Assembly: GCA_020845895.1 (NCBI GenBank)
Contig: JADLEX010000106.1
Span: forward strand, 1-40,686
Length of the DNA: 40,686 bases
Direction of reading: 5' to 3'
From: Deltaproteobacteria bacterium
GTDB taxonomy: Bacteria > Lernaellota > Lernaellaia > JACKCT01
Translations under genes and position numbers: made by a program
Shown: piece by piece, positions 1 to 40,686 of the stretch
How positions within the stretch are numbered: position 1 is the first letter of the stretch
Layout: each line of letters opens with the position of its first letter
The notes under the pieces: generated by a model
What the model was told of the DNA's origin: nothing
Database searches by the model: none
What the model saw: only the letters and a program-made list of their open reading frames with translations

Positions 1-588
1 ATAATACGAATTTTCCCGCAGGGGCTTCCATGGCCGCAAATGCAGTTCCGTACCCTTGAGTTGCCACGTTACAGGAATATAGTCATCAGAATTAGACTGG
101 TATCCATAGTCATTGCCGCCGACTCGAACCAAGAACACGGAGTCGTCTCTTCCGGGTTCGCGTTCGTCGGGTAGCGAATTCGGGTCGACTTCCACCCCCG
201 TCGGGATGTAGATGTCCGCGAGCGTCGAGAAGCCGTCCAGCGTGTTCACGGCGTCCGCCATGAACGACGTCACGGGGCTCGACAGAAACGGACCGACCGG
301 AGCCGTCGTCGATGTGTCGATCTGAACGTGTTGCACGTTGGGATCGTCTTCGGATTCGACCAGATAGGCGTCATTCGGATAGATCGACGACGGGCTGTAC
401 GCGAACTCCGGCCCGTCCGGGCAGGGCTCGTCGTAGTGGAATTCACCCGGCCCATTGCCGATATCGTCGTCGTCCGCTTGATCGCCGGCGTCATCCGAGT
501 CGTCGTCATCGCCGGACGAACAGCCGACACCCGTCACGAACAGCGCCACGATCAGCCCGAACGCCAGCCACCACGTCGCCCTGCGCAT
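1..588 (-). CDS. Asp-rich lipoprotein, 3' end beyond window
   Basis: An open frame of 196 codons runs from an ATG at 588 off the window edge with no stop, so the protein is C-terminally incomplete. It starts with a signal peptide (basic MRR, hydrophobic stretch to about residue 22) and a Cys at residue 23 in the context GVGC, an imperfect lipobox. An Asp-rich linker (SSGDDDDSDD) follows, as is common in lipoproteins of this genome type. Around residues 110-135 it reads NTLDGFSTLADIYIP and then a VDPNSLP stretch, which resembles the N-terminal domain of large extracellular lipases/esterases of the VolA type. I suggest a surface lipoprotein, possibly a hydrolase. The catalytic part is outside the window, so the function is tentative. 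Confidence 0.8.
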   Translation of the reverse strand, partial: MRRATWWLAFGLIVALFVTGVGCSSGDDDDSDDAGDQADDDDIGNGPGEFHYDEPCPDGPEFAYSPSSIYPNDAYLVESEDDPNVQHVQIDTSTTAPVGPFLSSPVTSFMADAVNTLDGFSTLADIYIPTGVEVDPNSLPDEREPGRDDSVFLVRVGGNDYGYQSNSDDYIPVTWQLKGTELHLRPWKPLRENSYY

Positions 589-663
589 GTCATCCCTCAC
601 GGCGCGCTCACGGGCGCGCTTCGATCGACCCGGTCGTCACGGCGATTCGCCACGCGATTTGCC

Positions 664-692
664 TTGACGATCCGCGACACCGGGACTATCAA
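664..692 (+). promoter_or_regulatory. sigma-70-like promoter for the heme/oxidase assembly genes
   Basis: TTGACG (664-669) and TATCAA (687-692) are separated by 17 bp. They lie about 26 bp before the ATG at 718 in the 129-bp gap between divergent genes. Five of six -35 bases and four of six -10 bases match the consensus. The call rests on sequence match only. Confidence 0.45.
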
Positions 693-717
693 GTCCCCGC
701 CTTTCGAGTGCATTTCG

Positions 718-1200
718 ATGTCCAATTTGCCACCGGATCTGTCCGAAAACAACCGCGAGGGAACGCGCTCCGCGCGGCGCGTCGTGGTCGCCCTCATCCT
801 GGGCTCGATCGCCATCGGCGCGATCGCGTTCTGGCGCTATCGATCGTCCGAGGTCGTGCTTACGCGCGCGCGGATCGACATCGAGGCCAAGGGTCCGACG
901 CTGTCGCCGCCCGAGTGCGTGGAATCCGTCGTCGATTGGGCGCGCCATTGCGAGGCGATGAAGACGCTGTGCGACGCGTCGATGCCGCGCATGACCAAGA
1001 CGTGCGTCGAGGCGGCCGACCGCCGCGCGTATTGCGACGAACTCGGCCGCGACGCGTGGATGTCCGCCCGCTTCGGCTACGACGAGTGCGAGCGCCTCGG
1101 CGTCGACCGCACCGCGATGAAGGCGTGCGCGCTGGCCTATCGCTCCATCGCCAACCACTGCGAGACGCTCGCGGGTGAGGCCCCGAAAGAATCCCCATGA
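718..1200 (+). CDS. single-pass membrane protein with CX9C/CX10C cysteine pairs
   Basis: This 160-residue protein has a basic N-terminus, one membrane segment (about residues 21-38) and a soluble, helix-rich, probably periplasmic domain. The domain carries eight cysteines at 67, 78, 85, 96, 106, 124, 137 and 148. Three pairs are C-x10-C (67/78, 85/96, 137/148) and 96/106 is C-x9-C, the spacing that clamps helical hairpins by disulfides in eukaryotic twin-CX9C proteins. Its TGA overlaps the ATG of ctaA (ATGA), so the two are translationally coupled. That context suggests a role in cytochrome oxidase biogenesis. I recognise no named family. The start at 718 was chosen because it gives a normal N-in anchor; an upstream in-frame extension to 328 runs antisense to the lipoprotein gene. 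Confidence 0.75.
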   Translation: MSNLPPDLSENNREGTRSARRVVVALILGSIAIGAIAFWRYRSSEVVLTRARIDIEAKGPTLSPPECVESVVDWARHCEAMKTLCDASMPRMTKTCVEAADRRAYCDELGRDAWMSARFGYDECERLGVDRTAMKACALAYRSIANHCETLAGEAPKESP

Positions 1201-2078
1201 CGCTCTTTCGCTACGCCATCGCGCTCGTCGCCGTCACCTTTTTGCTGCTGCTCGTGGGCGGCACGGTCAATCCCACGGGCTCGTCGCTCGCCTGTCCCGA
1301 TTGGCCGCTGTGCTACGGCCAGGTCTTCCCCAAGATGGAAGGCGGTGTGCTGTTCGAACACACGCACCGGCTCGTCGCCACGCTCGTTGGCCTGATGACG
1401 ATCGGCCTCGCCGTCGCCATCGCGCGCACGCGGCGCGATGACCGCGACCTCGTGCGTCGCGGGTGGATCGCCCTCGGCCTCGTGATCGCGCAGGGCGTGC
1501 TCGGCGGCGTCACGGTGCTGCTCAAGCTCCCCCTGATCGTCTCGGCGACGCACCTCGCCCTCTCGATGTTTTTCTTTTGCTTTCTCATCGACATCGCGTT
1601 TCGGCTGTGGCCCGGCGCGTGGCCCGAGTCCGCGGGTGCGATCGACCGCACCGGCGCGGTGATCGGCGGGCTCGCGGTGTATTTTCAGATCGTGCTCGGC
1701 GCGCTCGTGCGGCACACCGAATCGGGCCGCGCGTGCGGTCAGGACTGGCTGCTATGCGGCGGCGAACTGTGGCCGGGCTACGGCCCCGCGCAGCTCCACA
1801 TGACGCACCGCCTCGTCGGCTACATCGTCTTCGTCATTCTGATGATCACCGGCGCGCGCATGCTGCGCGTCGCGAAGGCGAACAACCGACGTTTCGCGAA
1901 GATCCTCGCCATGACGATCCACCCGCTCATCGCGTTGCAAATCATTTTCGGGTGGCTGACCGTTTCGACGGGCATCGGCGTGCATCCCGTCGTCGCTCAC
2001 CTGGGCGGCGGCGCGGCGCTCCTCGCCGTACACTGGGCGGCATTTCTCGCGCTGGGGCCGAAGCCGGGGGCGCGCTGA
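1197..2078 (+). CDS. ctaA: heme A synthase, COX15/CtaA family
   Basis: This 293-residue polytopic membrane protein hydroxylates and oxidises the C8 methyl of heme O to make heme A for aa3-type oxidases. Visible family marks are the N-terminal segment with GGTVNPTGSSLACPDWPLCYG (a Cys pair at about 33/39), the EHTHR histidines (about 55/57), a second half repeating the pattern (RHTESGRACGQDWLLC, then HMTHR) and a C-terminal histidine before a Gly-rich helix (VVAHLGGG). Eight hydrophobic segments fit the two-fold repeated four-helix fold. It overlaps the preceding Cys-rich gene by 4 bp. The partner heme O synthase lies about 2.1 kb downstream, separated by an unrelated lipoprotein pair. Confidence 0.93.
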   Translation: MTLFRYAIALVAVTFLLLLVGGTVNPTGSSLACPDWPLCYGQVFPKMEGGVLFEHTHRLVATLVGLMTIGLAVAIARTRRDDRDLVRRGWIALGLVIAQGVLGGVTVLLKLPLIVSATHLALSMFFFCFLIDIAFRLWPGAWPESAGAIDRTGAVIGGLAVYFQIVLGALVRHTESGRACGQDWLLCGGELWPGYGPAQLHMTHRLVGYIVFVILMITGARMLRVAKANNRRFAKILAMTIHPLIALQIIFGWLTVSTGIGVHPVVAHLGGGAALLAVHWAAFLALGPKPGAR

Positions 2079-2089
2079 CGGTCCGCCGA

Positions 2090-2118
2090 TTCGCACATTT
2101 GTGTATTTGGCATACAAT
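2090..2118 (+). promoter_or_regulatory. candidate sigma-70 promoter for lipoprotein gene
   Basis: TTCGCA (2090-2095) and TACAAT (2113-2118) lie 17 bp apart in an AT-richer patch just after ctaA and 61 bp before the next start. The -10 has five of six consensus bases and the -35 four of six. Confidence 0.35.
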
Positions 2119-2179
2119 TTTTCTTGCAATACAGAATCACAGGCGGTAATCCTAAGACATGTCTGTCGGTGAATGAGCG

Positions 2180-3130
2180 ATGCCCAACCTGAACCCATTT
2201 CGCAAATTGCTGATCGGAATGAATCGGTCATTGAGCCTCCGCTGCGGTGCGACGTTCCTTTTCGTTGCCGCCGCGCTTGCCGGTCTTTCCGGATGCGCGG
2301 ACGACGTTGACGATTCAGAAGACGCGAACACCGACACCCCCATCTACATCGAGTGCTTCGAGGGGGAGACAGCGGCGGCCGAAACGTCCGCGCAGCAGCT
2401 TCCGCCGAAAGCGGAAGAAGACGGGGACTCTTCGGACTTCCCCGATGGATTGCCGGCGTGCCCGCCGTTTGATGACACGATGTTCTTCGCGACGCCTCCA
2501 ATCGAGGTTTACGAGCAGTTCGCCGAGGCCGTGTTCCCGGCGAAGTCGATCCCCTGCACCGTATTTCTGGACGACGACGAAGCGCAGCTCGATTGCCCAT
2601 TTGGCCTCGAAGTGCCGCTCACTTGGACATGGTCGGAGGGAAATTTTCCGTGTACGGACGGCGATGTGGTGCGCCTGTACATGGAATACGGGATGGACGA
2701 CCCGGCGAAACTTGCGGTGGCGATTTTTGATCTCGACGGTCGCCTGCTGATGCTGGCCGTTCCGTCGAGTTTCTTTTTTAACACATCCGAAATCGACTGT
2801 TGGAAGGTCGACGCCAAGGTCAATGTCAGTTATGTCGACGGGTACACCTGCGAATATGATTTGGATGATGCGCCGCCGATCGCGTGGCCGGATCCTTCTG
2901 AGCCGGATTGTTGTAACTGGACACGCGTTTTCGGCCTGTCGGGATCTGGTCATTTCGACGAGATCGAATGGACCTTGAATTACCCCGGCGATATTTCCAC
3001 GAGTGATGACGGAGGTTATTATGTTTCGATACCCGTCAATTACTCGGGGGAGGTCTACGATGAGGAAATGCCGGACTTCGTCAACATCAAGCAGAAGTTT
3101 TCGCTCCAAATTGTTCGGCGTTGGGATTAG
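2180..3130 (+). CDS. hypothetical lipoprotein, intact member of a tandem pair
   Basis: This 316-residue protein has a signal peptide and a good lipobox (LSGC, Cys39 counted from 2180), followed by an acidic linker (DDVDDSEDAN) and a soluble domain. I do not recognise the domain. It contains conserved-looking blocks such as ECFEGETAAAETSAQQLPPK and PPIEVYEQFAEAVFP, and ends FSLQIVRRWD. An in-frame ATG at 2219 would give a more typical signal peptide and may be the true start; neither has a strong ribosome-binding site. The following locus (3210-4109) is a tandem copy of the same gene, nearly identical over 2348-2640 of this copy but broken. It lies between ctaA and ctaB, yet nothing in the sequence ties it to heme synthesis. 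Confidence 0.8.
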   Translation: MPNLNPFRKLLIGMNRSLSLRCGATFLFVAAALAGLSGCADDVDDSEDANTDTPIYIECFEGETAAAETSAQQLPPKAEEDGDSSDFPDGLPACPPFDDTMFFATPPIEVYEQFAEAVFPAKSIPCTVFLDDDEAQLDCPFGLEVPLTWTWSEGNFPCTDGDVVRLYMEYGMDDPAKLAVAIFDLDGRLLMLAVPSSFFFNTSEIDCWKVDAKVNVSYVDGYTCEYDLDDAPPIAWPDPSEPDCCNWTRVFGLSGSGHFDEIEWTLNYPGDISTSDDGGYYVSIPVNYSGEVYDEEMPDFVNIKQKFSLQIVRRWD

Positions 3131-3209
3131 AATTCTTTTGAGGAAGGCGTCGACCGGATTTCGGCGGCGACGCGATGATCCAATGGAACGTCGATGAAAG
3201 GCTCGCGGG

Positions 3210-4109
3210 ATGAGGCGGACAACGGTCGAAGAGGTTATCGCGACGTCTCTCTTCATCCCGCTGGCGATTTGCTTCATGCTCGGATGCAGCGAAGAGGACT
3301 CCGGCACCCGTGACGGCGAGGCCGACTCTTCCCTTTAAATCGAGTGTTTCGAGGGGGAAACAGCGGCGGCCGAAACGTCCGCGCAACAACTCCCGCCGAA
3401 AACAGAGGGAGAAGAGGAATCTTCGGACTTCCCCGATGGATTACCGGAGTGTCCGCCGTTCGACGACACGATGTTCTTCTAGACGCCTCCAATCGAGGTT
3501 TACGAGCAGTTCGCCGAAGCCATGTTCCCCGCGAAGTCGATCCCCTGCACCGTCTTTCTCGACGGCGGCGAAGCACAGCTCGATTGCCCGCTTGGACCGC
3601 CCGTGGCTCTCGCGTGGACGTGGCCGGACGGCCGTTTCCCATTCGACGACGGCGACGTGGTGCGCCTCTACATGGAATACGGTGCGTACGACCCACCGAC
3701 GTACAGCATGGCGGTTTTCGGTCTGGATGAAAGTCTGCTTGTCTTGGCGACACCGGATTACCATCTGTTTTCTTCTCCGAAAATCGACTGCCGCGACGTG
3801 GACGCCGATGTCGAGACCGACTATGCGTGCGAGTACCAGATCGCCGACGCACCGCCGCGAAATTGGCCGGAGGATGACGGCGTCAATGATTGGACCCGAG
3901 TTTTCGGGCATTCGGTGTCGGGTCAATTCATGGACCTGGCTTGGACGCTGGAGAACCCGGCGGAGGTCGCAGCCACCGAAGACGGTGGCTACCTGGCCAT
4001 CGCACCCGTCGCCTACATGGGCACCTTTTTTGCCGACGACGATATCGTCGATAAGGGTGACGTGGGTCGGCACGAGTTCCGGCTCCAGCTTGTCCGGCGC
4101 TGGGACTGA
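3210..4109 (+). pseudogene. tandem lipoprotein copy with two in-frame stops
   Basis: An ATG at 3210 opens a signal peptide and lipobox (MLGC) in frame with sequence homologous to the preceding lipoprotein. The frame is cut by TAA at 3336-3338, where the intact copy has TAC just before IECFEG, and by TAG at 3480-3482, where the intact copy has GCG. After each stop the same frame continues with full similarity to the natural C-terminus (QLVRRWD, TGA ending at 4109) and there is no frameshift. The section equivalent to 2348-2640 is nearly identical between copies; the rest has diverged, which suggests recent gene conversion or a mosaic duplication. A shorter product from the ATG at 3522 would lack a signal peptide. 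Two independent nonsense changes make this a pseudogene, unless stops are read through. Confidence 0.8.
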
Positions 4110-4186
4110 GCGACACGCATTAGCGGGATTGCGCCCGCGAAGCCTTTTCCCGATAATCCGCGCTCGTTTGGCCCGGCCGGATCACG

Positions 4187-5065
4187 ATGACCCGCACGAC
4201 CCCGAAATTTACCCCGCAGGGCGACCTCGTCGCGCTCGCGAAGCCGCCGATCACGCTCATGTCCGTTTTCATGGCGTGGGGCGGCATGGCGCTCGCGCCC
4301 GGCGACGCGCCGTGGTCCGTGCGCGCCTTCGCGCTGCTGGGCACCGCGCTGGCGGTGGCGTCGGCGCACGCGCTCAACATGGCGATCGAACGCGACACCG
4401 ACGGACTCATGGAACGCACCCGGCTGCGTCCCCTGCCCGACCGACGCATGCGTCCGGCGACCGCCATCGCGTTCGGCGTGGTCACCGGCGTCGCGGGGGT
4501 GGCAATCCTCGCGCTCTTCGTCAACACGCTGACCGCCCTGCTCGGCGCGGGGGCTTTGCTGCTCTACGCGTTCGTTTACACGCCGCTCAAGCGGGTGACG
4601 CCGTTGGCGCTGGAGATCGGCGCGGTGGCGGGCGCGATGCCGCCGCTGATGGGCTGGGCCGCGGTGACCGGCACGCTCGACGCGCCGGGGCTCATCCTCT
4701 TCGCCATCATGACCGTGTGGCAGCTTCCGCACTTCATCGCGATCACCATCTATCGCCGCGACGAATATGCCGCCGCCGGCATCCGCACGACGAGCGTGGT
4801 GAAAGGCGAGCGCGCGGCCAAGATTCAGGCGCTCGTGTGGGCGTCGTCGCTCGTGCCGTTGTCGATTTTGCTCGTGCCGCTGGGATACGGCTCGTATCTC
4901 TACCTGTGCGTCGCGCTGGCGCTCGGTCTCGGCTTCGCGGGCATCGCCGCGCGGGGGCTGCGCGCCGAGGCGGGCGTGCGTTGGGCCAAGGGGCTCTTTC
5001 GCGCGTCGCTCGCGTATCTTCCGCTGCTCACGCTCGGCCTCGTCGCCGATCACCTGATTCGCTGA
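4187..5065 (+). CDS. ctaB: heme O synthase (protoheme IX farnesyltransferase)
   Basis: This 292-residue UbiA-superfamily membrane prenyltransferase adds the farnesyl chain to protoheme, giving heme O, the substrate of CtaA. The first Asp-rich prenyl-diphosphate motif is at about residues 64-84 (NMAIERDTDGLMERT, then RPLP), exactly the CyoE/CtaB pattern. The second is in the loop around YTPLKR (about 129) and the segment after it. Seven to nine hydrophobic helices fill the rest. The ABC exporter genes follow 21 bp downstream on the same strand, so it probably heads or continues an operon with them and the SCO-like gene. Confidence 0.94.
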   Translation: MTRTTPKFTPQGDLVALAKPPITLMSVFMAWGGMALAPGDAPWSVRAFALLGTALAVASAHALNMAIERDTDGLMERTRLRPLPDRRMRPATAIAFGVVTGVAGVAILALFVNTLTALLGAGALLLYAFVYTPLKRVTPLALEIGAVAGAMPPLMGWAAVTGTLDAPGLILFAIMTVWQLPHFIAITIYRRDEYAAAGIRTTSVVKGERAAKIQALVWASSLVPLSILLVPLGYGSYLYLCVALALGLGFAGIAARGLRAEAGVRWAKGLFRASLAYLPLLTLGLVADHLIR

Positions 5066-5086
5066 CCGACGAGTGGAACGCGACGC

Positions 5087-6058
5087 ATGACCAGCCCGAC
5101 CAACGAAACCCGACTCTCCGTGACCGGCCTCGCCCATGCCTATGGGCGGCGCGAGGTGCTGCGCGGGCTCGACTTCGAGGTGCGTCGCGGGGAGGTCTTC
5201 GGTCTGCTCGGACCGAACGGCTCGGGCAAATCGACCGCGATGGCGATTCTCGCCGGACTGATCGAACGCAAGGGCGGCGAGGTCTTGCTCGACGGTCGGC
5301 CGTGGAATCTGCGCGACGCCGCGTTCCGCGCGCGCATCGGTGTCGTGTTTCAAAACCCCGGCCTCGACGCCAAGCTGACCGCGCTCGAAAATCTCGGCCT
5401 CGCGGCGCGGCTTTACGGATTCTCGCGAAGCGAATCGCTCGAGCGCGCGCGGATCGCCATGACGCGGGCCGGTCTCGAAGACCGGGGCGGAGACGCGGTG
5501 GGCACGCTGTCCGGCGGCATGCGGCGTCGCGTCGATATCGCCCGCGCGCTGCTGCACGACCCCGACCTGCTGCTGATGGACGAGCCGACCGCCGGGCTCG
5601 ACGAGGCGTCGTTTCGCGCCACGTGGCAGCGGCTCGAAAGGATGCGCGGCGAGCGCGACCTCACGGTCCTCCTCGCCACGCACCGCCCCGAAGAGGCCGA
5701 GCGCTGCGACCGGCTCGCGATCATCCACGAGGGACGCGCGGCCATCGTCGACACCCCCGCGGCGCTCAAGGCGCGCGTGGCCTCCGATGTCGTCGTCCTT
5801 CGCGGCGAAGGCATGGCCCGGCTTGCCGCACCGATCGCCGAACGGTTCGGCGTCGAGGCGCTGTACGACGCCGAGGACGACGAACTGGTGATCGACGCCG
5901 AGCGCGGCCACGAGCTGGTCCCGCGCCTCGTCGAGGCGTATCCCGGCGGGCGTTTGACGTCGGTGAGCCTGCGTCACCCGAGCCTGGCGGACGTTTTCCT
6001 GAAGGTCACCGGCCACGCGCTCGGGGTCGAGATCGCGGACGGGGGCGGCCATGCTTAA
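5087..6058 (+). CDS. ABC transporter ATP-binding protein
   Basis: This 323-residue nucleotide-binding subunit has every expected motif: Walker A GPNGSGKST (about 42-50), Q-loop Gln at about 89, signature LSGGM (141-145), Walker B LLLMDE (161-166) and the switch His in LLATHRP (about 199). The C-terminal 100 residues form an extra domain as in DrrA/NodI/CcmA-type exporters. It overlaps the permease gene by 8 bp. The setting among ctaB, ctaA and an SCO-like gene suggests the exporter serves cytochrome oxidase assembly (a heme, copper or thiol compound), as annotated for similar clusters in other proteobacteria. The substrate cannot be read from the sequence. Confidence 0.9.
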   Translation: MTSPTNETRLSVTGLAHAYGRREVLRGLDFEVRRGEVFGLLGPNGSGKSTAMAILAGLIERKGGEVLLDGRPWNLRDAAFRARIGVVFQNPGLDAKLTALENLGLAARLYGFSRSESLERARIAMTRAGLEDRGGDAVGTLSGGMRRRVDIARALLHDPDLLLMDEPTAGLDEASFRATWQRLERMRGERDLTVLLATHRPEEAERCDRLAIIHEGRAAIVDTPAALKARVASDVVVLRGEGMARLAAPIAERFGVEALYDAEDDELVIDAERGHELVPRLVEAYPGGRLTSVSLRHPSLADVFLKVTGHALGVEIADGGGHA

Positions 6059-6830
6059 CGCCTACGATCGCGGCACGGCGTATGCGCTCTGGGCGCGCGA
6101 CATGCTGCGCCTGAAGAAGGAGCGCTCTCGCTGGCTCGGCGTCGTCGCGCAACCGCTGCTCTTCTGGGCGGTGATCGGCGGCGGCATCGGGCGCAATTTT
6201 TCGGTCGGCGGCGAACCCACGAGCTATCTCGCGTTCTTCTACCCCGGCGTGCTCGTCATGGTGATTCTCTTCACCACGATTTTTTCGACGATCTCGATCA
6301 TCGAGGATCGCCAAAGCGGATTTTTGCAGGGCGTGATGATTGGCCCCGGCTCGCGCGCGTCGGTGGTGGCGGGAAAGATCGCGGGCGTCACGACGCTCGT
6401 GGTCATGCAGTGCGCGCTGTTCATTCTCCTCGCGCCGGCGGCCGGATTCGCGTGGGCGTCGATCCACTGGCTCGCGCTCGTCGCGGCGATCGTGCTGGGG
6501 TGCGTGATGCTCACGGGCATCACGTTCATCATGGCGTGGGCGCTGCCGTCGTCGCAGGCGTATCACGCGATCATGAGCGTCGTGCTGATTCCGCTGTGGG
6601 TCGTCTCCGGCGCGATGTTCCCCGCGGGCGAATCGTGGATCGGTCGCATCATGCACCTGAATCCGATGACGTGGATGGTGAACGCGGTGCGTTTCGCCGT
6701 GTCGGGCGGCTCCACCGGCACGGGGACCTTCGACGCGGGCGCGACGTTTGCGATCCTCGCGATGCTCGCGGCGGTTTCGTTTTTCGCCGCCGTGTTCGTG
6801 GCTCAAAAGACTCCGGCGCGCCGGGACTGA
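6051..6830 (+). CDS. ABC-2 type transporter permease
   Basis: This 259-residue protein has six predicted membrane helices and the ABC-2 architecture. There is a short cytoplasmic N-terminus, then helices near residues 30-48, 60-80, 105-130, 137-160, 170-190 and 230-250. A conserved loop (PLWVVSGAMFP, then LNPMTWMVNAVR) is typical of DrrB/NodJ-like permeases. It is translationally coupled to the ATPase upstream (8-bp overlap) and followed 14 bp later by the SCO-like gene. Together the two subunits would form a homodimeric-type exporter in the inner membrane. Confidence 0.9.
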   Translation: MLNAYDRGTAYALWARDMLRLKKERSRWLGVVAQPLLFWAVIGGGIGRNFSVGGEPTSYLAFFYPGVLVMVILFTTIFSTISIIEDRQSGFLQGVMIGPGSRASVVAGKIAGVTTLVVMQCALFILLAPAAGFAWASIHWLALVAAIVLGCVMLTGITFIMAWALPSSQAYHAIMSVVLIPLWVVSGAMFPAGESWIGRIMHLNPMTWMVNAVRFAVSGGSTGTGTFDAGATFAILAMLAAVSFFAAVFVAQKTPARRD

Positions 6831-6844
6831 TCGGGCGAAGGAAC

Positions 6845-7507
6845 ATGCCCATCCCTCCGACCGACGACGAACGCGTCCCCTTCTGGAGAAACCTGTGGGT
6901 GTGGGCGGGGATCGTCGGCATCGTGTCGATCACGCTCACGCGTCCGTGCCTGCGCCGGGTTCCCGAGCCGCCGCCGCCCGGCCCGGCGATCTCGGCCTTC
7001 GCCTTCCACGATACCGGCGGCGCGCCTCTCACGATCGAGGACCTGCGCGGGCAGGTTTGGGTCGCGTCCGTCACGGCGAAAGACTGCTCGTCCTGCGCGC
7101 GCGCGCAAGGAGCGATGCGCCGATTACAGGACCTCTTCGAGCGCGACCGCATCGACGTGCGCCTCGTCACTTTCGTGGCCGAGTCGGCGGGGAGCGATCC
7201 GGCCCGCGTGCGTGAGGACGAACGGCGTTTCGGCGCGATTGCGCCGCGTTGGCGTTTCGCGGTCGATGCATCGGGCGCGGTGAACGCGTGGGCGCCGGGC
7301 GTTGTCTCGCTCGTCGCCGATCCCGCGCGCGTCTATCGAGGGCCCGGCGATTCGTGGTTCGGCGCGAACGCACTCGTTCTCGTGGATCGCGACGGACGCA
7401 CCCGCGGCGTGTACGGCACCGACGACTTGGGCGTGGACGAGGTGTACTACCGCGCGCAGCACGTGCTGAAGGAGAAGTCGGCGGTGACGGGCGCGGAGCG
7501 CGATTAA
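6845..7507 (+). CDS. SCO1/SenC-like thioredoxin-fold protein with CxxC
   Basis: This 220-residue protein has one N-terminal membrane anchor (about residues 15-32) and a periplasmic thioredoxin fold of SCO type. It shows DLRGQVWVASVTAKDCSSC at the redox site, an RW block and a LVDRDGRTRGVYGTDD C-terminal block. Typical SCO proteins bind copper through CxxxC plus a distal His before the LVD strand. Here the motif is CSSC (Cys81/Cys84) and the distal position reads GDSWFGANALVLVD, with no His. It may therefore be a thiol reductase or degenerate chaperone in CuA-centre assembly rather than a classic copper donor. The gene sits 14 bp after the ABC permease, and its TAA shares a base with the next ATG. 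Confidence 0.8.
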   Translation: MPIPPTDDERVPFWRNLWVWAGIVGIVSITLTRPCLRRVPEPPPPGPAISAFAFHDTGGAPLTIEDLRGQVWVASVTAKDCSSCARAQGAMRRLQDLFERDRIDVRLVTFVAESAGSDPARVREDERRFGAIAPRWRFAVDASGAVNAWAPGVVSLVADPARVYRGPGDSWFGANALVLVDRDGRTRGVYGTDDLGVDEVYYRAQHVLKEKSAVTGAERD

Positions 7508-7869
7508 TGGCGTGGCATCCGCCGCCGCTATCCCACTGGCTGTCCCTTTATCTGAAGACGCTCGCCATCGAGATCCCGATTTACGCGCTGCTCTCGCGAC
7601 CCATTGTCGCCCCGTCGCGGGCGATCCTCGCCGCCGTTCTCTGCTCCACCATCACGCATCCGATTCTGATCTACGGCTGGCCGCGCCTGATGCCGGATTA
7701 TCAAACCTACATCGTCAGCGGAGAGATTCTCGTGGCGATCGTGGAGAGTACGATCTTCTACATTGTCGCGAGGCCGATCTCTTGGTCCCGCGCGATCGCG
7801 GCGTCGTTCATGGCCAACGGGGCGAGCTTCGGGATCGGTGTGCTCGTTTCCCATTTGAGCAGAGGGTGA
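7507..7869 (+). CDS. small polytopic membrane protein
   Basis: This 120-residue protein begins at an ATG overlapping the stop of the SCO-like gene (TAATG), which implies coupled translation. Three or four hydrophobic helices are visible (about 16-32, 35-55, 68-88, 95-115) with few charged residues. I recognise no family. Its place as the last gene of the ctaB-ABC-SCO operon makes an accessory role in respiratory complex assembly plausible. The next gene is convergent and ends 22 bp away. Confidence 0.75.
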   Translation: MAWHPPPLSHWLSLYLKTLAIEIPIYALLSRPIVAPSRAILAAVLCSTITHPILIYGWPRLMPDYQTYIVSGEILVAIVESTIFYIVARPISWSRAIAASFMANGASFGIGVLVSHLSRG

Positions 7870-7891
7870 GGTCTTCGCGCTCCCCGGGCGT

Positions 7892-8971
7892 TCAGATTTT
7901 CTGGAACTTCATTGGGATCCTGCCTTTCAGAGCCCGAAGCGCCATGAAAACCGCCGTGGTGGAGAGGAGAACCATCAGAATCTGGCCCCACCACAGATAG
8001 TAATCCTCGAAGACACGGAAGAAGTGACTCAGGAAGCCGGCAGTCAACGCGAGGCAGTTGAGCCCAAAGGCCAGTGCCGGACGCCCCGGCAGAAGTGCAG
8101 CCGTGGCCACCAGGGTCACGGGGGTGGTCATTTGAAAGAGAAACATTCCGAACGTGATCATGACGGGATTCGCGTCACCGAAAGCAAAGAGCAAACCCGA
8201 AATCAACAGCGCGCCGACGCTGACCTCGAGCCAGCCCCACCGATCGGAAAGAATGCCTCCGATGGCCTTGCCCGCGAACGCCGCCGTCGCGACACCGAAC
8301 AGCACCGTCGATTCCCGCGGTAATTCAATGGCACCGGCTTTGCCGAGCAGCGCGCGCAGGGAGATCGAAAACAGCAGTAGCATGATGATCGCGGCGGACT
8401 TGGAGATCGTTGGCACGGATTCCGATCGATCCGTTCGAACCTCCGGCGCCTCCGCAAGCCATGCCACCACAAACGCGATCAGGAGCGCTACGAGAAACGG
8501 CCACGCGACGTAGGCACCGCCTTTTCCGATCATGGTGCCTGCCGCGAGACCCAGCGCTCCGGGTGCGATGAAGACTCCCGGCGGCGTGGCCCGCCCCGGA
8601 TGCACGTGAAGCGACAGCGCTCCCGCACCGACGTGAAATGCCGCGTTCCCCACTCCCGCGAGAATCATCGCCGCATTCGGTCCGCTGGTCAGAAACAACA
8701 TCGAGGCCGCCGACAAGGCGATGCCAACCAGCGCCGTCGCGCGCCAGATCCGAAAGCGGTCGATGAGCAAACCGAGCGGTGCCTGCCCCGCAAACGCGAT
8801 GAGGTCGTAAAATAGGACCAACATCACGCCCTCGCGCACGGAGAGGCCGTGAAATGTCCGGGTCGCGAAAATGACGGTGACCGTGGTGGCGTCGATCAGA
8901 AGATGGATGATGCCAAACACCACCGGAAACGACGCAACGTCGAGAACTCCGTGAAAACCCCGTCGTTCCAT
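7892..8971 (-). CDS. major facilitator superfamily transporter
   Basis: This 359-residue protein has about ten to twelve hydrophobic segments and an MFS-like loop after helix 2 (PLGLLIDRFRIWRA), a variant of the GxxxDRxGRR signature. The second half carries a matching SDRWGW loop. It is shorter than the usual 400 residues. The substrate is unknown. Its ATG shares a base with the stop of the MYXO-CTERM-like gene upstream (TGATG), so the two are co-translated. A remnant of a second copy of its 5' region lies at about 9575-9655, next to the paralogous MYXO-CTERM gene, so the gene pair was once duplicated together. Confidence 0.85.
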   Translation of the reverse strand: MERRGFHGVLDVASFPVVFGIIHLLIDATTVTVIFATRTFHGLSVREGVMLVLFYDLIAFAGQAPLGLLIDRFRIWRATALVGIALSAASMLFLTSGPNAAMILAGVGNAAFHVGAGALSLHVHPGRATPPGVFIAPGALGLAAGTMIGKGGAYVAWPFLVALLIAFVVAWLAEAPEVRTDRSESVPTISKSAAIIMLLLFSISLRALLGKAGAIELPRESTVLFGVATAAFAGKAIGGILSDRWGWLEVSVGALLISGLLFAFGDANPVMITFGMFLFQMTTPVTLVATAALLPGRPALAFGLNCLALTAGFLSHFFRVFEDYYLWWGQILMVLLSTTAVFMALRALKGRIPMKFQKI

Positions 8972-9444
8972 CAGGAGGATTTTCCTTCACGCCGGCTCAG
9001 GACGAGAGCCAGCACGCCAATCCCCAGCATCCCCGCACTCAGGAATGAGCCGGTCTCCGCGTTGGACACGCCGCACACGGCGCAGTCCGAGTCATCGCCG
9101 TCATTGGAAGCATTCCCCTCACCGCTAGGATCGCTGCCGCACACACACTCGTCGAAATCCGCACAGCCGGTGAAGCTCAAGCACGGTTCCATGCTTCTCG
9201 GAGGTGCTTCAACGCACGCATCGAAGAAATCCTCGGGCAGGCAGGTCGTACCGCAGTATTCCGCGAGATTAGTGAGCGCTTCACAGAAAGCACGATCCGC
9301 GTCGTTCGCATCGTCCGCATCGTTATCCGCCGACGATCCGTCGTCAATGTCGTCCCACCCGCCCGGGCCTTCCGACCAGTCCGCCGCGGAGATCAGGGGA
9401 CAAAGCCAAATCAGCGCCGCAACGATCCCAAACATGACGCGCAC
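8971..9444 (-). CDS. secreted Cys-rich protein with MYXO-CTERM-like tail
   Basis: This 157-residue protein has a signal peptide (cleavage about residue 20), an Asp-rich linker and a compact domain of regularly spaced cysteines (FC-x9-C, TTCLPE, EPCLSFTGC, CVCG). The C-terminal sorting tail is a Cys motif (CAVCGVS), a hydrophobic helix (FLSAGMLGIGVLALVL) and SRREGK, the layout of MYXO-CTERM domains that are cut and lipid-anchored at the Cys. The start is GTG at 9444, 10-11 nt after a GGAGGCGGAC ribosome-binding site. The same site and spacing precede the start of the paralog at 10145. The two share cysteine pattern, tail and leader. Confidence 0.82.
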   Translation of the reverse strand: MRVMFGIVAALIWLCPLISAADWSEGPGGWDDIDDGSSADNDADDANDADRAFCEALTNLAEYCGTTCLPEDFFDACVEAPPRSMEPCLSFTGCADFDECVCGSDPSGEGNASNDGDDSDCAVCGVSNAETGSFLSAGMLGIGVLALVLSRREGKSS

Positions 9445-9574
9445 TGTCCGCCTCCAAAATGCCGGATACGTTGCGCCCCGAATTCAATCCATAGAAGTAG
9501 CGTCCATCGATCCTCTAGCCCAATAACACTTTTCTTCAGACAACCGACGGCGGTGCGCATCGGCGCCTCGCACT

Positions 9575-9655
9575 AAGAGCCCGCCGCCCTTCGCGCGGAG
9601 CAACGACGGGGAGCTGGCCTGGAGAATCACGGTGTTCGTCGTGGCGTCGATGAGA
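9575..9655 (-). pseudogene. remnant of a duplicated MFS gene 5' region
   Basis: Read on the minus strand, this stretch encodes VGLIDATTNTVI, aligning with HLLIDATTVTVI near the N-terminus of the MFS transporter at 7892-8971. The nucleotide match (tcgacgccac-acgn-caccgt) is clear over about 40 bases and then decays. The remnant sits directly after, and partly within, the 3' end of the second MYXO-CTERM-like gene, the same position the intact MFS gene has after the first. This indicates a two-gene duplication followed by loss of one MFS copy. Confidence 0.5.
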
Positions 9656-10145
9656 CCGACTTCCCTTCGCGTCGGCTCAGAACTAGAGCGAGCACGCCGA
9701 TACCCATCATCCCCGCACTCAGGAACGAACCGGTCTCCGAGTTGGAAACACCGCAGCCGCCGCAGCCGTCGTCATCATCATCGTCGTCGTCATCGTCGGC
9801 CGACGAATCATCCGCGTCGTCGTCTGACTCGCCGGCGGGATTCTCATCCGCGTCATCGTCAACAGGTTCCGTTCCGCACAAACACGCGTTGACGTTGGCG
9901 CAACCGGAAATATTCAGGCATGGGCGTATGTCCCACGGAGGGTCCGAAAGGCACGCTTCCACGTAACCCTCCGGGAGGCAGGTCGTCTCGCAGTGTTCGA
10001 CGGTAATGGTGAGCGCATGGCAGAATTGCTCAGCCGTGGGCTCGGGATCGTAATCATCATCCCAATCGTCGTCGCCCCAATCGGCGCTTGCGCCGGACGA
10101 AAGCAGAAGAATCACCACGCCGAGAAATCCCGTCTTCACACCCAT
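9627..10145 (-). CDS. secreted Cys-rich protein with MYXO-CTERM-like tail, paralog
   Basis: From ATG 10145 (GGAGG 8-12 nt upstream) this 172-residue protein has a signal peptide, an acidic stretch, and the same cysteine domain as its neighbour at 8971-9444: FC-x9-C, TTCLPE, ACLSDPP, PCLNISGC, CLCG. A long run of about ten Asp residues and a CGGCGVS motif follow, then the hydrophobic tail FLSAGMMGIGVLALVLSRREGK. Twelve extra residues after the tail (SVSSTPRRTP and so on) come from read-through into remnant MFS sequence, because the original stop seen in the paralog has been deleted. An ATG 39 bp upstream would add a non-hydrophobic, Arg-rich N-terminus and is unlikely to be used. The protein is probably surface-exposed; the function is unknown. 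Confidence 0.8.
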   Translation of the reverse strand: MGVKTGFLGVVILLLSSGASADWGDDDWDDDYDPEPTAEQFCHALTITVEHCETTCLPEGYVEACLSDPPWDIRPCLNISGCANVNACLCGTEPVDDDADENPAGESDDDADDSSADDDDDDDDDDGCGGCGVSNSETGSFLSAGMMGIGVLALVLSRREGKSVSSTPRRTP

Positions 10146-10391
10146 GGTCCGCCTCCAAATACACCGTATTCGGTGCGCCCCCATTCATTCCATGACCATA
10201 AAGGTCGGTGATTTCGATGTTCAAGTCAAGAATTTTCTCCTTCACCGTCGCGGGCCGTTGGATCGCGAGGTTCCCACTTCCGATCGGTGTTTTCAAAATC
10301 GCGAATTCGCTGCAAGCTAACGAGCATTAACGCACGAACCCCGTCCCGATCATCCGCCCGATCATTCGGCGAACGGAGAGGTCAAACCGGC

Positions 10392-10829
10392 ATGACTCTG
10401 AAAAGGCGCCCCATCCACGCCCCGCGAGTCCTGAACGAAGCGTACGATTACGACCGCCCCGTTCCATTCAGTCGCGGGATGCGCCTCGATTGGAACGGCG
10501 CATCAGCGCTCCTGATCTCCGGCACCGCGAGCGTCGATGAAAACGGCGCCACGGTTCACGCAGGGGACCTTCGCGCCCAGATCCGCCGAACGTTGGCCAA
10601 CATCACGGAACTGCTCGCCGTCGAGGGAATGACCTGGCGCGATGTGGTTTATACACGCATCTACCTTCGAGACATCGATCGCGACTACGACACCCTGCGA
10701 GAGGAACGCCTGCTTTTTTTCGAAGAACAGGGAATCAAGACCTATCCGGCGAGCTGCTGCGTCGAAGCCCGACTGTGCCGCGCCGATCTCCTCGTGGAAA
10801 TCGAGACCCTCGCTACCGTGGCCCCCTAA
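10392..10829 (+). CDS. RidA/YjgF-family protein
   Basis: This 145-residue protein matches the RidA-like chorismate-mutase-fold family: SGTASVDENGATVHAGDLRAQ in the centre, an LAVEGMTWRDVVYTRIYLRDI block, and the C-terminal PASCCVEARLCRADLLVEIE segment holding the conserved Arg and Glu of the trimer-interface pocket. Canonical RidA deaminates enamines/imines from PLP enzymes; side branches of the family have other substrates. The start at 10392 places a GGAGAGGT ribosome-binding site about 12 nt upstream. It stands alone between divergent and same-strand genes without an obvious pathway partner. Confidence 0.85.
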   Translation: MTLKRRPIHAPRVLNEAYDYDRPVPFSRGMRLDWNGASALLISGTASVDENGATVHAGDLRAQIRRTLANITELLAVEGMTWRDVVYTRIYLRDIDRDYDTLREERLLFFEEQGIKTYPASCCVEARLCRADLLVEIETLATVAP

Positions 10830-10946
10830 GCGGGGAGGCAGACGTCGAGCGTGCGTGGCACACCCCGCCTTGCCGCGTCTCGCGAAAACCCCCATGCTGC
10901 TTCAATCCGTTTTTCGTCGGTCCCGGTTTTCGTCGGAGGTTCGCCC

Positions 10947-11420
10947 ATGTCCGAACCAAGCACCAATCCAAAGCGGCTGTTGCTGCTGCTCGTCTTCATG
11001 GCCGCGCTCATCGCGCTGGGGGTGCTGATCGCGCGCGACAAGATGAATCCCATGCTTGACCAGAACGGCGACGGCAAGCCCGACGAGTGGTACCGCTACA
11101 CCTTCGGCGGCGAACTGGTGTCGCTCGAAAAGGATCGCAACTACGACGGAACGGTCGACCACCGCGAGTCGTTCGTCGGCGGCGTGATCGCCGAGTCCAT
11201 GACCGACATGAACAACGACGGCAATTCCGAGATCCGCGGGAAATATGACGAAAAAGGTCGCCTGATTCGGCTCGATCGCGATCTGAACGAAGACGGGCGC
11301 TACGACCGTTTCACCACGATCGACGCCGAAACGGAAAAGCAGCTCTACTCCGAGTCGGATCAGGACGGCGATGGCGAGCCGGACACGCGTCTCGCCCCGG
11401 GCGCGGAGGCGGACAAGTAG
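10947..11420 (+). CDS. membrane-anchored protein with five DxDGxxD repeats
   Basis: This 157-residue protein has an N-terminal hydrophobic anchor (about residues 10-28) and then five acidic calcium-loop-like repeats, each roughly 22 residues apart: DQNGDGKPDEW, DRNYDGTVDHR, DMNNDGNSEIR, DLNEDGRYDRF and DQDGDGEPDTR. These resemble EF-hand/dockerin or thrombospondin type-3 loops and probably bind calcium outside the inner membrane. A clear ribosome-binding site (GGAGGT, 10935-10940) sets the start at 10947. It ends 3 bp before the convergent heptose-kinase gene. No enzymatic domain is present. Confidence 0.8.
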   Translation: MSEPSTNPKRLLLLLVFMAALIALGVLIARDKMNPMLDQNGDGKPDEWYRYTFGGELVSLEKDRNYDGTVDHRESFVGGVIAESMTDMNNDGNSEIRGKYDEKGRLIRLDRDLNEDGRYDRFTTIDAETEKQLYSESDQDGDGEPDTRLAPGAEADK

Positions 11421-11423
11421 CCC

Positions 11424-12419
11424 TCACCCTTGCCGGATCGCCGTTTTCAGCTCGCGCGCACTGACGGTGCCGGTGCCGACCTTGGCGACCACCACCCCCG
11501 CCGCGAAGTTCGCGATCGCCGCCGCCTGTTCCCAACTCGCCCCCGCCGCGCGCGCCAGTGTGACCGTCGCGATCACCGAATCGCCCGCGCCGGTGACGTC
11601 GAAGACCTGCCGCGCGACCGTGGGGATGTGCGTGGGCCCTTCGCCCTCGCGGAAGATCGACATGCCGAGCGCCGCGCGCGTCACGATCAGGCAGCGCAGG
11701 CGCATCTTGCGCACCAGCTTCGCGCCCGCCGCCTCGATCGCCGCGTCGGTATTGGCGAGACGAACGCCGAGCATCTCTCCCGCCTCGTGGTGATTGGGCG
11801 TGAGCAGATCGACACCGCTGTACGCCGGCGCGTTGCGCACCTTGGGATCGACCACGACGGGAATTCCCGCAGCCTTCGCCGCCGCGCGGATCGCCTTCAT
11901 CAGGCGCACATCCACCACGCCCTTGTTGTAGTCGGAGACGATCACCGCCTCGTAATCGGCGATGCGTCGCGTGATGTCGCGCACGAGCGAGCGCCGCGCC
12001 GCCTCGGTGACCGGGCGCGCGAGTTCGTGGTCGAAACGCACGATCTGCTGGCTGCCCGCGATGACGCGGGTTTTCACCGTGGTCGGTCGGTCGTGCTCGA
12101 CGGCGAGCATCAATTCACCGATCCCCTCGGCGGCGAGGCGGTCCGTGAGCGTGCGCGCCGCCGCGTCGTCGCCGGCAAGACCCGCGAGATCGGCTCGCGC
12201 GCCGAGCGCGATCAGATTGCGCGCGACGTTCGCCGCGCCGCCGGGGGTGGACTCCTCACGGTCCACACGCACAACCGGCACCGGAGCTTCGGGGCTGATG
12301 CGCTCGACGCTGCCCCAGATGAAGCGGTCGAGCATGATGTCGCCGACGACGAGCACGCGCCGCCGGGCGAACTTGCGGATGTGTTCGAGCAACTCGTCGC
12401 GGGCGAAGGTCGTCGTCAC
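11424..12419 (-). CDS. rfaE1: D-glycero-beta-D-manno-heptose 7-phosphate kinase
   Basis: This 331-residue PfkB-family kinase matches the N-terminal domain of HldE: RVLVVGDIMLDRFIWG at the start, ISPEAPVPVV (substrate-recognition signature of this subfamily), GGAANVARNL, NKGVVD, and the catalytic GAGD near residues 277-280. It phosphorylates heptose 7-phosphate at C1 in ADP-heptose synthesis for LPS core. The adenylyltransferase domain of bifunctional HldE is absent, as in split HldA/HldC genomes. The start is a GTG at 12419 overlapping the stop of the O-antigen ligase gene (GTGA). It is the last gene of the LPS operon. Confidence 0.92.
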   Translation of the reverse strand: MTTTFARDELLEHIRKFARRRVLVVGDIMLDRFIWGSVERISPEAPVPVVRVDREESTPGGAANVARNLIALGARADLAGLAGDDAAARTLTDRLAAEGIGELMLAVEHDRPTTVKTRVIAGSQQIVRFDHELARPVTEAARRSLVRDITRRIADYEAVIVSDYNKGVVDVRLMKAIRAAAKAAGIPVVVDPKVRNAPAYSGVDLLTPNHHEAGEMLGVRLANTDAAIEAAGAKLVRKMRLRCLIVTRAALGMSIFREGEGPTHIPTVARQVFDVTGAGDSVIATVTLARAAGASWEQAAAIANFAAGVVVAKVGTGTVSARELKTAIRQG

Positions 12420-13636
12420 GCGCTCTCCTTGCGTTCGGGGGCCATCCAGTCGCGGGCGTTTGCGATCGCCGCGCAACAGAACCAGTAGGCGCACATCACC
12501 TCGGCGTCGCCGAAATTATGTTGGAAAAACGAGCCCGCGGCAAAGCCCGCCAGCGTCGCGAATCCCGCGACGGCAAACGGCGTCATGGAGTCGGGCTCCC
12601 CGCGCTGCCGCCGCCATGCGAGCCACAGCCCGGCGCCCGCCACCCACGCGAAGATCGCCGCGCCGACGACGCCGCCTTCGGACGCGGCCATAAAATACGA
12701 GTTGTGCGCGTGCGCCTTGGTCGTCCACTTGATGTTGTAGTCGCGGCGGTAGTCGTCCACCACCTGCCGGTACACGCCGGGGCCGACGCCCGCGACGGGG
12801 TGGTCGAAGGCCATGTCGAGCGAGGTCTTCCAGATGTAGATGCGTTCCAGATTCGATCCCGCGCGCATCGTGGAGGCGAGGCGGTCGCGGATCGTCTCGG
12901 ACGCCGCCGACAGCGCGACCACCGCGACGAGCCCGGCAACGCACACGGCGATGAACACGCGTTTGCCGCGCCGATACGCGAAGATCGCCGCGCCGAGCGC
13001 CGCCGCGATCCACGCCGAGCGCGCGTAGCTCGCCACGAGCCCGACTGCGCCCAGCGCCGCCGCGAGAGCGAGCCCGGCCCGCGTCCGCATGCCCGGCAGC
13101 AGCGCCGCCGCCGCGAGCAGCGCGACGCACAGGTACATCGTGTTGCCGAAGGTCAGGTGGTGATCGAACAGGCCGACGGCGAGGTTGTGCCCGCCGTGCT
13201 CCTGCCACAATTTCACCGGCGGGGTGAGGATGCGCGGGACCGCGTCGCCGAAACGCCACTGCGCCGCCGCGTAGATCCCAATAAGCGCCGTGGAAATACC
13301 CAGCGCCACGATCGACCGCGTGAAGACGCGGCGATCCTCGAGCGCGGGGACCAGCGCGAACCACGCGAGGTGAATCCACCACCGCGTCCACTTCGCGAGG
13401 GAATGACCCGGCATGTCCGACGCGAGCGCGCAGACCAGCAGCCACGCGATCCAGACGATGATCGCCAGTCCCTGCGCGTCGAGCGGGCGTGCGCGACGAC
13501 GCGCGAAATCGACCACCCACAGCGCGATGAGCACGGCGAGCGCCGCCTGCGCTCCGCTGGTCGAGATCGGCAGACACGCCGCGAAGGCGATCGTCGCAAA
13601 CGCGCGGACGCGCCCGATGCGCTCGCTCGAAATCAC
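12416..13636 (-). CDS. O-antigen ligase family protein
   Basis: This 406-residue polytopic membrane protein has about ten to twelve helices and the Wzy_C/WaaL signature. It shows RSAWIAAALGA, then a large periplasmic loop with RIYIWKTSLDMAFDHPVAGVGPG, and AHAHNSYFMAASEGG holding the HNSY-type conserved residues. Ligases of this family transfer undecaprenyl-linked O-polysaccharide to lipid A-core in the periplasm. A polymerase role is possible because the families share the fold. The gene overlaps its neighbours by 4 bp on each side within the LPS core operon, which supports the ligase reading. Confidence 0.87.
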   Translation of the reverse strand: MISSERIGRVRAFATIAFAACLPISTSGAQAALAVLIALWVVDFARRRARPLDAQGLAIIVWIAWLLVCALASDMPGHSLAKWTRWWIHLAWFALVPALEDRRVFTRSIVALGISTALIGIYAAAQWRFGDAVPRILTPPVKLWQEHGGHNLAVGLFDHHLTFGNTMYLCVALLAAAALLPGMRTRAGLALAAALGAVGLVASYARSAWIAAALGAAIFAYRRGKRVFIAVCVAGLVAVVALSAASETIRDRLASTMRAGSNLERIYIWKTSLDMAFDHPVAGVGPGVYRQVVDDYRRDYNIKWTTKAHAHNSYFMAASEGGVVGAAIFAWVAGAGLWLAWRRQRGEPDSMTPFAVAGFATLAGFAAGSFFQHNFGDAEVMCAYWFCCAAIANARDWMAPERKESA

Positions 13637-14760
13637 GAGCCGGCCTCCTCGAGCTTCGCGAAGAACGCCTCGTGCGCGAGCGCCATGGCGTCCAACGCGA
13701 ATTCGCGCTCAACACGCGCCCGCGCGGCTCGACCGTGCGTCGCGGCGAGTTCGGGGCTCCCGAGATATCGACTGAGCGCACTCGCCAGGGCGGTCGCGTC
13801 ACCATCGTCCACGAGCGCGCCCGTTGCGCCGTCGTCGATCGTTTCGGGCAGCGACCCCACGCGCGCCGCGATCACCGGCGTGCCGCACGCCATCGCTTCC
13901 AGCGCCGCGCGGCAGGTGCCGTCGCTGCCCTCGCCGAGCAATACACTCACGTCGAGCGTGTTGTAGATGTCGGCGAGGTCGTCCCGCCGATAGCCCAGAA
14001 AGTGCACGCGGTCACGGTACGGCAATGTTGCGACGAAGGCTTCGAGTTCAGCCTTGCCCTCGCCCCGCCCGACGATTAACAAACGTACGGTCGGAATCTC
14101 CCGCAGCACCTCGCCGAAGGCTTCGATCAGAAGCCGATGCCCGCGCCCCGGCTTGATGCGGCTCACGATGCCGGCGAGCACGTCGCCTTCGTGCGCGCCG
14201 ATTTCCGCGCGGATCGCATCGCTCGCGAGCCCAGAGCGAAACGCGTGCGTATCGACCGCGCCGGGAATCACCACGCAGCGCTCCGGATCGAGGCGGTACG
14301 ATTCGATCAGTCGCTCGCGCATGGCATGGCTGATGGCGATGACGCCGTCGCACGCGGCGAACAGCGGCATGTCACCGATGCGCCGCGCGGCCTGCCGGGA
14401 CTCGTGCACGGACCGCACCAGCACCACGCGCCCCGCCGCCCGCCGCCGAAACATCAGGCCCGTCCAGTGGTCGTGGCTGGTGTGCGTGTGACAGACAATG
14501 GTGTCGCGTCCCGCCAATTCCGCTAGCCGCGCGGCGTCTGCCAGCATTCCCGGCAGCAGAAGTCCCTTTCGCGCAAGACGCACGTCACTCAGCACGCGAA
14601 ACGACGCATCGGTCGTATGCGCCTCGAGCGTTCCCGGCGGGACGCGCGTGTGCGCGAACGCGACGTCGTGCCCGCGCTCCGCGAGCAGTCGCATGGTCTG
14701 GAGGACGCGCTCCGCCGGCCCCGTGAAGTGCCGCGACGCGAGCAGCTCCACGATCTTCAT
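13633..14760 (-). CDS. GT4 family glycosyltransferase
   Basis: This 375-residue GT-B glycosyltransferase starts MKIVELLASRHFTGPAERV, with a Gly-rich first Rossmann strand. VIPGAVDTHAF marks the start of the C-terminal domain, and GEGSDGTCRAALEAMACGTP is the EX7E-type nucleotide-sugar region of GT4 enzymes. It probably adds a sugar to the LPS core. The start at 14760 overlaps the stop of the preceding GT9 gene by 4 bp. Which sugar it adds cannot be read from the sequence. Confidence 0.88.
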   Translation of the reverse strand: MKIVELLASRHFTGPAERVLQTMRLLAERGHDVAFAHTRVPPGTLEAHTTDASFRVLSDVRLARKGLLLPGMLADAARLAELAGRDTIVCHTHTSHDHWTGLMFRRRAAGRVVLVRSVHESRQAARRIGDMPLFAACDGVIAISHAMRERLIESYRLDPERCVVIPGAVDTHAFRSGLASDAIRAEIGAHEGDVLAGIVSRIKPGRGHRLLIEAFGEVLREIPTVRLLIVGRGEGKAELEAFVATLPYRDRVHFLGYRRDDLADIYNTLDVSVLLGEGSDGTCRAALEAMACGTPVIAARVGSLPETIDDGATGALVDDGDATALASALSRYLGSPELAATHGRAARARVEREFALDAMALAHEAFFAKLEEAGS

Positions 14761-15791
14761 GGCGTCTCCAGCAGTTCTCGGCACGCGCGGATCAGCGTCG
14801 CCGCGTCCACGCGGTCGATGCAGTTCACCGGACCGGGGCAGCGCTTCGTCCAGCAAGGCCCGCACGTCACGTTCGCCTGCACCGCGCGCCCGCGCGTCGT
14901 CCACGGGCCGACGCGCGCGGGGTCGGTCGGTCCGAAAACACCGAGCGTGCGCGCGCCCATTGCCGCCGCGATGTGCATCGGACCGCTGTCGTTGCCGACG
15001 TACATGGCGCATCGGCCCAGCAGCGCGGCGAGTTCCCGGATGTCGGTTCTCGGCGCGAGCAGCACCGGGCTTCGCGCGGATTCGACCACGGCCGCGGCGT
15101 CGCGTTCCTCGCCCGGTCCCCAGATCACAACGGATACGCAGCCGTCGTCCGCCAGCGCGTCGGCCGCCGCAGCGTAGGTATGTGCGGACAGTTTTTTGTT
15201 CGGCCAGCTCGCGCCCGGGTTGAAGGCGACCACGCGCCGGCCGTCGAGCCGGTTTTCCCCGAACCATCGATCGATCGTATCGCGCTTGTCTGTGGGTACA
15301 GCGATTTCGACGCGGTCGGGAATCGTCGTGATGCCGAGCGGACGCAGGAGCGTGAAGTATTTTTCGATCGCGTGTCGCGCGACGGGATCGCGGGGAATGC
15401 GCTCGTTCGTGAACAGGAAATTCCCCTCGCGCCATTTGCGAAAGCCAATGCGCCTCGGCGCGCCCGACGCACGCGCGACGAGGCCGCTCTTGAACAGGTT
15501 CTGAAAGTCGATGGCGGTCTCGAAGCCCCGCGCGCGCAGGTCGTCGCGGAACGTGCGCCACAGGCGCGTGAATCCGCTCGATCGCAGCGCCGCCGCGAGT
15601 TCCTTGCGCGGAAAACGGATGATCTCACTCAGATCGGGATGGTCCTCGATCACCGCGCGCGACTTGTCCTCGATGACCCATCCGATGCGCGCGTCGGGAA
15701 ACCGTTCGCGCAGCGCCCGCAGCGCGTACAGCGTGTGCACGCAGTCTCCGACCGCGCCGAGTTTGACGATGAGGATCGATCGCGGCGTCAT
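14757..15791 (-). CDS. GT9 heptosyltransferase
   Basis: This 344-residue ADP-heptose:LPS heptosyltransferase family protein begins ILIVKLGAVGDCVHTLYALRALRERFPDARIGWVIED, the WaaC/WaaF N-terminal signature. FNPGASWPNKKLS is the ADP-heptose-binding region, and YVGNDSGPMHIAAAMGARTLGVFGPTDP is the strongly conserved C-terminal block. It most resembles WaaC/RfaQ-type enzymes, which transfer heptose to Kdo or to core heptose. It begins 4 bp from the end of the second GT9 gene and overlaps the GT4 gene. Confidence 0.9.
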   Translation of the reverse strand: MTPRSILIVKLGAVGDCVHTLYALRALRERFPDARIGWVIEDKSRAVIEDHPDLSEIIRFPRKELAAALRSSGFTRLWRTFRDDLRARGFETAIDFQNLFKSGLVARASGAPRRIGFRKWREGNFLFTNERIPRDPVARHAIEKYFTLLRPLGITTIPDRVEIAVPTDKRDTIDRWFGENRLDGRRVVAFNPGASWPNKKLSAHTYAAAADALADDGCVSVVIWGPGEERDAAAVVESARSPVLLAPRTDIRELAALLGRCAMYVGNDSGPMHIAAAMGARTLGVFGPTDPARVGPWTTRGRAVQANVTCGPCWTKRCPGPVNCIDRVDAATLIRACRELLETP

Positions 15792-15794
15792 CCG

Positions 15795-16823
15795 TCACCC
15801 GCGCAGGAGGTCCATGCACGCGGCCGTCACCATATCCGGCGAGATGTCTTTCATACACCGGAAGTGACCGCGCGGACAGGCGCGATGGCCGTGCGGCCCG
15901 CACGGACGACAGTCGAGCGCAATCTCGACCACGCGGCTTCGCGTGCCCCACGGGGCGTAGCCGAGCGCGGGAACGGTGGAACCGAAGATCGCGACGACCG
16001 GCACGCCGTGCGCCGCGGCGATGTGCATCGGCCCCGAATCGTTGGTGACGAGCAGCGCCGCCCGCGCGAGCAGCGCGCAAAGCTCGGGCAGTTTCAGGCG
16101 GCCCGACACGTCGAGCGCCGCGTCGCCGGTCCCGTTCGCCACTTCGCCCGCGACCGATTCCTCGCCCGGTCCGCCCAGGACGACGATCCGCTCGAACGTG
16201 CGCGCGAGATCGCGCCCGACCGCGCCGAAGCCCTCGGCGGTCCAGCGCTTCGTCGCCCACACCGATCCCGGGTGAATCGCCGCGAACGGGCGCTCCGGCG
16301 CGAGTCCGAAGCGCCCCATCAGCGCGGCGCCATCGACGGCCGGATCGAGCGCGACGCGCGCCGGCGGAATCGGTTCGGGATCGAGATCGAGATCGAGCGC
16401 GGAAACGAGCGACATCACGCGGCGCACCTCGTGCGCGCTCGTGTCGCGACGCACCCGCCGAGTGAAGAGCAACGCGCCCGCGGAGTCGGCGAACCCAATG
16501 CGAACCGGAATCCGCGCTGCGGCGAGCGTCAGCGCGCTGCGAAGCGAAGGATGCGGACAGAGCACGACATCGTAGCGCCGATCGCGCAACATGCGCGCGA
16601 ACCTGAGGAGTCCGCGCGGTCCACGATGCGCACCACGTTTGTCGTAGGCAAGAACGTCGTTCAGCGCCTCATGATGACGCACGACGTCGGTCCATGCCGG
16701 TTGCACCACCATGTCGATCACGGCGTCGGGATACGCGCGGCGCAGCGCGGCGACGAGCGGCGTCGTGAGCACGACATCGCCGAGATATGCGGTCTGGAAG
16801 ACGAGCAGGCGCGAGGGGGTCAT
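15795..16823 (-). CDS. waaF: GT9 heptosyltransferase, WaaF-like
   Basis: This 342-residue heptosyltransferase has LLVFQTAYLGDVVLTTPLVAALRRAYPDA at the N-terminus, AIHPGSVWATKRW in the middle, and LLVTNDSGPMHIAAAHGVPVVAIFGSTVPALGYAPW. The latter, with the C-terminal CRPCGPHG and CPRGHFRCM cysteine segment, is characteristic of heptosyltransferase II. It would add the second heptose to the inner core. It is paralogous to the downstream GT9, and the two probably act in series. The upstream GT2 gene ends 25 bp away. Confidence 0.88.
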   Translation of the reverse strand: MTPSRLLVFQTAYLGDVVLTTPLVAALRRAYPDAVIDMVVQPAWTDVVRHHEALNDVLAYDKRGAHRGPRGLLRFARMLRDRRYDVVLCPHPSLRSALTLAAARIPVRIGFADSAGALLFTRRVRRDTSAHEVRRVMSLVSALDLDLDPEPIPPARVALDPAVDGAALMGRFGLAPERPFAAIHPGSVWATKRWTAEGFGAVGRDLARTFERIVVLGGPGEESVAGEVANGTGDAALDVSGRLKLPELCALLARAALLVTNDSGPMHIAAAHGVPVVAIFGSTVPALGYAPWGTRSRVVEIALDCRPCGPHGHRACPRGHFRCMKDISPDMVTAACMDLLRG

Positions 16824-16848
16824 GACGACCGATCGGTCGCGGCCGCGC

Positions 16849-17607
16849 TCACGCGCGGGCGGGCGAGCGACCGAGCTCCCAGAGTTTCAGGTACTTCAGA
16901 AAAACGTAATACGACGCGAGGACGCACACCACGAGCCCCGGCACGCCGTCGAGAAAGCCAAGCTGGAAAACGTACTTTTTCCAAAACGCAAACGCCGGGC
17001 GCGCCAGCATGGCGAACACGCCCGAACGCTTGCCGCGCGCGTGCAGTTCGCGCGCCATGATGGTCGTGTACTCGTTGATTCGCGCCAGGTGGTGCGTGAC
17101 GTCGCGATAGGAATAATGGAGCAGATCGCCCGACAGCCGCGCGACGCGGCCGGAACATTCCACCGTGTCGTGCGGGTCGTATCCGCCCCAGCGCGCCGTG
17201 CGTCGATCGAAAAGGCGAATCTTCCACTCGGGATACCAGCCGCAGTGCTCGATCCAGCGACCGAGATAAAACACCTTGCGCGTCAGTTCGTAAGCGTCGG
17301 CGGGATTCGGATCGGCGAACGCCGCGCGGATCGACTCCGCGAGTTCCGGCGACACGACCTCATCCGCGTCGAGCGCGAGAATCCAGTCGTGCGTCGCGGC
17401 GTCCACCGCGCGCTGCTTTTGACGTACGTGTCCGGGCCAATCGGTGATCTCGACCCGCGCGCCGCATTGCCGCGCGATTTCCACGGTGCGGTCGGTGCTG
17501 CCGGAATCGAGGACGACGATCTCGTCGGCGAAGGGCACGGCGCGAAGACACCGTTCGATGTTGTCTTCCTCGTTCTTCGCGATCACCGTGACCGACAAGC
17601 GGCGCAC
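16849..17607 (-). CDS. GT2 family glycosyltransferase, WaaE/KdtX-like
   Basis: This 252-residue GT-A transferase begins LSVTVIAKNEEDNIERCL with the DSGSTDRT motif, then the LALDADEVV metal-binding DxD region, and EWKIRLFDRR and HDTVECSG blocks as in WaaE-type beta-1,4-glucosyltransferases of LPS core. A hydrophobic C-terminus (FLDGVPGLVVCVLASYYVFLKYLKL) suggests membrane association. It lies 3 bp after the aldolase gene and upstream of the two heptosyltransferases. Confidence 0.88.
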   Translation of the reverse strand: MRRLSVTVIAKNEEDNIERCLRAVPFADEIVVLDSGSTDRTVEIARQCGARVEITDWPGHVRQKQRAVDAATHDWILALDADEVVSPELAESIRAAFADPNPADAYELTRKVFYLGRWIEHCGWYPEWKIRLFDRRTARWGGYDPHDTVECSGRVARLSGDLLHYSYRDVTHHLARINEYTTIMARELHARGKRSGVFAMLARPAFAFWKKYVFQLGFLDGVPGLVVCVLASYYVFLKYLKLWELGRSPARA

Positions 17608-17610
17608 CGA

Positions 17611-18249
17611 TTACGCCTTCTTCGCGTCCGCCAGGAACTTCGCGATGCCCGCGGCCGTGAGCGGGTGCTCGGTCAGTTTGTCCAGCACATCCGGGGGAAT
17701 CGTTACCGCGTGCGCGCCGGCGAGCGCGACCTGTTTGACGTGCAGCGGGTGTCGCACCGACGCGACGATCACCTGCGTCGGAAGATCGTAGAGCGAATAG
17801 ATGTCGACGATCTCGCCGATCATCGCGGTGCCGTCCTCGGACAGGTCGTCCACGCGGCCCACGAACGGCGCGATGTAGGTCGCTCCGGCGCGCGCGGCCA
17901 GCAACGCCTGCGTCGCGTTGAAAATCAGCGTGACCGCCGTGGGGATCTTTTCCGCCGAGAGCGCGTGAACCGCCTTGAGGCCGTCCTTGCCCATCGGGAT
18001 CTTCACGACGACGTTGTCGGCAATGCGCCGTAGCTCGCGGCCCTCGGCAACGATGCCCGCCGCGTCGATCGACAGTGTTTCGGCCAGCACCGGACCCTTG
18101 CAGGCCGCGCAGATCCTGGGAATCAGCGTCGCGTTGTCGCCACCCGCCTTGGCGATCAGCGAGGGATTCGTGGTGACGCCGTCGCAAAGGCCCATCGAGA
18201 CGGCCTCGGAGATGACCGCAGGGTCCGCGGTGTCGAGAAAAATCTTCAT
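17611..18249 (-). CDS. fsa: fructose-6-phosphate aldolase / transaldolase-like
   Basis: This 212-residue protein has the length of the short TalC/FSA transaldolase group. It starts MKIFLDTADPAVISEA, has GVTTNPSLIAK, and carries the Schiff-base lysine in VVVKIPM (Lys83), followed by TLIFNATQALLAARAGATYIAPFVGR. The enzyme makes or splits sugar phosphates (dihydroxyacetone or transaldol transfer). It is the first gene of the run leading into the LPS core genes, 3 bp before the GT2. It may help supply sedoheptulose 7-phosphate, the heptose precursor; that link is inferred. Confidence 0.92.
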   Translation of the reverse strand: MKIFLDTADPAVISEAVSMGLCDGVTTNPSLIAKAGGDNATLIPRICAACKGPVLAETLSIDAAGIVAEGRELRRIADNVVVKIPMGKDGLKAVHALSAEKIPTAVTLIFNATQALLAARAGATYIAPFVGRVDDLSEDGTAMIGEIVDIYSLYDLPTQVIVASVRHPLHVKQVALAGAHAVTIPPDVLDKLTEHPLTAAGIAKFLADAKKA

Positions 18250-18342
18250 GAATGCCCTCGAATCGAAAACACGTCGGCGAATGCCGCCGCGAATGTAACG
18301 CGAACGCGCGAAAAGACAAGCGCCGAATCGCGCCGCGCGCCG

Positions 18343-20400
18343 TCAGGGTGCGGCGTCGGCGGGCAGGCAGTCCTCGCCCGCGAGCCCCTTGTCGCCCGAT
18401 TCGCCGCCGGGATTGATGTACCCGAGGCTGATGAGTTTTTGGATCGTCGCCTCGTCGAGTTCCAGCCGGCCCGTCTTGGCCTGCCCGCTGGCCTGCGAAC
18501 GCACCCGGCACATCGCTTTGCGATGCGCGGGCGCGAACTCTCGCAGCCGCGCGGCGAGGTCCGTGGGGGCGACGCCGTCGATCAGATTCGTCTTCTCCCC
18601 CGGATCGGCGGCGAGATCGTAAGCCTCGAAGGGCCGCTCGAAGTCGAGGATTCCCTTAACGTGGACCTTCGTCGGCTCGATCAGCTTTTTGTCCGTGCTC
18701 GTCGCCGACATGCGCAGCGGCCCGAGCATGTCCGCCTCGGAGATCACGGGGTCGGTTGTCACCAGGTCGCGCAGGATCTTGGGGACGCCGTCCGATCCGC
18801 AACGAAGTTCTTCCGAGTCCGGGCTCGTGACCGCCGCGGCGCGCGTGATGAGATTGTAGATCGCCGTTTGCGGCACGATGCCGTCCGCGAGCCGCGAGCC
18901 CGCGCAGGCGTTACCCGGCGCTTTGACGATCAGCGGCACGCGCAGCATCTCGTTGTAGAGCGTGATGCCGTGACCCCACAGCCCGCGCTCGGCGAATTCC
19001 TCGCCGTGATCCGACGTGACGATGATCCACGCGCTGTCGTAGCGCCCCGCGCCCTTGAGTTTCTCGAAAAACCGGCCGAGCTGCGCGTCGGTGTAAACGA
19101 TTTCCTCGTCGTACTGCGCCTTCGTCGCTTCGCGCTCGGGCTCGCCCTGTTCCCGAATCCAAGTGAAAAACGTGTAGAAGTTTTCCTTTTGCATTTCGTA
19201 CACGGTCGGGTTTTTCGGCGCGAATCGCCCCCAGTATTCCTCGGGCGGCGTATAGGGATAGTGCACGTCGAACAGGTGCAGGAAGAGAAAAGTCGGCGTC
19301 CTCGCGCCGAGCAACCAGTGCAGCGCCTGATTCGACACCTCGACGGCGTTCCAGTTGGGGTTGAGGGCGTAAAGGTCGAAACCCGCCGAATAGCCGTAGC
19401 TCGCGCCGAGCAGAATGTTCGTGACGAACGCGCCGTTGCGGTAGCCGACGTCCTTGAGCAGTTCGGGAAACAGCGTACGCCGCGGATCGACCGAGGCGAC
19501 CGGGCTGCTCACGCCATGGGCGCTCGGGATCACGCCGGTGAACATGCTCATGTGCGTGGGCACGGTCCACGGCGCGTGGGCGAGATGATGCTCCACGATG
19601 ACGGCGTCTTGTGCGAAGTCGACGAGGTGGGGGCTCGTGGGGCGCCCGTAGCCGTACATCTCGAGGTGATCGGCGCGCAACGTGTCGATGCTGACGAGGA
19701 TGACGTCGGGGTGCGCCGGGTCCGCCGCTTCGGGATTACCCCGCGCCGCGAACACGTTGACCGCCATGCCGACGACGAGCGCTCCGATCCAGATCGCCTT
19801 TTTGGGGGCGACGTCGGGAAATGGCGGCGAGCTCTTCTTGAAGATCCACTTCTCGATGAACGCGGCCGGGAACAGAAGGATCGCCATCGCCGCGCAGAAC
19901 GCGAAGACCATGCCGGTACGCACGGCCGGCGGCGAAGTGGTGAGCGACGAGGTGACCGTGCGTATGAGGAAGGATTCGACATCCACGTACTGGCCGTAGA
20001 TGTTGTTGAGGTCTTCGTCGAGCGTCGAATTGTAATACGCGACGCCCGCCCAGGTCGCGGCGGCGGCGAGCACCGCCAGAATCGCGAGCGATCGCGCGAG
20101 CCGGATGCGACCGGAGCACAGACGACGCGCGAGGAGATAGATCAGGCCGAGGAAAAAGCCGAGCACGTTTGTCGTGCGCCGCGTCTCTTCGACCGCATTC
20201 GCGAGCGTGAAGCCGCGCACGCCGAGGAGGGCGGATTCGACGTAGCCCTGCTCGCGCACCTCGAAACGCGCCCAGATCGCCGCCGCGACGACGCCGAGTG
20301 CGACGACGACGAACCAGACGTTCAGAAACCGGTGAAGCAGTTTGGCGCGGGCGGACATGAACGCGAGCGACCCATTGAAAAACGCGGCGGATGTTAGCAA
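18343..20400 (-). CDS. membrane-bound sulfatase/phosphotransferase-fold enzyme
   Basis: This 685-residue protein has about five N-terminal membrane helices (within residues 25-220) and a large periplasmic alkaline-phosphatase/sulfatase domain. Visible marks are DVILVSIDTLRADHLEMYGY (metal-binding Asp at 239), WTVPTHMSMFTG and VTSDHGEEF. The nucleophile position holds Thr (T-x-P-T-H at about 279-283) instead of the C/S-x-P-S-R that is converted to formylglycine. It is thus closer to phosphoethanolamine or glycerol-phosphate transferase chemistry than to a classical sulfatase, though this sulfatase-like branch is poorly characterised. A role in modifying LPS or another envelope glycan would fit its location 93 bp before the LPS operon. 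An in-frame ATG at 20358 is an alternative start. Confidence 0.85.
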   Translation of the reverse strand: MLTSAAFFNGSLAFMSARAKLLHRFLNVWFVVVALGVVAAAIWARFEVREQGYVESALLGVRGFTLANAVEETRRTTNVLGFFLGLIYLLARRLCSGRIRLARSLAILAVLAAAATWAGVAYYNSTLDEDLNNIYGQYVDVESFLIRTVTSSLTTSPPAVRTGMVFAFCAAMAILLFPAAFIEKWIFKKSSPPFPDVAPKKAIWIGALVVGMAVNVFAARGNPEAADPAHPDVILVSIDTLRADHLEMYGYGRPTSPHLVDFAQDAVIVEHHLAHAPWTVPTHMSMFTGVIPSAHGVSSPVASVDPRRTLFPELLKDVGYRNGAFVTNILLGASYGYSAGFDLYALNPNWNAVEVSNQALHWLLGARTPTFLFLHLFDVHYPYTPPEEYWGRFAPKNPTVYEMQKENFYTFFTWIREQGEPEREATKAQYDEEIVYTDAQLGRFFEKLKGAGRYDSAWIIVTSDHGEEFAERGLWGHGITLYNEMLRVPLIVKAPGNACAGSRLADGIVPQTAIYNLITRAAAVTSPDSEELRCGSDGVPKILRDLVTTDPVISEADMLGPLRMSATSTDKKLIEPTKVHVKGILDFERPFEAYDLAADPGEKTNLIDGVAPTDLAARLREFAPAHRKAMCRVRSQASGQAKTGRLELDEATIQKLISLGYINPGGESGDKGLAGEDCLPADAAP

Positions 20401-20432
20401 CGCCCCGGAGGTTTGTCTAACGCGCCGGGGCG
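20401..20432 (-). terminator. hairpin after the zinc-ribbon gene
   Basis: CGCCCCGG (20401-20408) pairs with CCGGGGCG (20425-20432) across a 16-nt loop, directly after the stop of the gene ending at 20434. No T-tract follows, so it may be a pause site or mRNA 3'-end stabiliser rather than an intrinsic terminator. Confidence 0.3.
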
Positions 20433-20433
20433 A

Positions 20434-21228
20434 TCACGGCGCGAGTTCGCCGTCAGCCAGACGGATGCGATCGGTGAGCCAATAATAGCCCCACAACCGG
20501 CCGCTCACGGTCAACTCGTTTCCCGTGACGAGCGCTTCGAGCCGCGCGTTTTTCGCGGGATCGAAAAAGACTTCCACTTCATACGCCCCGGACTCGGGCG
20601 TGAGAAGCAGCTCGCTCGCCATGGTCGTGTAGATGTTTTTCTGCTTGACGCGCAGTGTCCATTTCACCCAGCGGCCTTCGTAGCGCTCGGCCCACGCGCG
20701 ACGCAGTTCGTCGCGGTCGCGCCCGCCTTCGTCGCGCATCTCCAGAAAGACGATGCCGTGATCGATCGGTTCGCGGCGACGTTCGCCCCAATCCGGCGCG
20801 TCGGGAACGTAGGGCTCCGTTTCGGACTTGATCGCGTAAACGGTCTCGTTGAAGAAGCCCCACGTCGCGACGAAGATCACCGGGGTCATGAGGAACACCG
20901 TCACGATCCACTTGACGCTCTTTCGCCAGTCGAGCTTGAGCCACATGTAGACCAACGCGCCCGGACCGCACACGAAGAGCAGCAACAGGAAGACGATCAC
21001 CCGCCCCACGCGCGCGGCATCCGGCGGCGCGTTCTCGGGATCGGTTTCGGTGCGGGGCGTTCGGCCCGGCACGATCGGCGGCGCGACGGGCACCGTCGTC
21101 GGCACGGCGTCACCCGGCGTGATCGGTCGATACGAAACGCCCGATTCGGCGTCGGTGCCGCAGTACGAACACACGGTTTTCCCGCGATCCAGCGGGGCGC
21201 CGCAGTTGTGGCATTTCCGGTAACGCAT
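20434..21228 (-). CDS. zinc-ribbon membrane protein
   Basis: This 264-residue protein opens with a zinc-ribbon (CHNCG at residues 6-10 and CSYCG about 12 residues later), then a Pro-rich linker. Two hydrophobic helices follow (about 93-113 and 122-145), then a C-terminal soluble domain of about 115 residues (from VPDAPDWGE) ending LWGYYWLTDRIRLADGELAP. I do not recognise the C-terminal domain. Its form, a strand-rich stretch ending in VSGRLWGYY, suggests an OB-like fold. It is transcribed towards the sulfatase-like gene. Confidence 0.78.
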   Translation of the reverse strand: MRYRKCHNCGAPLDRGKTVCSYCGTDAESGVSYRPITPGDAVPTTVPVAPPIVPGRTPRTETDPENAPPDAARVGRVIVFLLLLFVCGPGALVYMWLKLDWRKSVKWIVTVFLMTPVIFVATWGFFNETVYAIKSETEPYVPDAPDWGERRREPIDHGIVFLEMRDEGGRDRDELRRAWAERYEGRWVKWTLRVKQKNIYTTMASELLLTPESGAYEVEVFFDPAKNARLEALVTGNELTVSGRLWGYYWLTDRIRLADGELAP

Positions 21229-21300
21229 TTCGCGAGCCGCCTTCGTGATGCGACGCCATTGATTTCACGGCGTCGCCCCCCGCGTCAAGCGAGCCGCACG

Positions 21301-21329
21301 AAAACGGCCCACCCGCGAAGGTGAGCCGT
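21301..21329 (-). terminator. rho-independent terminator of the 18-heme cytochrome gene
   Basis: On the minus strand ACGGCTCACC (21329-21320) pairs with GGTGGGCCGT (21313-21304): ten pairs with one T-G wobble, around a TTCGCG loop. The stem runs straight into TTTTC. It lies 33 bp after the cytochrome stop and has no T-tract on the plus side, so it is oriented for the minus-strand gene. Confidence 0.8.
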
Positions 21330-21361
21330 CGGAAATGAAGCCGCCCGCGACGGGCGACGGA

Positions 21362-23446
21362 TCAGTGCGGACCGGCGGTGAGCGCCTCGGCCTCGGCGAG
21401 CAGCGACTCGACCTCCTTGGCGATCACCTTGGCGTACTCGAAATTGTGCTGCCCGCGTTTCGCGCTCACGAGATCGAGATCGCGCCGAATCAAAATCAGC
21501 CGATTCGAGATCTCGGTCGTGTTCTCCTTCTTCGCGACGCGCTCGTCCACGACCTTTTGGATCGCGTCCACGCGCGGCAACAACTTCGCCGTCAAATCGC
21601 CGAGCGCCGCGAGCTGCATGTCGGCTTTGGCCGAATATGTCGCGTCGTGGCAGTTCGCGCAGGTCGCCTTGACCCCGTCGAGGGTCGTCGTTTGCCCGCC
21701 CTTCGTCTGCACATGGCAATCGACGCATTCGATGTTTGCGTTCATCGGATCGGGATTCCCCGTCACGATGGCCGCCCCGCTTCCCTTCGTCAGGTTGCCG
21801 ATGTTCTGATGACAGTCGGCGCAATCGACCTTGCCCTGCCCCGTTCCATGGTGACAGCCGCTGCACGTGACCATGTTCGTCACGCCGTGCTGCGCGCCTT
21901 CGCCGTGGCACATCGTGCATTCGAACCCAAGGTCCACCACGTGCTTTTTGTGCGGATACTCGACGGAACCGAGTTTCACCTTTCGCTCGGTCATCTCGGC
22001 GTGGCACAGGTTCGTGCAATTCAGCGTGAAGGGCTCGACCGTCTGCGCCGTGTATCCCGGCGTCAGCTTTTCGAGGGCCTGCTCGCTGCGCGCCTCGGCC
22101 GCTTCGAGCGCCTTGATGGCGTACTGCACGTTGTGGTGCCCGCGCGCACGCCTCACGAAATCGACGTTGTGAGCTGCCTCGCCGACGAGTTTCGCGGCTT
22201 CGTCTTTCTTGGCGGGCTCGATCGCGCCCGCGGCGGCCAGCGCGTTTTGCGCCTTGACGAGCCGTGCGCCCGCCCGCGTTTCGCGCTCGAACATCAGGTT
22301 GCGCCACTGCGTGAGCATGGCGTCGTACCCGGGCCCGTGGCAGTCATTGCAGGCTTGCCCATGAACCAGTGAGGCGAGATCGGTGGCCGAGCGGTCGTCC
22401 GGCCCGGACAGACGTTTCACGTGGCACGACGCGCAATCGACGTTGGCCAGATACATACGGGCGGGCTCGTCCGGCACGCCGATCGCGCCGGTGCCCTTGT
22501 ACAGTTCTCGCGGTCCGATGTGCTGATTCGAGGCATGGCATACGGTGCAGTTGGTCTCGAACGACTCGCTGGTCGGGTTCCGCACGATCTCGTGCTTGAT
22601 GACGTCGTGGCAGCGCCAGCACTCGACCTTGTGATTCGTCACGTGGTTCAGATGGTACGACTCAATCGTGTACTTGTCTTTGATGATCTCCTTGAGGGTC
22701 CTCTCGCGCTCGCTGTGGCACTCCATGCAATGGTCGAAATCGACGTTGCCCGCGCCCTCGATGATTCCCTGGTGGCAATTCGTGCAGGCGATGCCGGATT
22801 CGATGTAGCGCCCGTGCGCGAAGGTTTGTCCCTCGGCGAGATGAATCTCGCTTGGAACGGTCTTGTGGCAAGTGCGGCAATCGGAGAGCACTGGGTCGCG
22901 CGCGCCGTTTTCGTCGGCCTTGAAGTGGCAGATGAAGCAATCGCGCGGATCGACGGACAGGTGCTCGCCCTGCACCAACTGGCCGTGACACGTCACGCAG
23001 CGCAGCTTTTTCTCGCGGCGCATCGTACCCAGATGGTTCTCGTGGGAGAACGAGATGCCCTGAAAGTCCTTGGCGTCGTGCAACTGCTCGGAGCTGTGGC
23101 ACTCCTGGCAGCTCAGGTCGGAGATTTCGGCGTGGTATTTGCCCTTCGTTCGGCCCGTCATGAACATGACGAGATGGACTTGGCCGTCCGTAAATTTGCC
23201 CTTCAGGTAATTCCACGTTCCGGGTTCATAGTGGCACTGGGCGCACTGGACCTGATTGTGCGAACTGGTGCGCCAGCTCTCCACGTAGGGCTGCATGTTG
23301 TGGCACGAAGCGCAGAAGTCCGGCGAGCTGGTCGCTTCGAGAAACGCGAACGCCACGAAGGCCACGAAAAGGACCGCGCCGCCCGCGATCAGGAGACGTC
23401 GATTTCGCTTCGATTTGCGTGCCGACCACTCATCCATCGTTGGCAT
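21362..23446 (-). CDS. 18-heme c-type cytochrome with NapC/NirT-like anchor
   Basis: This 694-residue protein has a basic N-terminus, one membrane anchor (about residues 18-37) and 18 heme-binding motifs: 17 CxxCH plus one CxxxCH (CTNLCH). The first site is followed by NMQPYVESWRTSSH, the pattern of NapC/NirT/NrfH quinol dehydrogenases (C-x2-CH-x-M, then W and S-x-H). Helical stretches between the twelfth and thirteenth sites and at the C-terminus lack hemes (for example HNVQYAIKALEAAEAR and HNFEYAKVIAKEVESL), a repeat seen in multiheme oxidoreductases of the NrfA/HAO superfamily. I infer that it takes electrons from menaquinol at the inner membrane and passes them to periplasmic cytochromes. 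It has its own sigma-54-like promoter and terminator, so it is transcribed separately from the porin unit. Confidence 0.9.
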   Translation of the reverse strand: MPTMDEWSARKSKRNRRLLIAGGAVLFVAFVAFAFLEATSSPDFCASCHNMQPYVESWRTSSHNQVQCAQCHYEPGTWNYLKGKFTDGQVHLVMFMTGRTKGKYHAEISDLSCQECHSSEQLHDAKDFQGISFSHENHLGTMRREKKLRCVTCHGQLVQGEHLSVDPRDCFICHFKADENGARDPVLSDCRTCHKTVPSEIHLAEGQTFAHGRYIESGIACTNCHQGIIEGAGNVDFDHCMECHSERERTLKEIIKDKYTIESYHLNHVTNHKVECWRCHDVIKHEIVRNPTSESFETNCTVCHASNQHIGPRELYKGTGAIGVPDEPARMYLANVDCASCHVKRLSGPDDRSATDLASLVHGQACNDCHGPGYDAMLTQWRNLMFERETRAGARLVKAQNALAAAGAIEPAKKDEAAKLVGEAAHNVDFVRRARGHHNVQYAIKALEAAEARSEQALEKLTPGYTAQTVEPFTLNCTNLCHAEMTERKVKLGSVEYPHKKHVVDLGFECTMCHGEGAQHGVTNMVTCSGCHHGTGQGKVDCADCHQNIGNLTKGSGAAIVTGNPDPMNANIECVDCHVQTKGGQTTTLDGVKATCANCHDATYSAKADMQLAALGDLTAKLLPRVDAIQKVVDERVAKKENTTEISNRLILIRRDLDLVSAKRGQHNFEYAKVIAKEVESLLAEAEALTAGPH

Positions 23447-23510
23447 CTCCCACCTTCACACACGGAGCCGGAGGAACGCGGGGCCGAAAAACCGACCGCT
23501 GATCCAAGGA

Positions 23511-23525
23511 GCAATAACAATGCCG
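23511..23525 (-). promoter_or_regulatory. sigma-54 (-24/-12) promoter of the 18-heme gene
   Basis: The minus strand reads CGGCATTGTTATTGC. GG and GC sit at the obligate -24/-12 spacing (TGGCAC-N5-TTGC consensus), with a perfect TTGC and CGGCAT in place of TGGCAC. The predicted start of transcription is near 23499. It is weaker than the matching site before the porin gene, but sits at the same relative position. Confidence 0.55.
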
Positions 23526-23594
23526 CCTCGCCTTTGACGTGGCGTGCAAGAACAGCCCGAAAACGCGGCTTCCCGCGCGAATTTGACCGTCTGT

Positions 23595-23635
23595 CGGTCT
23601 CAAACGACGACGGAATGCCTCATCGCGGTCTGAAA
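23595..23635 (-). promoter_or_regulatory. paired upstream activator-like sites (18-heme unit)
   Basis: Two copies of the plus-strand word CGGTCTCAAA (23595-23604) and CGGTCTGAAA (23626-23635) start 31 bp apart, about three helical turns. The outer copy sits in the longer block ATCGCGGTCTGAAAAT, which matches the porin-unit block at all but one base. They lie 70-110 bp upstream of the -24/-12 promoter, the usual place for enhancer-binding proteins. Confidence 0.5.
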
Positions 23636-23676
23636 ATCAGACCTACGAGATCCGATTCGAATCGCCCGGGCGCGCG

Positions 23677-23707
23677 AAAAATCCGCCGGAGCACGCGGCC
23701 CCGGCGG
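23677..23707 (-). terminator. rho-independent terminator of the porin-cytochrome operon
   Basis: On the minus strand CCGCCGG (23707-23701) and CCGGCGG (23689-23683) form a seven-pair GC stem with an 11-nt loop, followed by ATTTTT. It lies 77 bp after the stop of the tetraheme cytochrome gene and ends the four-gene unit. Confidence 0.75.
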
Positions 23708-23783
23708 TTGCCCAGAAGAGAATGAAGGATTTGCGCGGTTGTCCCCCGGATGGTGATTTCACCCTCCGTGGTTTGTCGTGTCT

Positions 23784-24137
23784 TTACGCTCCGTGGCAGG
23801 TCTTGCAGTCCTTCGGATACTGCGGGCCCTTGGCCGACTTCTTGTGACAGTCGCCGCACTGCTTGTGGAACGCGTCCTTGCCGGGGCCGGCGCCGTCCTT
23901 GCCCGCTTCCGTGTGGCAGGTCGTGCACTTGGAGCCCTGGCCCTTCGGATCCTTGTGATGACAGACTTGGCAGTCGTTGCCGACCTTGGTCAGGTGAGCC
24001 GGATGGTCGAACTGCACGGGCTTTTTGCCGCTGACCGAGACCGTGATCTTGCCCGCCGGCCCGGCGGCCGACGTCGCCAGACTCACCAGTCCCACCGAGC
24101 ACAGCACCACCACCGAAAACATCAGGAACTTCTTCAA
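23784..24137 (-). CDS. tetraheme cytochrome c3-like periplasmic shuttle
   Basis: This 117-residue secreted protein has a signal peptide cut near AASA/AG (about residue 25) and four CxxCH motifs (Cys56, 71, 94 and 111). Extra histidines at 45, 48, 61 and 91 could be the distal ligands, giving four bis-His hemes as in cytochrome c3/c7 families. Many lysines suggest docking to acidic partners. The start is TTG at 24137 with GGAGGG about 7 nt upstream; no nearby ATG preserves the signal peptide. It lies 42 bp after the 22-heme gene and is the last gene of the porin-cytochrome operon. It probably carries electrons across the periplasm. Confidence 0.88.
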   Translation of the reverse strand: MKKFLMFSVVVLCSVGLVSLATSAAGPAGKITVSVSGKKPVQFDHPAHLTKVGNDCQVCHHKDPKGQGSKCTTCHTEAGKDGAGPGKDAFHKQCGDCHKKSAKGPQYPKDCKTCHGA

Positions 24138-24179
24138 GGTTCTACCCTCCTTCTGACGTATAACCCGAACTCTCCACGG

Positions 24180-25934
24180 TCAGGGGTACACGTGACATGC
24201 CGTGCAGGCGAGTCCGACGTCTCCGCCGCTCGAATCGGCTCCGTGACACAATGACGCGCAGCCGGTATCGCCGTTGGTATCGACATACGTGTCGTGCGTG
24301 GTCACCCACCCGCTCTCGTGCGGATACAGGGTGTGACAGGTGAAGCACGAGGTCGCGTTGGGGCTCTGCCAGTCGTTGCCGTGGCAAACCTTGCACGACT
24401 CCTTGCCCGTATCGAGCACCTGCTGGCCGTGCTGGCCGGCTTGGGCATAGCCCGCCACGTGCGGGAACCCCGTGTGGCAGGTGTAGCAGGACACTCCCGA
24501 CTGGCCGCCGGTGTAGTCGGCGCCGTGGCAGACGCCGGCGCAGTTTTCCAGGCCGATGTCGTAAGCCGTCGCGCCGTGGTCGTCGGGCGCGGTCCAGCCG
24601 TCCGCGTGCGGGTACTGATGACAATCGGTGCACGCGACCTGCGAGTCGCCGCCCGCAAACGTCTCGCCGTGGCAGCGCGTGGCGCAGTTGTCGTTGTCGC
24701 TCGCCATCGCCGTCACGCCGTGCTCTTGCCAGTCCGCCCAGTTCGCGTCGTGCGGATAGTCCGCGTGGCAGGTGAAGCAGGAGACGTTGGTGTCTCCGCC
24801 GGCGAAGTCGGTTCCGTGGCACGCGGTGGCGCAGTTCGTCTGACCGTTCTCGATCACGTCCATTCCGTGGTTGTCGGGATCCGACCAGTTGGCCGCGTGC
24901 GGGTAGGTGTGGCACTGGTAGCACGACACCTCGGAATCGCCGCCCTGATAGTCCGTGCCGTGGCACAGCGTGGCGCAGCCGTTCGCCGTGTTGTTCAGCA
25001 CGTACTGTCCGTGCGCGTCCTTGTCCGACCAGCCCGCGTCGTGCGGATAGTTCGCATGGCACTGCGTGCATGCGACGCCCGTGTCGCCGCCGCCAAGGTC
25101 GCTTCCGTGGCACGCGGTGGCACAGGTCTCGTTGCCCGCGTCCAGCGCCCGGCCGCCATGCTCGCGCGGCTGATCCCAGTCGGTGTCGTGCGGATAGTCG
25201 GCGTGGCACTCGAAGCACGAGCCCGCCACGTCGCCGCCCTGGAAGTCCTGGCCGTGACAGACGGTGGCGCAGTACCGGTTGTTGTTGTCCAGCACCCAGC
25301 CGCCATGCTCGTCCTTGTCGGCCCAGTTGTTCTCATGCGGATAGAGTTCGTGGCATTTGTTACAGGAGATTCCGGAGTACCCGCCCTGCAGATCCGATCC
25401 GTGGCACGCCGTCGCGCAGTTCGCGTCCTGACCGCCTTCCTTGCTGTACTCGCCGTGGTTGTTCGGATCGCCGAAGTCGGTCTCGTGCGGGTACAGCGCG
25501 TGGCACTGCGTGCAGGAGACCTTGGCGTCGCCGCCCTTCAGGTCTTCGCCGTGGCAGACCGTGGCGCAACTCTGATTGCGCGTGTCGAACGCCTCGAGGC
25601 CGTGCTCCGTGATCTGCGCCCAGTTCTCGGGATGCGGATAGTTCGCGTGGCACGAGGTGCAGCCGACCTTCGACCAGCCGCCGTCCAGTTTTTCCCCGTG
25701 GCAGGCCACGCACGCCGTGGTCCCCTCGTCGAGCACGTAGATGCCATGCTGCTTCGGCTGGTCCCAGTCGTCCGGATGCGGGTATTCCACGCGCTCCGCT
25801 TCCTCGCCTTCGATCGGCGCCTCGGGGTTGGGGTCCATGCAGGCCGCGAGCCCCATGGCGAGAATCGCGAGGAACAGCGCCGCCGTCATCCCCTGGATCG
25901 CCGTGGCCATTTCCGATTTTTCCCGACTCGACAT
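24180..25934 (-). CDS. 22-heme repeat lipoprotein cytochrome
   Basis: This 584-residue lipoprotein has a lipobox GLAAC (Cys32) followed by about 11 tandem units of roughly 50 residues. The unit consensus is YPH-x3-W-x5-HG, about 11 residues, a first heme motif with trailing G-x-D-x2-GGD, about 4 residues, then a second heme motif. Most units have CxxxCH first (CATVCH, CATACH, CATLCH and so on) and CxxCH second. Units 1 and 10 have CxxCH in both places. In all there are 22 motifs: 13 CxxCH and nine CxxxCH. The WxxxxxHG and YPH histidines could be distal ligands. The repeats suggest a linear heme wire. Position after the porin and 12-heme cytochrome suggests the outer-surface partner of the conduit. 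A GAGGTGA ribosome-binding site supports the start. Confidence 0.88.
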   Translation of the reverse strand: MSSREKSEMATAIQGMTAALFLAILAMGLAACMDPNPEAPIEGEEAERVEYPHPDDWDQPKQHGIYVLDEGTTACVACHGEKLDGGWSKVGCTSCHANYPHPENWAQITEHGLEAFDTRNQSCATVCHGEDLKGGDAKVSCTQCHALYPHETDFGDPNNHGEYSKEGGQDANCATACHGSDLQGGYSGISCNKCHELYPHENNWADKDEHGGWVLDNNNRYCATVCHGQDFQGGDVAGSCFECHADYPHDTDWDQPREHGGRALDAGNETCATACHGSDLGGGDTGVACTQCHANYPHDAGWSDKDAHGQYVLNNTANGCATLCHGTDYQGGDSEVSCYQCHTYPHAANWSDPDNHGMDVIENGQTNCATACHGTDFAGGDTNVSCFTCHADYPHDANWADWQEHGVTAMASDNDNCATRCHGETFAGGDSQVACTDCHQYPHADGWTAPDDHGATAYDIGLENCAGVCHGADYTGGQSGVSCYTCHTGFPHVAGYAQAGQHGQQVLDTGKESCKVCHGNDWQSPNATSCFTCHTLYPHESGWVTTHDTYVDTNGDTGCASLCHGADSSGGDVGLACTACHVYP

Positions 25935-25951
25935 CGCTCACCTCGACCGTG

Positions 25952-26980
25952 TCAGTGACTGTGGCACTCGGCGCACATCCGGTCCGTCTGCTTCACACCC
26001 TGGGGATCCCATCCCTTGGGGTGCGGATTGAGTCCCAATGAAGAGCGGTGACAGGTCCGGCAATCGCCGGGGCCGCCGCGATCGTGGCAGCTCGCGCACG
26101 CGAGGGTCTCGGTGCGGGCTTTTTCGCCGTGGAAATCCTGGGAGCCCTTCGTCATCCAGCCCGCGGGGTGCCGGTAGACGGACGTCTCGGCACGCGCCCC
26201 GACGCCGCGCTGATTGTGGCAGTCAGTGCAGGATTTCGTGCCGTGGCACTTGAGGCACGAGGCCTGATTGACCTTCGCCTCGATGCGATGCGTGGTTTCC
26301 CAGTCGCCGCGATGGATGAGGCCCGCCCGCACCTTCTCGGGGTACTTCAGGCTGGGCTTCAGGTCCTCGTGCTTGTTGTGGCAATCGAGGCAGTAGCTCT
26401 CGGTATGGCACTGCGTGCAGGTCTTGCCGTTTTTGCGCGCGTATTCCGAGTGCCGCCCCATGAAGTCGTTCGCGTGCTTATAGGACGACAGCTTCGTTAG
26501 ACCGATGCCGCCGAAGTCCATGTGGCACTTCGCGCATAGCATCTGGTCGAAATCTTCCTGATGGCATTCCACGCACTTCGCATGGTCGGGCTTGCCGATG
26601 CCCGCGCCGACGCCGTAGGCGCCGTGGCAGTCCTGGCATTTCTTGTCGAATTCCTTGTGCGCGACGTGCGAAAACCCGACCGCCCGCTTGTACGACTTCG
26701 CGGGTTCGTAATTCAGCGCCTTCACGTCCTCGTGGCACGCCTTGCAGGATTCGAGCGAGGGGACGACGCGCATCACGCCGCCGTCTTTTTCGATCGCGCC
26801 GTGACAGACGTTGCATTCGAGTCCGACGTTCGCATTCAGGTGCTTGGCGTGCAGGTCCTTGGCGGAAACCGTCGTCTTCGCCGGCGCGGTCGCCGCTCCC
26901 GCGAGAACGATTGCGAGCGCCGCGACACCGAGCACGAGCGCGAAAGCCAAACCGCGGTGTTGATGGGGAAACGCGCGCAT
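25952..26980 (-). CDS. 12-heme secreted c-type cytochrome (porin-embedded partner)
   Basis: This 342-residue protein has a signal peptide (MRAFPHQHRG then a hydrophobic core, cleavage near ATAPA) and 12 CxxCH motifs spread evenly along the chain, beginning CNVCH and ending CAECH. No lipobox is present, so it is periplasmic. The ATG at 26980 shares a base with the porin's stop (TAATG), which signals coupled synthesis; a GTG 9 bp upstream is an alternative. Size, heme number and pairing with a porin match the electron-conducting cytochromes that sit inside the barrel of MtrAB- or OmaB/OmbB-type conduits (those carry 8-12 hemes). Sequence similarity to those was not testable here. Confidence 0.88.
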   Translation of the reverse strand: MRAFPHQHRGLAFALVLGVAALAIVLAGAATAPAKTTVSAKDLHAKHLNANVGLECNVCHGAIEKDGGVMRVVPSLESCKACHEDVKALNYEPAKSYKRAVGFSHVAHKEFDKKCQDCHGAYGVGAGIGKPDHAKCVECHQEDFDQMLCAKCHMDFGGIGLTKLSSYKHANDFMGRHSEYARKNGKTCTQCHTESYCLDCHNKHEDLKPSLKYPEKVRAGLIHRGDWETTHRIEAKVNQASCLKCHGTKSCTDCHNQRGVGARAETSVYRHPAGWMTKGSQDFHGEKARTETLACASCHDRGGPGDCRTCHRSSLGLNPHPKGWDPQGVKQTDRMCAECHSH

Positions 26981-28239
26981 TAGAGCCACCGTTCCACGTT
27001 GTAGGTGATCTTGAGGAGCCCGCGAACATCCGAGTCGTAATACGGCGTGGCGCGGTAGATGCCGGTCGCCTGCACGCCGAGCTTCTTCGTGATCGCGTAG
27101 CCGAGGCTCAGGTCGCCGTCGAAGGCCTGATCGACGCCGTAGATCTCGTTGTCGAGCTGATAGAGGTTGCTGTTCACGGCGACGTGCGCCTTGTCGAACA
27201 GTCCCTGATACAGATAGGCGCGGATTTCGCTGTAACCGTTATCGCCGCGGTCGAGGCGGTAGTAGCGGCCGCCCAGCACGTTGCCGCGCGCCGCGCCCCA
27301 CAGCAGTTCGAGGCCTCCGCCGGGCCGGGACGCGTTGTCGGCTTCGTCGTAGGTGTAGGCCGCGTAGCCACCGATCGCGCGCACCCGATTCAGGATCAGG
27401 TACGACAACTCGGCGTCGGCGATGTCGAGGGTCTCGGCGGAGAACACCGAGAAGTAGTTCATCGCTCCCAGGAACGCCGAGGGGAACAGGTGCGTGTACG
27501 TGCCGGTCACGCGAAGGTCGTTGACGGGATTAAGATTGAGCTGGCCGGTCGCGTCGTAAACTTCCTGATAGATCTGACTGAACCAGACGTGGCCGACGAG
27601 ATCGATGTATTTGATCGGGGCGATGCGCAGGTCGCCGCCGACGTTGTTGCGGTCCCAGCGGTGCTTTTCGAGCCCCGCGCCGTAGGCCGCGCCGAGTTCG
27701 AAATAGCCCTTGAATTCGTAGGAAACGCGGGCGCCCCAGGCGAAGTCGCCGTCGCGCTCGCCGATGCGCGAATACGCCGGCATGCCGCCGAACATCTGAA
27801 TGTTGAAGCCGCAAAACGGCGTGAGCAGCAGATCGACCGCGTCCATGATCTCGGCGGTCGGTCCCGACACCACGAAGTGCCGGCCGAGCTTCGCGTCCAC
27901 CAGCCCGTCGAGGCCCTTCCACTGCAGGTAGGCGTAGGTTAGATCGGCGTCGCCGGGTTGCTCCTGATCTTCATCTTCGGTGTCCGCCGCGTCCCAGCGG
28001 CCCCAACCCGAGAAGTGCAGCGTCATTCCGGAGACGCCGAACTCCTGGGCGTGGACGTCCGCGTATTCGTAGAGCGAAAAGCGGCTGGTGTCCCGCCCGA
28101 GCCAAGATTCTTCGTAAACCGAGGAAAGCGTTTTCGAGCTTCCGTAGAAGTCCGCCGCCAGACCCGGCGCGGCCCAGACGCCCAGAATGATCAGGGCGAG
28201 AAGGACCGTCACGGCTCGTGATTTCATCCCGGTGTTCAT
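26980..28239 (-). CDS. outer-membrane beta-barrel porin of a cytochrome conduit
   Basis: This 419-residue protein has a signal peptide (MKSRAVTVLLALIILG, cleaved after GLAA) and a mature part of alternating polar/apolar strands rich in Tyr, Trp and Gly (for example DLTYAYLQWKGL, VSYEFKGYFELGAAYGAG, LGGRYYRLDRG). It ends in a strand with aromatic and hydrophobic residues (LLKITYNVERWL), though not in the terminal Phe usual for porins. There are no heme motifs. The start at 28239 follows GGAAAGGG by about 9 nt; a longer in-frame start would add a non-hydrophobic leader. As first gene of the operon, coupled to the 12-heme cytochrome, it is the likely sheath of a porin-cytochrome electron conduit. 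The role is inferred from gene order, not from a named family match. Confidence 0.85.
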   Translation of the reverse strand: MNTGMKSRAVTVLLALIILGVWAAPGLAADFYGSSKTLSSVYEESWLGRDTSRFSLYEYADVHAQEFGVSGMTLHFSGWGRWDAADTEDEDQEQPGDADLTYAYLQWKGLDGLVDAKLGRHFVVSGPTAEIMDAVDLLLTPFCGFNIQMFGGMPAYSRIGERDGDFAWGARVSYEFKGYFELGAAYGAGLEKHRWDRNNVGGDLRIAPIKYIDLVGHVWFSQIYQEVYDATGQLNLNPVNDLRVTGTYTHLFPSAFLGAMNYFSVFSAETLDIADAELSYLILNRVRAIGGYAAYTYDEADNASRPGGGLELLWGAARGNVLGGRYYRLDRGDNGYSEIRAYLYQGLFDKAHVAVNSNLYQLDNEIYGVDQAFDGDLSLGYAITKKLGVQATGIYRATPYYDSDVRGLLKITYNVERWL

Positions 28240-28292
28240 GTCATGCGCCCTTTCCGGCGAAGCGCAGTGGGTTCGTCCCGCGTCGGAAATAG

Positions 28293-28307
28293 GCAAATCG
28301 GGTGCCA
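28293..28307 (-). promoter_or_regulatory. sigma-54 (-24/-12) promoter of the porin-cytochrome operon
   Basis: The minus strand reads TGGCACCCGATTTGC, matching TGGCAC-N5-TTGC at every specified base with the exact GG-N10-GC spacing. The predicted start of transcription is near 28281, giving a leader of about 40 nt to the ATG at 28239. Confidence 0.72.
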
Positions 28308-28397
28308 AGACCCAAAACCCGTGTCACGGTTAAGTCATTGAATTTTCGACGAAATACTATTGAGACCGGGTATCGACAAGCGGATTCACCGCCGGTC

Positions 28398-28437
28398 CGG
28401 TCTCAAATTGCGACCACCCGGAGATCGCGGTCTCAAA
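28398..28437 (-). promoter_or_regulatory. paired upstream activator-like sites (porin unit)
   Basis: Two copies of plus-strand CGGTCTCAAA (28398-28407 and 28428-28437) start 30 bp apart. The outer one lies in ATCGCGGTCTCAAAAT, which differs by one base from the block before the 18-heme gene. An inverted half-copy (TTGAGACCGG) lies at 28360-28369, nearer the promoter. They are 90-130 bp upstream of the -24/-12 element. Confidence 0.5.
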
Positions 28438-28560
28438 ATGGATTTTGCCGGGCTCGCGCGATTTGTGGCGAAGTCCACCACTTAAGGTGCAGCGAACAGG
28501 GCACACAGGCCCGGTCGTCCGTCCGGCCTGGTGTGCGAAACCGGCGCGAAGGCGAGATCG

Positions 28561-28590
28561 AAAATGGGCGACCCGCCGCGCGAGTCGCCC
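28561..28590 (-). terminator. terminator of the truncated tRNA gene
   Basis: On the minus strand GGGCGAC (28590-28584) pairs with GTCGCCC (28572-28566), then ATTTTCG. It is a classic intrinsic terminator 15 bp after the tRNA 3' end and is presumably the original tRNA terminator. Confidence 0.7.
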
Positions 28591-28604
28591 TTCCAATTTC
28601 ATCT

Positions 28605-28645
28605 CGGGGCAGGAGGGATTCGAACCCCCGACCTACGGATTCCCC
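28605..28645 (-). tRNA. 3'-end fragment of a tRNA gene (possible att site)
   Basis: The minus strand gives a complete T-arm, GGGGG-TTCGAAT-CCCTC (28629-28613, one G-T pair), an acceptor 3' strand CTGCCCC (28612-28606) and a G discriminator (28605). No matching 5' acceptor (GGGGCAG), D-arm or anticodon arm exists in the 100 bases upstream, where DUF1566 coding sequence is found instead. Only the tRNA 3' third and its terminator remain. This is the form of a displaced tRNA end left at the distal boundary of an integrated element. The tRNA's identity cannot be told without the anticodon. Confidence 0.65.
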
Positions 28646-28871
28646 GCGCCAGCGAACGAAGCTCGTCGATGCTGAGGACGCGCCGGTTGTCGTCTCCGTC
28701 CAGTTCCAGCCCACCGCAATACGTCAACGCGTCGGCGAACTGCACGTGTGTCGACTGGTAAGAGTCGCGGCAGCACATCGACCCCGTGACGTTGTCGGTC
28801 CAGGTCAGGTCCGTGTCATCGTCTCCCGAATCATCGTCGGCGGTGTCGTCATCGTCGGGTCCCATTCCCAA
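28638..28871 (-). pseudogene. fragment of an Asp-rich DUF1566-type gene
   Basis: The minus-strand frame reads an Asp-rich linker (PDDDDTADDDSGDDD), then LTWTDNVTG, a Cys-containing stretch, ADALTYCGGLELDGDD and IDELRSLARG. This is the recognisable start of a DUF1566 (Lcl C-terminal-like) domain as found in lipoproteins. The signal peptide is missing: an upstream stop lies in frame and only a TTG is available. After ARG the frame runs directly into tRNA sequence (SGVRIPPAP is merely the translated T-arm). Both ends are therefore lost and the fragment is a scar. Confidence 0.6.
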
Positions 28872-29001
28872 CCGAGGTCTCTTCGGAGATCAAACGTGAG
28901 GCGCGATCCGCGATGTCGGCGTGTTTTCCGTGGTTCTCCGAAAAACGGACATCATGCGAGAAAAGACCGGCGGGTGGAATTCGCCCGAACGCGCCGGCCG
29001 C

Positions 29002-30321
29002 CTAGGACCAGGCGGACACCCTTGGAAACAACCGCATGGACAATAAATAATCCGCGAAGCGGAACAGAGAGACCGCCAGGTGCCCGGCATCCTCGACGAA
29101 ACCGAAAAACCCCGGCCAACGGTCGAGCCGCGTATAAAACGCCGCCATCATTTGAATCAAGCGCCAGCGGAGGATTCTGTCGGACTGACGCGTGGCGGCG
29201 TCGTGCCGGAGCTTGGCGCCGAAAGACTCCTCGTAGGCGCCGACGGAAACGACGCTGAGGCGCGTTTTCCGGAGGTATCGAATCGTCTCCCTCCGGTCCT
29301 TTTCCCGTTCACCGGGGACGCCGATCATGAAGTGGCCGATGGTTTTGATCCCGCGCCGCTTCATCATCTCGACCGCGCGGGGGACGTCGGCCAACTCGAA
29401 GTCCTTATTCAGGGCCCGCAAGAACTCCGCCGATCCCGTTTCCACACCGATGTGCGCGTACTCGAATCCCGCATCCGCCATCGCATCCACGATCTCCCGG
29501 CTCAAAGGATTCGGCCGGAACCAACACGTGAAACGCATGCCGGGGAAACGCCGGGCGATGGTTTCACACAGGCGTATGGTATTGGTTGCCGAAAGGTTGA
29601 ACGTCGCTTCCCGAAAAAAAACCTTGCGGACTCCCATGTCGTAGAGAAACTCCAGTTCCTCGATCACCCTTTCCAAGGGCCTGAACATGGGTGCTCCGAG
29701 ATCGGGCACCGGACAGAAGGAGCACTTCGACGAACACCCGTGCGATCCGTAAACGGATGCGAATGGGGGTTTCCAATAAGGAAGATAATACTGGTCCAAA
29801 CGGAGCAATTCGTGGCGCGGCACACCGTAGTCCACGGGATCCCGTTTCCAATCGGAAACGACCTTCCCGTTCTCCCACCAGGCTGCGTTGATCGGTGCTT
29901 CGCCGCGCATTCTCCGCACGAAGCCCTGGGACGTGAAATCGGCCAGGATTCCGTCGAGGAACGAGTATTCTTCGAGAAAAACCTCCTTTTGGCCGTAAGT
30001 GATATCCCCTTCGGCGAAAATCACCGCACCGGTGGTTTCCTTGATCCAGCGCAGGATGCGCATGTCGGAGTCGATGGTGGGCCAGGCAACGAGAGAGAAA
30101 ACGCCGTCGGGCCGAAACGCCTTCAGGGTGCGTTCCAACGCTTTGAATCCCGGAGTTACCACGCCGTCGTGTATCCGCAGTTCCATGTCGCGCATGTGGG
30201 CGGATTGGATCAGCAGGTCAAGGGGATGCCATATGTACATGGCGGATTTAGCCGTCGGGTGAATCGTGTCCCTCATGATGGGCCGTTCGGCCGGAGGATT
30301 CAGAAGAAGGATTCTAGTCAT
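29002..30321 (-). CDS. radical-SAM protein with B12-binding-like N-terminus (copy A)
   Basis: This 439-residue protein has an N-terminal Rossmann-like domain of about 180 residues beginning ILLLNPPAERP. The radical-SAM cluster motif CSSKCSFC (Cys196, 200, 203) and a TIM-barrel half with IGVETGSAEFLRAL and HFMIGVPGE motifs follow. The DxHxxG motif that supplies the lower cobalamin ligand is not visible, so B12 would have to be bound base-off without His or not at all. The C-terminus is amphipathic and aromatic. The start at 30321 follows GGAGGACCC. Its ATG overlaps the stop of the epimerase gene (ATGA). It is similar in plan to the protein at 31208-32641 and probably a duplicate of it. Confidence 0.87.
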   Translation of the reverse strand: MTRILLLNPPAERPIMRDTIHPTAKSAMYIWHPLDLLIQSAHMRDMELRIHDGVVTPGFKALERTLKAFRPDGVFSLVAWPTIDSDMRILRWIKETTGAVIFAEGDITYGQKEVFLEEYSFLDGILADFTSQGFVRRMRGEAPINAAWWENGKVVSDWKRDPVDYGVPRHELLRLDQYYLPYWKPPFASVYGSHGCSSKCSFCPVPDLGAPMFRPLERVIEELEFLYDMGVRKVFFREATFNLSATNTIRLCETIARRFPGMRFTCWFRPNPLSREIVDAMADAGFEYAHIGVETGSAEFLRALNKDFELADVPRAVEMMKRRGIKTIGHFMIGVPGEREKDRRETIRYLRKTRLSVVSVGAYEESFGAKLRHDAATRQSDRILRWRLIQMMAAFYTRLDRWPGFFGFVEDAGHLAVSLFRFADYLLSMRLFPRVSAWS

Positions 30322-31208
30322 GGGTCCTCCTTCGCGGAAAACGCCCATGCGCGGGGTGTGTAGAGACTCGGCCAGACGGGTTCGCAGCGCCAATCGCGAC
30401 CCAGGAAGAACGCCGCATCGGCGTTGCCCAGCCGGCGGAACAACCACGGCTGTAATAAAAATCCTGGAATCGGCGGGTGAAACGCTTTTTTGCCGACGCG
30501 GTTTTCGTAGTGCCGGGCGACGTTTCGCCATGAATACTCTCGCCCGTCGGTCAGCAAAAAAACGCGCCCTTCGGCATGCGCCTCGTCGGCCAGCATGCAC
30601 AACATCACAGCCAGTTCCCTTTCGTGAACGGCGGAAAAACGCCCACGGGCCACCGGAAAAACGCGGCGCGCGGCCATTTTCAGAAAACGTCGGGAAAACC
30701 GATCATGAGGCCCGACGACCATGGGAATCCGACCGATGACGCAACGCGGATAGCGGGAAGCGACGTTTTCCCCTTCCCATTTCGAACGCCCGTACGCAGT
30801 GAGCGGAAGGGGCGGTGAGTCGATCGTGAGCGCGCGACCGTCGGTGTCGGGGGCATAAACGGCGATGGTGGAAGCGAAAATCAACCGGGGGGGCCGGGGG
30901 AGACCGGCGAGGGCTTCGACCAAGTTGCGCGTTCCGTCCACATTGACACGACGCAGATGCTCTTCACCCGCGTCGGAGTCCAGTGCCGCCGCCAGATGAT
31001 AGACGGTGTCGACGCCGACAAACCATTCCGGGGAGATGGTGTTCAGATCGCCGCGAACGGTTTTCACGCCGGGTGTTTCCATCGGCCGACGGTGAATCAG
31101 CACCGTCACGTCCGCGCCGAGCGTCAGCAACTCATCGATCAGAGGCCGACCGATCGCTCCGGTTCCGCCGGTGACGAACACCCGCCGCCGAGTCTCCATC
31201 GCGTTCAT
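30318..31208 (-). CDS. NAD-dependent epimerase/dehydratase (extended SDR)
   Basis: This 296-residue extended short-chain dehydrogenase has the dinucleotide motif GGTGAIG (about residues 14-20), HLAAA, a STIAVYAP segment with the catalytic Ser, and YGRSK (Tyr-x3-Lys). Enzymes of this type act on sugar nucleotides, sterol-like or acyl substrates. It lies between two radical-SAM genes and overlaps both (TGATG upstream, ATGA downstream), so all three are co-translated and probably act in one pathway. The substrate is unknown. Confidence 0.88.
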   Translation of the reverse strand: MNAMETRRRVFVTGGTGAIGRPLIDELLTLGADVTVLIHRRPMETPGVKTVRGDLNTISPEWFVGVDTVYHLAAALDSDAGEEHLRRVNVDGTRNLVEALAGLPRPPRLIFASTIAVYAPDTDGRALTIDSPPLPLTAYGRSKWEGENVASRYPRCVIGRIPMVVGPHDRFSRRFLKMAARRVFPVARGRFSAVHERELAVMLCMLADEAHAEGRVFLLTDGREYSWRNVARHYENRVGKKAFHPPIPGFLLQPWLFRRLGNADAAFFLGRDWRCEPVWPSLYTPRAWAFSAKEDP

Positions 31209-32641
31209 CACCCACCCAAACCCAGGATCTGCCGGAAGAACAACTGCCGGAAATTGCGCAAATAACTGTACAGCACGAAGCGGTTCCGCAACCGGGACAG
31301 ACGCCGGGCCCAGAACTTCGGACTGAGATAGAAACGTCGATAGAAGCGCTTTTTCCATCTTTCCAGTTCGGCGCGATCGAAATCCCGTGAACAGGAGTCT
31401 CCGAACTCGAGCGGCACCGACTCGCCGCTCAAAGCCCTGTCCGGGGTCACCGCGGCGCCCATCAGTTCCGCGCCTGGCCGTGGTTCGAAAACGTTGAAGG
31501 ACGCGAAGTCGATATGGGCGCGGCGAAGAAACGCCTCGGTTTGCATGACTGTATCCCGGCTTTCTCCGGGCAGCCCGAGCAGGATGTGGGAGAGGGTTTC
31601 GATGCCGTGCCGTCGGCAGGCTTCCAGTGTCCCCAACGAGCGATCCATCCGAGCGCTCGGCTTGTGCTTTTCGAGGAGTGCCGGGCTGCCGGTTTCCAGG
31701 CCGAATGCAATGAAGCGGCAACCGGCTCGGGCCATCAGCGCGACTTGCGGGTCGTCCAACTGATCGGCGCGGGCGTTGCAGAACCACTCGACCTTCCAAT
31801 TCATTTCCAGGATGGTGTTGCAAAAGAACTCAACATAACGAGGGTCGCAGTTGAACGTCGCATCCCGAACCTGAAGGCTTCGATAACCGCGCCCGGCGAT
31901 CCAGGCCAATTCGTCGGAAATTTCGTCAAAATGACGTTTTGCGAAGTGAAGGGAACCGGTGTTGCAATACGTGCAGGAATGCGGGCACGCGTGGGACAAT
32001 AGGATCCCCGCCGTGGGAGTGGGCAGACCGAAGGGGAATCGGTATCGACGCGAAGAAAACAGATCGTGCAAAGGGATCGGGTAGCCGAAACTCGCCCCGG
32101 TGGGTATACGACCGACAACCGTTCGCCCTTCGCGGCGATGCGTAATGCCGGCGTCCGGGCTCAGGAATCCCCGCATACTCCAAGCGGCCAGATCGGGAGT
32201 TGCAATGTCCAGCAGAACGCCGTCGATCCAGGGCGTGGTGTTCAAGACCGCTTCGCTGTGGAACCGGGGGAGATCTCCGCTCACGGCGAGCAACGTTTCC
32301 GTCGCCCGTTTCAACCGCTCAAAGAACGGACGGTCCTCCTTCCAGGAGAGGTGGCTGGTCAACGACAGCACCACGCGCGGGGCGAGTTCGGCGATTCGGT
32401 CGATCGTCCGATCCGCATCCCAACCTTCTATGATCGCGTCGATGAGCACCACGTCGTGGTCGGCGGCGAGGAATCCGCTTTGCACCAGCAGGTCGAGCGG
32501 CTGCCAGTAGTAGTGAGCCTTGTCGATGCTGCTGCAGTAACAGTCCCGGATGTAGCGTTGAGTCCCCGGCGGATTGAGCAGGACGGCAAAGGGCCGACGT
32601 GCCGGTTGTTCGTCGATTCTCATTGCCGCCGAGCCTATCAT
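31208..32641 (-). CDS. radical-SAM protein with B12-binding-like N-terminus (copy B)
   Basis: This 477-residue protein has FAVLLNPPGTQRYIRDCYCSS at the N-terminus, a Rossmann-like domain without DxHxxG, the cluster motif CPHSCTYC (Cys219, 223, 226), FGLETGSPALLEKHK and ILLGLPGES barrel motifs. Its C-terminus is strongly basic and aromatic (YRRFYLSPKFWARRL) and may bind a membrane or lipid. The arrangement NPPG-x-n-YYWQPLDLL is shared with the protein at 29002-30321. The start at 32641 has a weak GGAACGG site; an ATG at 32623 is an alternative. It heads the three-gene minus-strand operon. Confidence 0.87.
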   Translation of the reverse strand: MIGSAAMRIDEQPARRPFAVLLNPPGTQRYIRDCYCSSIDKAHYYWQPLDLLVQSGFLAADHDVVLIDAIIEGWDADRTIDRIAELAPRVVLSLTSHLSWKEDRPFFERLKRATETLLAVSGDLPRFHSEAVLNTTPWIDGVLLDIATPDLAAWSMRGFLSPDAGITHRREGRTVVGRIPTGASFGYPIPLHDLFSSRRYRFPFGLPTPTAGILLSHACPHSCTYCNTGSLHFAKRHFDEISDELAWIAGRGYRSLQVRDATFNCDPRYVEFFCNTILEMNWKVEWFCNARADQLDDPQVALMARAGCRFIAFGLETGSPALLEKHKPSARMDRSLGTLEACRRHGIETLSHILLGLPGESRDTVMQTEAFLRRAHIDFASFNVFEPRPGAELMGAAVTPDRALSGESVPLEFGDSCSRDFDRAELERWKKRFYRRFYLSPKFWARRLSRLRNRFVLYSYLRNFRQLFFRQILGLGG

Positions 32642-32653
32642 CCGTTCCGGAGA

Positions 32654-32689
32654 GTGACAATAAAAGTGACGTCAAGAGTGACAATCAAC
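32654..32689 (-). promoter_or_regulatory. three 12-bp direct repeats overlapping a promoter
   Basis: Plus-strand GTGACAATAAAA, GTGACGTCAAGA and GTGACAATCAAC follow each other without a gap. On the minus strand the same bases give TTGATT (32688-32683), a 17-bp spacer and TTTTAT (32665-32660), a plausible sigma-70 promoter for the gene starting at 32641. Phased GTGAC repeats across a promoter are typical of an operator. Confidence 0.4.
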
Positions 32690-32878
32690 ACGAAAAGCGG
32701 GAGCCGCGGAGGCGACGGGAATTTGCAAGGCGACAACTCGGCCGAAAGCCGACCGGCGGGTCGCTCGACCCGCCTCGGGTCGGGGATGGCGCAACCCGAA
32801 CCGGAAGGGAAGTGGCGGTCGGTATAGAGAAAGTCCGAGGGGAGAAGCGCACGCGAGCGATCGATCCGCAGCCGATCG

Positions 32879-32898
32879 CACGGGGCGGCTGCCCCGTG
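32879..32898 (-). terminator. strong hairpin after radical-SAM gene
   Basis: CACGGGGC (32879-32886) and GCCCCGTG (32891-32898) form a perfect eight-pair stem with a 4-nt loop, 71 bp after the stop of the upstream minus-strand gene. No T-tract follows, so factor-independent termination is uncertain. Confidence 0.35.
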
Positions 32899-32968
32899 AT
32901 CCAGCCGGACGCGTCCGCGGGAACGCCCGTCCGCAGCATCCGCTCGCCGTTCAATTCCGAGTATGCAC

Positions 32969-34465
32969 CTAATGGCTCGGGTGTCTGCACGCCACCGGGC
33001 TCGGCGCGGTTTGCACGTCTCGGCGCATGAACGCGGCGCTGACCCACTTCATCGAGAAGACGCTCAGCCGGTTGACCGCCGGAACGTTTCGGGCTTTCTG
33101 CACGAGACCGCTGTCGGCGATGCGCAGAAACCACGCCCAAACCGGGTGACTCGTTCGGTAAACCTCGTACCGGAATTTTCGCTGTGCGCGGCGGACGTCC
33201 TTCGCTGGGAACTGCGGCATATCGATGACCGACTCGCGATAGGTCCGAAATCCGCGCCAGTGACCTCGAAGCCATCCCTCCTTGGCGCTCATTTCCCAAA
33301 GCGAGCTTCCGGGAAACGGACTGAACACAAAGATCATTGGGCTCGGTCCGGTGCCGGGCGAGACCGTTGCGCGACGCGAGTAAACCCGTCGGTTCAGCTC
33401 TATTGTCTCGCGGTGCATCTCCGGCGTTTCATGAGGCAAACCGACCATGTTCGTCAGGTGAGGACGGATGCCGATTTCGTGCAGGTAGTCGCAGACTTCA
33501 ATCAGACGTTCGTTGCTGCACCCCTTTTTCAGGATTTCATTGCGGATGTAGTCGTTGCCGCTATCCGCGCCGAGCCAGATCACAGCGCAGTTGGACGCCT
33601 TGAGCGCGTCCATGAGTTCGTGGTCCAGGCAATCGGCGCGCGTGAGGATTTCATAGGGATACGCGAATTTCGCCGCGTATTTTTCGGCCCATTCCATCGC
33701 CCATTGTCGATTCCAGGTGAACGTATCGTCACGGAAATAGATGTGATCGAATTTGTATTTCCGCTCGAGCATCTCGATTTCGCCGAGGACATGCTCGACA
33801 CTGCGCAACCGGCAGAACTCCCCTTCTCCGAGGTGCGCCTGCGGCGGCACACCGCAGAACGTGCAAATACCAGGGCAGCCCCGTCCGGCCAAGAGCATCA
33901 CCCAACGGTAGTTGAAGTCGATCATCGCTTGATAGTCCACAGCGTCGTAATCCCAGAATGGCAGGGAGTCCAGGTCTTTCACGAAGCTGCGGCACGGGTT
34001 CTTAATGGGTTCGCCGTCTGTGCGAAACCACAGGTTCTTGATTCCGGTCGGGTCCGCTCCGTCGTTCAGCGCCTGGAGATAGTCGCGGAAGGCGTATTCG
34101 CCTTCGCCCACGCAAACAACGTCGATATCCTTGTAGTTGATCAGCGTATCGGGGGCGATGCTGGCGTTTTTTCCTCCACAGATCACCGGAACGTCCCTAC
34201 GCCACGCCTTGCTCGCGGTCGCCAACTCTTTCATGTACAACGCCTGCGAGCCGATGCCGGTGATGCCCACGACATCAGGCTCGAACGCCCGCAGCTCGTC
34301 CTGGAATTCGCGCAGCAGACGGTGCGTGTTGACGATGTGGATGCGCGTCTCATAGCCGAACTGCTTGAGATACGCCGACAACGCGCCGAGGTCCGTGGGG
34401 AAGACGTTCGGCATCAGAGTGTCCAAGTTGGGAAACACGAGCAGGATGCGTTGAAACGAGTTCAT
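32969..34465 (-). CDS. B12-binding-domain radical-SAM protein (copy C)
   Basis: This 498-residue protein has a clear cobalamin-binding-like fold: RILLVFPNLDTLMPNVFPTDLGALSAYLK, then DVVGITG, VICGGKNASIAPDTLI and VVCVGEGEYAF. The usual DxHxxG is absent. The radical-SAM motif CPGICTFC (Cys197, 201, 204) and RDDTFTWNRQWAMEW follow. This architecture is shared by BchE-, HpnJ- and P-methyltransferase-like enzymes doing cyclisations or methylations at unactivated carbons. The start at 34465 follows GGAAAGGAC. The last 25 residues (PSPVACRHPSH) look like non-conserved extension. It is divergent from the HgdB-like pair. Confidence 0.87.
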   Translation of the reverse strand: MNSFQRILLVFPNLDTLMPNVFPTDLGALSAYLKQFGYETRIHIVNTHRLLREFQDELRAFEPDVVGITGIGSQALYMKELATASKAWRRDVPVICGGKNASIAPDTLINYKDIDVVCVGEGEYAFRDYLQALNDGADPTGIKNLWFRTDGEPIKNPCRSFVKDLDSLPFWDYDAVDYQAMIDFNYRWVMLLAGRGCPGICTFCGVPPQAHLGEGEFCRLRSVEHVLGEIEMLERKYKFDHIYFRDDTFTWNRQWAMEWAEKYAAKFAYPYEILTRADCLDHELMDALKASNCAVIWLGADSGNDYIRNEILKKGCSNERLIEVCDYLHEIGIRPHLTNMVGLPHETPEMHRETIELNRRVYSRRATVSPGTGPSPMIFVFSPFPGSSLWEMSAKEGWLRGHWRGFRTYRESVIDMPQFPAKDVRRAQRKFRYEVYRTSHPVWAWFLRIADSGLVQKARNVPAVNRLSVFSMKWVSAAFMRRDVQTAPSPVACRHPSH

Positions 34466-34875
34466 TCCGACGTCCTTTCCGCGGGCCTGTCGTCCGGGTC
34501 TGGCATGCGCCAAGGTGGAAACGTGAAACTCCCGGCGGGTTTCGCCCAACTCTTCGGCGCACACGGAATGCGGGAACGCCTTCGAACCGCAGCCGAACCC
34601 GCGTCTCGCCCGGCACGAACCATTCACCACCATCTTCCGGTTCGCGTCAAGGCCGTTTCGGTGCAAACGACGAGATTCGCGGGGCGCTCCACGCGGCCGA
34701 AAAAAAACCGACGATTCGATTTCGAGGTGGCGCAAAGAACTCGTTTTCGCCTACCATCTTCGCCGGACAATGGACAGGATAGAAAGCCTTTTCTTGGTGG
34801 TATGACTTTCCATCGGTCGGATTTCCCCGATGAATGGCGAACCCAAGAGGCGCACCCGGACGGTCAGAGGGAAAG
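34466..34875. other. divergent intergenic region
   Basis: These 410 bp separate a minus-strand radical-SAM gene from the plus-strand HgdB-like genes and must carry promoters for both. Long frames across it lack sensible starts and composition. I see no promoter strong enough to name. An AGAGGGAAAG ribosome-binding site ends the region at the plus-strand start. Confidence 0.5.
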
Positions 34876-35952
34876 ATGCGGAATGATTCCTCCATCGGGG
34901 TCGATCGCTTGAAAGTCGGCACGACTTGCGAGTACGTCCCCGTCGAATTGATCGAAGCCGCCGGCGGCTGCGCGGTTCGCTTGACCGGAGCGGGAGGGCA
35001 TGACGGCAACATCGGTTTTTACACCCACGTCAATCTGTGTGGATACGCCAAGGCCGTCGTTTCCGAGGCTCTGGACGGACTCTACTCCGATCTCAGCGCG
35101 GTCGCCGTCATCAACAGTTGCGACGCCATGCGCCGCGTCGGCGACCTGTTCGCAACCGTGGCACCGAACCTCCCCTCCCATGTGATCGACATTCCGCGCC
35201 AATCGGACGACGAAGCCATCGACCTGTTCGTCGTCCGCCTTCGTCAGTTCGCCGCGTTTCTGGAGAGAGCGCTGTGCCGACGCGTCGACGAGGATGCGCT
35301 GGGCGACTGCATCGATTCCTCAAATCAGGCCCGCGCGTTGGCGGCCCGCTGGGAGGAGGAGGGGCGACGTGGAGGTTTTCCCAAAGGGCTTCGCTTCCAC
35401 TACGCTCCGTTGACGCAACGGCACCGGCAGACCTCGCGGGAGTTCGTCCGGGACATGACCGGCCAGCTCGAGGCGTGGAAAGCACAGACCCCGACACCCG
35501 CCGCCCCCCGCGGCAGGCCTCGCTTGCTGGTGACCGGCGGTTTTTCTCTTCTCGATGAGGTTTTCTCCGCGCTCGATCAAGCCGGCGTGGATGCCTGGGC
35601 CGTGGATCACTGCCACGCGGGCCGGATGACCAATCGGATCGAGCGGACGGACGATCCGTTTCGCGATCTTGCCGTCGCTTATCTCAATCGGAGGCCGTGC
35701 CCGCGCATGTCGTTTGCGGACCGCCGCATCGACTGGTTGGAGGAGGTGGTCCGCGATATGCGCGTCGACGGCATCCTGTACGTTCTTCTGGGGAATTGCG
35801 ATCAATTCATGTACGACGTAACCCTGCTCCGCGACCGCCTCCGCGACTCCGGGACGCCGCTACTCGTGCTGCAGACCTCAATGCCGGGCGCCCGGAACGA
35901 ACAGTGGAAAACCCGACTCGATGCGTTTTGCGAAATACTTCACGCTCGTTGA
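34876..35952 (+). CDS. 2-hydroxyacyl-CoA dehydratase (HgdB/BcrB)-family protein, smaller subunit
   Basis: This 358-residue protein fits the family of iron-sulfur dehydratase/reductase subunits (HgdB, FldC, BcrB/C). It has CEYVPVELIEAAG (Cys18), VNLCGYAKA (Cys55), INSCDAMRRV (Cys82) and, in the second half, RLLVTGGFSLLDEV, AVDHCHAGRM and YLNRRPCPRM, with ILYVLLGNCDQF near the end. The three N-terminal cysteines are those that usually hold the [4Fe-4S] cluster. The start at 34876 was chosen for its AGAGGGAAAG site. The larger homologous subunit follows 8 bp later. The ATP-dependent activator (HgdC type) these systems need is not in the window. Confidence 0.85.
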   Translation: MRNDSSIGVDRLKVGTTCEYVPVELIEAAGGCAVRLTGAGGHDGNIGFYTHVNLCGYAKAVVSEALDGLYSDLSAVAVINSCDAMRRVGDLFATVAPNLPSHVIDIPRQSDDEAIDLFVVRLRQFAAFLERALCRRVDEDALGDCIDSSNQARALAARWEEEGRRGGFPKGLRFHYAPLTQRHRQTSREFVRDMTGQLEAWKAQTPTPAAPRGRPRLLVTGGFSLLDEVFSALDQAGVDAWAVDHCHAGRMTNRIERTDDPFRDLAVAYLNRRPCPRMSFADRRIDWLEEVVRDMRVDGILYVLLGNCDQFMYDVTLLRDRLRDSGTPLLVLQTSMPGARNEQWKTRLDAFCEILHAR

Positions 35953-35960
35953 AGGACACG

Positions 35961-37211
35961 ATGACCGCAACACCGGTTTACCGCAACAAATTGGAACTGA
36001 CGCGGGCGCAGGCGGAAAAGTACCCCGCGATCATGAACGCCCCGGTCGAGAAGCTCGATTACCGCGGGTTGATGCTTCGGTATCAGTTTCAAAACGCGTT
36101 CGACCTGTACAGCGGGCTGCCGTCGGCCTGGTGCAATTTCCTGATCCCCTCGGAGATTTTCCACGCGATGGACATCATCCCGTTCGTCTTGGAAAACGAG
36201 GCGGCGCTGCTGGCCCGGACAAGCCAGTCCCGGTCTTTTCTGGAGTCGGCGGATGCCCTGACGGGTTTCCGCGACATCTGTTCCTATCAACGCGCCTCGT
36301 TGGGAGCCTTTCTCCAGGAGTTCCTGCCCAAGCCCACCCTGATCGTCAATTCCACCATGCCCTGCGACAGCGTGGGGAAGTTGTGCGAGGTTCTGGGCAA
36401 GCACTATCAGGTTCCCACCTTCCTGCTGGACATCCCTTACGACCGGGACGAGCACTCGGTTCGATATCTCACGGCGCAGATCAAGAAAATGGTACAGTTT
36501 CTGGCTGACGTCACCGGCCGGAATCTGGATCCGGAACGGTTGCGGCATGCCCTTTCGCTCTCCAACGAGTCGCGTGCGGACCACGTCGCCGCCAACGTCC
36601 TCCGGCAAGAACGCGAGCCACTCATTGCGGGCAACGAATGCCTGGGCTTGTTCGCCACGGCGATCATCACGCTGGGCAGCGGGATCGGACGTCTCGTCTA
36701 TCGCCGGTTCCGCGAGCAACTCGAAAAGACGGCCGTCTCGCGCAGCGCCGAGGAGCGGGAACGCCTGAGCCGCGACAAGCGGATCGTCTGGTACCATTTC
36801 AAGCCGTTTTTCGACGACCGCCTGATCCGCCGGATGGAAGAAGAGCTGGGCGCGCGCATCGTTTTCGAGGTCGTCAACGACGTGTACTGGGAGCCCTACG
36901 ATCTGGACCGACCCTACGAAAGCCTGGCGCGCAAGCTCCTGTCCATGATGCTCAACGGGCCATTGTCGTTCCGGCTCGAAAACTTCGTATCCGCGATGGA
37001 GAGATTCCGCGCCGACGGCGTCGTCAATTTTCTGCACTTCGGGTGCCGACACTACAATAACGGCAGCGTCCAGTTCCAACTGGAATGCCGGCGGCGGGGC
37101 ATCCCCTATCTGGGTTTCGACGCCGACTGCATCGATCCGTCCAACTACGCGGAAGCCCAACTCACCACGCGGGTCGAGGCTTTCGTGGAGTCCCTGTACG
37201 CGTCGGCGTGA
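35961..37211 (+). CDS. 2-hydroxyacyl-CoA dehydratase (HgdB/BcrB)-family protein, larger subunit
   Basis: This 416-residue protein is a second, divergent member of the same family. It has WCNFLIPSEIFHAMDIIPF (Cys58), FRDICSYQRASLGAF (Cys107) and NSTMPCDSVGKLCEVLG (Cys135), the three cluster-ligand positions, then VPTFLLDIPYDRD. The C-terminal half contains RIVWYHFKPFFDD, VNFLHFGCRHYNN and PYLGFDADCIDP, which match the second Rossmann-like domain. With the upstream gene it would form a heterodimer as in 2-hydroxyglutaryl- or phenyllactyl-CoA dehydratases or class-I benzoyl-CoA reductase BC subunits. A GAAGGA site precedes the ATG. Its end is 9 bp from the convergent radical-SAM gene. The substrate is unknown. 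Confidence 0.85.
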   Translation: MTATPVYRNKLELTRAQAEKYPAIMNAPVEKLDYRGLMLRYQFQNAFDLYSGLPSAWCNFLIPSEIFHAMDIIPFVLENEAALLARTSQSRSFLESADALTGFRDICSYQRASLGAFLQEFLPKPTLIVNSTMPCDSVGKLCEVLGKHYQVPTFLLDIPYDRDEHSVRYLTAQIKKMVQFLADVTGRNLDPERLRHALSLSNESRADHVAANVLRQEREPLIAGNECLGLFATAIITLGSGIGRLVYRRFREQLEKTAVSRSAEERERLSRDKRIVWYHFKPFFDDRLIRRMEEELGARIVFEVVNDVYWEPYDLDRPYESLARKLLSMMLNGPLSFRLENFVSAMERFRADGVVNFLHFGCRHYNNGSVQFQLECRRRGIPYLGFDADCIDPSNYAEAQLTTRVEAFVESLYASA

Positions 37212-37220
37212 ACGGACCGG

Positions 37221-38768
37221 TCAGGAGTTGTACCAGGACGGCTTGCGGAGCGTGAGCATCCGCTCGGCGCCGAACAGCGAGTGTTTGACTTCCGACACAA
37301 AAAACTTGGCGGCTACCCGCAGGAACCACCAGTAAACCGTCCGCTTGAACCAGTGCCTGGTGAACAGGTTTTTCGCGTAACCCGGTTTGCGCAGCATGAA
37401 CCGCTTCATCATCAGGTACATCATGCGCGACAGCTCTTCCTTCGACAGGAATTTCGTCGGCCAGAGCGGCGTGAACCAGTCCATCTTGGAGTAGTCCACC
37501 TGCGGAAGCCGGTCGGAGGCTTTCATCTCCGCGTACATCCGTGTGCCGGGCGCTGGCGTCAGGAAATGGAAACTCGGAAAATCGATGCCGATCGAAACGG
37601 CATAGTCGATCAGGTCGAGCAGTTCCTGCTTGCTGTCGTCCTCCAGGCCGATGATGAAAGTCCCTTGCAAAAAGACCTGCGGATACCTTTGGGACATCAT
37701 GGTGCAGGTTTCGGAAACCATGTCCCGCGTATAGCGGATCTTGTGGAATAGCTCGAAATCCTTGTCGCGGTGGCGCTCCACACCCACGATCGTGTAGGCC
37801 ATGCCGGAGCGAACGAGCTTTTCGAGCACCCCCGCTTTTTCGTCCCGCATCAGCGAGTCGGCACGCTGAAAGGCGAACCAATGAATTTTCCAGTTCCTCT
37901 TGAGAATCTCCTCCGACCAACCCTCGTTCCATTTCTGGTCGGCATTGAAGGTGCCGTCGATCCAGGCGAAAAACCGTCGATCGTATTTGCCGTACAGGAT
38001 TTCCATTTGCTCGATGGTCTTGTCGACGGACTTGGTGCGGTAGGTCGGAGTCGGGACCAGGTCCCCCAGCGAATTGCGCCGCCATTCGCTCTCGGTCGGC
38101 CAGAACGCGCAGAAGGTGCATCCCGAGAAACAGCCTCGACTGTGGAAAAACGGCACCATGCCCGGAAAGGCCCAGAAAACACCCCCCCGCCCGTAGTGAC
38201 GGAAGTCCATCAACTCGAAGTCGGGAAGAGGCAGGATGTCCAAGTCGGGGATGATGGGCCGGGGCGAATTGATCACGACGCGCCCGTCGCTCACGTAGGC
38301 GATGCCCTTCACTTTGGAATAGTCCGGCGATCCGCTCAGAATCTCCTGGATCAGCTCAAGAAAGGTGAACTCGCCCTCGCCCAGCACCGAGATGTCGATT
38401 TCGGAGTTGGGAAGCGTCTGCTCGGCCACGTAGGGGAAGTGGGAACCGCCGGCCACCACAACGCAATCGGGGTTGATCTCCCGCGCCAGGCGCGCCACGT
38501 GAAGGCCTTCCTCGCTGTAGCAGGTCTCGTCACCGAAGCCGACCACATCGGGTCGGATGTCCCGCATCATGCGGGCCAGCGTCGTCCACCCGATCTTCCG
38601 CGCGCAGCAGTCGATGGCTTGAATCTCGACTTCCCCGGCAGTCAGGTGTTGCTTCAGTACCGCGGACAGACAAGGAAAATTGAGCGGCATCCAGAAGTTG
38701 TCGTCCTCGTTGACGTAGACCCAGAATTTCCGGGGTGCCCGGACGAACAAAATCTTCAAAGGCGCCAT
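37221..38768 (-). CDS. B12-binding-domain radical-SAM protein (copy D)
   Basis: This 515-residue protein has an N-terminal B12-binding-like domain: ILFVRAPRKFWVYVNEDDNFWMPLNFPCLSA is followed by DVVGFGDETCYSEEG, VVVAGGSHFPYVAEQ and ISVLGEGEF. The radical-SAM site is CFSGCTFC (Cys213, 217, 220). IVGVERHRDKDFELF and GTFIIGLEDDS fall where the sister proteins have GVETGS and IGVPGE. The C-terminus (YWWFLRVAAKFFVSEVKHSLFG) is aromatic and basic. DxHxxG is again missing. Start 38768 follows AGGAGGTTTC. It lies 22 bp after the PaaK-like gene and is transcribed with it. Confidence 0.88.
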   Translation of the reverse strand: MAPLKILFVRAPRKFWVYVNEDDNFWMPLNFPCLSAVLKQHLTAGEVEIQAIDCCARKIGWTTLARMMRDIRPDVVGFGDETCYSEEGLHVARLAREINPDCVVVAGGSHFPYVAEQTLPNSEIDISVLGEGEFTFLELIQEILSGSPDYSKVKGIAYVSDGRVVINSPRPIIPDLDILPLPDFELMDFRHYGRGGVFWAFPGMVPFFHSRGCFSGCTFCAFWPTESEWRRNSLGDLVPTPTYRTKSVDKTIEQMEILYGKYDRRFFAWIDGTFNADQKWNEGWSEEILKRNWKIHWFAFQRADSLMRDEKAGVLEKLVRSGMAYTIVGVERHRDKDFELFHKIRYTRDMVSETCTMMSQRYPQVFLQGTFIIGLEDDSKQELLDLIDYAVSIGIDFPSFHFLTPAPGTRMYAEMKASDRLPQVDYSKMDWFTPLWPTKFLSKEELSRMMYLMMKRFMLRKPGYAKNLFTRHWFKRTVYWWFLRVAAKFFVSEVKHSLFGAERMLTLRKPSWYNS

Positions 38769-38790
38769 GAAACCTCCTGTTCGATCCGCG

Positions 38791-39930
38791 CTATTCGCTT
38801 TTCTTAACGCGCCGCAGTTTCCCCGGCGACGGCTCGATCCCGTCCGGCGCGACCGGGTGCGTCCTGAAATCCATGAGGAACAGAGGGGCCAGCGAAGCCT
38901 CCACACGGCTCAGTGCGGTCGCGTCGGCCACCGCTTCGAGCACGACGGAGTCCCTGCCGACCACAATGCTGTAGGCGGTCGGACGACCGAGTTCCCGGAA
39001 CAGTCGGTCCTCGATGTCCCGCGCCCATATCTTCCCTTCCCGGGTCTCGAAGCCGTCGACTTTGCGGCCGCGCACGACGATCCTCGGTCGATGCCCGGGC
39101 TCCAGAACCTCGATCTCATCGCCCAGGGCGTAGCGGACGGCTGGCGAGCCTTGCGCCTCCAAATTCGTGACCACCAATTCACCGTTCACCGACTCGTAGT
39201 AATTGGCTCCGTACAGAAGGACCTCCGCACCCAGTCCGTGCCCCAGGCCGCCGGGGTCGACGGAGCCGTATAGGTTGATCACCTTGGCACGAAACTTCGC
39301 GCCAATGTACTCGACCAACCAGGGCGAAACGACCTCGCCGCCGATCATCACCAGTTCGATTCCCAGTTTTCCCGGGTTGACGCCGACCGCTTCAAGACTG
39401 GAAACCAAGCCGGGAACTTTGCTGGGAAGGCTGAGCACCGCGCGAAAACGCATGCGGCGCAACAGCACCGGCAGGAACGCGCCGAGCATCTGCAGCGGAG
39501 GGGAGACGATCGACATGCCGGCCCGTCGCGCCATTTGGATGAGCAAGGTGCCGCCGCCCCAGCTCTCCGGGGTCAGGTTGAGAACGAAACCGGAGGACGG
39601 AACACCCAAATCGACGAAATCGTCTCCCAGAGCGCGGCATTGGACGTCTTCGAGGGTGTAGCCGAAGTACTTGGCGGTCTGAGGCCCCCCTGACGACGCG
39701 AGTACGCGCTCGATGCGGACCATTTCCACGGCGACCCGGTCTTCGACCGGAACATCGGCCACTTCCTCCGCCTTCGTGATCGGCCATTCCGCGAACTCTT
39801 CGAGGGACGCGATCCGCTCTGGCAGTTTTTCCAGTCGTTGCTTCCAGAAAACCGAGCGGCGTGCGACGGCAAGAGCGGAATTGACGCGGGCCACCAACCC
39901 CGATCTCATCGAAACTGGGTAGAGTTCCAT
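38791..39930 (-). CDS. PaaK-like adenylate-forming enzyme
   Basis: This 379-residue protein resembles phenylacetate-CoA ligase-type AMP-forming enzymes. SSGGPQTAKYFGYT is a variant of the phosphate-binding SSGTTG loop, LVMIGGEVVSPWLVEYIGAKF and INLYGSVDPGGLG are the A5-like region, and VRYALGDEIEVLEPGHRP and RGRKVDGFETREGKIW mark the hinge to the small C-terminal domain. It would activate a carboxylic acid as acyl-AMP and then a CoA or other thioester. At about 380 residues it is somewhat shorter than PaaK (about 430). Start 39930 follows GGAGGGTTC. Pairing with HgdB-like subunits suggests it makes the CoA substrate for them. Confidence 0.82.
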   Translation of the reverse strand: MELYPVSMRSGLVARVNSALAVARRSVFWKQRLEKLPERIASLEEFAEWPITKAEEVADVPVEDRVAVEMVRIERVLASSGGPQTAKYFGYTLEDVQCRALGDDFVDLGVPSSGFVLNLTPESWGGGTLLIQMARRAGMSIVSPPLQMLGAFLPVLLRRMRFRAVLSLPSKVPGLVSSLEAVGVNPGKLGIELVMIGGEVVSPWLVEYIGAKFRAKVINLYGSVDPGGLGHGLGAEVLLYGANYYESVNGELVVTNLEAQGSPAVRYALGDEIEVLEPGHRPRIVVRGRKVDGFETREGKIWARDIEDRLFRELGRPTAYSIVVGRDSVVLEAVADATALSRVEASLAPLFLMDFRTHPVAPDGIEPSPGKLRRVKKSE

Positions 39931-40463
39931 GAACCCTCCATTTCTTTTCTTCGTACTGATAACCCGCTGGTTTGTCAATCCGTCGCGACGACCGGAAAGG
40001 CTCTGCGAAAAGAAGTCCACCACGAACAAACCGCGGTTCCTGAAGCGTGGTGGGCCTCTGAGTATAATTCAACACTTGGCGGCGGGTTTGATTTTGCTCA
40101 CCGAATTAAATCCGTTGGTTACGGATTGATTTTTCTGAAAAGGATGATAATGCAGCTCCTGTAAACGTCTCGAAAATCCCGATGCGGAGTTGTTATATCA
40201 TTTTTGTGCATTGGAAATGGCCACATGCACGTTCGAGCCAAGCGGAGTTAACAGGGTGTTGAAAGACCGTGGAGTCGCTCGAAAAGTGTATGTCAATTCG
40301 AGCGAGGCCGTCAGACCGAGTCGAGAAATCCTATTATATATCGCTTGCTTAAGTTGTCTCCCCTGAAAATCGCCTTAACTGATTGAAAACACTGGACAAA
40401 TAGTCGTTTTCGTGCTAGTTCTGTTTTCCGGGAATCGGGCATATCCACCCCCAAAACCGGTGA
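39931..40463. other. AT-richer intergenic region before an IS
   Basis: About 530 bp has no supported gene and is clearly AT-richer than the rest of the window. A perfect TATAAT (40063-40068, plus strand) has only a poor -35 and no gene behind it. ACAGGGTGTTGAAAG at 40251-40265 resembles the terminal repeat of some insertion sequences and may mark the left end of the element at the window edge. Confidence 0.4.
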
Positions 40464-40466
40464 CAG

Positions 40467-40686
40467 CTGGCGCCAAAGCAAACCCCTCCGCTCTCGGATT
40501 TCGACCTCTACCGCAGCCACGTCAACCAGATCCGAAAACCAGCGCCACGAGCTGATTCTGCTCGGCAAGGCGATCGACTGGTCGATTTTCGACCGGGAGT
40601 TCGGCCCGCCGTACGAAGCGGCGCACGGTCGCCCCGGTCTGCCGACGCGCCTGATGGTCGGGCTGCATTTCCTCAAGCACACCTTC
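40467..40686 (+). pseudogene. IS5-type transposase, 5' part, frameshifted
   Basis: In one frame (from 40467) the sequence reads SDFDLYRSHVNQIR. After an A4 run at 40535-40538 the similarity moves to another frame, NQRHELILLGKAIDW, then FDREFG and RPGLPTRLMVGLHFLKH, the N-terminal hallmark of IS5-family (DDE) transposases. Deleting one A restores a single frame. No ATG/GTG/TTG opens the first frame after the in-frame TGA at 40461; only a CTG at 40467 is available. It is either a decayed copy or one needing frameshifting. The rest lies beyond the window. Confidence 0.65.

What the first reader, a model, noticed from the sequence alone, without database searches (positions are those of the whole stretch)
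21362..28239. Apparently complete extracellular electron-transfer chain with 56 heme motifs in seven kilobases
Seen: a NapC-like anchored 18-heme cytochrome, a tetraheme c3-like protein, a 12-heme secreted cytochrome coupled by TAATG to a beta-barrel porin, and a 22-heme lipoprotein, all on one strand. Known: porin-cytochrome conduits (MtrCAB in Shewanella, OmbB-OmaB-OmcB and Ext clusters in Geobacter) pair a porin with a periplasmic cytochrome and a surface lipoprotein cytochrome. Inferred: quinol, 18-heme, tetraheme, 12-heme/porin, then 22-heme at the surface. The inclusion of inner-membrane, periplasmic and outer-membrane parts at one locus and the unusual repeat cytochrome make it look like a new conduit type.
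Basis: partly seen in the sequence, partly recalled or inferred. Interest (0 to 1): 0.9.

Follow-up and report, generated by a model that had tools for sequence, protein, structure and literature searches.

The report
Porin–cytochrome conduit with repeat heme lipoprotein
An uncultured bacterium of the little-known Lernaellota phylum carries genes for a protein wire that probably moves electrons through its outer membrane; it belongs to a kind already known from Geobacter, but its surface protein is built from a repeated two-heme block whose copy number varies from one to eleven between relatives.

Summary
On the minus strand, four cytochrome genes and a barrel gene lie in 6.9 kb, with 56 heme motifs (46 CXXCH, 10 CX3CH). 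[quoted passage not shown] It is not a new conduit type. The porin is homologous over its whole length to Geobacterales porins in porin/5-heme/lipoprotein clusters (extEFG-like, 1.7e-57) and more weakly to porin/8-heme/lipoprotein clusters (ombB-omaB-omcB-like, 8.6e-18). The 12-heme protein contains the same core plus an N-terminal c7-like part. It is not MtrAB. New are the host phylum (FEN-1099/Ca. Lernaellota), the 12/13-heme partner, and a surface lipoprotein of 1 to 11 copies of a ~49-residue di-heme unit with two histidines per heme. The NapC-like 18-heme gene is probably a separate unit: 337-bp gap with a terminator-like hairpin, not next to the conduit in relatives. The single-locus quinol-to-surface chain is plausible but unproven. 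New variant of a known kind.

The parts
26980..28239 (-). Outer-membrane porin, 419 aa, signal peptide, predicted 22-strand barrel
   Evidence: AF2 model pLDDT 78; no Pfam/NCBIfam hit; homologous to Geobacterales Pcc porins
25952..26980 (-). 12-heme periplasmic cytochrome, 342 aa, Sec signal, no lipobox; start codon overlaps porin stop (TAATG)
26213..26545 (-). Five-heme core of the 12-heme protein (hemes 5-9, signature IHRGDW..H), shared with the pentaheme of extEFG-like clusters
   Evidence: hhalign 3.4e-30
25958..26479 (-). OmaB-like part of the 12-heme protein (hemes 6-12 aligned to a Geobacterales octaheme)
   Evidence: hhalign 1.1e-32
26546..26851 (-). N-terminal c7-like heme part (hemes 1-4) absent from the OmaB-like and pentaheme partners
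   Evidence: Pfam PF14522 47-94; alignments
24180..25934 (-). 22-heme lipoprotein, 584 aa, lipobox GLAAC followed by Met
24183..25784 (-). Array of 11 di-heme units of 47-50 aa (PH..HG..CATxCHGxDxxGG...CxxCH); mean pairwise identity of the first ten 46% aa, 64% nt; 44 His for 22 hemes
23784..24137 (-). Tetraheme c3-like periplasmic cytochrome, 117 aa, 8 His for 4 hemes; same position in G001 and G002
   Evidence: Pfam PF02085
23683..23707 (-). Terminator-like hairpin (10 pairs, 9 GC) followed by ATTTTT, between the tetraheme and NapC-like genes
   Evidence: the total number of such sites in the region is at chance
21362..23446 (-). NapC/NirT-anchored 18-heme cytochrome, 694 aa, one TM helix at 18-36; probably a separate transcription unit
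   Evidence: PF03264, PF14522, PF02085; homologues

Best explanation
Positions 23784-28239 encode an outer-membrane electron conduit of the Pcc kind. The porin forms a sheath in the outer membrane. The 12-heme cytochrome sits in or against it: hemes 5-9 are the core shared by all its relatives and probably cross the barrel, while the N-terminal c7-like hemes reach into the periplasm. The lipid-anchored 22-heme protein sits outside as a chain of eleven di-heme blocks, all hemes probably bis-histidine ligated, and exchanges electrons with an external partner. The tetraheme protein shuttles electrons in the periplasm. The NapC-like 18-heme protein is a likely, but separately transcribed, link to the quinone pool. 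Shown here: gene content, motifs, predicted barrel, homology to Pcc porins and cytochromes, conserved pairing, variable repeat number. Inferred: membrane placement, order of electron flow, direction, and substrate.
For: 56 motifs confirmed. 22-strand barrel model. Porin profile matches 52 of 386 genomes and 31 of 32 examined have a multiheme gene alongside. Full-length homology of the porin to the porin of Geobacterales porin/5-heme/lipoprotein clusters (1.7e-57) and weaker to porin/8-heme/lipoprotein clusters, tandem in G480 (8.6e-18). The 12-heme protein matches the octaheme (1.1e-32) and pentaheme (3.4e-30) partners, far above an unrelated multiheme control (4e-11 with large gaps). Porin and 12/13-heme gene are adjacent in all five class relatives that have the porin, and the porins form one clade (96/92). 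Lipobox without Asp at +2. Exactly two His per heme in the 22-heme, tetraheme and G004 two-heme proteins. The genome encodes two cytochrome c assembly proteins (PF01578).
Against: No experiment. The porin model resembles only generic barrels in the PDB. The 22-heme model is uninformative (pLDDT 34), so the wire shape is inferred. The NapC-like gene is not tightly linked. Geobacterales clusters were assigned by gene order and heme count because G. sulfurreducens itself is not held.
Confidence: 0.82

Rival explanations
1. A categorically new, self-contained quinol-to-surface electron chain encoded as one operon.
For: Five genes on one strand with inner-membrane, periplasmic and outer-membrane parts; in G001 the NapC-like gene lies on the same contig and strand.
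Against: Porin and periplasmic cytochrome belong to known Pcc families. Hairpin and 337-bp gap before the NapC-like gene. NapC-like gene about 8 kb away in G001, on another contig in G002, and not found in G003-G006, of which G003, G004 and G005 keep the conduit. Its homologues elsewhere neighbour cytochrome b or NrfD quinol complexes.
Confidence: 0.1
2. The same conduit working inward: electrons taken from outside (Fe(II), a syntrophic partner or a cathode) and passed to the quinone pool.
For: Sequence does not fix direction; related porin-cytochrome systems are proposed for uptake (PioAB, PMC6831781; OetABI in ANME partners, PMC10553843).
Against: No iron-oxidation or autotrophy genes were sought here. 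The genome has NrfHA, which fits a respiring anaerobe with quinol-fed periplasmic acceptors.
Confidence: 0.25
3. An ordinary carbohydrate or nutrient porin beside unrelated soluble cytochromes.
For: Foldseek hits are AlgE, Occ porins and ushers.
Against: Those hits have low TM-scores and 6-12% identity; 31/32 homologues are next to multiheme genes; translational coupling to the 12-heme gene.
Confidence: 0.03

Closest known systems
Geobacter OmbB-OmaB-OmcB (Pcc)
   Same: Porin, periplasmic multiheme and surface lipoprotein cytochrome in a row; periplasmic octaheme aligns to hemes 6-12 of the 12-heme protein; porins homologous
   Different: Partner has 12/13 hemes with an extra N-terminal c7-like part; lipoprotein is an unrelated di-heme repeat; porin more distant (8.6e-18)
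Geobacter ExtEFG-like clusters (porin, 5-heme, multiheme lipoprotein)
   Same: Closest porin (1.7e-57, full length); pentaheme equals hemes 5-9
   Different: Partner has only 5 hemes and a lipobox; surface cytochrome differs; assigned by gene order, not by name
Geobacter ExtABCD
   Same: A dodecaheme periplasmic cytochrome with a porin and lipoproteins (PMC6148476)
   Different: No ExtA sequence was available, so homology is untested
Shewanella MtrCAB / PioAB
   Same: Works alike: cytochrome through a barrel, lipoprotein outside
   Different: No MtrB_PioB match to the porin or in the genome; 12-heme protein matches the DmsE/MtrA model at 13 bits against a cut-off of 192
PCC3 of iron oxidizers (PMC5566968)
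   Same: Large extracellular multiheme protein made of repeats
   Different: No 5-TM WX3HX13H inner-membrane protein at this locus; periplasmic protein has 12 hemes, not a median of 21
OmcS/OmcE/OmcZ cytochrome nanowires
   Same: Multiheme surface cytochromes with many bis-His hemes (established knowledge)
   Different: No sequence match of the 22-heme protein to any PDB entry; lipoprotein with repeats in one chain rather than a polymer

Membership tests
Pcc porin-cytochrome conduit (OmbB-OmaB-OmcB / extEFG kind) | Porin-like outer-membrane barrel homologous to Pcc porins | tested here: met
   22 strands; hhalign 1.7e-57 and 8.6e-18 to Geobacterales cluster porins; clusters assigned by gene order
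Pcc porin-cytochrome conduit (OmbB-OmaB-OmcB / extEFG kind) | Adjacent periplasmic multiheme c-cytochrome of the family | tested here: met
   1.1e-32 to octaheme, 3.4e-30 to pentaheme; control 4e-11
Pcc porin-cytochrome conduit (OmbB-OmaB-OmcB / extEFG kind) | Outer-membrane multiheme lipoprotein in the cluster | tested here: met
   Lipobox and 22 motifs; outer-membrane placement is inferred from the lipobox. The sequence itself is unrelated, as is usual for Pcc surface cytochromes (PMC4245776)
[quoted passage not shown]
   Needs proteoliposomes or mutants
MtrCAB | MtrB/PioB porin family (PF11854) | tested here: not met
   No match in protein or genome
MtrCAB | MtrA/DmsE-type decaheme partner (TIGR03508) | tested here: not met
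   13.1 bits, cut-off 192.2
ExtHIJKL | ExtKL (seleno)protein (NF040886) | tested here: not met
   Not among the 12-heme protein's matches
ExtABCD | ExtA dodecaheme / ExtB porin homology | not tested
   G. sulfurreducens genome not held
PCC3 | Conserved ~300-aa five-helix inner-membrane protein | tested here: not met
   Neighbouring genes are a two-helix zinc-ribbon protein and a sulfatase
NapC/NirT quinol dehydrogenases (18-heme protein) | N-terminal TM helix and NapC/NirT heme domain (PF03264) | tested here: met
   56.9 bits, cut-off 24.1; TM 18-36
NapC/NirT quinol dehydrogenases (18-heme protein) | Quinol oxidation | not testable with these tools
   Biochemistry needed

The most novel reading that the evidence does not exclude
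The lipoprotein is a length-adjustable, membrane-anchored heme wire: one conserved porin/12-heme base carries a stack of 1 to 11 di-heme units of the same geometry, so evolution changes how far from the cell electrons are delivered by adding or deleting units, without polymerising a separate nanowire.
Probability: 0.3. Interest if true: 0.72.

Novelty: new variant of a known kind. Interest (0 to 1): 0.45.

Why it matters
It gives a phylum known only from metagenomes (FEN-1099/Ca. Lernaellota) a concrete predicted means of trading electrons with minerals, electrodes or other cells. The Lernaellota proteins also link families that were described as sharing no homology in Geobacter (PMC6148476): the octaheme and pentaheme partners share one five-heme core (5.6e-22) and their porins align end to end (4e-16), pointing to a common minimal barrel-crossing unit. 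The series of lipoproteins with 1 to 11 repeat units is a natural set for testing how heme-chain length affects electron delivery.

Tried and rejected
AF2 of the 22-heme lipoprotein (4-row alignment): pLDDT 34, unusable, so no fold search was run on it. Foldseek of the porin model against PDB: only generic barrels, TM under 0.6. Attempt to reach G. sulfurreducens through a PpcA search: 100% match absent, so related Geobacterales were used. Rejected: MtrAB membership, PCC3, ExtHIJKL, carbohydrate porin. Promoter scan gave nothing. Tandem repeats at DNA level: none in the 22-heme gene, so the repeats are old.

Full report
Observation. The window is the whole of contig C106 of a 4.98-Mb, 99.5% complete genome in 171 contigs. 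All five genes lie on the minus strand: porin 28239-26980, 12-heme 26980-25952, 22-heme lipoprotein 25934-24180, tetraheme 24137-23784, NapC-like 18-heme 23446-21362. There are 46 CXXCH and 10 CX3CH motifs, 56 in all; the remaining 34 kb hold two CXXCH in six frames. Porin and 12-heme genes overlap by one base (TAATG). Gaps are 17 bp to the lipoprotein and 42 bp to the tetraheme, then 337 bp to the NapC-like gene. That last gap holds a 10-pair GC-rich hairpin followed by ATTTTT. The number of such sites in the region is at chance (7 found, 6.5 expected), so this is suggestive only.

Host. FEN-1099 is the proposed phylum Ca. Lernaellota (PMC13248872). The class holds only seven genomes in this collection. 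Five papers found mention the phylum; only the one with the most mentions was opened, and it holds neither 'cytochrome' nor 'extracellular electron'.

Porin. No Pfam or NCBIfam family matches and the genome has no MtrB_PioB match. AlphaFold2 gives a 22-strand barrel (mean pLDDT 78). A profile of the family matches 52 of 386 genomes spread over many families. Of 32 examined loci outside the class, 31 have a multiheme cytochrome gene next to the porin. Eight Geobacterales genomes, reached through a PpcA search, all carry homologues in two kinds of cluster: porin/8-heme/multiheme lipoprotein, tandemly duplicated in G480 as ombB-omaB-omcB is in Geobacter (PMC6148476), and porin/5-heme lipoprotein/multiheme lipoprotein, the order reported for extEFG. 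Profile comparison of the class porins gives 1.7e-57 over the full length to the second kind and 8.6e-18 to the first. In a tree of 42 porins the class forms one clade (96/92) that joins the 5-heme kind rather than the OmbB-like kind (that fork 90/90, open).

12-heme protein. Residues 149-259 (hemes 5-9) align with the pentaheme with heme spacing kept (3.4e-30), and residues 171-344 with the octaheme (1.1e-32). An unrelated multiheme pair gave 4e-11 with large gaps, so heme motifs alone do not explain these scores. Hemes 1-4 are an extra c7-like part. The pentaheme and octaheme families also match each other (5.6e-22) and so do their porins (4e-16), although the Geobacter conduits were described as sharing no homology (PMC6148476).

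Lipoprotein. The 22-heme protein consists of a lipobox segment and eleven units of 47-50 residues, each with CXXCH and, in nine, a CATxCH-like CX3CH motif. It has exactly 44 histidines for 22 motifs, consistent with bis-histidine ligation of every heme, CX3CH ones included. CX3CH binding of heme c is documented (PMC11024163 by mass shift; PMC4245776 citing earlier work). At the same position relatives have 12 motifs (G001), at least 12, split by a frameshift (G002), 8 (G005), and a single two-heme unit (G004: four His, lipobox); G003 has an unrelated small heme lipoprotein. Units are about 64% identical in DNA with no tandem repeat detected at DNA level, so the duplications are old. Its fold could not be predicted.

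NapC-like protein. It has a NapC/NirT domain and one TM helix. Full-length relatives occur in G001 (same contig, about 8 kb from the conduit) and G002 (another contig), not in G003-G006, and at about 33% identity in other phyla. There the neighbours include cytochrome b or NrfD-type membrane subunits. It is therefore a plausible quinol oxidase feeding several acceptors, not a demonstrated part of this conduit. The genome also encodes NrfHA and two cytochrome c assembly proteins.

Conclusion. The locus is a Pcc-kind outer-membrane electron conduit with a 12/13-heme partner and an unusual repeat lipoprotein. It works like, and by tested features belongs with, the OmbB-OmaB/extEFG superfamily, and fails MtrAB, ExtHIJKL and PCC3 tests. 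Direction, substrate and the wire geometry are inferred. Pcc clusters with inner-membrane and periplasmic companions and atypical motifs were known (PMC4245776), so this is a new variant, not a new type.

Noticed in passing
window 28600-28650 (-) and hairpin 28566-28590 (-): Sequence like the 3' half of a tRNA (T-arm GGGGGTTCGAATCCC) followed by a terminator-like hairpin upstream of the porin; ARAGORN finds no tRNA and the Rfam match is below threshold. Possibly a tRNA remnant or attachment site.
   Followed up: partly
L025:5996-7184 and 8200-9567 (JAOSJX010000013.1): In G002 both the porin and the repeat lipoprotein genes are split by frameshifts, from assembly error or decay.
   Followed up: partly
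L164, L165, L167-L172: Octaheme (OmaB-like) and pentaheme (extEFG-like) partners of Geobacterales conduits share a five-heme core, and their porins align end to end, although described as lacking homology.
   Followed up: yes
L059:8505-13137 (JACPTQ010000077.1): Porin/13-heme pair followed by a 701-aa open frame with about 31 heme motifs and an N-terminal hydrophobic segment, in a MAG labelled Myxococcota by the tree tool.
   Followed up: no
L024:2943-4259: G005 has a second, unrelated 16-heme lipoprotein gene directly upstream of the porin.
   Followed up: no
L125, L127, L129: Relatives of the NapC-like 18-heme protein lie beside cytochrome b or NrfD-type subunits and many other multiheme genes, suggesting a wider quinol-complex family.
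   Followed up: partly
L056:8297-10391: Same genome encodes NrfH and an NrfA-like nitrite reductase.
   Followed up: yes

Follow-up and report, generated by a model that had tools for sequence, protein, structure and literature searches.

A repeat-built 22-heme lipoprotein in a putative porin-cytochrome conduit of the uncultured phylum Ca. Lernaellota

The window analysed here, 40,686 nucleotides of contig JADLEX010000106.1 (assembly GCA_020845895.1), carries on its reverse strand a tight operon in the order P-D-C-B, in which P and D overlap by 10 bp, D and C are 17 bp apart, and C and B 42 bp; a further cytochrome gene, A, starts 337 bp beyond B (Table 1). Three consecutive radical SAM proteins, one of which has a clear B12-binding domain, are encoded upstream of the operon (29002-34735, reverse strand); at 34834-35949 on the forward strand there is a homologue of the 2-hydroxyglutaryl-CoA dehydratase D-component (PF06050), an anaerobic-type enzyme. 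A tblastn search of plasmids returned no match.

Table 1. Genes at the locus and subdivisions of lipoprotein C, in window coordinates.
Feature	Position	Strand	Basis
P, predicted outer-membrane beta-barrel porin of 442 aa, modelled with 22 strands and lacking a plug domain	26980..28308	-	structure model and fold matches
D, 12-heme periplasmic-type cytochrome, 345 aa, 10-bp overlap with the end of P	25952..26989	-	motifs, conservation
C, 22-heme lipoprotein, 584 aa	24180..25934	-	ORF and motif reading
C, signal peptide with lipobox LAAC, lipidated Cys32, then MDPNPEAP	25839..25934	-	sequence; C-x-x-PNPDAP-like start common to most class orthologues
C, unit 1 (CxxCH, CxxCH), N-terminal cap unit	25641..25784	-	CxxCH-first in 5/5 class orthologues
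C, units 2-9 (CxxxCH then CxxCH in each)	24468..25640	-	motif reading
C, unit 10 (CxxCH, CxxCH), GG mark lost	24327..24467	-	motif reading
C, unit 11 (CxxxCH, CxxCH)	24183..24326	-	motif reading
B, small tetraheme cytochrome, class III / TmcA-like	23784..24137	-	motifs, family matches
A, cytochrome with 18 motifs and an N-terminal NapC/NrfH-type anchor domain	21362..23446	-	motifs, domain match

P matches neither Pfam and NCBIfam models nor PDB sequences. Its AlphaFold model (22 strands, pLDDT 70, pTM 0.57) finds its best fold matches among outer-membrane barrels, namely FimD, AlgE and TonB-dependent transporters, with Z near 20, and no plug domain follows the signal peptide. By this model, P is an outer-membrane barrel encoded next to multiheme cytochromes, as is general for a porin-cytochrome conduit (PCC). 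In D, all 12 CxxCH motifs are invariant in six genomes; its nearest PDB entry is the c7-type multiheme cytochrome 3ov0 (E=3.8e-15, a score inflated by multiheme composition), whereas MtrA in the PDB is matched at E=0.07 only. A is found in just three genomes of the class, all of family f1, and is probably a quinone-side partner. Heme attachment machinery is present, since cytochrome c assembly proteins of the CcsA/CcmF type (PF01578) are encoded at two loci of the genome.

A reading of the sequence alone had described C as a lipoprotein with 22 heme sites in 11 units, and length, lipobox and motif count bear this out: 13 CxxCH and nine CxxxCH motifs are spread over 11 units of 47-50 aa, giving one heme site per 25 aa. 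As also claimed, nine of the eleven units put CxxxCH first and CxxCH second; the exceptions are units 1 and 10, so that the first site is CxxxCH in units 2-9 and 11 while the second is CxxCH throughout (11/11). The CxxxCH site had been called a five-residue motif, although it spans six. The YPH, W-x5-HG and GGD marks noted in each unit are real, but the frame they form is not strict: an F occurs in unit 3, FPH and Y occur in unit 10, where GG is also missing, HG is absent from unit 11, and GG stands without D in several units. The repeat pattern is nonetheless beyond chance, as the exact DNA pattern of the CxxxCH unit has nine matches in the window and none in 100 shuffles.

Across 28 intact units from five genomes ten columns are invariant (P2, H3, H13, C25, C29, H30, G31, C43, C46 and H47), that is, four heme Cys, four His, one Pro and one Gly. 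The units of the window genome have 28-59% of residues in common with each other and are often closer to a unit of another genus. The mature chain contains 44 His and 45 Cys, equivalent to two axial His per heme plus one lipid Cys in addition to the 44 heme Cys, with exactly two His per unit beyond those of the heme motifs. Two His ligands are therefore available at every heme and no heme need stay open for catalysis, so that, judged from composition, all 22 sites are potentially bis-His and none is an open catalytic heme. The mature protein is also acidic (82 acidic versus 17 basic residues).

C exceeds the curated cut-off of PF14522 (Cytochrome c7; 30.1 versus 24.8 bits), with the best stretch at residues 479-535 only, which is a generic heme-spacing match and no proof of a c7 fold. 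PF09698, the Geobacter repeat whose first motif has the longer CxxxxCH spacing (CxxxxCH...CxxCH) where units of C have CxxxCH, is absent among the matches of C at E up to 0.1. A profile of the unit yields only chance matches in the PDB (a DnaJ zinc finger at E=0.11) and no structural relative. An AlphaFold2 model of units 3-7, built on a 19-row alignment, was too poor (pLDDT 54, pTM 0.27) and was kept out of fold searches.

The window genome belongs to the class FEN-1099, which corresponds to Ca. Lernaellota (PMC13248872). P and D are single-copy and occur together in the same six of seven class genomes, and a lipoprotein, usually starting with a C-x-x-PNPDAP-like sequence, directly follows D in all six loci. 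What varies is the number of units: 11 in the window genome (G000), seven in G002, six in G001, four in G005 and one in G004, while in G003 the lipoprotein after D is a different, small heme protein that is not of the C-unit kind. The count in G002, a member of the same family as G000, comes from 14 motifs read over a broken frame, with the break in unit 2. In that assembly both C and the porin are frame-broken (L014, 9499-13109), and sequencing error seems a likelier cause than decay. In G005 the gene immediately upstream of the porin encodes another lipoprotein, with 16 hemes and repeats of a different type (L015, 2907-4256). Over the 29 units of the class, the first site reads CxxxCH in 22 and the second reads CxxCH without exception; unit 1 always begins with CxxCH.

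Orthologues that occupy the same place but carry different numbers of the unit support growth of the array by unit duplication, which the sequence-only reading had proposed along with a search for such relatives. When did this growth take place? Unit order is conserved between G000 and the two nearest genera, represented by G002 (P=0.0035) and G001 (P=0.013); with more distant class members of our sample no conservation of order was detectable. Conserved order with these two genera implies that most duplications are old, and the array therefore expanded mostly before the genera split, with gains and losses later. Two further observations bear on the role of C. Class members keep P-D-C without A, and members of family f3 also lack B at the locus, which makes C the constant partner of P and D. 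At the same time, the unrelated lipoprotein of G003 and the single unit of G004 indicate that the conduit can do without a long arm.

Relatives of the unit are also found outside the class. Searching 386 sampled genomes with four C units alone, we recovered relatives in 29, of which 24 lie outside the class; most of these have CxxCH-only units, examples being an eight-unit protein (G031) and one with 40 motifs (G136). The latter (L089, ORF 7751-10912) has 1054 aa with 40 CxxCH in a C-unit scaffold, and the 18-kb stretch examined with it contains no porin or D-like gene. Counting homologues of P and D near the unit protein at E below 1e-5, we find both in 9/26 non-class loci compared to 1/20 control regions from the same genomes, and the sole positive control region itself holds a C-unit protein. 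No porin homologue is present at this threshold in the other 17 loci.

The CxxxCH version is rare, in keeping with the claim that regular use of this spacing is uncommon. An exact-spacing scan of about 85,000 genomes produced 26 stretches, of which 24 fall within multiheme ORFs and come from 20 assemblies, a count that is a lower bound because exact spacing was required and near records may have been omitted. The remaining two stretches (L063 and L077) have no multiheme ORF and were rejected as chance matches. Hosts are Deltaproteobacteria, Oligoflexia, Thermodesulfovibrionia and a few others. The lipoproteins in these metagenome-assembled genomes (L058-L083) share with C the unit of about 49 aa and the CATxCH site, and they often have porin and D-like neighbours; one Thermodesulfovibrionia genome (L067) has the gene order P-D-C as in the window. 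They differ in that the two kinds of unit, CxxxCH and CxxCH, mostly alternate one by one, whereas in the window's class nearly all units after the first have CxxxCH. The first two letters after the Cys are AT at 33/58 CxxxCH sites outside the class and at 16/22 within it. One Deltaproteobacteria genome encodes three consecutive giant unit-type cytochromes with 13, 18 and at least 16 CxxCH (L076, 959-8000).

Porin-cytochrome conduits as a kind are already known, and several resemble the operon in the window. ExtABCD of Geobacter sulfurreducens combines the 12-heme ExtA, a barrel and two lipoprotein cytochromes (PMC6148476), and is thus, compared by description only, similar to P-D-C in having a periplasmic 12-heme cytochrome, a beta-barrel and outer-membrane lipoprotein cytochromes. 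It differs in that 18 transmembrane segments are predicted for ExtB against 22 strands in the model of P, its lipoproteins have 5 and 12 hemes against 22 sites in C, and no CxxxCH repeat array is seen in its description (PMC6148476). PCC3 of iron oxidisers comprises a porin, a periplasmic cytochrome and a many-heme extracellular cytochrome with sequence repeats that has been proposed to act as a wire (PMC5566968), again matching the window's porin, periplasmic cytochrome and repeat-built multiheme protein. However, PCC3 also includes a conserved inner-membrane protein of five helices that bears two WX3HX13H motifs (PMC5566968). A motif scan did not find it in the window or in five class loci; the protein near the window's operon is instead of the NapC/NrfH type. 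OmbB-OmaB-OmcB and MtrCAB share the architecture of a barrel with an inner and an outer cytochrome. At the sequence level P-D-C does not belong to MtrCAB or PioAB, as P has no NCBIfam or MtrB sequence match, though the barrels may be related in fold; MtrB-like barrels are not among the structural matches listed for P, which does not argue against kinship. D, with 12 hemes rather than the ten of MtrA-type proteins, does not reach the curated cut-offs set for the DmsE and OmcA/MtrC models. By analogy, P-D-C may work like ExtABCD and, as far as the repeats are concerned, like the extracellular cytochrome of PCC3; we claim membership in neither.

We therefore read C, with a probability of about 0.73, as the surface lipoprotein cytochrome of a porin-cytochrome conduit, a heme wire that has been lengthened by duplicating a two-heme unit. 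Several features fit the idea of a wire already put forward from the sequence: the heme density, the bis-His stoichiometry and the porin-cytochrome operon. The same reading had also offered a filament subunit, and it might be that C polymerises into an extracellular filament like OmcS or OmcZ that the conduit only feeds. Dense hemes and repeats would suit such a role, and independently arisen cytochrome filaments are known (PMC9473688). Yet C keeps its lipobox and sits within the P-D-C operon, unit number ranges from 1 to 11 with a one-unit version in existence, no solved filament cytochrome was found when the unit profile was compared with the PDB, and nothing tested favours polymerisation, so that we regard a filament as very improbable. 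Less easily dismissed, albeit still unlikely, is a location on the periplasmic side of the outer membrane, where C would store electrons or bridge the inner membrane to the barrel and no surface arm would exist. In this phylum the sequence of a lipoprotein does not tell whether it faces outwards or the periplasm, D by itself already provides a long chain of 12 hemes, and B and A nearby are periplasmic-side cytochromes. Against this, the lipoprotein cytochromes of conduits composed in the same way (OmcB, ExtC and ExtD) are placed at the outer membrane, where they form the outer part (PMC6148476), and it is C rather than A or, in f3, B that the class retains with P and D.

One may also ask whether the unusual sites bind heme at all. 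If CxxxCH, a non-standard motif that some maturation systems may not accept, were left without covalent heme, C would be a 13-heme protein whose extra Cys and His sites serve something else. We give this the least credence among the alternatives: both Cys, the adjacent His and the distal His are invariant at CxxxCH sites in 28 units, the same position switches between CxxCH and CxxxCH from unit to unit without loss of a His, and a heme on CXXXCH has been found by LC-MS in MmcA (PMC11024163). Conserved ligands and the MmcA precedent together suggest that the CxxxCH sites of C would carry heme as well.

Under the conduit reading, D would sit within or beneath the plug-less barrel P and carry electrons across the outer membrane, a function suggested by the composition of the operon. 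C would be held by its lipid at the outer face, and its 11 units, each with two bis-His hemes, would continue the heme chain outward as an arm; proximal His would come from CxxxCH and CxxCH, distal His from the YPH and HG positions. B and A would join the conduit to the quinone pool. The arm would have been lengthened by duplication of a unit in which the first heme site has one additional residue, mostly as CATxCH. In known wires such as OmcS hemes are spaced about 7-8 A each, and at such a spacing 22 hemes could reach up to about 15 nm. As for direction, A suggests quinol oxidation with electrons flowing outward; electron uptake is also possible given heme A/O synthesis-type genes in the window, which hint at a possible aerobic side. 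These genes, of CtaA/Cox15 type and UbiA type (possibly heme O synthase), lie on the forward strand at 1197-2075 and 4187-5062 and are followed by an ABC transporter; they suggest a heme-A terminal oxidase in the organism. A more far-reaching proposal, which we hold only tentatively and think rather doubtful, is that unit number (1 to 11, or 2 to 22 hemes) sets the reach of the conduit beyond the cell envelope, that the additional residue in CATxCH adjusts the geometry or the potential of alternate hemes, and that a graded wire thus evolved from a single two-heme block.

In sum, the earlier interpretation is partly supported: the array of C is real and well conserved, and the ideas of a wire and of growth by duplication are supported while that of a filament is not. 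To our knowledge, neither the CxxxCH unit and its rarity nor the natural length series has been described before. The class offers such a series for one protein, with 11, 7, 6, 4 or 1 units of two hemes each in one gene position, and relatives elsewhere carry the C-type unit with CxxCH only. Together they allow direct tests of the way conduction and reach change with the number of hemes in a single scaffold, and of the effect of CxxxCH on a heme. For the biology of the group, the range of porin-cytochrome conduits would now take in Ca. Lernaellota, an uncultured phylum.
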